Origin: Panulirus ornatus
Taxonomy: Eukaryota > Arthropoda > Malacostraca > Decapoda > Palinuridae
Length of the DNA: 64,000 bases
Assembly (NCBI RefSeq): GCF_036320965.1
Contig: NC_092290.1
Span: 1,399,420-1,463,419 of the forward strand
Direction of reading: 5' to 3'
Shown here: positions 1 through 64,000 of the stretch, one piece after another
Position numbering within the stretch: the stretch's first letter is position 1
How the letters are laid out: each line of letters begins with the position of its first letter
Translations under genes and position numbers: made by a program
Notes under the pieces: model-generated
Seen by the model: the letters and a program-made list of their open reading frames with translations, nothing else
Told to the model about the DNA's origin: nothing
Database searches by the model: none

Positions 1-643
1 GTACCTTAAGATTTAGAGCATAAGACTACTGGATACATGAAATAAACTGGCTTACGAAATAATAAATAAAGATGGCAATCCAGAAGTTTAAAACTTTGAC
101 ACTTGAGAAAGTTCAAGCGACGGGTCCCCAGGAGTGTAGAACTCCCCCCATCCCCTTTACCGTACCAAAAGATGATTACACAAACGTAATATAAACACGA
201 ATCAGTGATCGCTCACTACACAAACCATCCAACACCCCAGAAGCCACAACCAGATCCTCACAGGTTATAAATCACAACCTTGGATCCCAAACACAGAAAC
301 TTATCCTTCAAGTCTTCAGGCGAGACGTGAGAGGTAGGAACACGAGGAGACAGACACCAGCAAGACCAGCCAAGTTGTGGGTCAACATCTTCACCATCGT
401 CAGCACCGCTGCCACTGGCAGGTCTACCACTAACTACCACCAACAGTTTGAGTGATCAGAGAACTGGTGATACTGGCACAGGCTGGCTGTTGTAGCCGTG
501 AGACAAGCAATTTGTGGTGCATCCATTAGTGTACCATCGGCCGACCATCATCCATCTTCCCAACCATCAGCGTCATTAAGACCCAGATCACCAGCCTTCT
601 TAAGTTGTAATCCTCCACTGAAGACTTACACACGTCCGCCAGC

Positions 644-646
<3 letters not shown>

Positions 647-713
<67 letters not shown>
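647..713. repeat. (GA)n microsatellite
   Basis: Pure array of about 33 units. Confidence 0.95.
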
Positions 714-715
<2 letters not shown>

Positions 716-965
716 CAATGTTCATCTCTATGCCCCGTCTGTTACCATCAAGGAGTATGTAGGCCATGAATTAGTTTCCTAACGAGTCTACCTCTGGTGT
801 GGCTGCCGTTCAATAATAATTTTTTCTTAATGAGAGTTTTCCCTGAGTGACCCTCCGAAGCAGGAGTGGCTGGCCGCGGCCCTCCACCACCGCCAGTGAA
901 ACTGTGAACCGGACCACCGTAATGGAATACGGTTTTAATGAGTCCAGCCACCCCGCTCTGTATAA

Positions 966-967
<2 letters not shown>

Positions 968-1032
<65 letters not shown>
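968..1032. repeat. (CT)n microsatellite
   Basis: Pure array; a T tract of about 25 bases follows at 1121-1145. Confidence 0.95.
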
Positions 1033-1034
<2 letters not shown>

Positions 1035-2289
1035 GTTAACCACTTACAATCTCTCCCGGCGTTCCATCTACAAGGAACCCCACTCCACGATCTACCCACA
1101 GTCATCCACCACTTGCCTCCTTTTTTCTTTTTTTTTTTTTTTTTTGCTTCAACCCTACTTCCATCCTCTTTGTGCCGTCCACCACTATCCTTCTGCAGTA
1201 CACACGCATCCACCCGCTACCAAGCCGGTAGCCAGACCTGGGCCACGTCCTCCCTCGCCACCACGCCTCATGTTAAGCCTCCTGCTGCGGAAATACAGCA
1301 TTTCTGATCGTAATATATAATTAGTGGAGGCACTATGTGGTACTGCTTATTGGGCTCTTGATGACACTGAACACGAGGAGCGTGGCAGGTGGACATGGCC
1401 ACTCTGAATGAGACGTGGGGGAAGGGCAGGGGTGCAAATCAAATGGCTCAGAAATGGCAAACACTTGAAACAGAGGGTCGAGAAGGCCATGGGCCTGAGA
1501 AAAAAAAGGTTTTAGAAATGGCAAGGGCCTGAATCAAGGCCGTCTTTCTCTGCCTTGAGTACGCTACAACCAGGTCCCTCCTTGTCTGCCAGACGTCAGC
1601 GCACAGAGCAGTGTTAGGGGAGAGCTTTAGCCAGCCCCCTACAGTATCATGTCATCCGTATGGGAGGGATCCGTCATCACTAGTACCTCCACCACTATTT
1701 TGGCACCTGCTGCCGTAACCTGTTTCAGAACTGAGCTTCACTAGTGACGTGGTGGAGATGGTCATCCCCACCGCACCTGTACCTTGGGTGTGGCAGTGAG
1801 GCACAGGACTCTACCCATCTGAATGGCCGCCTTCCCTACCTCTCTCTATCGTCTTCCTCACCTCCTCTTAAACCGTACAACCCTCCTCATCTCCCTCCCC
1901 TCCCTACATTCACATATTCCTCGACCTCCCCCATTTTCACCTTCCCGCCAGAACTCAGCACCTGGAAATCCGAGATAATATTTCGTGAGGCAAAATCATC
2001 TATAATGACCACATCCAACAAATCCTACCAGAATCATCTTTACTACAGTTTGACCAATCACTTCACGCTGCCAGTCGTTCACCCCAACACCACCAAAACA
2101 ATTTAAAACAAAATCCTAAACGACTTTTCGCTGTCGTGTCCCAGACTGATCCTGGCCAGAGTTATTATAGGTGGTGGAAGGACTCGAGGATCCCCGACAA
2201 CTGACGTGGCCAAACTTTACTCGTTACCCTTCACACCAAATTATCCCTGAGGCTTACATCTATCACCTGCCAGTATGGCCACTACCCTC

Positions 2290-2553
2290 GTTAGCAAGGC
2301 CACTCACGTTGTTAGCGCGACCGTTTACGCTGTTAGCGCAGCCACTCACGCTGTTACCTCGACCACCAGCGTTGGTAACGTAGTCACTGAGGTTGTAACC
2401 AAGTCCACTGTCATTTCTAGTGTTGCCATTGGCATTATCAGCGCAGCCATTAGCGACGTTAGCATAGTCACTGGGACTGTTTCCGCGGACAATGGTATTT
2501 CCAGTGTATCCACTAGTGTTGTTAGCGCGGCCACCAGCGTTGCTAGTGTAAGA
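2290..2553. repeat. 21-bp degenerate minisatellite
   Basis: About twelve units of 21 bases of the form GTTAGCGCAGCCACTCACGCT, each diverged. Because the period is a multiple of three, open frames persist on both strands and encode a seven-residue repeat; I do not regard them as genes. Confidence 0.75.
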
Positions 2554-3500
2554 CATTAATGCTGTCAGTGAGGCAAATCATATCATCAGAGATATCAGTC
2601 TCACTGTTAACGGTACCAATAACAATGTCAGTAACGTTATATGGTAACGAGCACAGTGCAGTCACGACCAGTGATAACCTCATGAGTACGGCATTACCAT
2701 AGTAACGTAGACGGCCACAGTGCAGAGTAGGACATGACTGCTGTGTACCACTCTGGGCCGTCCATCAGGGCCGCTTTGTATCATCCCAACCGTTAAATTA
2801 GCCAACATATCACACAAGATCTTGTCAAGATAAATTTCTACGCTCAAATTCTGAAGTAACGATGGTTTTAATAAACCTCTAAATTAACTTCAAACAGCAT
2901 AGTTGATAAGGCTTCACATGTGGAGAGCCATTATCACTAACGTCTGGTAAAACTACTGGATGCAATAAAAACATAATTTATATGAATGTCTACGATTATG
3001 ATGATCTTAAATGAACATATACACACAGTACATGTCTTGTGGCGTCATGATCCAGAGAGTAGGTGTCTGGGGACACATGTATATAGTGGAGGCGGGAATA
3101 TCACCTTGTGTCTCTGCTTCATCTTCCCGGACTCAGGTCTGTCTAGTGCGTCAATAAGAGCCAGCGACGCGTTCTATAAACTCTGACGAAGTAAAAAGTT
3201 CTCCCAAGCACAACTTTCACGCTCTCAAAGCTTCCAATATTGTCTACAGCTGCTACATTTGGTTTTGTGTTTTATATTACACAGTTTCTGTGGAGATCAG
3301 CCACACGAGGATAGACCGTTATGTCACCTCCTCCTTGCCTTCCTTTAAAGTGTCGTGTGCACAGGCACCTGAGGAGCTGTTATCAACTTCCAGCTTCGTG
3401 TTCTTGGCCGTTTTCCTTCCCCCTGGATGACCAATGACTGAGGCAGGTTCTGCCCATGCCATGGCAGTCACTATAGAATACATATGTATATCCTACCTCC

Positions 3501-3503
<3 letters not shown>

Positions 3504-3572
<69 letters not shown>
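3504..3572. repeat. (CT)n microsatellite
   Basis: Pure array of about 34 units. Confidence 0.95.
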
Positions 3573-3576
<4 letters not shown>

Positions 3577-4204
3577 CATGGACACACAGACAAAAGCAAA
3601 CAAAATCTTAAGCTTCATACGTAGGACATTTGAATTCCAGGCTGAGAAAATCGTCATCCTCACTCTTTCCAATTCAGTGGTGCGTCCCCGGGGGCCTTGA
3701 ATACTGAGTTTTCTTTTGGTCACCCTCCCTGATACAAGACACGGTACACCGGCGAACTACCACGATGATTTCTGGACTGAGAAACAAACATCTTAACTTA
3801 TCTAGCTTAGAGAAGAGAAGATTAAGGAGTGATTTGATGCAGACATTCAAAATCATCAGCAGCATCGATAATCCTGATCTAAGCATTGAATTCAAACTTA
3901 ACTCAGTCTTAAGTGAACCTTAGTAATAAAGATCAACTTGTGGATGTCTTTTATTTCGAGCGAAGCAGACTACTATTTCGTTGATAAGAGTACTGACCAA
4001 TAGGAGGGACTGTCAACGACCCTGGGTCATGGCAACATCGTCAGTATACATGATATAATGCTCGACAAATCTGTCGCTTTAAATCCACCGCTGACCTCAC
4101 TTGTGTTTTAGTCATCTATTTCATCATCTGTTCCGCCACACTTTGCTGTAGGTTTTTGATCTCCTCTCTCACAAAAAAGTCTCAAAGTACCCAATGAAAT
4201 GCTG

Positions 4205-4207
<3 letters not shown>

Positions 4208-4273
<66 letters not shown>
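4208..4273. repeat. (CT)n microsatellite
   Basis: Pure array of about 33 units. Confidence 0.95.
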
Positions 4274-4275
<2 letters not shown>

Positions 4276-4499
4276 GGTCCATTAGTGTCACTCAGCACCA
4301 GAGGCAGCGAGGGACGGCAGCACGACCTATCCCCCTCAATTTGTATAACAAATTATGCAAGACCTGGGCGGGGCCGACCTGGTCATGTGACACACGACAG
4401 AGGGCCACACTGCCGTCAGCAGGAGGTGGGGTGAGGGAGGGGTGAGACATTCCAGCTACTGCACACCGCCGGCCCTGGAGCAGCAACTATCACCACATC

Positions 4500-4690
4500 C
4501 GTCCGTCATCGTGACCACAAACAACACCATCAATATAACTACCGTCATAATGATAACCATGATCGCCATCACAGAAAACATAACTAATGTTACCATCATT
4601 ACCACAATCACCAACACTAGCAACACAACTCCCATCACCATCATCACCAGAACCATCACCATCATCACCAGAACCATCACCATCACCACC
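4500..4690. repeat. ACC/ATC-rich simple sequence with 18-bp subrepeats
   Basis: Mixed ACC and ATC triplets, sharpening at the right end into repeats of CATCATCACCAGAAC. It leaves long but meaningless frames on both strands. Confidence 0.65.
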
Positions 4691-4799
4691 AGCAGCAGGT
4701 GCCCACGAAGGGTCAGCCAAGATGGACGCGTCATTCCAGCTACTGTTACTGCCAAACTTCCCGTGAATGCTGACGCCGTTACCATCAATATTACACAAT

Positions 4800-6660
4800 G
4801 GTATGGCTGTTAAATGTCGTCATGGTACTGGCGGCCTTAAGGCCTTTATGTGGGGGGCTCCTCCCTCCCCATGGGTAGTGCCCTTTGTCCCCATACAACC
4901 GTTGTGTTTCACATCCAGTGTTGCTTATTGTGAATTACTGGTTAAGTACTGCTGCTGGTCATGCAATCAACATTCGACGCAGGTGTGTGCGGACCATGGC
5001 ACTGTGAAGGTATGTATATCTTCATACTGCCTGTCCCAATCTATCCTGAAAACGTACTTACTAAATACAGCAGAGCTCACTTACTCACCTTCTGCCTCAA
5101 GCTAAATCCCCCCATCCCACCCACCATCTTAACCTGCTTCACAACTAATCACTTGTAACAAGACATATCTAGATATCCGGCGTCTCGGATTATCTTATCA
5201 CTCACTTTATAAAGTTCTAAATTCGTCTGGGAAAAGGGCACACGCGTGTAAACAGTCAAACCTGCTCACAAATCTGGATTATCAGACAGTGCGACTCACG
5301 CTCTCTCTATATTTCACTGACGTCAACCGCACACATTTTGTTTGTCATTAACGTCATCTTAACCACTTTACGTTAATTCTTTTCTCTCCGTCTGTCTTAT
5401 ACGCTGGACCTCCCACTCATATCCACCCTTCACCTGGGCTACAAACGACATTAAGGGAAGAAGCTCCAGCGCAAACCTCGCCACCATCACATACTGCCAC
5501 CATGGATCTGTCGTTCCCTAGATACGGTTATTCACCACAACTGCATGGAGCCCATATGGGTTCATGTGGACCACTTCGGGAACAGGCCGTTCCTATCACT
5601 GTGCAACACTCAAAATAACTTTTAATTTACATTGTTGTACTGAATTTAATGCCCTCTCCCACTGTTATGGTCCTGATGTCTTCATGGTATGTATTTCCTC
5701 TGTACATTTTAAGATTCTGGCAGCAATTTTATTCATGACACAGTTATAACAATTATCACTACAATTAGCATAAACAATGTAAACAGCAAATTACCCATTC
5801 AGTCGTAAAAAAACAGTAAATATCTTGACCAAAATGTAATAACCACACCACCAAACATATACTTGTCTTCACTGGTGAGACACGAACGAGTGGCAAGGCA
5901 AGCACAAATGAACGGCGAGGCAAGCACAAACTCTGTGATGAAAGGCAATCAGAGTGTCTTAGCGACACACAAATGTTCTATTAGTCAAGTTTACTGGGCT
6001 TCCTCACAAGGGGAGGACCCGTCGCCCTCAACATGCCGGACACATTACCACACTTCTTAACATGAACACAGTAGTGACAAGGCACTGCCACTCACGGATA
6101 CTTTACCCCAATGTCACTGCTCCGAACACTGTTGTGTTGTGTTCGACGATAACGACCAAAGTTGTAATATGTAGTAGGGCACAAGTGTTAAGAGCTGAGC
6201 CAACGAAGAAACGAGGTAACAATGAAAACATCATTACTAATGTTCCACTACGTATTTTGTAAAGTAAATTTGAATTATATGTTGTATGCCGGACGTAATG
6301 TGTCGGGAAGGATGGAGAAAGATCACACTAAGTTAACGTTAGCGTTGACCTACGTAATGAAAGTGAATAGCCGGCCACTCGTACGTCACAACACACACCA
6401 TACAAGAACCAAGATGGAAGCAGAGGAGAACCCTGCTGAACACCAGCCCCGCTTCAGGTGCTGGTGGGTGGGGAGAAGGGAGGGGCGCGGGTGGGGCAAC
6501 AACATAATACAGAAGCAGTTTCCAACATTTTCCGCAGGCGGGTTTGTGTACCTGGCGACAGTTAATGAAAAACAAACAAACTGTGTTGTGACCTTTTATG
6601 TGGCGAGGCTCCCTCAGTGACGGCTCGATGGCCGGGATAAGGTGGGAGAGAGGGGGAGAT
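4800..6660. other. Stretch without a supported gene
   Basis: Ordinary unique-looking sequence. The frames present are short, lack family motifs and show no exon pairs that join in phase. Confidence 0.5.
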
Positions 6661-6665
6661 AATGT

Positions 6666-6667
<2 letters not shown>

Positions 6668-6736
<69 letters not shown>
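6668..6736. repeat. (GA)n microsatellite
   Basis: Pure array of about 34 units, with GGGAGAGAGGGG-type purine sequence to its left. Confidence 0.95.
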
Positions 6737-6738
<2 letters not shown>

Positions 6739-7272
6739 ACACAGACATGAAAGGACAGGAGAGAGGGAGGGATGAAAAGCGTGGTAGACAAGGAGATAAT
6801 CAACAACATAAATATTAATGCCACGAGAGGAAGGGAAACTGTAAATGAGTAAATCTTGTGGGAGGAAGGTTAACACGGCCATCATTAAACAACTGAAACA
6901 AAACAAACAAGAGAAACTATCACAAACAATACCATAAACAAACACAGACAGACAGTGTCAGATGCAAACACAACTAAACATACAGTGACACACACCCACT
7001 CAGACACTGACGGACATAGAGAGGAGAAAACTAGCAGAGATCAGAGTGCTATGGCTGGAAAATTAAAGCAGACTTAACATAAAGTGTAAACCAAGAGGGA
7101 TATTGTTACAGCCAAAGCCTCCCTACCCTTCCTGCCGCAGACCACGATAACAAAAAATAAAATGGACCTCCTGACCCTGGGTAGAGCCCCCTGACCCTGG
7201 AACCTCAGATCAACATCATCAAAACATAATCAGTTCAGGAAACTCCCTTAATGAAGCCATCATTTATGTATG

Positions 7273-7421
7273 AGATCTGGGGCAAGAGCGGGTCAGGCAT
7301 GATGACATCCGGAGGAAGAATGGGTCAAGCATGATGACATGTGGGGTAGGAACGGGCCAAGAATGATGACATATGGGGCAAGAACGGGTCAAGCATGATG
7401 ACATGTGGGGCAAGAAGGATA
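7273..7421. repeat. 32-bp tandem repeat, about four and a half copies
   Basis: Units carry GGGGCAAGAACGGGTCAAGC followed by ATGATGACAT. The last copies are nearly identical and the first are more diverged. Confidence 0.75.
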
Positions 7422-8399
7422 ATCATGATACTTTCGCTTGGACGACCAGGATATTCTATCATCCTCTAGTTAGATTCTTTACCATTAAGACGCTAGAGAA
7501 AGTGGGGCGTGGGTGACAACCCTGTGATATCGTAAAGGTAAACATGAGGTTAAAATACAGTTAGTCATAACGTCAACAGCTGTTGTTCACGAGACACAGT
7601 AGAGTGATGTAGAGTGAACCGATGCTGGTAAAGGCATCCTGGGCATATCAAGTGTTTTTCTTTTGTTATATTTTTTTCATGTCGACGGCTACGCTAGGCC
7701 ACTCTGGTTACAACTAAAAGTCCTCATCCACGAAAAGTCTCCAATAGATAAAAAGGACAGAAGAGACAGAAGAATAACGAGGAAAAACTAAGCTAAGAGT
7801 TTTGGAATATGTAGGAAACTTACCTTCTTCATAAACAAGAACAGCTCGTAACTGTTAAGTAACTGCTACATGAAATATAGGAAGGTAAGAGTTCCAAAGC
7901 TTGATGGTGTAAGGAATGAAACAGACATCACATACGCTCATCCTTCACATGCCAATAACTACACAGTAACCATGTGATGCAGTTAGTGGCCTGTCATGTA
8001 ATTTGTGGTCGCGGGGCACACACACACACACACACAGTCAGATCTTACGAACAAAATCACAATAATGTCTATACACGCGGGAAACAGAACCAACACTACA
8101 GAGCCGGTCAACTGCCCCATGTTGTAACGTCAAGCTGGGATAAGTGATCAAGCCGGAGTGCTTGGGACTTGACTCTCTCAAAAATGTTGAGCCATGCGGG
8201 CGGCCCCTGGCCACACCAGGACGACGGTCTCGGCTGCAAGAGGAGCCACAGGAAGAGCTACTCTCCCTAGGCCTCGCCCTTTCTCCCTCGGTCGCAGGGG
8301 CCACAAAGAACAACAATCCTCCTTCCCTCCAGTCTCGGAATATAACCACAAAAGTGAAACATTTAATCTCATGACTGGACAACACTTTACCGGATCTGA

Positions 8400-8401
<2 letters not shown>

Positions 8402-8488
<87 letters not shown>
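8402..8488. repeat. (CT)n microsatellite
   Basis: One of the longest CT arrays in the window, about 43 units. Confidence 0.95.
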
Positions 8489-8490
<2 letters not shown>

Positions 8491-9002
8491 CACTACTATC
8501 AATACAACATTAAACATCCAACCATATCGACCACAGTTTAAACACAGCTGCTGGACCGATACCGTACCCGGCCAGAACAGATGGCTTCAACCCACACACT
8601 CACTCACTCACTCACCGTCTCACCTCCAGTCACTGGTAAAGGACTTCCCTGACGTCATCCTTATTCAAGCATCAGCCTCTTCATTACTCCACACTCGCTC
8701 TTCCAACTTTATCTAGAAACGACTTTAATATATCTACAATGATCTAACCTATGACCCAGGTGTATAGAATACAAGCAGACGCTATAATACAATCAACAGA
8801 AGCTCATATACACATATGGACACACATGTTAGCACCCATGTACCTTCCTCAGCACACATTCACGTAAACATCCGTCAACATATAGACATTGGGGAGGATA
8901 GAGTGTAAGAAAAAGGGGAAGAGAGTTTAGTCGATACAAGAAACATCTCTTGGCCGAAATATAAACCATTCACGACAGGACGGTAAACCTTAACACTATC
9001 TT

Positions 9003-9102
9003 CTGTTGCAGCCCTGGGCCACCTGGCCCTCACCAGGCCCGCCAGGCCCTCACCAGCGCCACTTAGGCCTTACTAAGGCCACTTAGCCCTCACCAGGGCC
9101 TG
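9003..9102. repeat. GGCC/CCTCACCAG tandem repeat
   Basis: Short irregular units built from GCCCTCACCAGG and GGCCACTTAG. G/C-rich compared with its flanks. Confidence 0.5.
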
Positions 9103-9539
9103 TAATCTTTCATATCTTTATCTATTCAATAACATTAAAACTCTCTGGCCAGTCCGGCTAAGATATCTGCCATTGTAAACTTCTTCAGGCATGGAAATAT
9201 CATCCCCTCCCTCCCCCATGCGCTGTACATATTGTTCAAATCCTTAAATCAGGTCAAGAGAGAGAGAGAGAGGGAGGGTGCGGTAGCAGCACGAATGACC
9301 ACTACATGTCCTTGTGTGGCCTGAAGTGGAGCGAACCAACACGAGTGAACGCTGCAGGGAACACTAGTAACGTAAACTTATTGTGATTCATGTTGGGCGT
9401 CTGATTTCATTGATTTTGTGGCATTCGCACAGGACAAGCACCTGATGGTTATTTAGCGCTTTTCACACTGAGATAGACCAAGTAAAAACTTAATACTGTT
9501 TATAGAGGATTGTAAATTTCGGCATTTTTAAAAGCTAAT

Positions 9540-10260
9540 TATCTATTTGCTCTCTTATGACTGACTCTAAATTCTTGCAATACTTTCACTTATTCCACTG
9601 CTATCATACAGTTCATATTTAACGTTGACATTCCTATTCATTTGGCATTCTATTAGCACATGTTCCGTGGTAATATTGCAGTGCCAGGTGTCACATATTG
9701 AGGGAGGTCTCTCTTCCATTACGTGGCCACGCATCATAGAAAACAGTACAGACAATCTTCACTGGGTTAAGAACTGTCTCGTAACGCATGTGAGCCTAAA
9801 GAGATACCCAGAGTCAAGCCCTTCGCATATCACCTTCGCAGGGAACTCGCCACAATCTGCATATAGACCCTCACCTTCAGTTGTGAATGCTGCTGTGCAT
9901 ATAGACCCTCACCTTCAGTTGTGAATGCTGCTGTGCATATTCTAATACCGATGAATATATCTGGTAATCACAGTCCAGTTTCCGTCTACATAATGAATCA
10001 GGAAATCTCAGTATGGGTTTCGTATCTGCTCTCCAGTAGTAGAGGGAAAATTTACTCTGTTTGTAACGCTTTTGATATCAGAAGGCCACGTCAACCTTCT
10101 ATCAAAAAAAAAAAACATGCGTAAAAAAAAATTGCCTTACTTCCATGTGGAATTAGACTGCCTTTCAACAATGCATGTGGAACTGGTAATGTTTCAGTTG
10201 ACCTTGTGAAACGTATAGCTATAGTTTTTTGGTCAGAGGAATTAAAACCTGAGCTATCTT
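9540..10260 (-). mobile_element. Degraded non-LTR retrotransposon (jockey/I-like), 3' part
   Basis: Read on the minus strand from 10250 downwards, translated pieces fall in the order expected of a LINE ORF2: GFNSSDQKTIAIRFTR (after the RT palm), then FPDSLCRRKLDCDYQIYSS, then a C-terminal zinc-knuckle-like region (PPSICDTWHCNITTEHVLIE). Stops, frameshifts, poly-A insertions and a 38-bp tandem duplication break the frame. It is a dead copy. Confidence 0.72.
9858..9940. repeat. 38-bp direct duplication inside the LINE remnant
   Basis: Two identical 38-bp units begin at 9858 and 9896, followed by a partial third start. The identity suggests a recent event compared with the decay of the surrounding element. 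Confidence 0.85.
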
Positions 10261-10635
10261 TCCAATCAGCAATCTAAATAATAGCAGCTTACAAGCGTCT
10301 CACAGCAGCAACATCATCAACTACAGATAGCTCAACATCCCCTGGAAGAATGTGTACAACGTTATCAATGTCACAACATGAAGCAGGCAACACACTGCCC
10401 TACCAACATCTTCCTACCACCACCTACAAGGTTTGGAGAGTACCTGACTACTTACGAGTACCCTACCTAACGCGTAGTGCTCACCTGATTCTGGCATAAA
10501 TGTATTTCTCACAGTTGACACGTTCCTCGCGTAACTGTCGATCCGAGGTTGGCCGGGGATCGACCTCACACGTTTACCAATTTTTGCTTTAAATGTTTCT
10601 GCAGATGTTTTAAGTTTCTTGTTTCTTACGGTACG

Positions 10636-10795
<160 letters not shown>

Positions 10796-11490
10796 TGGCC
10801 CAGAACACTGTTAGCGACCAGGGTGCGTACGTCCTCTTTGCCTTTCACCTTAAACTGCACTACCTGCGCCTGGCTCACTGCAGTCATCTATCATTGTGAC
10901 CCACTGAAGCATGATACATCACTCACATTCTGAAATCATTACATCTTTTAACGCCAATAAACTTCACCCGAGGGTCACCAACACAGAGCTGTCCTATTAA
11001 TATTTATAGTTCTTTTATCAACGCGATTTAGTAAAGATTAAGTCATGATAGAGCCATTGGGTCTCCGGTCCCCCGTGGTGTTGTGGCTGGCTGACTCCTG
11101 GGTCGTGCTAACCCAGTGTTGGCCTGCTGACTGATAACCTGGCGGTGCATGGATCATACCGCTGACATAGCCTTCTAGGAACGTTGTGGGTAAACACAGC
11201 CACCTATTGTACCACAGAAAGTGCTTCCAGAACTCACTACCACAGAGAAATAATAATAGACCACCTCTGGCTGTCGACCTGGAACAAACCTTCAAAAAGA
11301 CACCAGGCAATACTGTTTCTGGTTCACAGTCTCTAAGTATTGGCATGTAGTCACTAATCTTGTTTCTACACACAATATGACTTGACATCACAACCTGGAG
11401 TAAAATGATCACACAACACCGTTACTCATACAAAAGAAACAAATAAAAAATCTTAGAAAACAATAAGTGAATGAAAATATAATGTTGCGT

Positions 11491-11494
<4 letters not shown>

Positions 11495-11562
<68 letters not shown>
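11495..11562. repeat. (TA)n microsatellite
   Basis: Pure array directly beside the LINE fragment at 11570. Confidence 0.95.
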
Positions 11563-11563
<1 letters not shown>

Positions 11564-11569
11564 AAAACT

Positions 11570-11702
11570 CTGCTTTCATTCAATTTTTACTCTCAACTCC
11601 CTTCTTTCAAAAACTCCGAAATTCCAATTACTAACTTCTCCAGTTTCTCACTCGAATCTGAAACCAGTGCCGTATCAATGGCAAACATCAACTGACTCAC
11701 TT
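11570..11702 (-). mobile_element. LINE reverse-transcriptase fragment (palm motif C)
   Basis: The minus-strand translation contains QLMFAIDTALVSDSSEKLEK, the RT active-site region whose family form reads FADDTALVADS; here the first catalytic Asp of FADD is Ile. Further residues (EFLKEGS, KLNESRV) follow with a stop between. A TA array abuts its downstream edge. Confidence 0.6.
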
Positions 11703-12128
11703 GCCACATTTCGTCTTACGTAAGGCTTTCACCACCACTTCTCTCCTCAACAAACCACTCTCAATGAATCTCTCACTTCGCATACCACCCCAACCCAAAC
11801 CACTCTTCATTTGCCACTCTATCATCAAACACATCCAACATTCCTTCAAAATACTCACTTCATTTCTTCCTCACTTCATCACTGCCTGTTATCACTTCCA
11901 TTTTTGTCCTCTTCACCGATGTTTCTATTTGTTCTCTGGTTTTTCGCACATACTCATTAACCTCCTTCCCAAACATGTTTTTTCTCCATAAATTTTACTA
12001 ATACTCGTTAAACCAAACTCTCATTTGCCCTCTTTTTCAACCCCTGCACGTTCCTCTTGACCCACACCCCTTGCTCCATTCACTCACTTTTTGCCATTAC
12101 ACACCCGATTTCTCCTGGTATTTCTTTA

Positions 12129-12131
<3 letters not shown>

Positions 12132-12213
<82 letters not shown>
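12132..12213. repeat. (TA)n microsatellite
   Basis: Pure array of about 41 units. Confidence 0.95.
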
Positions 12214-12216
<3 letters not shown>

Positions 12217-13160
12217 CCTCTCACGAGGACATTAACCTGTCCCTCACCAGCAACGAAACCCCTGCTGACCGCCTCTCCACCACCAACCACCATCCCTCCC
12301 ACACTGACAGGCCCCGCCCACTGTCCTGCTCTTTGGGAATGAGGGCGGGGTAGGTGGTGGCCGCCACCTTCACCTGAATATCTAATGGCAAGATAATCTA
12401 AATCTAATGGGCAGCCGTAATGGACTCCCCTGACTCAATAAGCAGACTGGGGACGCCTGCTGCTGGGATGAATAAACAACCTGGTTGCCATGTTCCGAGT
12501 TTTCTTATCAAACATCTTTTTGGTTGGCTGAATCAACCATATGATTGTCGTGTACAGGTCTTTCTTTGTCAATCCCATCGCTTGGTAAGCTGAGTTAACA
12601 GTGTGGGTGAGGTGTTCTTGTCTTTGTTATCGGAGCTGCCATTTGTTGGGCAGATTGAGCCGTCTGGGAGACTGGTTCCAATTTTTCTGCTTTCTTTATT
12701 GACGACATACAGTCCTGGTCTGGCTGGCTGAAGGTCAGATATGTGGGTACCAGACGTCTGCGATGGAGGATAACACCTGTAGCTGTGGTCCAGTGCCCTA
12801 AACCGTCATAGTCCCACATGTAACGTGAGCTGTAACTGACCCACTCATAGTGACCATACGGATAGTGTGCTATGGTCCGGTACCCCTGGATCGTCACAAA
12901 CATGCGGGGTTAACAGGTCCTATTTAACTGATACGTATAACCTCCGACCTGACAGGCCCTAAATGAGGTATAGTTTAACAGGTCGTACATACAAGTACAG
13001 ACGAGCGATACAGTACCCACCGTGTTAACGGGTGGTACATACAAGCCCAATAAACAGTATAGGGAACCCACGCAGACAATACCCTGGGGTTGGAGAGGAT
13101 GCTTCACGCGCTGAAGGACCTGACATGTAGTGTCTGCGGTGACAACCACAATCGACCGCT

Positions 13161-13184
13161 GCCGCCGCCGCCGCCGCCGCCGCA
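13161..13184. repeat. (CCG)8 trinucleotide run
   Basis: The only G/C trinucleotide array seen; would code proline in one frame, but no gene is supported here. Confidence 0.9.
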
Positions 13185-13692
13185 GAGGGTCAAGTGTCTC
13201 TCTACCGAGTCACACTCGACATGCTGTCACTTGAGGGCACGAGGTAAATTCTTGGATATTTGTCCTGGTCATGCACTAACCTTCCCTTAGGTGTCACGCC
13301 ATCACCCCCGTCCGCCGCTCGTTATACCCAACCTGGTACTAGTAACCTCAACCTACAGATGTATACTGCTGCCCCCCTCCTCACACCCTACAATCATCCC
13401 CACCTTCATACTCCAACCTCACATCCCTACCCATCATCCTCCTCCTTCTCCTCCTCCTCCCCCAGCCTTAAATCCCTACCCATCCTCCTTCTCCTCCCCC
13501 AGCCTCATATCCTTATCCCCCTCTCCCAGCCCTATATCCCAAACCAATAGCCGCCTCCACCCAGCCATACGCGGCCCCAGTAACGGCTCTACGGCGTGTG
13601 GCATGACACAGGAATCCACAAAATAACATCTGTGTCAGGTGTTAGTGACAACACCGCGGCCAACTGTAGCCGTATTTTGGGAGATGGTGGAC

Positions 13693-13696
<4 letters not shown>

Positions 13697-13769
<73 letters not shown>
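13697..13769. repeat. (CT)n microsatellite
   Basis: Pure array of about 36 units, 90 bases before the hairpin repeat. Confidence 0.95.
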
Positions 13770-13770
<1 letters not shown>

Positions 13771-13856
13771 TTCCCAGTGTATCTCTCTATCCATTTACTC
13801 ATCTAACTATGTTTCTTTACTTATTCATTTAGACAGACATCAGACCCGATTTGAAA

Positions 13857-14047
13857 GTGTTACAATCAGCGAAAAGTAACACTCGTGGGCATGACCTAAC
13901 CTGATTTGGAGGTCTGGTGTTACAAACAGTCAAGAGTAACACCTTACGACCTAACTTGGAATGTTGGTGTTACAATGAGGCAAGAGTAACACCTGAGGAC
14001 CTGACCTAAATTGGAAGGTTGGTGTTACAATGAAGGAAGAGTAACAC
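13857..14047. repeat. Tandem repeat of hairpin units (GTGTTAC...GTAACAC)
   Basis: Four units start at 13857, 13917, 13967 and 14022. Each has GTGTTAC and, after a loop of about 12 bases, its exact complement GTAACAC. The intervening 20-30 bases (GACCTAACTTGGA-like) are also repeated but less conserved than the arms. Confidence 0.75.
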
Positions 14048-14769
14048 TTGAGCTGGTTGCGTTGGGAGGCCAGCAGTACTTGGCTGAGGCGCCTCCCTCC
14101 CTAAATATACACAAACCTTGACATTCCCCAGACAACTACCTCCTGAATCACTATCATCCTCTAAGCAAGGTACACACATTATTTACGCTCACACATCAGA
14201 TTTCAGAATCCAAAAGTTTATTCTCAAGAGAGTAGAGACCCCATCCACAACACGGAGAAGTGCTTGCATTTCGTAAAATAACACCAGTTGCAGCTGGCTG
14301 CTTGGGAGACTGAGCTAAGGAGTTATAAATTCTCGAGTTATGAATGACAGTGATGTAGCACCAGAGGAAGCAAGTCACCTGCCCGCGCCTAACCAAATAT
14401 TATCTAACTTAAGGTCAGATCCAGCGTACGGACACACTGTTGTAAAGTGTTCTTTGATCATGTATGCAGAACAATCAGCAGCACAGATGTGCCCTACTGC
14501 CAAGTGTCTGGTGGTCGGATGTATGGATACACACACAGAGGCGAAAACAGATTCTTAATCTCACGGAGAAACAAATTACACACAAAAAGAAAATATATTC
14601 TTGTGGCTACTGGATATATGAAGACACAGTCTGGACCCACGTGTGACACAGGCACGATCAAAACCCAATCACTGAACCCAATCACTGACGGGGACACACG
14701 CCTGGGGACGGCCATGTTCCACACCTCCGCCACACCACACCAATTGTGGCAACTGCAAAATTCGGCCAG

Positions 14770-14776
<7 letters not shown>

Positions 14777-14853
<77 letters not shown>
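14777..14853. repeat. (GA)n microsatellite
   Basis: Pure array of about 38 units. Confidence 0.95.
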
Positions 14854-14856
<3 letters not shown>

Positions 14857-14859
14857 GTG

Positions 14860-16317
14860 AAGAAGCTTATTTCTTTAAGCTAAGGAAAAATCAGAGAAGT
14901 AATGGGTAGGGAAGACTGAAGGTAGAAATGGTGATGGGTGGTTAACTCTGTATGTAGTCGGGTGAAGACACTACATTAAGCTACTGATAATGAATCTGGT
15001 GAGTTAATGTCCAGCCAAAGCCTGGAAGGTGAAGACCCAACAAATACGCAGTAATTCAAACCCATGACGTCAGTACAGTCGAAAAGCCACACTGAATGCC
15101 CAAACATTAAGGAAAATAAGATATAAGCAACAATTTCAAAACGACGAACGTCAGAATATTCAGACTCTTTCATAGTATGATAATACTTAGACAGAGAAAC
15201 AGATATTCCCATGTGATACCTAAAGAACAGTCAAACAAGTGCGCCACACAATCCTGGGAATGCGACGACAGAACATAGCACGAATATACGACTAATGTTT
15301 CCAACTGTGTATTGACTGAGAGATATTGGTCACTACTGACCATTCACAGACGACCCCAGGATAGTCTTGACTTAAAGTGGCCATACATAGCCGTGCCCTG
15401 GGTGGCGGCGGTAACACCATGGTTGCCGTCCGCCGCCAACAGCCAGAACGGCCTCATTCACGGCATGAGGAAGGAGCCGTGGCGACCGGCTGGCTGTCTG
15501 GCTGGTTTCTTACTTTCTGGGGCGGCAGCAGCGGGTTCTCTGGTAATATCGGCCACGACATAATCGATATTCTGCATGGAATTACATATCAAATATTTTT
15601 TTCAAAATATTGAAATAATGAAATCCCGGAGACACAGGATGTTCGAAAAACTTGTTTTGTTTTTCAAGCCTGTTTCAGGTGTTCCTGGCTGTTTAACGCC
15701 TGGCACGACACTGGCAGTGTGTAAGAACCGATTCATGACACTCTGACGGGTGTTACACAACTCGTGGCGTCACTGGCAGCGTAATGTATAGGGTTGCGTC
15801 ACAACGGCATGGCCTTCTGATTCGCGTAACAACAGGCCAGGAAGGGACATACGTCACCATCATGCAGGATAATCAACAATCATTCATTACTGACACTTAC
15901 AGCTGCGTCTGTGGTTCCAGATGGTGAGGTACGACTGTGAGGGCGGGGGGGGGGGGGGGGAGAACTTCCTCTGGCTTCGCTGTTCCTACTGTGACGTCAT
16001 GCCCCTCTCCAACCTCATGCCTGCAATCCCCGGCCTCAAGCTCCTCTGTCGTCTACCATCCTTCTTAAATGCCCGAATCATTTCTGCTCCTGGTCCTAAC
16101 ATCATCCCTTGCCACAATCGTCCTATCTGGTGTTTGATAATCTTCTAAACAATCTCAAACGCATCCCGTCATCAGTGGCTGTCAAGGGTCATGCTTTTTC
16201 TCCACACAACCCAGAATGGCAGCAGCGACGCATACATATTCTCACTGTTGTTTCTCGACTGACTCACTTCTGTCTTCGCTCATGCGATCCTCGTCAGCAA
16301 GTCATGTGTCCCTACAG

Positions 16318-16320
<3 letters not shown>
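14860..16320. other. Stretch without a supported gene, G/C-rich patch at 15380-15560
   Basis: The G/C-rich patch leaves an 83-codon plus frame (start 15312), but it lacks recognised motifs and overlaps an equally open shifted frame, so it is not called as a gene. Confidence 0.45.
15945..15960. repeat. G16 homopolymer
   Basis: Uninterrupted G run; length may be unreliable in an assembly. Confidence 0.85.
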
Positions 16321-16321
<1 letters not shown>

Positions 16322-16398
<77 letters not shown>

Positions 16399-16461
16399 AT
16401 CTCATGTAACAACATTCCTCCTCACACTCCCCTCACTCTGTCTTTCTCTCTCTCTCTCTCC
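16322..16461. repeat. (CT)n with a duplicated flank
   Basis: A long array ends at 16396, and CCCATCTCATGTAACAACATTC follows; a second short CT array (to about 16461) is followed by nearly the same flank (CCCATCTCATGTAACGACAT). Confidence 0.85.
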
Positions 16462-16554
16462 CATCTCATGTAACGACATTCTTTAAGCACACAAATTTCT
16501 TCTCTTACTTTCCCTCGTCTTCATATAACCATATCATACAGCAGACTTCCTCCT

Positions 16555-16557
<3 letters not shown>

Positions 16558-16634
<77 letters not shown>
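16558..16634. repeat. (TG)n microsatellite
   Basis: One A interruption near 16589. Confidence 0.95.
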
Positions 16635-16637
<3 letters not shown>

Positions 16638-17324
16638 GTGGTCATCATTACTTCACTCTTCTTTAGTCTCAAGTTAACTCTTCCGTCTGGCGCCTGCGTC
16701 CCCATCTTACCATCCTCCTCACCATCACGACCGCCAGTAACACAGAAGCCTCACCAAAATCGAGATCCATGAAGACAACATATTCCTGACATCCATCACA
16801 CCTTATCCCCCCACCCCACTGCCACCACCACAGCGTGTTCCCACCCCACAACTTCCTCATCACCACCACAAGAATCCTTCCAAACCCCCCAAACACACAG
16901 CAATCACAACTCCCTCATCATTACCACAAGAATCCCTCCATCCCTGTGTCCGCCCCCGCGCCACCACACTACCACATCTCCCGCATCACCACCACAAGGA
17001 TGCTTCCATGTTCATAGTTATACAGAACCAATAATGTTGACATAAGTGTGATAATTTTGAAAATCCCTTAAGAAACATGAGCAATATGATCCTTCCGTCA
17101 GAATCCTGCATGTGGAAGGATTCATAATGTTTATTTAGGAGTATCATCTGCCCCAGACGAGGCTCCTGGCGCCAAGGACAAGTTGGCGCCAGGCGGGCGG
17201 GCGGACGGACGGCTGGGCGTGGCCTGGTGGTCATGGGCGGCGCTCTAAGACGGTAGGCGGAGCTGAAGTAGTGCAGACACCGCCTTTTCACCCACCTAAC
17301 ATCTGCCTTTATCGTGCCATACAC

Positions 17325-17610
17325 AGTATAGGTGGTGCGGTGGGATAGTGGAGTAGTAGTAGGGTATAATGCAGTGTGGTGTGTGTGGTACGACGCGTGG
17401 GATGGTACTGGCGTGGCGTAGTGAGGTGTGGTATGGTGTGGTGGGGTGGTGAGGGATGTTGTGGTGGGGAGGTGTTATATGATGGGGTAGGGTGTGGCGC
17501 GGTGTAGTGGGGCGGGAGTATGAGTTGTGGTGGAGTGAGACGAGGGATGGTAGTGCTTCTGGAGTGAGTGTGGTGTATCGTGTTAATGGTGGGGTGGTAT
17601 GAGCAGAAGA
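17325..17610. repeat. G/T-rich low-complexity stretch
   Basis: Irregular TGG, GGTG and TAGTG words on the plus strand with few cytosines. No gene is seen. Confidence 0.55.
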
Positions 17611-17639
17611 ATGGTCGGCCAGGTCATCACCAGCTGTGA

Positions 17640-17860
17640 CGATAGGTGGGAGAGTGACCACGAGCTGTGACGCCAGACTGGAGTGTGACCACCAGCTGTG
17701 ACGCCAGACTGGAGTGTGACCACCAGCTGAGACGCCAGACTGGAGTGTGACCATCAGCTAGGGCGCCAGATAGGAGGGTCACCACCAGCTGTGGCGCCAG
17801 GCAGGAGGGTGACCACCAGCTGTGGCGCCAGACAGGATAGCTCAGCCCAGCTGGTGGCGC
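17640..17860. repeat. 31-bp minisatellite
   Basis: Units start for example at 17683, 17714 and 17745. Core: GTGTGACCACCAGCTGTGAC then GCCAGACTGGA. About seven copies, diverging to the right (GGCGCCAG variants). Confidence 0.8.
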
Positions 17861-17983
17861 CAGCATCCCCCCCCCCCTCCCCCACCTCTTCCCTCCGGCA
17901 CCAGTCTATAGGGTCAAAATCAATACTTAGCCAAACCCCCCCCCCCCCCTTGTTCCCCATCTACGCTAGCTGCTTTAATATAC

Positions 17984-18512
17984 AGACCCGACCAACCATC
18001 AGGCGTGACCCACTGACCCGACCAACCATCAGCCGTGACCCACTGACCCGACCAACCATCAGCCGTGACCCACTGACCCGACCAACCATCAGCCGTGACC
18101 CGCTGACCCGACCAACCACCAGCCGTGACCCGCTGACCCGACCAACCACCAGCCGTGACCCGCTGACCCGACTAACCACCAGCCGTGACCCACAGACCCG
18201 ACCAACCTCCAGCCGTGACCCACTGACCCGACCCACCACCAGCCGTGACCCACTGACCCGACAAGCCTCCAGCCGTGACCCACTGACCCGACCAACCACC
18301 AGCCGTGACAAGCTGACCCGACCAACCACCAGCCGTGACCCGCTGACCCGACCAACCACCAGCCGTGACCCGCTGACCCGACCAACCACCAGCCGTGACC
18401 CGCTGACCCGACCAACCACCAGCCGTGACCCGCTGACCCGACCAACCACCAGCCGTGACCCGCTGACCCGACCAACCACTAGCCGTGAACCAGTCACCCG
18501 ACTAGCCACTTG
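17984..18512. repeat. 30-bp minisatellite, about seventeen copies
   Basis: Unit ACCCGACCAACCACCAGCCG followed by TGACCCGCTG, repeated without length change. As 30 is divisible by three, one plus frame (TRPTTSRDPL repeat) and two minus frames stay open for over 120 codons. Edge units are the most diverged; the last five central units are identical. Confidence 0.9.
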
Positions 18513-18519
18513 ACTCACT

Positions 18520-18635
18520 GACCAGCCCGGAGTAGGACCCGCATGGGTTCGAATCCTAGGCGTGGCAGTCGACCTACACCTAACCCAGTTATTCATCCTC
18601 CAGTCGGGGCTGGTCGATAAATGGGTACGTGGCTA
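18520..18635 (+). mobile_element. tRNA-derived SINE, 3' part
   Basis: A perfect pol III B box (GGTTCGAATCC, 18546-18556) is followed by a body shared with other copies here (CGTGGCAGTCGAC, AACCCAGTTATTCATC, GGTCGATAAATGGGTACG). The A-box half is missing; the 30-bp minisatellite occupies its place. Confidence 0.65.
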
Positions 18636-18678
18636 AATCTGAGGTCTGCATGTATGCATGCACACATACGAAAGACAT

Positions 18679-18679
<1 letters not shown>

Positions 18680-18715
<36 letters not shown>
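18680..18715. repeat. (TG)n microsatellite
   Basis: Lies 45 bases beyond the 3' end of a SINE. Confidence 0.95.
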
Positions 18716-18718
<3 letters not shown>

Positions 18719-19689
18719 CCAGATATACCTATTAACACCCCATGTGTTGGGAAGGTCACCATTATACCAGATATACCCATTACCATCCCATGTGTTGGGG
18801 GGTGACCATTACAGCAGCCCAGCACTAGATGGAGCCATTATCTAAGGGTCTGGGGACCCATTAGCCAAGGTTACCTGCTCAGAGTATTGGCTTCCCGTCC
18901 ATCACTGTGAATGGTGACCCCTGGCTAATGGCCGCCATTACTGCCGCTCCCGCGACCCCTGACTGGTCCTGGGGGTACCTGTTGTGTCTGTGTGTGGGGG
19001 ATACCTGAGGTGTCTGTGTGGTTGGGGGATACCTGGGGTGTGTGTGTGGATGAAACTAAAATACTTAAGATGTCCTTCGCACCAACACACGGCCACACCT
19101 CCATGCGGCTAGACCCACACATGGCCACATCACCATACCACAATCACGACCGGACCTCTTCCTAGCCACACCCGTCGACACTGCCAGACATCAACATGAA
19201 CCAGCAGGCAGCCTCTCCTCACACGGCCACAAACATCTCCCAGTCAGTGGGTTGGGTAAGCAGCGTGCCTGGGACCACCAGATGACCTACCACATGTTAG
19301 GGACGACTCGCCCTCGAGAGGACGGTGCACGTGCTCAAGTGTGACTTACATCTCCTCCTAAGGATAAGTGTTCCCCGCGGCCTCCATCCTCAAGCTGACC
19401 TGATCTGGAGGCTGACCCGGCCCATCCTGCTGTGGACCCAAGCCCACCTTACCAAGATACACAATTAATGTCTGTTTGTGTATTTGTCACAGATGTAACA
19501 CTACGGTCACAAGCCATCTGCTATGATACACACGAAACAACTGAGAGGTGTCGGAACGCCCCTCACCCAACTCAACCCTCGCTTAACACACGCACAATAA
19601 ACGATACAATTCACACGCGTTCAACCAACATTTCAACGCATTCAGATTGCACAGCGCGAACGAAATCCAATCCAAACTGTCAGTCATTC

Positions 19690-20112
19690 ATACAACAGAA
19701 ATAAAACTGCCAGTTATTCCTGCGCTATCATTAAAAATGCCAGTCATTCCTAAACCAGCAATAAAAATGTTAATGATTCCAACACCAGTAGTAAAACTGC
19801 CACTTATTCGTACACCAGTTCTAAAACTGCCACTTATTCCTACACCAGTAGTAAAACTGCGGTATTTCTACACTAATAAAACTGCAATATTTCTAATAAC
19901 ATCGCTTATCTCTACACCAGTAATAAAACTGCCACTTACTTTTACATCAGTAGTAAAACTGCTGTATTTCTTCACGAGCAGTAAAACTGCGGTATTTCTA
20001 CGTTAGTAATGAAACTGCACTATTTCTACATCAGTAATAAAACTGCGTTACTTCTACACTAGTAATAAAACCGTCAGTTATTCCTACACCAGTAATGAAA
20101 CTGCCAATGTAA
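19690..20112. repeat. About 30-bp minisatellite
   Basis: Around fourteen units of the form CTGCCACTTATTCCTACACC then AGTAATAAAA, with some shortened units in the right half. Open frames across it are repeat-driven. Confidence 0.8.
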
Positions 20113-20504
20113 ATCTGGCCACAAACTAGCTTGTGGCAATCAACCTGAGCAGTGATGCTGCTGCAGTCTGGAAAAAAACCGGTCGGGAGAAACAACCCAC
20201 CGGCCCAGAAAACACCTGCAGGCCTGCATTAAACCACAGCCGCATGTCAGAGGAACCAACATTGAGAGGTATGACCCTTGGGGCCCAGAGCCGAACCCTG
20301 TGACCTTTCACTTTTACGTCAGAGTCACCACCGGCAGACAAGATAAGAGCGACCTGCATGACTAGTGCGGAGTAGCAGGGAGGGGAGGCGAGTGAGGTTA
20401 GTGTATGTCCTTCCACCACTTGCTGCTGTGCTGTCCTGTCCTCAGGTACCACACGCTGCTCTCCTCCTGTACACAGGGTCCATCGTAGAAACTACGGATC
20501 AAAC

Positions 20505-20603
20505 TATGTTTGGTGCTACGGTTAGCCTTCTTGACCGTGACGCATCAAGGGCCGCCCATCCTGGTCGCGGTAGTCCGTCAACCCAGTTGTTCATCTACCC
20601 TTA

Positions 20604-20605
<2 letters not shown>
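20505..20605 (+). mobile_element. tRNA-derived SINE with TA-array tail
   Basis: An A-box-like TGGTGCTACGGTTAGC lies at 20511-20526. The body (GGTCGCGGTAGTCCGTC, AACCCAGTTGTTCATC) matches the other copies, and the element runs directly into a TA array. The B box is degenerate. Confidence 0.6.

Positions 20606-20671
<66 letters not shown>
20606..20671. repeat. (TA)n microsatellite
   Basis: Starts at the 3' end of a plus-strand SINE. Confidence 0.95.
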
Positions 20672-20673
<2 letters not shown>

Positions 20674-21368
20674 TGGATAGAATCACAATTCAGCGCGTGA
20701 TCAAGTATATTGTGTGTCTTGGACAGTCACTTGTTTACCAAATGGCATCCTAGCTACATCTCTTCGTCGTATATAAACCGACTTATATTTCTTTCTTGTA
20801 TCTCCCCTGATGATGTGATTATTACACGAAACTGCACTTGGGAACTTATCGAGTTTCATTTCCCCGTGGACTCAGGAATATATAGTACAAGACAACATGT
20901 GAGTCAGGGGTGTTCCCTGTTCAGGGAATGTAAAGTAAACCTAACTCGGGTTTACCTTGACAAATGCTCCACTCCGCACAGGGTGAAGAAGACAGGCTAG
21001 AAAAATCTCCTGCCAGCCTGGAGGTGGTAAAGTTTGGTAAGAGAGATCCCCTCACTAAAACTCTTAATCAACGACAAAGTTGGATGGGAAGACCTTTAGC
21101 CTGGTAACATGTGTTGCTGCACAGTACATGCACTAAACTTTACGTACAATCAAACATGAACTCCTCTAACTGTTCCTGCACACGAAATTACAACGTGACA
21201 TGACAGATCATGGCAATGGGAGCGTGTATTAAGGTGAATGTCGTGACAAATGTGAGAAGTTTGTGCTCAAGCGTGCGAGTAAGAGTGAGAGATGAATGTG
21301 AAAGAAGCTCTTCCTGAGACTCTCGGTAAGATTCATTGTCATGCCAAGAGATGAAAACTGGTTCGTTA

Positions 21369-21432
21369 AGTGTGGTGGTGGAGGGCATTGCTAAGTGTGG
21401 TGGTGGAGGGCATTGCTAAGTGTGGTGGTGCT
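21369..21432. repeat. Short GTGGTGGAGGGCATTGCTAA tandem repeat
   Basis: Two full units and a partial third, in a GGT-rich region. Confidence 0.65.
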
Positions 21433-21806
21433 GATGGTGGAGAGGGTTGTATTAACTTATTATTGTGAGATGTATCAAGTATGACGGGGGTTGTAACGAG
21501 GGTTGTATCGTGTGGCGGTAATGGTGGTGAAGGCTGGGTCATTGTGGTGGTACGGGTGTGGTACTGACGAGATGGAAGGGAGTTATAATCAGATAATCAA
21601 TACCTATGTACTCTCCTTAAAGCAGAGTATAACTGAGAATATCAGTTTACCATCTACCCACAGCTTCTACTGAACCAGAGAGATGGTACAACAAGGTGAT
21701 CTACTGGACAACATACATTCCATGAATTGAATTACCTTGAAACACTTGATAAGACTGTGATTAGAGACAGTTAATGGAGAATAGGGAATTCACTAACTTA
21801 CAAATG

Positions 21807-21834
21807 CACACACACACACACACACACACACACA
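21807..21834. repeat. (CA)n microsatellite
   Basis: About 14 units. Confidence 0.93.
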
Positions 21835-21933
21835 AGGTCACACTCTTCGGCCGGTCCTGACGACCATACGTCAAGCATGGGCAGCTGGCGGCCCACCAGC
21901 ACAGTGATGGCAGCCATCTTGACAGTCGTGGTG

Positions 21934-22046
21934 GTATGTCAGCCCCGTCAGGTAGTAGGTATACCCCGTCATCAGGCAGTATGTCAGCCCCGTCAGGCAG
22001 CAGGTATACCCCGTCATCAGGCAGTATGTCAGCCCCGTCAGGCACC
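21934..22046. repeat. 45-bp tandem repeat, two and a half copies
   Basis: Units contain GTATGTCAGCCCCGTCAGGC and GGTATACCCCGTCATCAGGC. Copies are nearly identical. Confidence 0.8.
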
Positions 22047-22267
22047 AGAGGAAGCAGCCCAGTTATCATGATGACAGTATATTACAGCAACATGTACCGG
22101 TCACACAGCGACACAGAACCGAACTGTACTCATGAAGGAGGGGAATAGGGAAGTAATCTGTCAAGGGTCCAAGCAGTTAGGGAAGAAAATTGAAGCGGCT
22201 TGATCAGTAATGCTATATGCTGATGGTTGGTCATTATCTCTAAATTACGGCTGGCAACCCTGGCCCT

Positions 22268-22497
22268 ACCCTCTGGTACGGTACAGGAACAAGGTACACT
22301 GCAGGTACCAGCCTCTGGTACGGTACAGGAACAAGGTACACTGCAGGTACCAGCCTCTGGTACGGTACAGGAACAAGGTACACTGCAGGTACCAGCCTCT
22401 GGTACGGTACAGGAACAAGGTACACTGCAGGTACCAGCCTCTGGTACGGTACAGGAACAAGGTACACTGCAGGTACCAACCTCTGGTGGGGTACAGG
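22268..22497. repeat. 42-bp tandem repeat, five and a half copies
   Basis: Units hold CTCTGGTACGGTACAGGAAC, AAGGTACACTGCAGG and TACCAG; the central ones are identical. All three plus frames and some minus frames remain open because 42 is divisible by three. Confidence 0.88.
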
Positions 22498-22978
22498 AAC
22501 AAGCAGTTTCCTACAGAAAATATAACAGCCCTTGTTCATGTTGTCAGTTACGACGTAATATATTTTATTCAATATTCTTCCATTTTTTAAATCAAGATAA
22601 ACTTTGAGAGACACAAGACCGTTATGATCGAGAGAATTTTTCCTTGCCAGTTCCCACCAAGACGGTGTAGTGCCAGCGAGCCAGCCACTGCTGACCCCAC
22701 TACCCTCTCCTCCTATATTGGCTGGACGAGGCCATAATCCTCTGTAGCCCGACAATCAAGCTAAAAACCACCATCTTCTAAAAGCTATTTACCTTCAATG
22801 TTAACTCTTTATGGCTCAGTCAAGAACCCAGTCATTGGATGACGTAAAAACTACAGACATAACAGACGAGCGTCCAACTCTTGTTGCAGAACTGGAATGA
22901 GACAACACCAGCAGGTGTTGTTACATACTTGCTGAGCACAAGGCTGGGTGTTCTACACTCGTGGGGCTCCGTCTCTTG

Positions 22979-22982
<4 letters not shown>

Positions 22983-23014
<32 letters not shown>
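22983..23014. repeat. (TG)n microsatellite
   Basis: About 16 units. Confidence 0.93.
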
Positions 23015-23017
<3 letters not shown>

Positions 23018-23161
23018 ACGATTAAAAGATTTACACTCTCGTTTTGTATTGACCAACTGATACCGGTACATTCAATATCCATACCTGTATACATAGCTTA
23101 CTTTTTATGTTAACTGAGATGGCACAGGCAATTGAATACCGTAATCAAAGTCACGTCATTA

Positions 23162-23166
<5 letters not shown>

Positions 23167-23241
<75 letters not shown>
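23167..23241. repeat. (TA)n microsatellite
   Basis: Ends at the 3' end of a minus-strand SINE. Confidence 0.95.
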
Positions 23242-23242
<1 letters not shown>

Positions 23243-23243
<1 letters not shown>

Positions 23244-23378
23244 CCAGGTACCCAATTTAACGACTAACCCCAAGGGGAAGATGAACAGCCGGGTTCACTG
23301 TGGACCGACTGCCGCAACCATGATTAGAACATATGTATTATGCATCATGCTCCGCAACGATAACCGCTACACCCTAGA
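23243..23378 (-). mobile_element. tRNA-derived SINE abutting a TA array
   Basis: On the minus strand: A-box-like GTGTAGCGGTTATCG (about 23373-23357), degenerate B box, the body (GCGGCAGTCGGTCC, GGCTGTTCATC) and the 3' end GGGTACCTGGCTT at 23243. The 3' end touches the TA array at 23167-23241. Confidence 0.6.
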
Positions 23379-23391
23379 GGTTCATGTAAGA

Positions 23392-23500
23392 GGGTACCCA
23401 CTCATAGACTAGACCCAAAGAGAAGGATGAACGGTTGGGTTTGCTGTGAACATGACTGTCCTACCAGGAATTCGAAAATAAGTCCGTCGGATCACGTGGC
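23392..23500 (-). mobile_element. Second SINE copy in tandem, 5' truncated
   Basis: The minus strand carries TTCGAATTCCTGG (B box region), then GACAGTCATG and AACCCAACCGTTCATCC, and ends GAGTGGGTACC. It has the same orientation as the copy at 23243-23378 and is more diverged. Confidence 0.55.
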
Positions 23501-23699
23501 TTACATTGCTATCCATGGTACTGTGTCTGTATGTGCGTGCTCGAGTGAATGCGTCCGTGCGTGTGGCTGTGGGCGCACACAGGAGGAAGCACAGGGCGAG
23601 CAAGGGTTCCTTCACGTACTACAGCCTCACATACTCACCGGTGCCATCCTGAGGGATCAAATTACGTCGCCTTACCACTGGTGCTACACTCCACCACCA

Positions 23700-23960
23700 C
23701 CACACCTCCTCTGCTCTATATCATGTCTGCCCCCAAAAGCGGCAGAGTCGCCGGTAAAGCAAGTTCCTCCCATGCATCCATCCATGGCTTCTTATGGTGG
23801 TAACTCTCCCATGCAGCCAACCATGAGTTCTCTGGGAATCAGCCTCCTCCCATGCAGCCACTCCTGCTCGCAGAGAGGAAGCTCCCTCCCATGCAGCCAC
23901 ACTATCCCATCTCTTACTTGCATCATTACCAGTGGCAAGCACCACACCTTGTCCAACACA
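23700..23960 (+). other. Pro/Met-rich frames with a frame shift, doubtful coding
   Basis: Around 23735-23840 one frame reads PPMHPSMASYGGNSPMQPTM; after about 23836 the similar reading (QPPPMQPLLLAERKLPPMQP) continues in another frame. This could be a broken exon or simply repeats of CTCCCATGCAGCCA. Not called as a gene. Confidence 0.2.
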
Positions 23961-24271
23961 ATGGAAAATTCTCTTTTTTTTATGATAATGTTGTTGGTAA
24001 GGGCGGCAACAGATCACAGTGTTATATTTGTTCACACACGTTCCGGCCACTGAACCAGACGGTAGCAAATACACTAACATGTATATACCGTACTGCGTTG
24101 GCCCAAACCTGCGCACACTATGCATACATACTACTGTCTACGCTAAAACTTACACATATACCCTAACCACACAAACACGGTTTCGAGACTGAGCTACGAT
24201 TACAAAACTCTCTTCCTGCAACACGCAAATAGTAAGTGGTGGTTACACAGAAACAAACACAAAGAGGTACT

Positions 24272-24275
<4 letters not shown>

Positions 24276-24324
<49 letters not shown>
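24276..24324. repeat. (GA)n microsatellite
   Basis: About 24 units. Confidence 0.95.
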
Positions 24325-24326
<2 letters not shown>

Positions 24327-24816
24327 TCAGCACATTACCGGTGATACACGCTACCACAGTTGTGTGACAGTAAATTTTTTTCTAAGATTGAAGACATAAA
24401 CATCATCGGACGGAGTCGCTAGCGAGCGACCTGAGAGGACCATCTCCATCCACTGTGTCAACACCCCACCAGCTGTACACTTTCATACTGTCAAATGCTT
24501 ACATCGGGTAACTGAGAGTACATCAGGTTCAAGGTAAAAAATACAAATTAAAACAGAAACATTTACATGTTACAATAACCATTTTTCTTTAATGGATAAT
24601 ATCTATACATGTGAAAACTTATCGCTCTTTAAATATTCATATACATGAATTACGAGCCCAGAACACAGATGTATCATTGTCAATGATCATTAAGCTCTAA
24701 TGTATATCATCTGAGATGAATATATTCATGGTTTACGCTAAACTACGCTTTCAACGGTTGACGGGTGTGATGTTCCACGTCTCTGACTGATGATGTACTG
24801 TACTGTCTTTACTTAT

Positions 24817-24859
<43 letters not shown>

Positions 24860-24870
24860 TACACGCGCGC
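24817..24870. repeat. Compound (CG)n(CA)n...(CG)n
   Basis: GCGCGCGC, a CA array, then CGCGCGCG: alternating purine-pyrimidine throughout, a Z-DNA-prone composition. Confidence 0.9.
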
Positions 24871-25039
24871 GCCAGACCAACACACAGTATCGTGTATGCT
24901 GGGAATATTTTGGTACAGCGATACAGCAAAATATGCCCCGGCCACACAGAAAAGCCTTAATTATTACCGCTATCACATGAAAGCCGTGAAACATCCTGAT
25001 ACAGCCACTGCAGTAGCCTGCTGCCTCGATTACCTCTCG

Positions 25040-25042
<3 letters not shown>

Positions 25043-25076
<34 letters not shown>
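25043..25076. repeat. (CA)n microsatellite
   Basis: About 16 units. Confidence 0.93.
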
Positions 25077-25080
<4 letters not shown>

Positions 25081-25943
25081 CATCGCGACCTACTTCTGAG
25101 CCAGGGAACATACCGACCCACCCTCGCTATCAACTGCTGCTGCTTCTAGTACTTAAGGAGATATTTAACATCGTTTTTCACCAACAATTGATGAGGACTT
25201 CAGCCTCAGATGGATGGCCTCGCTGTAATGGGGTCATACACCCAGCAGCTGTTTTCTATACGTCAGCATAATCCCAGTTCCTCAGCACACCCACATGAAT
25301 CCTTAAGCACGGCGATGCAACACGACGGTACGCAACCCTGACCACTACGCGTCAGTGCGGACCATTGAACACGACGTTATGACCAATGACCGCGAGGATG
25401 CGACCCCAGCGAACGATGATGGTCTGGCCTCGAAGGTGCAGGTCGTACCTTGACCACACACTGAGGCTGGCGCCCTCGCCTTTCTCAGCGTTACCAGCGA
25501 AAAACCTCTTTGGTCCCAGCCACGGAATACTGATTCCTGGCCACCATACCACAGCAGCGCAAGTAGTTTCAGGAGGTAGTCCCGAATGCTTACAACAAGA
25601 CTTTAACAGTAACCTAAGATTGCACGTAACGCTTAACGCAGGAAAAGTAAGTCGCGTGAGTTATGTGTTGTCAGGTGTAATATGGGTGGTGGAGCGACTG
25701 TTTATTTGTGGACTGAGGCAGCAGCCGACGTGTGGCTGGGGCAGAAAGAAGACATCTACTTAAGCCAAAGGAGTGAAACGTGACAGGCATTGAAGTGCTG
25801 GCATACTGTGCAGCTGCCCCGATACCCAGCTGGGAAGTGCCAGTAATATACCTTGCTGGTCGGTGGCTGCCTACCACTTCTACTGAATGATTACCATTTG
25901 TGTTACGGACACACTTTTACACTTGTTCCCTCGTCTCTAACTT

Positions 25944-26070
<127 letters not shown>

Positions 26071-28352
26071 CTAATACACATATACTATAAAAAGAAACCT
26101 CATCAAATTGCAGCAATATCAAAAGTAGATACTTTTCCAAGTGTTCAAGTTGTACGTACCTATAATGTGAAGGTTTGTACCACGTATTCTTCTGTAATCG
26201 TGCTAACAAGGCTGAGTCCAAAGACATAAAGACACACCAAGGGTGACGGACGATACGCCCCACGTGCACCATGTGTTAGCGGCCGGACATAAAAACACCA
26301 TCGCTACCTCCTGTTTTTCTGACATCACAGTCGAGGAAAAAGCCTAACAAGGCAATGTACACATCCATACAAACAAGCCAATAAAAGTTTATTGGCCTAC
26401 TGTCCCACAGTGTCTAAGCATTCCGCGCTAGTTCAAACAAGGAACGGGGCTCTTGCATCACTCTTACTGTCTCGCTCTTCTCAAACAGGTCAGATAAATA
26501 TCACACCAGCCTGTCTGTCCACCAAGTTATAAGGAAGAAGAATCTCCTCACACTCACATTACACCGACATATGTACACACAAGCAGAATTTCACACATGC
26601 ACCCAACAGTAACCAAACTTCTGCAACTGGCAACACACTCATCCAAGGAACATTAAAACGGAAGAAGCTTTCCTTCACTACAGAGAAATTTGCGTTAAGT
26701 ATTACTGTCATTCGTTACGTGGTGTATCAACTCATGACAACTGTTTCTTTAATCGTCAAGCGAGAACACTGGTCCATTATGACAACTTCCACAGCCACCA
26801 TCACTAACACCAAGAACAAGAAATTGAAGTTGGTTTCCTTGGAAACGAACACTTGCCCTACAATTTCTTTACATCGAAATAAGTTAAAAATCAAGTGTCT
26901 TAAGTGACGTAGCAATTACGTTCCTTGAACAAAGGGAATCAGAATTGCCATAAAAATGATCTTAGCTAATGACGACGTTTACCCAAGATGTAATTAGTGG
27001 GCGGGGTTCATTATAGACTAACCGCACGGACTCAGATGGCCGCTCTGGGAACACAAGAACAGATTGGTCGCATCTCTATCATATTGTGATGGTTCGATCA
27101 TATGAAGCACTGGTTAGGTTAGGTATGAACACAGCTTCCAGTGCCGAGTAGTGGCCACACGCACGCCAGGGACTGGTGCTATGTTTTACTTACCATAACT
27201 TATGTTGTCACATCTCACCAGGTAATCTATCCTGTCCCTGACAGTGCGTCCATCTCTTGGCCGTCTGGTCTGCGACGGTTACCCAACCCTGAGGTTTAAT
27301 CAGTCCCAGAGAAGATAAATCTGACCTAATTACTGATTTACTTTTTAATCACTTGCCATCAAAAATAAAATCATTATGACTAGGTATGTGGCTTACAAAG
27401 GTGTAACAGAAATAACAACCGCTAGGGAGAACAGGTGCAAGAAACTACTCAAATGTTGAAAAAAGAAAAAATGAACAAAAGCTCCAACAGAACTGGCACT
27501 AGAAAACGGGACTCAATGAAAAAAAAAAAGACATAACATGAACATAGCAGAGTGGAAATATCAGTACATGACACACGGTACCCACAGCAAAACACCTCAG
27601 CAACATTACATATGGTACCCCCAGAACAAGCACCTCGGCACTATGACAACAATGCCACCAGCAGAACATATCAAAAGCTTTACGACACTTGAGTCTGACG
27701 CAGGAGTCTCTCACCAACAACAACAAAATTTTAATAAACTATACCGGTACGTATTTCATCCTGCAACCACACAGCGCCGCTCGGAATGAACTCTGCTCAG
27801 TGTTCGAGCAAGATCATCGCAGCCATGAAGGATCTTCCCAGACTGTCAACTTCCCAGCACGACACTCAGCCTCCTGGTACCAGAAGGACAGACGCAGGGA
27901 ATGCAATGTCGATGACGAGGGCTATAGTGCTTAAAACCCACTACAGTTCTCTGGAAGTTCATATTTTCTAACTTGTGAGAAAGAGATTGTTGTCAGAGGT
28001 GCTGCTACAGCAGGGTTGCTGACCCTGTGGAGGGCGGGGGCTGTGGTCACTCAACAACAACCCTCCACCATCAGTTACCCAGGGCCATTAGAGGGAAACG
28101 TGGCCACAACCTCAACCAAAAGACACGAGCGGACCGAAAATGAGGATTGCGGGAGTGAGAGGAGAAAGCCGGGACAAAGAGGCTGTGAGAGAAACGAGAG
28201 GACTTCAGTGAGACTGAAAGTTTCAAACCGACTGTGAAACCTATCAAGTCCATAACAAAAACAATGTGGATTTTATAAAGGCAAGGAAAACGCTATGAAC
28301 AAAGAAACCCAAAAATAATGTAGACAACAGGTACTGCGAAAATTAAACAAAA

Positions 28353-28354
<2 letters not shown>

Positions 28355-28430
<76 letters not shown>
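28355..28430. repeat. (CT)n microsatellite
   Basis: Pure array of about 38 units. Confidence 0.95.
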
Positions 28431-28433
<3 letters not shown>

Positions 28434-28953
28434 GGCCACCAAAGGAGGAAAACAGAAAATGGTACTACAGGCCAGATACCCCTCTAGGACAAACACTGTC
28501 CGATATGTGAGGCGCCACGACCAACACCTATGTTGACAGTGGAAAGAAAACGGGTAGACAGACAACCATGACAAACATTAGCGAGTCTCTGTTAACACTG
28601 GAAGACAAACGAGTAGCGAGAACCACATAATCACCAACTGAGAGACGTCTCGATACCTAAAACATTGTACCCGGTAAACCAAGATCAATACCCGCCAGAC
28701 TTCTGCACAAACGACGAAAAAAATATGCAGCTAGATACCAACAACCAACACCTAATGGGCCTCTTTTGACTAGAAAAAAGAAAAAGGATAACCAGTAACA
28801 CCACTTGCGTGAGGGACAGACAGAGTGGTGTGAGTCACCATTACTGATTTACGAATCAAAAAATCTGCATTGTGATAGAGGAACAATACCAGCAATTCGG
28901 AGGCGGACTGAGGGTGTGTGCCTGCCTCCCCTCCCTCTCCCGAGCCTGCCATC

Positions 28954-29078
<125 letters not shown>

Positions 29079-29079
29079 T

Positions 29080-31970
29080 CTCTCTTTGCTAAACTTTCTG
29101 CTAAACCCTTCCTCCCCCAGGCACAACCCGCACACACACACACAGGTCACCCAAGGATCTCAAGGGACAAGCCAGTAAACACGCTAGCACTGAAGAGGCA
29201 AATGACCCCAAACAGGCAGTTACAGAGAAGACAATCATTTCCAAGATAATCAGCAGCCGACGAGGAGTCTGGTGGCATCGGGTGGGTGACAGGGATGTCA
29301 CAGCTGCTAAGTGGGAGTGGTGATACCCAGGAAATCAGCAAGTGACGAGTGAAGTGGTCCTGTCTCCCTAATGCACCAAACTACCTCATCCATGACACAT
29401 GTACTTTCCTCATGTACCTACCACTCAACCATCACTCACATTACCTCCTTCATATACCCACCACCTCATCCGTCCCACGACAGCACAAACCCGCCCTTCC
29501 CAGCTCCAGCCTGCTGAACGAACCCTTCCCTTATGTTTTTTTGTTTGACTTTCAGCCTTCAAATTCCCCTCATTACAGCCTGCTGCTTCCTGCCTCTTCT
29601 ACTGCGTGTCTCACCACTGGTTCTGCCTGTCTACAACGCTACAAGACCTTACCTGTTTACCCCACTACCGGTCACGCCTCCTTACCAAACAGATCCGCCA
29701 GTCTCGTACCATGCCTGCTGACTTCTATTTTCTTACCCACCATCTCCTCTGCTCACGTTTTTGCGTGTTTAGTGTACTAGAGATCATGAGTTTTTGTGTT
29801 ATTATTTGCACGCTGCATAAGGTCTCTTTACCATGTCATCTAACCATTCCGGCCCATGCTTACTCAAGCTCAGTAATGGTAACAACTGCAACCCGGACAG
29901 TTTGCTTCAAATACGGAAAAAAAAAAAAGATTTTAGAACTATGGCAGCCATCCGATTGAACATACTCAGTTGAGGTATAACAATTGTTACAAAACAGAAT
30001 CATCACAGTAACTAGTTAACTATTCATAAAAGCGCTTGAAATCAAGCTATGTGTGTGTGTGTGTGTTGAGTTGCGCACTAAACCACCTACATAACACCAG
30101 TGTGTATTAACTTCAATTTACACACTACATCCCAGGATTAACTGACCCCCCGATCTAACCTTCAACATTATGACCACTTAAAATCAGGGGAAGGGTAAGG
30201 GAAGGGGATCAGCTGCTGTACCAACCCAAAGTTCTTGACATTTTCCATTACAGAATTAAGCCATTTGACATACAAACAACAAAGAAGCAAACGAAACCAA
30301 ACACTTTACCAAATTAATAACGAGGAAAATCATGTTATTTCGTAATCATATACAAAACAGGACTCTTACAACCTCGCATACCATCCAATAAGAGAACATC
30401 TATACCAACCATCAACACTTCTGTAAAGTGACAACCGTAAATACTCACAAAATAACGTTAATTTTCCAAGCTACGGACACTGTACCAAAGACACTTATTG
30501 GCAAAATAAGAGGAGGACTTTTTACATGACGAATTCCACCCTCTTGGTGTATTACACTCAGTACAGTGAGCAGACCATCAAAGACTGGACACGGCCTTCC
30601 TGCTCAACCACTGCCACTACATTGACGATACTCGACTCGCCAAGTCTTTACATGGTTCGGGGCATTTAAGTTTTGCACCACTACTACTAAACCAAACACT
30701 TACCCAGGTTCCGATAGCAGATGATGCGGATCTTGATCATCATAAGCACACATGGAGCAAGTCATTGAATGGTTTACACCAAAACACTACGTATCACTCA
30801 TCTAACAAAACAATAGTATCTCTCACATCTGTCTGGTAACACTTCAGAAGGCAGATGCGTGTTCAAGTGTGTTCATTTCAGGGATTCGTTATTGCCACTG
30901 TACCGAATGAGTGTGGCATTTTCCTTTTTGCTCTAAAAGCCAATCTGTTGAAATCAAATAAATTGTTGGAGGAAAAATATGGGGCTGCATGACCAATAAA
31001 TATAATAACAGAGGTAACATGCCAACAATATTTTAACGCTACAGACACCTTGATATTTGTGAATGTGTTTGTATCAGAACGTACTCCACAACTGAACCAT
31101 GATTCATTTCGTTCGGACGGTATAGTTCATATGTCTGTAGAGATACAGGAATCTGATCCTCTTTGGAACATTGGCATCATTTCGATTGCTTTATTATTTT
31201 AGACAACAGAACTCAACTTATATTTCAAAACTTGGACTCAATCGTGTTCACACATTAAGATACATAGCGGCAATGAGGAATGAAAGATTAGTAAGGAAAA
31301 TTACAAAGTTTCTAAACCCCACTAAAACAAATTCTCATATCACAGCTTCAGTCGTTTTGTATATCGACTCAAAAACCGAGTAAAGCTCTCTATAGCACCC
31401 GGACAAGCCCTAGGCGAAAGCTTTTTCTCCTTGTGCTGAGCGATGGGATTATAGTTACGTCACACGCAACAAGCGTTCCTCCTGTTGTTTACTAATATGT
31501 ACCAATTCTCTCCAAAGCCCTGTCTAATTCACAAAAGCTTGGTTGATTGAGATCGAGATGTTACAACAATATCATTACACTCAATTTCAACTACACACTG
31601 AACAGGGAATCTACCGATAACATCTTAAAATCCTGTCTACAAAACGCACGCCCTTACTCTGAGATTTTGCCTTCGTATCACATAAATTTCGCACTAAGTG
31701 GGACCGGGTTTCTTCTAATTTAATGTTTCAGATTAAGAAAAAAAAAACAATTTAAATACCCAGACGAGATGAACACACCTTTCTAGAAAAATCTAGCAAC
31801 GCTCAAATCAGCAACTTTAATGAGTGACCAATCAGATGGCGCAAAGCATGACACTTAATGCAAAATGATTCAGCAGACTTTCTGCAAATTCACATCGCTG
31901 ACTCCTATAAAATGAATACAAGGGGTAGTTTAAAGGCAAATTCCAGAAATTATTTTTTAAAAAATACCCT
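29080..31970. other. Stretch without a supported gene
   Basis: The left part (29340-29780) is C/T-rich and leaves long plus frames without motifs; the remainder is A/T-rich unique-looking sequence. Confidence 0.5.
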
Positions 31971-31973
31971 TTT

Positions 31974-32094
31974 TCATTCTTTCTTCATTTCCTTAACCCT
32001 GTTCTTCATTTGATCAAGGTCGATCGAACTCACCTTGTCTTTGGATAACCATATCTTAACTTTATAATAATTATGTCTTGGACGTCTCATATAA
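31974..32094 (-). other. Candidate last coding exon, gene unknown
   Basis: A strong acceptor (TCATGTTTTTCAG) at 32095 precedes 39 codons of open frame rich in basic and aromatic residues (YMRRPRHNYYKVKIW...) that end in TGA at 31976-31974. A possible preceding small exon at about 32485-32507, with the donor CAG then GTGAGTAA, would join in phase. I do not recognise the protein. Confidence 0.28.
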
Positions 32095-32700
32095 CTGAAA
32101 AACATGAGAAATTAAAGACTGAGAGTAACTACACATCCTACTGACGAAAACTATCACTCAATAAAAGTTAGGGTGTATATATGTTATGCCTCTAAACAAA
32201 CGTTGTGTATGTTGGTACCTAAAGATGAATATATGTATATAACTTAGACATAGGGAAGTGCTTGAGCATTGAAACAATAAAACGAAAATGACTACTCGTC
32301 GCAGCAATACAGGTGTAAAACCACCGTACAACACAAATGACAATCACAAAACTTGTGATGAGCATATATCCATGAAGGTTTTCGCAAATACATTGGGCTG
32401 ACTAGAGCACCGTTCTGGATGATTAAATCTATAAAAATTTAATGCAGATTCGGACAGCAGTTGGGCAATCAAAATTACTCACCTGGGACATGGACCACTG
32501 TACTTCTAGACAGATGGCTCAAGAGAACCTTATAATCTTTTAATTAAGTAAAGAACAAAATTTATCAAATGTAAATACCATATATCCCAGTCTAGCATTC
32601 TTTCCACATGACCAAACCACATGCGAAATCGTTATAAGGAAAATACTTAAACATTCCATATAATGAATGCGTTTGATACTGAACTAATGAGAAGTGGCGG

Positions 32701-32814
32701 TTAATACCAAGGAATATCAGCTTCTGCATTTTCTTTATCAACCCACACACGGCCTGTCTCAGTCGGATGTATGCAAAAACTGAATCGGTCTAGCCTTATT
32801 CCTCTACATGCTTT
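32701..32814 (-). other. Candidate C-terminal coding segment, gene unknown
   Basis: Thirty-seven open codons (with RFSFCIHPTETGRVW and ending ADIPWY) stop at TAA 32703-32701. Composition looks protein-like, but no convincing acceptor sits at the upstream edge. Relation to the segment at 31974-32094 is unknown. Confidence 0.2.
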
Positions 32815-33372
32815 CTATTACCTACCTGGGTGAGTAGGTGAGGTGTTTAAATACAGGCTGTATTTAAAAAATACGGTCAGTTCTTCAAGAAAAAGACACA
32901 TGAATAGAACGAAATTCCAGTTTGGGGGCACCACAGAAATATCTTGTGGAGTTGGACAGCATGCCTTTCAATGGACTTCTTATACTCAGAGAAAATCATT
33001 CATTATAAGGGAGTGTGATTTGGAATAATATTTCTCTCAATTAATAATGAAAGTGATGGTGAAGAGGGTTATAATCAGGTAAAACATGGATACAAAAATA
33101 AAACTACTAGAAATCTACAAAATCTAAGAAAATCAAACCTAACTTTTCCAAAAGAACAAGATTAACCTTACTTTTTTGTACTATAGTTGAAAACAAAAGA
33201 TGATGTCATCTTTCTTATCACACTGATTTAATCCCAATGAATCAAACACTGTGCAAACACTGTAAAGAGATCCTACGGACAAGCGCCTTAGCAAAGGTAT
33301 ATTATTATATTTTCAGATGTGAAAAAATGCAATCAATTTACCTTGCTAGCAGAAGTTAGGTACAGTTTTCAT

Positions 33373-33515
33373 AAGTCATGTCGAAATCCTCCCCTCCAGT
33401 TTTTAGTTTTCCAAAAGAGGGAACAGAGAAGGGGGCCAAGTGAGGATTTTCTCTCTAAGGTTCATATCCTGCTCTTAACGCTACCTCATTAACATGGAAA
33501 ATGGCAAATATACAT
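33373..33515. repeat. Right-half copy of the inverted-end repeat
   Basis: GGAACAGAGAAGGGGGCCA and TCTTAACGCTACCTCATTAA match the right part of the copy at 35806-36010. The left half is absent or too diverged. Confidence 0.5.
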
Positions 33516-33600
33516 GAAAAACAATATTGACATACTCATGTATAATAAAAACATTTTATTCATCTTGTGTAGTTCAAGGCAATGTTCCAACAAAATTAAG

Positions 33601-33665
33601 TTTTTCTTTCTTCTTTCATGTTTGTTTGCTGTATCCCAAGTTAGCAAGGTAGTGCCAGGAACACA
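33601..33665. repeat. Left-end copy of the inverted-end repeat
   Basis: TTTGCTGTATCCCAAGTTAG and AAGGTAGTGCCAGGAAC resemble the left end of the 35806 copy. Confidence 0.45.
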
Positions 33666-33884
33666 CATATCTAGCTATCATATGTAATGTACCAGCTGTC
33701 ATATATATGTAAATCGGTGCTGACAGACTTTCCTACAAGGTGTAACAGACAGAACAGTGTACATTTGTCAAGAACCTTCTTGCCCCTAAAGCGCTTATCT
33801 TGCTTTTCTCCTGCATAGGGTATAGCCTCAAAGCTGCAGTAGCCTCATAAAATGAGTTTTACAGTTAATATATATAGTTTTTCA

Positions 33885-33945
33885 TACTTACTTACCATCA
33901 CCTGTCTTAGCAAGGAAATGTCAGGAACATGAGTCTACCCGGATC
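33885..33945. repeat. Diverged left-end copy of the inverted-end repeat
   Basis: TTTTTCATACTTACTTACC and CTTAGCAAGGAAATGTCAGG follow the same order as the other left ends, with several differences. Confidence 0.35.
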
Positions 33946-34039
33946 AAAGGAGTGCTACTTAACCACTGAAGCACTGGCTCATATTGCAACTTCCTCAAAT
34001 CCTTACAATACCCATGCAGGTAATAACGGTAATTTGCCT

Positions 34040-34470
34040 AAGCTTAGTAGCTGCCTAAAACTATAAAACACCTTTGGAAACATAGATCCCTCCTTATTCA
34101 GGCCTTCTTCACTCATGATCTCCTTACGTCCAAACCATTTCAGCACATCCTAGCCAACTCTCACAGTCAGACTGAGCTTACTACCACACCTCTCTCTCAC
34201 ACTGTCATTCCTTACAAAATCATCTTGCCTTATACCACATACTGTCCTCAAGCATTTCATCAACAAATCCAAACTCTTTCCATTTTTGCGATGAGGATCA
34301 AGACTCACAACCACATGAAAATGTAACTTCAAAAATATCCATCTTTACCCTAACAGAGAATAATCTCTATATTTTCTTGACTAACTGATTACCTGTCATA
34401 CACTCTAAGTGACCATACTGCCCTAAGATATTCAACCATGTGCCTTTACAATTAATTTTTCACACCACAT
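34040..34470 (-). mobile_element. LINE ORF2 C-terminal fragment
   Basis: The minus strand reads VRERCGSKLSLTVRVG, a stop, then DVLKWFGRKE. This corresponds to the C-terminal region of LINE reverse transcriptases whose typical form is GVLRWFGHVERM. The rest is broken by stops. It probably belongs to the same broad family as the fragments at 11570 and 63786. Confidence 0.55.
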
Positions 34471-35204
34471 ACCTTTCTTACATCTATTTATCCTGCACAT
34501 ATAATGCACATATTACCTATCTTTACTGCTCTTATCTTTGAATTATCATGACCTTAGGTCAGAGCAGATGCAAAAAAAGAAAAAGATTGCCTCGGAGAGT
34601 AAGTGCATGAGGGAAGGTAAGGGGAGAGTTATGAAAAGGAAAGTACCTGAAGACCTATGCAATTTTGCCAAGGGAAATCATAAAATCTCAGAAATATAAG
34701 AGTACATTTTAAGAACCAGTAGTGAAAATACACCAAAAGAAAATATGCAGTTCACTCAGCAGCATAAAGGTAAAAACTAAATCACCATACATGTTTTGTT
34801 ATATTCTTAATATAACCAAGACATAAATATGTAACATTCTCACACAAGGGTTCCTAATAATGCATATGATGCTTTTATGATGGTCTTTGTAAAGACAGGT
34901 TGCAATGCTTGAGCCTAAATCAGTAGAATAATAAGAATCATTATAGAACATAAACCCTTGTGACATATGATTTACAAATCTGAAATCAGTCAAGAGGGTT
35001 ACCCTGATTAATGTCCCAACTAAGATTTGTGGTAGTGTTCATCAAGCTACCATTCAAGGTGTATGAACTACATATAAAAATCTATAAAACATAAACTAAC
35101 ATAAGTACTCAAACTTATGAAACCTTAAGTGGGTTCTGGTGATTAAATTCCCATAAAAGATGAAACACATGGCCTTTCCCTAACTAGTGTGGGTTGACAC
35201 TTTT

Positions 35205-35277
35205 TCATCTCCATTGTTCTACATCTTCCAACTTGTCAATTTCCTGGCTAATGAACCTTTGATGGTCAACTTCCATT
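35205..35277 (-). other. Candidate short exon, gene unknown
   Basis: An acceptor-like TTCTGATATATATAG is followed by 23 codons starting MEVDHQRFISQEID and a TGA. The donor GTAGAA inside it is an alternative end. Support is splice context and composition only. Confidence 0.15.
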
Positions 35278-35805
35278 CTATATATATCAGAAAATGGATG
35301 ATAGTTACCAGAAAAAAAAATCCCTTACAGGGCATGGCAGACCAATGCATGTTCAAAGCTTATGCAAGATTTATGAAACCAACAGATAAGGCTAATATCG
35401 GAAGACTATGTTAAAAAAAAGTCAAACATATTAAGCAAATTACAGATATAACCTGAGCAGTTCTGTGTGTTCACCATGGGACAAAAGACTGTGGACTATA
35501 TAAAGTCATTGTTTATGTTCATCACCTTACACAAGGCAACAGACAAAGTATTCTCATGTGTTCACTATTCTATACAGGTGACAGGCACATACCAATATAT
35601 AAACCTGATTAACATAATCGATCTTACAATACAAAATAACTGAAAGTATGACCAATTCTGAAACTAAGAACACTAAATTTTGTAACCACATGTTGTTCTG
35701 ACTTTGCTTGAATGTTTACAAATAGTTCACTGTGAAAGGCATATATACAATGCGGAAAAACTAATTCACAGATCAAATTTCTAACATCAAACATACATTT
35801 TTTTG

Positions 35806-35967
35806 TTCTTTTTTCATACTTGATTGCTGTGTCCTATATTAGCACGATATTGCCTGGAACAGATGAAGAAAGGCCAGTGAAGGGGGCCAGGAGAGGATAT
35901 TCCCTCGGAGGCCCAGTCCTCTGTTCTTAACGCTACCTCGCTAATGCGGGAAATGGCGAATAGTATG

Positions 35968-36010
<43 letters not shown>
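35806..36010. repeat. Short interspersed repeat with inverted ends and A/TA tail
   Basis: The left end (TTTCATACTTGATTGC...) resembles the reverse complement of the right end (GCTACCTCGCTAATGCGGGA...AATAGTATGAAA) over about 45 bases, with a purine-rich middle. The right end is followed by an A run and a short TA array. Such an element could fold on itself. Confidence 0.55.
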
Positions 36011-36321
36011 CGTTTTCTCATGATTGAAAAAGCCTGATTTCTGGGTGTCCTTGTATGGGGCACGAAATATGGGTGATGGTTCTGTATACCACATATCAGA
36101 TGCAAATCATATCCTTGAAGTCCAGATTACAAAGCCGTTCATGCATTCTAAAGACATGACGACAATGGCACTTGCATCTTAGTTCATATACAAAACTATA
36201 AGAATGAGTGCCTAGCATGGCTGTTTTCATTCAAAGTCTTCAGGAAATGTAGAAATATGCTCTCAAGTACAACAATGAATAAAGGCTAACATAAAGTTTT
36301 CTGCAGACATTCTAATTAAAT

Positions 36322-36327
36322 TTTATT
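36322..36327 (-). terminator. Candidate polyadenylation signal of INTS12
   Basis: AATAAA reads on the minus strand 15 bases after the INTS12 stop codon (36344-36342), inside an A/T-rich stretch. This would give a very short 3' UTR. Other signals further downstream are not excluded. Confidence 0.4.
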
Positions 36328-36341
36328 ATTCTGAAATTTTT

Positions 36342-39300
36342 CTACAATTTGCGTTTCTCAGCCATCTTTGCCGCAGCTTTTTTCTTCATCAAGTGCATTC
36401 TTCTCTCAGCAGAAATCATAGAATTCGATGGTGCAGAGGATTTCCCAGACGATGATGATGATGATGAGGATGATGATGATGATGATGATGAAAGTGAAGA
36501 CTTGCTGCTACCATTGCTATTTCCACCACTGTTATTGGAACCTGCAAAATGAAAACCACTGCTTTAGACAGAATACCAACTATCATAAAAAATGCACTCA
36601 TCTAAATCTATTTTGCTTTCCTCATCACATCAGTTACATCGGTAGCCATAACTTACTAAAACCATGCCAACAAAAAATTCTAACTGCTTCTGCTATCTAC
36701 TCACCAAATTTAGTACCTTAAAAATGCATTCAAATGAAAATTACATTGGTTATTTACCTAAGTTCCTTCCCGAGGCAGAAGAAAGGTTGGTAAATGGTGA
36801 TGGACGAGAAAGACCAAGCCCCTTGGTTGGTGAAGGTGTGGGGCGAGTGTGTGATCCACCTGATTTCCCTCCACTTGACAAACTAGGTATGCCTCCACCT
36901 CCAACTCCCCGGGTACCACTCATGTTGCCACTTCCAGATGTGTTAACCATTGCAGTCTGCAGATCAAATGTAATGGCATGTTGAAGAGTTAATACAAAAA
37001 CAAAATTTGGGATACAAGCTGGAGAATGCAAGGTTATCCTATTTCCATATCACTCAATTCCACTTAATATGTCTGCCTTACCACTACCAATTTTCTCTGA
37101 CATGCACAAAAGGGGTGGCTGGGAGGGCTTAATAAGTCCTTGCCTTTCTAGCCTTATGTTCAAAGTGCCCTTTTTATCTCAAGAGGCACTGCCCTTTTAT
37201 TATTCTAGCATAGCAATGCCTATCATACTTTCTCCACTCCTTATGCGTAACCACACTCAATTCTTTTTATCTAATCTATATTGCCAAATATCAGTTCTTT
37301 CATACATTGTGACAAAAAATTTTTTAAGGCTCTAATAAAAGACAAAAATCCTTGTCAAGGTCTAGCGTGTAATGAAACTAAATACTGACTAAAGAATGAG
37401 AAGAAAGGAGAAAATAAGAATAAAACTCTGAGGTAACAATCCTGAGGTAAGAATCCTGTCTTCAAAAAAAGACAGGTCACAGCTTTAACAAAATACAAGA
37501 GGAGATACAGGCTTCCAAAGTTTAACAGTGTAGGAAAAGAAACAACACAACAGCACCTCCTGTAAAGGGACAAGGACACCTAATTTCCTGAGGTAGACTT
37601 GATACCCCTACATATAATTCTAATAAAAAAAATCATATCAATGAAAAATTTCCTACATTGCCAATACCTGCTTTTTAAGAGTCTTTGTACACTTAGCACA
37701 GTACCACACAAGACGAGGATCATTGACATCTTGGTCAGTAACAGGTGGTTTGTGACACTCTTGATGGTATAAAGAATGGCATTCCTGACATTCCACCAGT
37801 CGATTACGTGGAGAGACTTCAAAACTCCTGTGAAATGGAAGAATTTTACTAATATAAAATCAATCTAATTATTTAACTGATGATGGGCTTTTACTATCCA
37901 CATACAGCACCGTGTAATGAGAAAGAAACCACCTAAAATTACTTTCATTAAACATGTTAAAATACATACGTCATATCCATAAAGTAAGACTTTTGGAAAT
38001 TCTGTCCCATTACCCTTGTAACTACATAATTTTATACTAATATCATATCAAAAGAAGAAAATGTCATAATGTGTCCAACTCACCAACCCTTGATGAAACC
38101 ATAGCTTGAATACCACATTTTGAAATATAAATTCATCATTCTAATATTGTACTGTTACAAGAGCTTTTAAAGACAGCAAATCCCCTACTCACTTCTCCAC
38201 ACTTTCATACTATGGACACAAACACAGAACAATTCAGAGTTTTCAAACTAATAGTTACAGAAGCATATAAAAATTTCTACTGACAGAAAATATTATAAGG
38301 AATTCTCAAGTGTTCTATGGGTCAACCCTTATTTCAATATACATGACACTGCAAATATTTCCTGCATTATCAAATATAACCCCCCTCTCTTCATGAGATA
38401 AAATGGTTATATATCTTTCAAAATTTCCATAAACACTTAAACTAAGCCTTTGCAACAAAAATCCTCACTCAGCAGTTTCCTGAGCTCTTACTTTGAGAAA
38501 GAAAAATAAAGAAAGGCTTGCTTGCTACTCTTGCTTCTCTTAGTCATCTTCACCAACATGCAAGAGATATGCAGGTACTGTCCTCTTCCCTTATCCACAT
38601 TGGTATTTCTGATTCTGGAGTACAACACAGGCTACAAAGGGTATATTTAGGACTGAAGTGGAAAGTTATAAAAATTAGCGGAAAGTTATAAAAATTAAGT
38701 AATGTCAGGGACAACTACAGAGGACAAACAAAATGTCAAGCTTATGATAATAAATGATAATGGAAGAAAATGATCTGGAAATATAACTACCTAATGAGAA
38801 AGAAAGCAACACCAAAGAATGAGATTTAACAGTCTGAGTGAAGATAACAAAAAATAGATTAGAAAATGAAAAAATATTATCTTTCTATCTATATCTCTGA
38901 TGCCTGTTCCTAAATGGAACTCTCTCAAGGGGGTGGCCACAGCAGTAGGGTCTCCATGACTTGTGAACTCCAGTGCTGCTTCTTAGCTTTTAGATTCTTA
39001 CCCTTAACAGGCCACTGGCAGTGGGCAACCCTAGCACAGTGTTTGCTGAGGCTCCTACCTAATGTTCCTACCTACTACTTTTATCTACTGTTTCTACCTA
39101 ATGTTCCTGCCTAAGTGCTCCTACATACTGCTTCTATCTAATCCTCCTGCCATTTTGCCAAAAGGTAGGGCCAGCAGATAGTGCTCACCACAGGAAAATC
39201 TAGATACAAAGAATGAGCTGTGTGAGTACAGTGTTGTCAAGTGCTATGTATGACAAGGAGAGAATGTCTCTTTGTGGACAGAATGCCAGTAGTCCACATG

Positions 39301-40257
39301 TGAGTGAGGCAGAAAGAAAAGACAATTACCTGGTCAGCAGAGTGCAGCCCGACAACCAGTGAAGTGATTACTTTGCAGCCGTCACTTACCCTCCTGATAC
39401 CAGCAGGTATACTGCCTATTCCCAGAGGAAACCACGATCTCTTCACACAAAGGAACAAAATAAACAACCATACAGAAAAGAAAATCACTAACTTGCAAAC
39501 TGTGCAGTTGACTTCATCCATAATTTCCATGGCGAGATCATTCATCTCTGTGTCAGAGTCACTCTCATCAGACTTACGGCTCCGAGATGAACTTTCTGAT
39601 TTAATTGATGGAGTTGGAGAAGGGGTGTGGGACTTGAATGCACTTGGGGAATCTAAACGTGGCCTCTTGGGCATCAGCATCTCATCATCACGCATCTACA
39701 ATAAAAGAGACAGTATCCCTTGAATGCATGCTCAACAATCATGTCATTATCTTTCTTACACTTAAACATTATTCCAATGTATTGATGCAATTACTATTCA
39801 CTCGGTACTACATCTTACACTCAGTTTTCTTTCTATATTCTTGTTGTCTTCTCTCTTGGAAAAGGAGACTGGAATGGGACTACCAGGTTTTGATCTTGGA
39901 ATCGGGGATTCTCGGCGAAGACTGAATGGATCCTGTTTGAGATTAATGCAACTACAGTACAACAATATTTATCATTATGACAATAATTTCACAAATATAT
40001 ACATTGCAATAAATACATAAATACATCTGTTTACTGATACATAATCTCTAGTCTGTATCAGGAAAAAAGTCAACTGAAAGCCAATTATCTATAGTTTTAC
40101 ATGCCACTACCTTGCTCATAGATGGTATAGTCTTTCCCTGTCGTTGCCTGACAACTTCATCCACCAAAGCCTTCAGCTGATCTACAGAGTCCCGGTTTCT
40201 TGAGTGGAGGAGGCGCAACCCACGCCGGAACATAGGATCTAGCTCCAAATTAGCCAT
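36342..40257 (-). CDS. INTS12: Integrator complex subunit 12 (PHD finger protein), six coding exons
   Basis: Coding exons in transcript order are 40257-40111, 39932-39819, 39695-39493, 37827-37668, 36956-36758 and 36541-36342; every junction is GT-AG and phases join without a break, giving 340 residues (human 462, Drosophila about 330). The N-terminus ([20 protein letters not shown]) matches the conserved INTS12 N-terminal segment, which in the family binds INTS1. Residues 88-140 are Ser/Pro/acidic. A C4HC3 PHD finger spans about residues 151-201 (C151, C154, C168, C171, H176, C179, C198, C201), with the diagnostic [11 protein letters not shown] and [11 protein letters not shown]; an intron splits it after the second cysteine. 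Then come Gly/Ser-rich sequence, a serine run coded by a TCA/TCG repeat, and a basic tail ([15 protein letters not shown]) as in other INTS12 proteins. The complex works in the nucleus on snRNA 3'-end cleavage and promoter-proximal termination. Family identity is firm. The exon 39932-39819 rests on phase and splice sites only. Confidence 0.93.
38885..39180. repeat. Dispersed repeat, longer copy (INTS12 intron)
   Basis: The stretch TCTGATGCCTGTTCCTAA, GTGGCCACAGCAGTAGGGTC and ACTTGTGAACTCCAGTGCTG recurs in order at 58895-59075. The right part also holds short CCTACCTAATGTTCCTACCT-type subrepeats. Confidence 0.55.
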
Positions 40258-40281
40258 GTCTGTGCTCTTTGCTCATAAGCA
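40250..40281 (-). promoter_or_regulatory. INTS12 5' leader end with overlapping upstream ORF
   Basis: A good acceptor (TGTCTTTTCAG) ends at 40282, so the first coding exon probably begins at 40281 and carries 24 bases of leader. An upstream ATG at 40276-40274 opens an eight-codon frame (MSKEHRHG) that ends in TAA at 40252-40250. It therefore overlaps the INTS12 start codon (40257-40255) in another frame. If this leader is used, the short frame could reduce initiation at the main start. The 5' exon that joins this acceptor was not identified. Confidence 0.5.
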
Positions 40282-42577
40282 CTGAAAAGACATGCAAATG
40301 ATTGTGCTTGAAACTCACCTTTGAAAAGGTTTTCACATATGTTTATGATGGTATATGTATCCTGCTGTCAGACATTGCTTTTTCCCTACTGTCATTACTC
40401 CATTCCTTATTTAACTGGCTGGATCAGGTACATATAGCCACTGCAACATCACTCATGCACATCTTCAACCCATGTCCAGTGTGTTTAAGTGAAATATGGA
40501 CCTCCACTCTTAAAACAAGAACTTCAAACTTTATTTCCTTAAACTTTAAGGTGATATGTCAAGTCAGTGACTTCATTCATACCAACCCTGTGCATATAAT
40601 GCTTCCAATGCATCCTATCACCAGTCACTCCCCTGCCATCTTTATCTGAGTTTCACTATGCCATTCAATTCTCTCATAATGTATATCCCTATTTCGTTCA
40701 GAGAAAAATTCATAATCAAAATATCATTTACACCAGAAGCTCATTAAAAATCCTATAAAGGTAACCTAAAAGTACTATCAAGCTTAGCTTTAAATCAAAT
40801 ATTGTCAACATCTTTTTTGAGTTAAAATAACAACAAACATCCATCGAGGCTTTTCTTGTATTCTAATTCAAGTCTGAGATAAACCAGAAAGGCAATTTTC
40901 AAGAATAAAAGAGCTACGGATGACTATCAAGGTTTCTATAAGAGAATTAGAATTACAAAAAAATATGTAATCTGATTTGTATCACAATAACAAGCTTTTC
41001 AGAGATTACTGAAAAACATATCTAAGCAAACTTTAAGTCAGTCCAACTGAAATGTTCTGGGAGATACTGAAAATTCATGAATGACATCCAATGAGTGAAA
41101 GATGAGGGACTATTATAATAACTTATTCAAGCAAGCTAAGAAAAAATTGCATCTACTTAAAAGGCTACAAAATTTTTCTGATATTCTGAGAACTTAAAAA
41201 TTCAACTTGAATCTAGACAGATCCAATGAATAAACTACACATCAAAAGCATGTCCATGCTGTATTTATCCTAATAGATTACAAAGCTGTTTCGAATTATC
41301 CTAAGAGAAGGATTACAAAAAGTAAAAAAGGCAAAAAGTACTGATGAGACAAACAATAAAGTTCCAAGCTTCACCATATAACTAAATGGCAAATGAAGTG
41401 ACCAAATAATTTTCAGCGAAAGCAGTCTTTCTCAAGTACATTTGTTTTAGGATGACAAGATATTATTTGCACATTTTTTAATTTCAGTGACACAGTCATA
41501 GTCTAAAAATAAAAGCTACAGACCCAAGGGTGTGCAGTGTAAATCCTTTTGAATGATTCTGACCTTCATTTCTTTCACAAATCACTACTTTTTTGTGAAT
41601 TCCCCAACCCCAAAACCCCAGTTCCAAATGGAGATTTCCCCATTATCGCTGGATAAAGGGGGGAGGGGGAAAGAAATGTCGTAAAAAAGATAGTAATATC
41701 CAGTAGAAATGAATGTCAAAATCGTGTAAAACACATCATCTAGACCACCATCGTGGAACGGCAGCCCATAGCTCAGACTTAACTTGACACTCCCCCAAGC
41801 CAGACCAGTGCCCCTATGTTCGAGAGAGCTTATGCTAAGTTACCCCCGCCTTTCCTTCCTGGCAAGAACACTAAAGCAACACAAGGACCAGCTGACCAAG
41901 ACAGCCCTAAGACCAGATAACACTTCAGACCATCATGCATTAGGGACTAAAATGCATTCTTATAATAGGTTAAAGACCCTAAACCAGGTAACACGATCCC
42001 CTGTTGCTATATGTGAGAGTCGCCGTGTAATATAATGAGTGTCTTCTTTGTATATACTGTACGTGACCGACTGAACTAGTTTTGCCTTTTATCGAAAAGT
42101 CTTCATTAACAATTCCACACACAACAACAATGAATGAACTCGTGTTCTAATTTACTTAATTTGAATCATACAGCCCTCCTACAACATAGTTTAGGTCAGT
42201 AATGTATATCTACTCACATTTCCGAGCTAAACTTATCTAGTGAATAAATAAGCTTCGTTTAAGTCTATATTTACCATTTATCATTTCACAAAACAAAAAC
42301 TATATATTCATGATGTGCTTCATTCAACAAACTTTGAAGAACATATTACTTATGTCCGTAGTGCACACCTTACACCGCCCTTACAAGATTACTGCATTTG
42401 ATTGTGAATCAACCAAACCGTCTTATTTCTTTGTCCATTTAGTCGCATGTTTTGAATATATTTAACTTTACTTGTGTCTGCGTTAAAAGACGATCACTTC
42501 TTTAGTTTACTCACAATTAATAGAAAAACAATGAACTCAGTCCCTCTGCTTTACTTGTCTTCCACCTTGTTTACATG
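40282..42577 (-). other. Probable INTS12 first intron and 5' exon region
   Basis: This A/T-rich stretch lies between the candidate promoter and the first coding exon. I see no convincing protein exon. Possible 5' donors on the minus strand (for example GTGAGTAAAC near 42503 and GTGAGTAGAT near 42214) could close a noncoding first exon, but I cannot choose between them. Confidence 0.4.
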
Positions 42578-42606
42578 TGACGTCACGTGGTAACCTGCGC
42601 ATGCGC
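42578..42606. promoter_or_regulatory. CRE, E-box and NRF1 site cluster, likely INTS12 promoter
   Basis: Within 30 bases lie a perfect CRE palindrome TGACGTCA (42578-42585), an E-box CACGTG (42584-42589) and a perfect NRF1 palindrome TGCGCATGCGC (42596-42606), set in A/T-rich DNA. Such clusters are typical of housekeeping promoters. The site lies 2.3 kb upstream of the INTS12 start codon, on the correct side. The motifs are palindromic, so the promoter could fire both ways. Confidence 0.55.
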
Positions 42607-43398
42607 CGCAGCTGAGGAGATGGCCCGGGGTTTGTTTATTTATTTAAAGGAAAGGAGGGGAAAGTAGGCAAGAAAGCTTACACATGTAAAGTGAAGTGAA
42701 GGAAACAGAAGACTACCGTTAGAATGTATATGTATAGTGTGCAGGCTTACTGAAATATGTGATTGATGCAATAGACCTGTATTTCTGTTGCTTCAAGTAT
42801 ACAATCCCGGCATCTTGAGTAAGCCAATAAAGGTTTTGAGTGGTGACAGCTGAATGCTGTATCTCAGGTCTATGCGACTTCAAGCGAGCAATTATGATTG
42901 CAGAGACCTCAAAATTACACTTTTCGCGACCATAAAATCAGTTTATGCCTTCCTGGAGAAGTAATGTAATCTAATTACCTTGATTTTTTTTTTCACACCC
43001 AGAAAGTTGTGGTTTATAGAACACAGAAGTTTTGCTCAGGCACGATGCCGCAGCTCCAGGGGGTTCTTCAGTATTGCTTGTGTGTAGATGAGCTTTGCAC
43101 TAACCATAGATTTGGTAAAGGCTTCACATAATGCATGATATGCTATAATAATGCTATGCCTATATTAACTCTTCACTGGACACAAAAGCTGCTTCATTTT
43201 TCACTTGAGGTTTCACTATCACATGAAATCTGTATCGATGTATGTCAACGTATATCGTTCATCTAAATCACTATCATTCAAAATGGTGAAGCTTTTCAAA
43301 AGTCCTTTACATGTATATATGAACATTTAAACTTGACGAAGGCCACACTAAAGACTTGGATATTAATATCTTTTATTTACCCCTGAGTAGTGTTACAG

Positions 43399-43546
43399 CT
43401 CGGCGCCGTCTGGTGTTGGCTTTGAAGATAAGGAAACCTTCAAGGAGAGCAGATTCCAGGAGTTGGCTTGGGAACCTATGATATCACTGGCAGGCCAATG
43501 GCATAAAGTGCACATTGTACTTTCCTATTCACGGCCGGGCCTATAA
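43399..43546 (+). other. Weak candidate plus-strand exon
   Basis: After an acceptor-like TTACAG, one frame stays open for 49 codons (SAPSGVGFEDKETF...) and ends in TAA at 43544-43546. A T-rich acceptor at about 43002 followed by an ATG at 43044 (MPQLQGVLQYC...) lies upstream, and a weak donor there would join in phase. No protein family is recognised, and an open frame of this length can arise by chance. Confidence 0.2.
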
Positions 43547-43918
43547 GAGTATGAACTCTTGATATTTTTTACTTCCTCAAAATAACATGAAAGCCAAAGT
43601 GAATAATCTTACGGTGATGAGATATGATGGTTTATAGTGACTTTCATTTACATCTGATCCACATATTGCCAATCTTTCAGTAGAAGCCTAATGATTACGC
43701 TTCCCAAACCAATACTTCTTCAACATTTACGTATCTTTCTGATGTGCCATGAGATATCATTCCAGACTGATTTACGACTTACCACTTAAACCACTAGAGC
43801 TTGACGGTACGAACCTGGAGTATGATGGCTTGGCTTGGTTATGTCCGAGGTCGCGCCATCATACCAAGGTGTGTCGTCGCGTTCCGTGTAACAATACATT
43901 AACTGGCCAGACATGGGG

Positions 43919-43921
<3 letters not shown>

Positions 43922-43986
<65 letters not shown>
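43922..43986. repeat. (CT)n microsatellite
   Basis: Lies between INTS12 and paralogue A. Confidence 0.95.
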
Positions 43987-43991
<5 letters not shown>

Positions 43992-44357
43992 GTTTACCAA
44001 TAAATGATTATTATTTTCGCCACACTTCCCTAGCCACACAAACAGTTCCACAGCATATACCCACTACCTTCACCAAATGCTGAAACTGATAAATACACAT
44101 GAACTTAATTTATCTTTAACTTTTTGTCCACAAACACAGCCAACATACATTGTATAGAAAATTGTAGTACGTCAGATTTCATAATCTGAACAAATAACCA
44201 AAACCAATTCCTAAAGCACGTGTACTAAAGTAAAAATAATCTAGTGCATCCTGACAAATAGTTATACGCATATTTTACTAAAAGCAAAGGAATGGTAACA
44301 GTGATTACAAAATATGGATATATATAATCTTTTTCTTCTTTTTTCACTTCCTTGCAG

Positions 44358-44435
44358 CGAAGAACAAGGTTTTCGGTGAAGTGCTGTTGACCACGATTCT
44401 CAGGCGCCCACCTTTCACGGTGACCTTAGGAGATG
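44358..44435 (+). other. Candidate plus-strand exon with strong splice sites
   Basis: A long pyrimidine tract ending in CTTCCTTGCAG (44357) is followed by 78 bases open in only one frame (KNKVFGEVLLTTILRR...) and then a possible donor GTAAAC. If the donor is not used, the frame ends at a TAG near 44463. The product is not recognised. It could belong to a transcript running away from the INTS12 promoter. Confidence 0.28.
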
Positions 44436-44875
44436 GTAAACCTCATAATACCAAATATTCTTAGCGACTAATTTGCTATGGTTAGCTAGATATCTGCATT
44501 AATGTATGAATCTAATATTGCCACTGACCCTACACCGTTAGGTTTCCACGGAAGTCACTTCATGATGACCATGCTCACATTAAAACTTCCCTTATAACAG
44601 CGTCACCAGCATTAGACTTCACACCCCTCCCTGCAAGGAAATTTTGATCGTCTGTTGTTCATTTCATAAAGGATCAAATATCCATCATCTTTCCTGATAT
44701 AAGTTTTCATCTGTTGTTTCGAATCCCTTATTCTTTGCCACTGTGTCATGCAATGTTTTCTGAGTTTCCTTTCTCCCATCAAATCTTCCATTTAGGACTT
44801 CATATAACTTCATATTTTCACGTCCTTTCCTGCAGCATGGCCCGCGTGGTATCCTTCGCTGTCACATGCTGATCC

Positions 44876-47800
44876 CTAATTGGAGTCTCTGGACTTGTAC
44901 AACGTTAGCAGCGGCTCCAACCACTAGAAGAATAAACAAGTGAATTCATAATGAAAACTTTCATGGGAAGAAAAAGTACTACCACTCTTGGCAAAGTTAA
45001 CCATACTCATTTTCGCCATGCCAAAACAAGTGAGTTTCATGACTCAAGTCACCATCAGTAACACTTTGACTCACCCAATAAGGAATCGGGTAGAAAAACT
45101 CATCATCCTGAAGGATCTCCAGCAGATCTAAACCGGCGCCTTGATCGATCTGCAATCATAAATGTGTACCAGTTTACTGTGACTCCAAACAGTTGAGAAA
45201 GAGGGAGGGTAATGAATGGGCCTTGCGACACGGGAACACACTGAAATACCTAAAGGCGGTACATGAATGGCTTGGATGTAGAGCGGGATGGGGTAGGGGT
45301 AGGATTAAATTGTAGACGGCAAATACAATTTTTGCGAGCCCAGTATTCTGTGCTAGCAGGTGGTGGTGGTGGTGAAGATTTCCTAAAGATGGCAATGATA
45401 AGAGCAATAATGATAAAAAACTGCCAAAGTAATTCGAAAACCTTTATCAAAGGTTTATTTCTCTCACTCAAGTTAACATTCTAGGCTACGTTTAAACAGG
45501 AACAAACATGGAAGTTAGCCGGGCCTCGGCAGGAATAACAAGGGAATGATACAACCAAATGATATAAACATTTCAAGGTCTTTCTAAAACACACACTCAC
45601 ACATATAAACACTGCTGCACAGCCTGATGGTCACACACACACACACAGCCACATCTATATCCACATTTACACCTATACAGCCACATCTACACCCACTACT
45701 CACCAGAGTCTGGACGATACACTGGCCGAGCAGAATGTGGCGAGCTAGGCTGTTGGTGCCGCCGAAGGGCAAGTTGTTGCCATAGGTAGGGGGCTCAACT
45801 CGCTGGATCTATGGGAGACCAAGGCCAAGCATGCAAAATTACCTACATTGAATGATCTCAGAATATAGTTTACGGGACGATCACAGAACATAATGAGTTC
45901 CCTGAAGAAGATAATACAATCTTCCATACAACTGGTGACGGGAGCGCACCTTGGATCCTGCCACTAACGTAGCTCACCTCGTTATATTCGTCGTCTTCCT
46001 GATCATAGTCTTCGTATCGAAAGAGAGCATCCAGGTCGTCATCGTCGTCCTCCTGATCTTTGTCGTCTTCGTCAGAACTCAAGATCTCCAGTCGCTGCAC
46101 CTCAGACCTCGTACTCTCCTCCTCGAATTCAATCAGACAGGTGGACGCGTTATTGGCTACCATTGCCTGTATGGAGGAAAATACAAATTACCTATATAGT
46201 TTTAAAGAAGCAAATGTATACTGTAAATAACGCCAAGAAATATAAATACTTTATCAAAATTACAAAGGCTAAGAACTCTGTGGAGCAAAGCCTTTGTGAA
46301 AGATGAATAAAAAACACATCACATGATAAAAAGTTGCCTCTGTAAGTGTGGTTGGCCTAAGGACCATCTCCCTCTTAGCCCAGTTTATAACTCGTTGTAA
46401 ATGTTGCCACAGTAAGCGTATAGTTTGCTACTGCATCAACGGTCAGAAGAAACGTTCGTGTTACGAGGCATCGGGCATCTCTCCACCAAAGTTTGGTTAC
46501 TGTAGAACCAAGCGGGCAACGAGCAGACCTGATGACAAAGCGACTCCCATGGTTCCCTGACTCTGGATGCCCATAGAGGAATCCTGCGCAGTTAGCGGCT
46601 CACCTGTACTCTACGGTGAAGCCGGTAAGGAACCTACCTGGACTTTAGGGATGGCGAGAATTGCGTCCTGGGCCCCGATGCCCAGCATGGTAGAGCCGCC
46701 TCCCCTTAAGAGCTTGGAGAGGACCACGGCCTTCACTGAGCTGCCTGCCTCCCGCGTGAACAGCTTCTCTCGCTGTAGGGAACAGAAAAAGTAATTCCGA
46801 CGATTTACTGAACAGAGAGAGAGAGAGAGAGGGGGGGGGGGGGTGGCTGGCATCACAACTAACATCAAAGAAGAGGAAAACGAGGCTTTTTCTCTTGTCT
46901 TTCATGTGCAAAGTGGTGTATGAGATGATGGTGTCCACTCTAGCGGAACTATCATCCACTGACCACATCACTGCTAATGTCTCATTGACGACTCTGGCAT
47001 TGTCTCACCTCTGTAAAACTCTATTGCATTCCCGTAAGTAAAGCGCGTAATAATGTTGATGAAAGGTGAATCTATATTTTTGAGCACGAACGTACGACCC
47101 ATGGCTACCACTGCTTGGTATTTGTCCTAACCTTTAAGGGTCAGGCAGCTGTACCCATGGGTCATAAGGTCGTGTGGAACGGTTTCGGACTCTTGCCATA
47201 AGTAGGGACTATCATCGACGGGGCCACATCAAGAAGTCTAAACTATCAGGAAGATGGATGATAGATTTTTCCTTAAAGTTGTGGTACTTGACTTTGACCA
47301 TAAGGAAGAAACCTGGCAAAGTATGTCGGAGTACGCTGACCCTCCAGCCCCCAAGGAAAGTGTTACGCAGGTGGCACTGGCTCCGAGGCACCTGGGAAGG
47401 GGGTATCGTGGTACAAGGTACAAGGCAGATGACAATGACTTGGGATACCAAAGGGTACTTCAAGCAGGTGGCACTGAACTAAAGGCACCCGGGAAAGTAT
47501 TAGGTCAGTGCCACCGACTATGAGGCATATAGAAAGATCTAAGGTAATTTATCCTGATTTTGTAAGTCCCGGAAAGTAGCAGGTAAGTCACTCACCCTGA
47601 GGTAGCGGGACATTTCCCTCATCCTCCTACGGAGGCAGTTGGGCAGGAGGTTGGCGTTGGTGTGGTTGTGGTGGAGATGTGACGGTCCGTGTTGCATCCG
47701 GCCTGGACCTGTGGCGGATACACCAGAACACAACAGTTGCAATGTATGAGGCAAAACGGAGACTTGAGGTCTTTTATCGGCATTGTAGGATCCAGATGTT

Positions 47801-49868
47801 TCTTCCACCAGGAGTGGACGACACAAAGTTATCATGACTAAGCATTACTAACCGCGTGCATGCGTCTTTCTCTCAAGATGTGTGGCGATGCCGAGATCAT
47901 TTTTCGTTTTAAGTCTGTCTTACCGGGTAGAAAGTGCCAAATTACCAAAATGAAAGACAAATGTGAAAGTTTGTCACGTATAAAGCACAGCTACTACGCA
48001 CACCAGTACTGGTCAGGATTTCAGGGAACAGATGAAGGTGAAACACACCTCAAATATTAGTTGAAAAGTTTCAAGGAATGGAAAGGTTCTGAGCAAGACG
48101 GTGTTATGGAAAATACTGAGGAGAGAGAAGGTAGGAAACCTTTTCTTCTACCAGAACATCACCGGCGCAGATGACACAACCTGACGATACATTACACAGT
48201 TTGGTGTCGGTAGTCCGTGTCACAAACTGACAAACTTTCACTGAAAGGCAAAGTTCGATTCCAGCCGACTTCAGCCATTACACTAAGAAATACCCTTAGT
48301 AAGGATAAAAAAAAAAAATGGTATAGTTTGCTGATATTATTATCTTGAAGGTTTCCGGTGTTGTACCTCGTTCAGGAGAAACTTAACATATAAGAAGAGG
48401 TCACGAATTAGGATTCTGTCCTTAGGAAAGGAAAACGATACTCGAAAAGCAGGACATGATCTGGTTTTGGTATGCAACCACAAAAATCTAATGGGCGTGA
48501 AGGGAACGACTAGGGTCCAGTGCCTGTCTGGGAAACGACTAGGAGAAGGTGGAAGGGAACGACTTTGGTTGAGGATGACAATATCGTTGTCACGTTGGTT
48601 TTGTCCGGGGACTTAGGACCAGGTGACTCACCTGCTGGCGAGGGACGCCTAGGACCAGGGGACTCACCTACTGATGGGGCAGGCCTAGGACCAGGGGACT
48701 CACCTGTCAGGCGATAGTCAGGGTGAGGCACGGAGCACTCAGCGACTTCGGGAGGCAGGTGCTGGCCCACACACTTCCTCACCTTGTGTGGGTGCTGCCG
48801 AAGGAAGCACGGATCTTTAAAGGAGCCACAATATCATCCCAGGTATTCGTTGACGTGTGCTCAGACAAAATAATTGTTAAGCAAGAAATCAAGAGTAAAT
48901 ATCTGAATGCATTTAACTTGATATATGACACAGTGACAAGTGCACAGTAAACCCAGGATTCGCTCAGCACAAACCTTGCGGATGTCTCCAGCCTTCGTGA
49001 AGCAGTCAAGACACAGTTTCTCCTCCACACTGTCCACGATCAGGCCACACAGGTCCTCTTTGGTCGGGATGCTTCCCCCGACCTGCATCAACTACCACAA
49101 GGCCACAGCATTACAGAAAATCAAAGTCAAAACAAAAGGATTTCTTAAAAGCATATTAGACTACTCAGTTAAAGAACCGTTGTAAGATTAACAGAAAAAG
49201 TTTACCAGTCATAAACAAAACAAAGTTTTCTAATCAACCTTTAACAGAAGACAATAAATCAGGGATAACATTACTCAGAATATAGGGGGGGTCCTGCCTT
49301 CCCTCCAATACACATGATTAACATTGTAAAGATTATGGTCAAAGTTGCTGCGACGTAAAAATCTCAGTTACGTCAGGTTACAGAACTGCACAACACTTGA
49401 TATTTTGGAAGAACTTTTGTTTTTTATTACCTTTTGAAGAACTTTATATACATAGTTTAGTACGAACAGCACCGATGCCGCCTGGTTGCCCGAGGGAGAG
49501 TTTGGGAGAACCTAAAAATAACTTGCGGCACAAGACGCTGCTCCCAGTGTCTGGCGTAACACAGGATACGGCATACAGCGTGCAGTGTGCAAAGTGGCCG
49601 CTCTTGACACTAGCTAACATTAACTTGGTGAAGGGGGGGGGGGATCGCTTCAAACCTTCACACTAACTCACACTTACTCTTACTTTATAAGGAAACTCTT
49701 CAAAACAATGCAAGTCCACTATCAGGAAGGAAACTTTAATAATTCAACCGGTCATTGTGTATGCATACAAACGTAATGAAATAGTAAATATTAACCAAGA
49801 TCACACAATGCACCCACCTGTGCCAGGAAAGAAGCTATAACGAGCAGGAGTAGCGTGGCACACTTCAT
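44876..49868 (-). CDS. Uncharacterised secreted cysteine-containing protein with acidic tract (paralogue A)
   Basis: Nine coding exons: 49868-49818, 49082-48975, 48794-48704, 47708-47596, 46772-46638, 46166-45978, 45808-45704, 45149-45075, 44923-44876. All are GT-AG with matching phases; 915 nt, 304 residues. Exon 1 is exactly a signal peptide (MKCATLLLLVIASFLAQ). Exon 2 has the cysteine motif LCLDCFTKAGD. Exons 3-4 carry KC, EC and NC cysteines, and a His/Asn-rich part. Exon 5 (REKLFTREAG...) is 135 nt. Exon 6 is strongly acidic, with runs of Asp/Glu and acidic-tyrosine pairs. Exon 7 holds YGNNLPFGG and one cysteine; exon 8 ends in YPIPYW. I do not recognise the family. Exon by exon it matches the divergently oriented gene at 54364-61826, which confirms it as a coding gene. 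The mature product would be extracellular; its role is unknown. The exon 3 acceptor is the least certain boundary. Confidence 0.85.
46817..46842. repeat. Short (GA)n followed by a G run
   Basis: Intronic in paralogue A, about 45 bases from the exon 5 acceptor; on the coding strand it is a C run then CT repeat and may strengthen the pyrimidine tract. Confidence 0.85.
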
Positions 49869-52259
49869 GTTGGCACTTTCTGGAGGATTGTGGCACCGTA
49901 AGTCAGGAGTGGTACACCATACGTAATGCAGGATTACCACATCAACAGTGGGCCTTCAAGACCTGTGGTGACACTTCCCCACTAGATAACGCCAACTGTT
50001 GGGCAAAACATAACTTTATTGTCATCTGACAATCTGTAATTACTTTGAATTTCTTTTTAGATATCATCAGTCTTGTAATGTGTACTCCTGGGTAACTGAG
50101 AACATTTGCCTATACAGGTTTCTGTGCATGGCTGTTAACCCTAGCACTGCAGTCACTGTGAACGACTGTAACCCCAGCACCACGGTCACTGTGCAGCACT
50201 GTAACCCACAGAGATTGCGAAAGGCTTCCCAACACTAGGAAAGCGCCTGTCCGAGGAGCCTGTATCAAGCATGACTGACAGCGACCACCACGACTCCTGT
50301 CCTAATACGTCACCCTAACCTCACCTGGTCAACAAAGGCCTCGCCAGTCCTAACTCATGTCATTTCATCATTACTTAACAGTTTGCATGTGAGAGCATGT
50401 GATAACTTGCCCTTTGCTGCAGACATCGGCAGAGGGCGAGGTAATCACGGGCGCCTAAGACGAGGTGGCAAGACCTCGGTAAGGTGTCTTCTGCTGGGAA
50501 AGTGTTAGTTTTGCCTCGTGGCATTAAGCAGGGCAAACGTCACCACTGCTTCACAAATTCTCTTTTGTCTTGTGTGGCTCCTGTGACTAAACGAACCTAA
50601 AGTTTCTGTGGTTGTAAGAACTTACTGTGGTAATACACGAGCCTTCTGTTTGCCAGGGAAGCACCAGCACCCGTCCACCTACCTGTAGCAGGTTAGCCAC
50701 CTGGATGGGTGGTGTAGCGGCAGGCGATAGTGTCGCATCTAAGGAAGGTGAGCCACTGTCCACACCAGCAACTCTCCGCCTCCCTGACACCCCTCCTCCA
50801 CCCCCACCAAAACCCACGCGCCCCCGTGGCACTCACTAGTCATCGCCGTCATTAAACTCGAGATTTTTCTAACAATATTCTATTAATAATAATGTTGGCT
50901 GCGAGACCTTCCTCTCCTTGGTCACCTTTCGCTCCACTTCAAGATGTCCATCTTTTTTCCCCATCACTGCTTCCCTCCATCTTGTTTTCCCACCTTCCAT
51001 TTACCCTCCTTACCCCTCCTCCTACAAATCTCCCTCTTCCCTCGTCTTCTGTTCACAAGCCTCCACCTCCTCAGACGCTCCCATTGATGACCCCCCGCCC
51101 CACCTTCCTGTTGATGCTAGCCCTCGAGCGTTCCCATTCATATCCTTACACCTCCCGTTGACCTCATCCCATCCCTACGAGCACTTCCGTTGCTATACTG
51201 TTGCCTCGACGTTGACACCTGTGGTGGCCTGGGTGACTCCCCAGAGCCACAGTGCTGGTCCACTCCACTAGTTTAATCTTTCACGGAGTCGATATGGACA
51301 CTGATGGAGACTGGCTGGCCTTCAGAATGGTAGTTTCCCAAGGGGGAAAAATCGCTTTTGATCCACCTGAAGACATGTCCCATTTTTCTTAACTCTTGCT
51401 TACCATACAATCACACAGAGATTTCATTCAAATATCTTTTATACCAGATAAAGGAAAATCCATGTTGGTCTAGCTTAAAAGCATTCTACCAATTTTGTGA
51501 CCGGACAAAATACATATTTCTGTTATTCATGGAGAAGTAATTCATTAAGGTTCATCATTTTCAGCCTGATTTATGAAATATCGAGGTATTTCTGACATTA
51601 GCCCAACAAGTGTGGGAAGTGAACATATGTGGAGTCAAACTTGAGTGTACACATGCAGAACTAATCATCACATATTTTTTCCCATCACCGGACATATGAT
51701 GGTATATCTATAAATCTGTGCCTGTAACAGTGTCATCATGTGTAATATATGTCTCTTATCCTTCTTCTATGATCCGACAGTCAGAGGTTTTCCTTCGAAA
51801 CTCTTACATTTAATGATATGAAACTTCGGTCTTGATTATACATCAATTACAAATTCTTGTAATAGTTTAAGATGTTCTACTGACTTGAGAGTAGTATAAC
51901 TGACGCATCCCTCGCTTGTTCCTGCCCTCCTCTCCTGATTTAGTTACTTCTGGCCCTCATGTGAGTGTGTGTATGTGTGTGTGTGTGTAATTTAAGATTT
52001 ACGTAAACCATTTGGTCTGTCACTTCTGACGCGACGTGGAATGCATTCATCAGCCACTTGTACCACCCGGTACTGGCCGCACATCCTGACGCCAATTAAT
52101 TGAGGACATGATATACCGTCCAAGGTCCACAACTTTGGACAGAACCGTCAATACTGATCGGTATATAGCGTTAGTGAGGTATCCTGCTCTGTCTACAGCG
52201 ATAGCTGCGTGCACCACATTACTCGGGGGTCCATGGTTTATTAACTCAGATCTGTGATG

Positions 52260-52328
52260 TCTTAGTATTTTATTCCTGACAAATATCACCTTAGTCTTAG
52301 TATTTTATTCCTGACAAATATCACCTTA
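52260..52328. repeat. 35-bp perfect direct duplication
   Basis: The unit beginning TCTTAGTATTTTATTCCTGA occurs at 52260 and again at 52295. Confidence 0.85.
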
Positions 52329-53114
52329 TTCCCTGCAAGATTAGTCATGCACTCAATGCAATGTAAACATATTTGTACACGCATTTCAAACTCATATCCA
52401 CTTAAAAGACACATACAGGTTCCTACTGCACACAAACATATGAACACACACACATACACAATCACCTCACATGTTCGTAATACACTGTCACTGATTCACT
52501 ACACATAATAAAGCAGTAATGAAGGACAGTAAAGCCGAGGGTAACGTAGTGGTTTGTGAAATTACTCACCTGCTGGCCACAAGGCGTCATGGAATTGTCT
52601 CCCGTTATTATGAAAATATTAATCAGACGAGTTATAAATTGCTGAAAGACAACATATCAGTCGTTAAACCTTTCATTCGTGTTCAATGTTCGTTCCTCTT
52701 TGATCATAAAACGATGCTGTTCAACAAAGTTCGCTTCTTAACACCTTCCACATCCACTCGCGGTCTCGAAGGTTAACAACGATCAGGGTGTACGCTAAAA
52801 GAGGTTTGGACGTTATTCATCTGTTATTTATACTTGTATACATTTCATATCACAGGTGAGGAGATCATGTTGGTGATCAAAGCTGGTATCGAAAGATCAT
52901 CTCAGGTTGAATTTATACTTTCAAGAAAAATAATTACTTTTTGATTTCGATACAATAATAAAGTAGCACATTCAAAAGGCATGTTATAAAGCGCTCACAT
53001 ATATAAATGAATGTATTTGAGTAATTACCTAACTATGGAACGGGGAAGTTCACATTGTGCAGACATCTATACTAATAATCAGTCTCTTGCACTTCTATAT
53101 ACTGTATGCAGTCA

Positions 53115-53224
53115 CACTGTGTGTGTGTGTGTGTGTTTACTGACAAGATTGCTGTCCACTTACCCTACCTTTCAGCCACGTGACCCCCCCCCCCCCCCAC
53201 TCCACAAAATCTCTCCACATACAT

Positions 53225-53254
<30 letters not shown>
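53115..53254. repeat. TG array, C run and AC array cluster
   Basis: TG array 53115-53137, C run about 53186-53199, AC array 53228-53254. Confidence 0.85.
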
Positions 53255-53258
<4 letters not shown>

Positions 53259-53523
53259 GCATACGTGTCGACACATCGTTTCACAGCTTCACCTGTGACA
53301 CTCCCGCCACCTGAGAGGCAATAATAGTCACACTTGAGCGGCTAATTAACGACTTATTATGGGCACCACTCAGGACGACAACACTTGATACTCTAAAGGA
53401 TCACCGGCCAAACTAAAGTGACATTTCACAATTTGTATGCAATTACCCAACTTTCTGCCTCTCACGAAGATTCCGAGCTTGGAACGGGGGACCAAGGACG
53501 CATGAGACAAGTGGCTCACCGAA

Positions 53524-53525
<2 letters not shown>

Positions 53526-53599
<74 letters not shown>
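53526..53599. repeat. (GA)n microsatellite
   Basis: About 37 units, roughly 0.8 kb upstream of the paralogue B start. Confidence 0.95.
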
Positions 53600-53602
<3 letters not shown>

Positions 53603-54179
53603 TCTGGACAGGGCGTCAGCAGATTATACAAGTGGAGAGGCAGTGGTCGGGGAGTGATAGGTGAGGGTACCTACTCCCATATCCAGTTAGCGACAGTATT
53701 TGGGTCAACATAAACAAGTCTAGTGGTAATGTGAGGAGTGAGCGTGATCAGGTTAGATAAGTCTGGACATATTCCATGATACCTCACTTGGTGCAGATGG
53801 GCATACTTCCCGGGGTAAGGTCTGGTCTACGGCAGGACTGACGAGGGTGGATGTCTACAGCGAAAATTTTGAATGAAGATGAAAACAAAGATTCTACAGA
53901 GGAAAATTTACATACCAATTTTGTCATCTAAAAGATTATCAGGGAGATCTACAGGATGAACTATGTGAAGGAATATGTCGTGTAAGGAGACGAGTTCTAG
54001 TCGACCTGATTATTCTGGAAGGCTGCACAGTGATGGAACACTACATTTGAACAGATAAACATGTCATCACTGGGCCTCACCCTAGGTGAACGAAATATTG
54101 GCGTAACTTGAATGACACTTAATGGTTTTGCACATTACTAGATAATTAGTGGTTGATGACGTGTTCACGTTAGGTCGGG

Positions 54180-54363
54180 GGCGGCGGCAGAGGGGAGGCG
54201 AAATCTGGGAGGCGAGATAAGGGGGTTGGAGGGGGACCAGGTGTGGAGCAGGTGGTGGCACCTGAGGACCCACGGTGCCTCATCCACCTACCTGCTCCAG
54301 CCAAACCTTCTGCTCACTCAGCAACACCACAAACGAGACACGCACCAAGCGGAGAGCTTCACG
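54180..54363 (+). promoter_or_regulatory. Probable promoter/leader of paralogue B with E-box cluster
   Basis: A G-rich stretch runs into three E-box-like hexamers (CAGGTG, CAGGTG, CACCTG) at about 54238-54269, with a GATA motif (AGATAAG) near 54216. A C/A-rich leader without an in-frame stop-start conflict follows to the ATG. No TATA box is evident. Assignment as promoter is by position and is not proven. Confidence 0.35.
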
Positions 54364-54978
54364 ATGCACCAGTCACTGTTTCTGCTGCCGCTCCTGCTGG
54401 CGGCGTACACGGTGAGATATAGCGACCCTGGTTTACCAGTTTAGTTTTCAGTCAGTAGTTTCACTTGAACTGATCACTCATGGTGTACAGCTCAGCATAA
54501 ATAATACATCTTTTACTTCAGCCAGAGCGTTAGCCTGTCGCATACATAAGCAGCCTTTCTCGCTGCAACTTTAATGGCCCTGGGAGAGTACGTGTTCCGT
54601 CAGACGTACCCATTTCCCTTGCCTTGATTCCTCCGAGGGGGCCATCTTTCTCAAGTATTACCAGACAGCTTTAGTTGGTATCATTACGTGGCAACTGCCC
54701 CTTGTTGGTCACATCTGGCACAACTTAACGATAAACAATAATCATGTGGCAAATTGCTAAGTGATATTCATTTACCAAATACTTGATATCAATTTGTTTG
54801 GCTTCTAGATAACACACAATTCAGGAATCTTCACGGTTATAAAGAAATACGCATCGGTTATACAGTCTCAGGCAGTGGTCGCACTAGCTCAAAGAAAGAG
54901 AAAATACAGACTGAAGAAAAATATATGTTAATCTCAAATGTGCTCAGCAATCAGATCAATGTAATTTTACAAGTTGGA

Positions 54979-55066
<88 letters not shown>

Positions 55067-58000
55067 TCGCTTGATACTTTCCTTCGCTATCCGCATTGCA
55101 GTGCTTTTTTTTATTTCAAGTCCATCATTTCCCTGCTCCTACGTATCTCAGTATATAATGTATGCGTGTATGTGGAAATCTTTGGCTTTCCAAGAGTGGA
55201 AAAAAGGAAAAAACACTATCGTACTTCAGTCAACCAGCGGATGGAGGAACTGCGGCTACTGTAGAGATGAACATCACATATATCCCGACACATCTAATAG
55301 CTATATATACATATAACCCACGGACGGCACAGCTCTAATGAGACGCGTCGAATTATGTAACTTTAATTCAACTGAGATTAGAATTTGATACATTACGTAA
55401 ATGTATGCCTACTTACAACTTATATTTCATAAACTTACTCTCTTTACAAAAATTAATAATCACCAACACACTTAAGAGTGGACAAAAAGAATGACTAATT
55501 GGTCTATCCACTGAACAGGTAGGGGGTGTGAGGTCCAGTGCCGGCCAGGAAAGGTCTGCGAGCCGTGCCCAGGATGTGGTTGAATGGCCTAAGACGGGGA
55601 TATCCCTGTGCCAGAGGCTGCAGGAGCCGCACTTTCGCCAGAAATGCCTTCAGTGCTTCACCAAAGCCTGGGATACTATGAAAGAGGTAGGCCAGAGGGC
55701 CATTTTATGCCACAGGCTACACTACTCCACTTTACATACATGTTAGTAATCACATTTCTTTGGGACAGGGACAGGCAAAACCTATACCAAAATTAGAGGC
55801 CAAGCATAACCTACGCCCACTATTGAAGCCAAACACAACCTACATCCGACCTTGAGATCAAGCACAACCTCTAGTCACCCTTAAAGTCAAGCAAAACCCA
55901 CACCCACCCTTGGAGCTGAACACAAACCACATCCAGTCTTGGGGCCAAGCACAACACAGCCACACCCTTGGTGCCAAAAGAAATGCACATATACATTGTT
56001 TTAATTCAACTCTTCTCTAAATTTCATCACCTAACAGAGATTTATGTATTTCATCATCTAAATGACAATGTTTAATAGGGTGTTGTGTACAAACAGTGGT
56101 TTGTGTATACATTTTCTGACCATATTGATATGACAGTGTGAAGAGGACACACTGAGGATTGGTGGTGTTGGATTATGGGTCACCTTATCACCTCCAGTGA
56201 CCATTCCACATGATGACCAGGCCCTTAGGCTGTTTAATACCTTTGAGATTGAGCCTCCTCTCTACCAACAGTTTGGCAGACGCAAGTTTTACTTACCCAT
56301 CACAACAACAATGCTTCCCGGACAACCTTCCTTTACCCTCAAGGTAACAACAATGCATGCTCTTCTGACCTACTGAACATGTAATTGTTGCCTTACTGTA
56401 CTGCTAGCCCTCTGACCTCGTACTTACTGTCCTCCAACTTCTTATGTAAAAACAGTTTTACAATCTTTGTCTCATCTTTCCTTTACCACACATATCTCCT
56501 CCCCCTCCCTCTTCTAAATGACAACACAGTCAGGTTTTGCACATTCAATAAGTACTAGTTTTTCTGGTTGGGTCAATATCGGTATGGTGCGTCTGGTGCT
56601 GCTCATCTGTGACAACGACAGGTCAAGGAATGTGCGAGGACGTGGCTGCCCAGAGTCGTAGCCAAGTGTGCTATCTATGCCAACACCAACTCCTTTAACT
56701 ACTGCATCACCCGACAAACAAGTAACTTGGAGCACATCACCAAGGTGAGTGAACCCCTATCATTGCTCGACTCCTTCAAGTTTCGTGTGCTAAGACATGA
56801 TGAGTTTATACAAACACTTTATGGAACAGAATATCTATTCTATCATACTTTCCACCTCTCTTAGTAAGTCGAAGATTCTAGTAACTTTGATGATACTATA
56901 ATTTTTTGGTGATGATTCTATTTACCATCTTCCTCCATAATCATTCCTCCTCTCTCCAGACTAACCATACAACCATTCGTTACTTCTCTGTGCCAGGAAA
57001 CTCTCCAAATGTAAAAACTATCATTTGAGTGAAATAAGAAACATTTGGTGTATGTTTAACATAAAGGCTTTTACTTATTCCATGCATTTCTTTTTAGAAT
57101 TCAATTATTGCATTTATACCAGTATACTATTGTATCTCAGTTTCCTGTCCACCTGAGTCTGGCTCTAGTAAGCAGTGAGTGATACTGTAGGTGCTGCCAT
57201 TCTTGGGTCAAGGTGGTAATCAAGGCCATCTGTTTTACTGACCAACCCATAATGGTGGATGAACAGCTGGGTTGTGTGTGGATCAACCAGGATTTGAACC
57301 TACGCACTCGGCCCTGGGCACCCTGTGAATGTTAGGGTCAGGGACGCTAACCAGTGCACCACAGAGTTCATCTGTGTGCTTGACCCACGGCAATCATACC
57401 CAATCTATCACCCTCATACATGACTTGTCACTCATGTACTTAACCTACTACTTGTATAACTTGTAAACAAAGTATTTACCTTTTCACTCGGTACCTTAAC
57501 CTGTCAAACATGTACCCCATTTGGCACTCAAGTGCTCATCAGATTTGTACATAACTTGTGTATCTTTCCCTCTTCCTACTGTAACCCACCAGAGGGCTGA
57601 GCTCCTGTACAAGAAAGGTGGTGCTGTGCTGAAAAAAGTAAAAGACTCAAAGGTTATTAAGGATGGGCCTAGCGCTGTCTTCTCCATCATGGCCCAAGAG
57701 CTTTTCATCAATACTAACCCACTCAAGGTAAGTCCTGCTCTGATTTCCTACATCTAATTTGGTAGCATCATCAGCAGCTGATATGGTGGCATCACGTATA
57801 TTTAGCAAGGTGTACTAACTTCTGTCTGGGATGTCAAATGGTCAGTACGGTGGCAACATGCATTGGTAGTAAAGTTATATCACTTACATTCAGCTTGGTA
57901 ACATCACTTGTGAGGTCTTGTAGCAGGAATGATCGCACTTATAATGAGCAATGATGTCACATGTGGTAGTAAGGTGATCATCACCTTTGGCTAAAATAGT

Positions 58001-60027
58001 AAAGTCACTTGTGGATGGCCTAGTAACATCAGTAGCTTTTATGGCATTCCTTGCGGCTGTTGCCATGACATCACTTATTCTAATTTGGATATGTTATCCA
58101 TGTCTGAAAAAGATACATCATTGCAATTAATGTTATGTTGCTTGTAGCTGAAATAGTAATATGAATTGTGTATCTTGCAAGTTTGAGAGGAAATATTTAA
58201 TAATATAGAAAATATATAGAAGGAAATGCTTGAATGTAATACAAATATAGTGGCAGTAACAAAATGCTGGGCTGGATACATTTCTACAGAATACATTGAA
58301 AGCCCCAGACAATGACTGCTTCGAGAGGTTCCAGGTCGACTCAGCCAATGAGCACTGGCACCTCCAAAACTTCAAAATACCTAAACCCAAGGCCAATAAC
58401 AGAACCAAGATCCAGGCCCTTTTAAAAACAAGGACTACTTTCAATCAACTGGGAGGTTAGTAGTTAGATAACTTTCATAAATTTACCATTTAGTCTAATA
58501 TCTTCTAGTGAATGATGCATAACTCGGGTCTTCCTAGAGGCATGTACACCGGAAGGGTACACTCTTCTAGTATAAGTGCAACATACATCCATTTATCATA
58601 CTAATCCCCCCAAAAAAATGGAAAGCATATTTCTACTGATCTGGTGCTGTACATTTCTGCTTATTACACTCTGTACATACTTTTTTTCAAAAGTCAAAAG
58701 TGATTTTGAGCCTCTTGTTTGGATATGCATGCCTATCTTGATGTTCTATTTAAAAAAATTCACATATAATACACAAATGTTCTTGAGGATGTGTTTATGT
58801 ATTACATAAGACACTTTTAAGCAAGAAACTGCTTTAATTGTCACTGTCTGCATGTCACAAATAAAGACGTCTCTAGTACATATCAGGAGTGCCACTTCTA
58901 TATCTCTTATGCCTGTTGCCACCTAGAACTCCTCAAACGGATGGCCACAGCAATACAGTCTCCATAATTAGTGAACTCCGTTGCAACAACCAATTCTCTT
59001 TTACAATTAACTCAATCACTTGGTGCGAGTTTTAGAGAGGGAGGTCCAGCACCAAAAATTCCTGCACTAAGGCCTGACAAACATGACATTTAGCAATAAA
59101 GCTGAAGATAATGCATCTGGAATGGTATTCCATCTGATAACACTGCAATGTAAACTGTCTTTTAGTGAATGTCCTTATGTGCCAAATAAATATGCACTTG
59201 TTACTCTCAACTTGTCAGGTTGTGCAGTGTTCCTTTGCAGACTAAAAGCTGCTGCACAGTCTTGTGAATATTTGGACAACATGTAGCCAAAAGGGTTAAA
59301 ATGAGTACATTTACAAACAAGAGCAAGTTTCTTAAAGATACCTTTCTTAGCAATATGCTTTGTGGTACTACACCAAACAGCTAAATGCTCTTTTTAAATT
59401 AATCCTTCATGTACTGAAGGGGTTTTGCATAATGCTCAGGCCTCTTACATAACAATGAGTTGAACAGCTTACACAGTATGATGATGAGCTATGGTTTCTA
59501 AAACAGGACTGGTAATTTAGTTAACACAAAAGTAACCTATCTAATTCTGTAGTATGCTTTCTTATCAAAAGTAAATGGTGTCTAACCCAACATCAGGGTA
59601 TGTTGCACACCAGAAGGGCTATTTCACAAAGGTAGGATATCCCGTATATTAGAGAGCTTTCTAGTGCAACAATACATATCCAGGAGGTGAGGTATTTTCT
59701 GTTAAGACAAGCAGATTGATATTATAGCCAAATGCCTAAAACCAGTTTGATGGCTCATGATTTATATATGAACCAATCTACTTGTATCCTTCCTTAAACA
59801 GCAGGTAGATGACAAGCTCCTATCTTATACAAATGCCACATATCTTGTATAGCAGTAAGTGTCTAATACAAATTAAAAAAATTGTTTAACCTTTCCATAC
59901 TTGTGCAGCAAGGAACCTCGTATATGAGTATGGGATGATGGGCCACAAGATGCCGTTCCATGGCATAGGGCCTCTTGCTGTAGACATTCTGAAGGGCATT
60001 TGTCTTATGCATTATTTGGTGAGTACA

Positions 60028-60114
<87 letters not shown>

Positions 60115-61826
60115 TCGTTCAATTTTAAGATTTTCCCTTTGCAAAACTTCATTCATGCACCCAGTTTTCTTTAAAAAAAAAAAAAAAGTTGAACCTGTCT
60201 AAATGTAAGAAATTTTATTTTGAAAATGACATGCCCATCCAGCTTTCACTCACACTAATACAAGCAAAGCAATTAAAACCTAAAAGAACTTTCTTGCAAC
60301 AGGCTTTAACAATATATCAAATGTTGGCATAAAACACTTAGGCCCAGTTGCAATACAAGCACTGACAGAAAACTTCAATTAATCCTGGCTACAAACATAA
60401 TCCCTAACTTCTGGAAAGTTGCTAACATAATGCCACTACTAAAGCCCTTCAAACCATCCCACTTCTCTCCTTTTACTGTCTTATATCAATTTGGTCTTCA
60501 GTATCCAAACTGTGAGAAACTGATCTACAACACAGTGAAGCAAAATATCCCACTCACTTACACAACATGACCTCACACCCAACCAATTCACAATGCACAC
60601 TGACCTTAAAACACATCCTAGATGGATTCAACCAAACAAAATCCCATCCTCCACAATACTAGTGGCAACAGACAAAAACAAAGCATCTGCCATTCGCTTG
60701 ACATATCTTATACATGATAATTAAACACTACCCTCCACAATGAAAAAAGTGGTTGACCAATATCCTGTGTGCTGCCATGCCAAAATCACTCACAATGGCT
60801 TTACCTCTAAAACCCTTAAACCCTACAAAGGAGTTCCCCAAGGAATGGTTCTTTCTCCATCCCTTTTCAATCTCCTCCTATATGACCTCCCATTACCTCT
60901 GGCAATACATAACATGAAGGTTCTCTCATATGCAGACAACCTCACAATTAAATCAAAACATTCTGATACAACTGTTGCAACATCAAACATCAAACTACAT
61001 TACAGAAAATGGAACAAAGGCTCACCCAGAACAGAATGTCTACATCTACACAGAAGTCTTCCCTTCTCTTTTAACCCCAGACAGACATGAATCCAACTTA
61101 CACCTCCAATCACCTTCAGTGAACAATCACTCCAACTGTCCAAGCACACTCAAACTATTCAACCTATCCCCCTTAGTTTTACTCAGCCAAAATATGAAGG
61201 TTATGCTCATCAAACATAGAACCTATACCTCTCTTCTCACACTGATTACATCCATGCATATTCAGACAACCCAATCTGAGTCTTTGGAGGATACTTCATT
61301 TGCCTCTTTCTTCTGTTCGTTTCTGGATACTGATAATATACTAATACAGTGTTCACTTCTTACAGGAGGGTACTAAGAAACTGCAGACATTTGTTGATAT
61401 GTCACTCTCTTCCCTACATCCTATACCAGCCTGGGTAAGTTATGTCCTTTGTAACCCTTCTTTCACCTATTCTGCTGTTTTTTAATCAAACTCTCTTCCA
61501 CTCATCTGTAGCCTCCCCTATTCCTTTTTTTCCCTTCCAAACCCATATCCTTAGACCTCATCTAAATCTTACTCCTTTTATAATCTAAATTACTGAACTA
61601 GGTAAATTAGTTCCAGTCTTGGCAGCAAAGTTTCTTAAATACAGTTTATTTTCTTTTGGACATGAATATGATTTCATGTCTTAAGATCTACTTAATAAGA
61701 GCAAGACTTTCTTTTCCATATTCCATTGGGATGATTCTACTTTTAATCCTCTTATAGGTGGACAAGGTCTATGGCCCAAGTGGTATACCTCCTCGAGCCC
61801 TAAGGAAGCGTGCCTCTGAGCACTGA
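54364..61826 (+). CDS. Uncharacterised secreted cysteine-containing protein with basic segment (paralogue B)
   Basis: Nine coding exons: 54364-54411, 55519-55686, 56137-56343, 56622-56744, 57593-57727, 58290-58455, 59909-60018, 61387-61434, 61758-61826; 1074 nt, 357 residues. Exon 1 is a signal peptide (MHQSLFLLPLLLAAYT). Exon 2 has KCLQCFTKAWD, matching LCLDCFTKAGD of paralogue A. Exon 3 (69 residues, starting CEEDTLRIGG) has no counterpart there. Exon 4 (VKECARTWLP...) matches two exons of A. Exon 5 is 135 nt in both genes. Exon 6 keeps the cysteine (DCFERF) but is Lys/Arg-rich where A is acidic. Exon 7 has YGMMGHKMPFHG; exon 8 ends HPIPAW; the last exon ends in RALRKRASEH. Exon 8 is awkward: the better acceptor at 61366 puts the conserved end out of frame, so I used the one at 61386. 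The family is unknown. The product should be secreted. Confidence 0.85.
54983..55065. repeat. (TA)n microsatellite
   Basis: Intron 1 of paralogue B. Confidence 0.95.
55790..55985. repeat. Imperfect tandem repeat in intron 2 of paralogue B
   Basis: About five units of 35-40 bases built on GCCAAGCACAACCTACA and CACCCTTGG, diverged from each other. Confidence 0.65.
57200..57366 (-). mobile_element. tRNA-derived SINE in intron 4 of paralogue B
   Basis: The minus strand has an A box TGGTGCACTGGTTAGCG (57361-57345) and a B box GGTTCAAATCC (57300-57290), spaced as in a tRNA. The shared GCTGTTCATCC body follows. It is antisense to the host gene and is the best-preserved pol III promoter pair in the window. 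Confidence 0.68.
58895..59075. repeat. Dispersed repeat, shorter copy (paralogue B intron)
   Basis: It shares ATGCCTGTTGCCACCTAGAA, GATGGCCACAGCAATACAGT and TTAGTGAACTCCGTTGC with the copy at 38885. The subrepeat part is missing. The unit is not assigned to a known class. Confidence 0.55.
60031..60110. repeat. (GA)n microsatellite next to a splice donor
   Basis: Starts 12 bases after the exon 7 donor of paralogue B. Confidence 0.95.
60340..61300 (+). mobile_element. Jockey-like LINE reverse transcriptase remnant in intron 7 of paralogue B
   Basis: Translated pieces in order are FWKVANIMPLLKPFKPSHF, GVPQGMVLSPSLFNLL (about 60830) and VLSYADNLTIKS (about 60927), then LTPDRHESNLH. These are RT motifs of jockey-type elements. 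The catalytic YADD is YADN, and stops and frameshifts interrupt it. It lies between exon 7 and exon 8 in the same orientation as the gene. Confidence 0.75.
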
Positions 61827-62414
61827 TACCTTCTCACCTATTTTGTCTGACTAAAAACCCAAACCTTTCCTTCCCCTGAAAAGAATAACTTAGTGCAGCC
61901 AATCCCTAAGAAAGAATATTACTTTGGCCACTCTTGTGAGCTGTGTACATGTTACATGTGTCCTATCTCCAAGTCATGGATCTGAGGAACATTTGGCTAC
62001 TGCTTTCCCAGGTTTGTGTGTGAAGACTAGCCACTCAATGATCGACCATTATGGTATCGCATTCTTTCCTAGAACAGCTAAGATGTGAAATTCTCTTCCC
62101 CCTTTCATCTCTCCCTCCTGCTGTATAACATTTCTGCCTTAAGTCAGGTCAACAAACACCCATGGAGCCCTGATTAATTTCTGCATTGTTTCCCCTTAAT
62201 TTTTCCTTTAACCTGGGTCAGTATTTGATTGAGATATGCTTTGCCATGGGGGAAAAAGTGAACAAAAACAGAAGTTAAAGATATTAGAAAGATTCATTTT
62301 CTATTGCTGCATTTCTCCTTTCTAATGAGTATATCTAAGTTTGGTCTTTAGTATGCTTGCTGGTAACAAACACTTTGGTTCAGATGTTCCAGGAAAGCCT
62401 CAACAAGATCTCAT
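61827..62414 (+). other. Possible 3' UTR of paralogue B
   Basis: Follows the stop codon directly. No clear AATAAA lies close by; the first plus-strand AATAAAG seen is far downstream near 63225, so the transcript end is unknown. Confidence 0.3.
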
Positions 62415-62770
62415 CCACTGTGCTACCCAACACAGCACCATCAGCTTAATCTTCCTACAGGACGAACTTGGATATGCTCACAACCTTCACTAGAGCAGAA
62501 CATTGGTGCACCATGATATACACTGGTATTAGTATATATCATACAGTAATGAAGTGATGAGATATATTTGCACCCACCTACTAATCTCTATAAGAACCAT
62601 TGTACTACCTAAAAGAGCACCATCAGCTTAATTTTCCTGCAGGTTGAACTTGGATAAGTTCATAACCTTCCTTGGCACAGAACAATGGTGCATCATGACA
62701 TACACTAGTATAAATAAGTAATGGAGTGACAAGATATACTTGCACTCACCCGTTAATATCTGTAAAAAAG
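62415..62770. repeat. Tandem duplication of about 180 bp downstream of paralogue B
   Basis: AGCACCATCAGCTTAAT occurs at about 62434 and 62615. The following order (GAACTTGGATA, CATAACCTTC, AACAATGGTGCA, ATATACTTGCACTCACC) is kept in both copies with point differences. Confidence 0.75.
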
Positions 62771-63697
62771 TGCTTTAATCTATTCTTAGCCTATCTTTTT
62801 TTAATCAAATCATACAGCATTAACTGATATGTGCATTCAATAACACATTCAAAATGCCACCAGAAAGTTACTTTTCTTCTTTTGTAAATGTAATTCATGC
62901 AGTAGCATAAAAGAACAGTTAAAGCCATTTAAACTGCTTCATAAAGAATATTTCTGATTCCCATGTGTAAGTATCACTACTATCAGGACCCTGAGGTGCT
63001 TGGGTCACTGAATATTTTCTGGAAGTCACCTGACCATGTAATGTTGAAGCAAGCAGGAAATACTTCCTACTACTAAGTAACACGCAAAGAGGAGGATTAG
63101 CAACAATGCAGATGATGAAAAATATTTTCCACTATTCTCTGACAATATATGGTTAAAAGCATTTCCCATGGAGATTCATTGTCATCCTATTCATACTGTA
63201 ATCACAACTAATCAAATACCACAGAATAAAGAACCTGTGTATCATATGTATTTGCTGTTTCTCTTAACCCTAATTCCTTAACACACATTTTTCATCAATA
63301 TAATACAAATTTCTCTCTTGACACATAGGAAAAACAGTGAATTGGGAAACATCACCTATAAATAGTAAAAGCATGGAATCAACATCAATAAGCCTATACA
63401 CATGGGCCACAAAAAATTAAAAAGGGCAGCTTCCATAAATCAATTTCAACAGCTCAAAAGCACAGTCAAAATCATTATTCTTTTTTACATAATTGTTTTT
63501 CCTGCATTAACGGGGTTATTTCAGGTACATAGTACCAACGGCCACATTTCCATATATCGACTCTCTAATCATCACATACATATAATAAAACAAAAACCAG
63601 TTCCTACTATCTACAGCCAAGCCCTTGTGACAGATACTCTTCTGACTTTTGAACACATGCTGTCCCAACTGCTGAAACCCTTTAATGTGAAGAAATG

Positions 63698-63777
63698 TAT
63701 CTATCTGATAACCCATCTTTAGCAAATGTATTTATATCTATCAGATAACCCATCTTCTTTAGCAAATGTATTTATAT
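63698..63777. repeat. Direct duplication of about 38 bp
   Basis: TATCTGATAACCCATCTTTAG and its second copy, which has a small CTT insertion, are each followed by CAAATGTATTTATAT. Confidence 0.8.
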
Positions 63778-63785
63778 GGGCTTAA

Positions 63786-64000
63786 CAAGGATACAGTGTG
63801 TGTGTGACAGGAGAAAAGTGGAAGTTACTGAGAAAAAAATTAAGGTTATCAAGTGTCGCTGGGGAGTGTGAGTTTGAATGGAGGAATCAAGGAGAAAGTG
63901 TTCGCTGTCTGAGGGCAAATTTGGGTGTGTTTGATGGTACAGTAGTACCAATGGAGTTGCACGGATGAGAGGCATTGGCCCCAGATTAAAAAATGCAGAT
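63786..64000 (+). mobile_element. LINE ORF2 fragment running off the window
   Basis: The plus strand reads LRANLGVFDGTVVPMELHG, a stop, then EALAPD. The family form is GVFEGIVVPTVLYGCEAWAL, the segment between the RT core and the C-terminal region. The element continues beyond position 64000. Confidence 0.55.

Follow-up and report, generated by a model that had tools for sequence, protein, structure and literature searches.

The insect 27 kDa haemolymph glycoproteins, which we take to be Pfam DUF1397, are secreted, helical, cysteine-rich arthropod proteins, and acidic cuticle proteins offer an analogy for the acidic linker described below. For the two Panulirus ornatus genes analyzed here, A and B, 11 homologues were retrieved by database searches. 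A named source was available for 8 of them, and all eight came from decapods and were deposited as "uncharacterized" or "hypothetical" proteins. The search with gene A returned seven homologues with E values from 5.0e-114 to 3.2e-42 (named source for four, all decapods), and a profile search added further decapod homologues of A. Those of the same family as gene A are P0003, P0004, P0005, P0007, P0009, P0010, and P0011, as well as P0001, P0002, and P0006; examples include Homarus americanus LOC121855108 and Scylla paramamosain LOC135103005. The decapod range is that covered by word-based searches, with the profile search scoring the 7994 candidates that shared most words.

The deposited decapod proteins resemble the product of gene A in the eight cysteine positions, an NxTNANxxPxC motif, a charged linker, and, where the C terminus is present, mostly a PIPxW motif. 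Gene B differs from them in that the loop and the acidic linker are missing. In spiny lobsters, gene A represents the orthologue of a widespread decapod protein, and A and B belong to an unnamed, putatively secreted decapod family, so far seen only in decapods. A first-pass annotation had called this family unrecognised, which holds in the sense that no named family was matched, but homologues had already been deposited from several decapods.

RESULTS

Searches for a named family

With the exon chains of the first-pass annotation, Pfam returned no match for B (E values up to 1) or for A (E values up to 5). For 10 relatives, including P0008 (E values up to 10), matches to six families were obtained, the best being zf-UBP_var (E value of 0.02, two members); none was convincing, with the HMMER filters dropping most Pfam matches above 0.1. 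The PDB sequence search gave no convincing relative, and the fold search, for which the model of B was too weak, gave no usable match that provides a name. Among viral contigs, P0002 matched eight pattern stretches, none of which is a relative. The literature searched contained no mention of five database identifiers or three short peptide strings, and no article combining decapods, taxonomically restricted genes, and secreted proteins. We considered whether the pair could be members of a secreted family already known, for instance that of the insect 27 kDa haemolymph glycoproteins, diverged too far for the relationship to show. The resemblance is a general one: like those glycoproteins, the A and B products would be secreted, helical, cysteine-rich arthropod proteins. 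However, this Pfam family was not among the matches of A, B, or the 10 family members, and the PDB search, as noted, was equally unrevealing, so that we regard this possibility as improbable.

A and B as head-to-head paralogues

The window, the whole stretch of 64,000 nucleotides that was analyzed, contains gene A on the minus strand (49868-44876) and gene B on the plus strand (from 54364). Both start codons were located, at 49868 (minus) and 54364 (plus), which confirms the proposed back-to-back orientation with a spacing of 4.5 kb. In a BLASTP comparison of A, with its exon 3 corrected, and B, without a doubtful exon 3, the E value was 1e-16 (masking and composition adjustment off), at an identity of about 23%. 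The Smith-Waterman score of the same two sequences was 163, compared with a mean of 32 and a maximum of 53 for 500 shuffles (z of about 27). Chance likeness, or a pair of unrelated genes, is thereby rejected, and the mutual similarity claimed initially lies far above that of shuffled sequences; by this measure, A and B are divergent head-to-head paralogues.

Most of the shared features listed in the first-pass annotation were found again in both genes. Each first exon encodes a hydrophobic, signal-peptide-like stretch (mean hydropathy over 10 residues of 3.15 in A and 2.76 in B) and little else, both second exons start with VGG and contain CLxCFTKA, and both genes have a 135-nt exon (the fifth in the initial models), an exon with YG..PFxG, and one that ends in PIPxW. 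All eight cysteines align in order between A and B. The exon phases agree at six of seven comparable introns, but this is not strong evidence because nearly all introns are in phase 0; the mismatch is at intron 6/7 (phase 0 in A, phase 1 in B), and the phase-1 intron 3/4 of A has no counterpart in B. A third copy of the family within the window was also sought with a family profile, which included P0008 and P0001, against six-frame open stretches of at least 12 residues: among the matches listed, the 12 stretches above the inclusion threshold were all exons of A or B.

Structure of gene A

Gene A comprises nine exons on the minus strand. Exon 1 (49818-49868) contains the start codon and the hydrophobic, putative signal peptide MKCATLLLLVIASFLAQ, and exon 2 (48975-49082), encoding VGGSIPTKEDLCG...CLDCFTKAGDIRK, matched the family profile with an E value of 5.7e-12. 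Exon 3 (48704-48794) encodes HPHKVRKCVGQHLPPEVAECSVPH... and most likely starts at 48794, 12 nt upstream of the acceptor chosen initially (48782), which omits the residues HPHK. All nine A-type database proteins that cover this site have residues there, the pyrimidine fraction of the acceptor is 0.71 at 48794 and 0.59 at 48782, and the A model scored 458 bits with the former and 440 bits with the latter, against a profile that itself contained a 48794-type A model. Exon 4 (47596-47708; RMQHGPS...HHNHTNANLLPNCLRRRMREMSRYLR) carries the N-glycosylation motif NHT. The 135-nt exon 5 (46638-46772) is followed by exon 6 (45978-46166), with the seventh cysteine and the acidic linker, exon 7 (45704-45808; YGNNLPFGGTNSLARHILLGQCIVQTL), with the eighth cysteine, and exon 8 (45075-45149), which ends in PIPYW. 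Exons 4 to 8 all matched the family profile. Exon 9 (44876-44923) encodes WLEPLLTLYKSRDSN and the stop codon. P0001 covers the junctions of exon 5 and exons 6 to 8, supports junctions 4/5 to 8/9, and agrees with exon 9 except for one residue; it is itself part of the profile used to score the exons of A and B. P0001 comes from a contig of 1153 bases, too short for the roughly 2.7 kb over which the corresponding exons extend in the window, and it is therefore spliced. The exon 7 segment is absent, to within about 1 residue, from the record of Homarus isoform X6 (P0004).

Structure of gene B

The uncharacterized P. ornatus protein P0008, itself a database prediction, corresponds to gene B, with 273 residues identical. 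All exons are on the plus strand. Exon 1 (54364-54411) contains the start codon and the hydrophobic, putative signal peptide MHQSLFLLPLLLAAYT, and exon 2 (55519-55686) encodes VGGVRSS...CQRL...CLQCFTKAWDTMKE. There follow an exon equivalent to A exons 3 and 4 together (56622-56744), the 135-nt exon equivalent to A exon 5 (57593-57727), and the counterparts of A exon 6 (58290-58455), with a basic linker in place of the acidic one, A exon 7 (59909-60018; GHKMPFHGIGPLAVDILKGICLMHYL), and A exon 8 (61366-61434), ending in PIPAW. All of these exons are in P0008, and those from exon 2 onward matched the family profile, the last of them with an E value of 0.012 that misses the inclusion threshold. 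P0008 differs from the initial B model at two places: it lacks the proposed exon 3 and has another last exon (62384-62449; MFQESLNKISSTVLPNTAPSA and stop). The last exon proposed initially (61758-61826; VDKVYGPS...stop), which is not in P0008, is a possible alternative end; the two tails gave profile scores of 84.7 and 82.9 bits, neither being clearly favoured.

The proposed exon 3 (56137-56343) is unsupported as a real exon. Its inclusion lowered the profile score of B from 84.7 to 73.6 bits, and an AG..GT open stretch of at least its length occurred in 41.7% of 2000 segments of the same length from the first 44 kb of the window. Because this exon is absent from P0008 and the segment is at chance level, gene B probably has eight exons; the claim of nine exons per gene is thus probably wrong for B, and the equal number was a coincidence. 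Of the two original gene models, most of B is backed by P0008 and A junctions 4/5 to 8/9 by P0001, but B exon 3 is not supported.

Cysteines, motifs, and predicted structure

In the cysteine alignment, which included neither P0001, a fragment, nor P0007, a model with gaps, seven positions are cysteine in all 10 rows and the eighth in 8, the remaining two rows lacking that segment. The totals in the counted part were 9 for Halocaridina, 10 each for Palaemon and Macrobrachium, and 12 for Petrolisthes, which includes a long extra leader; Homarus isoform X6 has seven. The loop with the NxT motif before the sixth cysteine is present in A (NHT) and missing in B, which has a single NRT motif elsewhere. 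Near the C terminus, PIPYW in A and PIPAW in B compare with AIPNM in Palaemon and PVPAW in Scylla.

The secondary structure predicted for both the A-type protein P0002 and B was all helical. The models were weak (mean pLDDT of 63.6 and pTM of 0.43 for P0002; 55.0 and 0.32 for B), and no fold match named the family. The family probably consists of helical, disulphide-bonded secreted proteins. Because seven cysteines precede the linker and one follows it, the last one probably fastens the C-terminal helices to the part ahead of the linker, which would be a flexible, charged segment between them; as the models are weak, this tie between domains is drawn from cysteine counting only.

Opposite charge of the A-type proteins and B

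All nine A-type proteins examined have an isoelectric point of 4.8 to 5.9, compared with 9.6 for B, and a net charge of -5 to -21, compared with +16 for B; P0001 and P0007 were left out of these whole-protein charges, and the Petrolisthes value includes a spurious leader. In the linker between cysteines 7 and 8, with the Petrolisthes leader trimmed, the charge was -3 to -22 in the nine A-type rows (-22 in A) and +5 in B. As its linker is not acidic, B is a divergent paralogue and not a typical member.

The A-type proteins could be mineral or cuticle matrix proteins whose Asp/Glu-rich linker binds calcium, with B as a specialised partner. The negative linkers in all nine A-type rows would fit this proposal, as would a range that so far includes only decapods, which calcify their cuticle. 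However, in the penaeid protein the linker has little negative charge (-3) and much glycine and asparagine, and no chitin-binding domain was found in Pfam, which makes this role unlikely.

Duplication history and divergence of B

Gene B is at the end of a branch of 9.11, compared with a median of 0.7, and is a fast-evolving copy with the eight cysteines of A. Inverted duplication followed by divergence, as initially proposed, is still the simplest account of the pair. As regards its age, the grouping of A with B was marginally disfavoured: forcing the two together cost 6.03 log-likelihood units (p-AU of 0.046), with the B branch very long. A search for an inverted DNA repeat between the genes gave 32 pairs, and the longest 25 of these were all simple repeats. 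The duplication may be old, preceding the split between shrimp and other decapods, with B orthologues lost elsewhere or diverged past the reach of the searches. The cost of that constraint points in this direction, as does the midpoint-rooted tree, in which B falls outside all nine A-type rows, the penaeid included. Conversely, the very long branch of B can draw it toward the root, and the database matches included no B orthologue from another species and no B-like protein from Homarus, Penaeus, Scylla, Palaemon, or the other sources whose A-type proteins did appear. We consider an old duplication a serious possibility that falls somewhat short of an even chance.

Decay or lack of expression of B would agree with its branch length, the loss of the conserved loop, and a sole database match that lies on a 23.8-Mb contig, with none on a short transcript-like contig. 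Yet a chain of 294 codons is open over eight exons, the donors of the internal junctions match 4 to 6 of 6 consensus bases, and the eight cysteines are all in register between sequences of about 23% identity, which drift would hardly preserve. A decaying or silent B is thus very unlikely. The family assignment and the duplication history of the pair, taken together, are held with high confidence.

DISCUSSION

The A and B proteins would be exported, and the charged linker may be an exposed binding loop in the haemolymph or the extracellular matrix. The linker of A would perhaps bind calcium or other cations, or a basic partner, and that of B a different partner, probably anionic. Such an extracellular binding role is the one we favour for the family, albeit as a doubtful proposal when taken on its own. 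As a whole explanation, a pair of paralogues from a secreted, probably all-helical disulphide family with a binding linker appears likely. More speculatively, and with very little expectation that it holds, A and B might be co-regulated from the shared 4.5-kb interval and basic B might bind the acidic linker of A, forming a two-part secreted complex of spiny lobsters.

The pair points to an orphan family of putatively secreted decapod proteins that lacks a Pfam match, and it offers a clear case of a conserved copy beside a runaway copy of opposite charge. It also illustrates what exon chains drawn from raw sequence can achieve, as real genes were found and a doubtful exon was added. The A gene is carried by farmed and fished decapods, among them shrimp, crab, and lobster, and its role is therefore testable.

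Paralogy and exon structure of genes A and B

Intact exon chains were read from the window sequence for two putative secreted-protein genes: A, on the minus strand (49868 to 44876), and B, which starts at 54364 on the plus strand. As described in the first-pass annotation, the two genes are arranged head to head, with start codons approximately 4.5 kb apart and directed away from each other. Local alignment of the proteins, using A with its corrected exon 3 and B without its doubtful exon 3, and with masking and composition adjustment switched off, gave 65 bits, an E value of 1e-16 and 23% identity over 264 columns. The Smith-Waterman score was 163, whereas 500 shuffles gave scores that averaged 32 with a standard deviation of 4.8 and never exceeded 53. 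Since this score lies far above those of the shuffles and all eight cysteines proposed to match are aligned, the paralogy of A and B is real.

The first-pass annotation recognised the pair purely from the sequence, but its exon chain was partly wrong: instead of nine exons in each gene, there are nine in A and eight in B after correction. The B exon at 56622-56744 corresponds to exons 3 and 4 of A, so that the sole phase-1 intron of A is unmatched in B. The reported agreement of exon phases was found for six of the seven comparable introns, the intron before the YG..P exon being different; as nearly all introns are in phase 0, this agreement alone is weak evidence.

Exon 3 of gene A probably starts at 48794, which adds the residues HPHK. 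Residues are present at this extension in all nine A-type database proteins (those resembling A) that cover the site, P0007 included, and the Scylla protein reads HPEK there. The profile score of A was also higher with this start; the profile contained the longer A model, so this gain is not independent. The borders of exon 7 are independently supported by a Homarus record labelled isoform X6, which omits this segment to within about one residue. The database protein search returned no full-length Panulirus A protein among its matches. The nearest match to A was P0001 (189 residues, 96% identical), which derives from a 1153-base contig and spans five A junctions, from exon 4 through exon 9; because the matching A exons occupy ~2.7 kb of the window, this contig must be spliced.

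For gene B, the proposed exon 3 (56137-56343) was set aside as unsupported. It is missing from P0008, a database prediction (uncharacterized, Panulirus ornatus) that is identical over 273 residues to the B chain minus its third and last exons, and the family-profile score was 84.7 bits without exon 3 and 73.6 bits with it. The match to P0008 also assigns the window to this spiny lobster or to a species very near it. Its length is within chance, since 41.7% of 2,000 same-length segments sampled within the initial 44 kb of the window contained an AG..GT open stretch of equal or greater length. The last exon of P0008 lies at 62384-62449, versus 61758-61826 in the first-pass chain. The family profile hardly separates these ends (84.7 versus 82.9 bits, and 82.0 with neither), so both are possible, and both may be in use.

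An unnamed family with members in decapods

The A query retrieved seven proteins at E values up to 1, the sources given being Petrolisthes, Homarus, Halocaridina, and Penaeus vannamei. A six-sequence profile retrieved seven at E values up to 10 among the best 7,994 candidates, which were the only ones scored, with Palaemon, Scylla, and Macrobrachium as new sources. The B query, namely, the first-pass chain including exon 3, found P0008 alone. Overall, there were 11 related proteins; eight carry a source name, in each case a decapod, and these are labelled hypothetical or uncharacterized. Distant relatives may be missed, since the protein searches require shared five-residue words and profile scoring was confined to those candidates.

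The A-B pair belongs to an unnamed family, in accordance with the earlier failure to recognise one. Pfam gave no match for B at E values up to 1 or for A up to 5, and only scattered weak matches for 10 relatives (best E value, 0.02). PDB sequences yielded nothing convincing, with best E values of 0.7 for A and 0.78 for the profile and no match for B.

Genomic surroundings

Downstream of A is a minus-strand PHD-finger gene (36342-40257, start at 40257, extent to 36342 judged by eye), which we take to be probably Integrator complex subunit 12. Its PHD finger (37668-37826) has PDB entry 1wev as best sequence match (E value, 1.1e-24), and the gene can be used as a synteny anchor. A plus-strand reverse-transcriptase fragment (60725-61087; Pfam RVT_1, E value of 1.6e-10) within the B intron 60018-61366 is a retroelement remnant. 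The tandem repeat region at 17961-18513 gives a repeated peptide reading on both strands (e.g., RDPLTRPTTS) and is not a likely gene; a short tandem repeat array at 22240-22535 is open in several frames.

Divergence, charge and possible function

In a ten-row tree, the end branch of B measured 9.11 changes per column, the median being 0.7; the output flags the placement of a row with such a branch as unsure. Constraining A and B of the window together lowered the log-likelihood by 6.03 (p-AU of 0.046), a value to be read with this unsure placement of the long B branch. All nine A-type rows were acidic (pI 4.77-5.92, net charge -5 to -21; one protein partial, one with a spurious leader, P0001 and P0007 excluded), whereas B is basic (pI 9.57, net +16). 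Most of this contrast stems from the linker that separates the seventh and eighth cysteines, with charges of -3 to -22 in A-type proteins and +5 in B. B is also devoid of the loop bearing the N-glycosylation motif NHT of A exon 4. By eye, dibasic pairs were seen in the linkers of some A-type proteins (e.g., P0005 and P0006) and in neither A nor B; these are possible cleavage sites and are not conserved.

The best-supported reading is an exported helical protein held by disulphides. Of the eight shared cysteines, seven lie on the N-terminal side of the linker and the last lies beyond it; counting them, one disulphide would have to cross the linker if pairing occurs inside one chain, which would turn the linker into a closed, exposed, charged loop. 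Such a bond is made less probable by the extra cysteines of relatives (9 in Halocaridina, 10 in both Palaemon and Macrobrachium) and by the Homarus isoform, which has seven. The charges suggest that A and B might bind different partners outside the cell, a role to which we give a low probability. An acidic linker could alternatively serve a mineral or cuticle role, but the penaeid linker, at -3, weakens this explanation. Secreted families that are confined to one lineage and include a single rapidly evolving copy are frequent in arthropods, and the significance of the A-B pair is therefore moderate for now.
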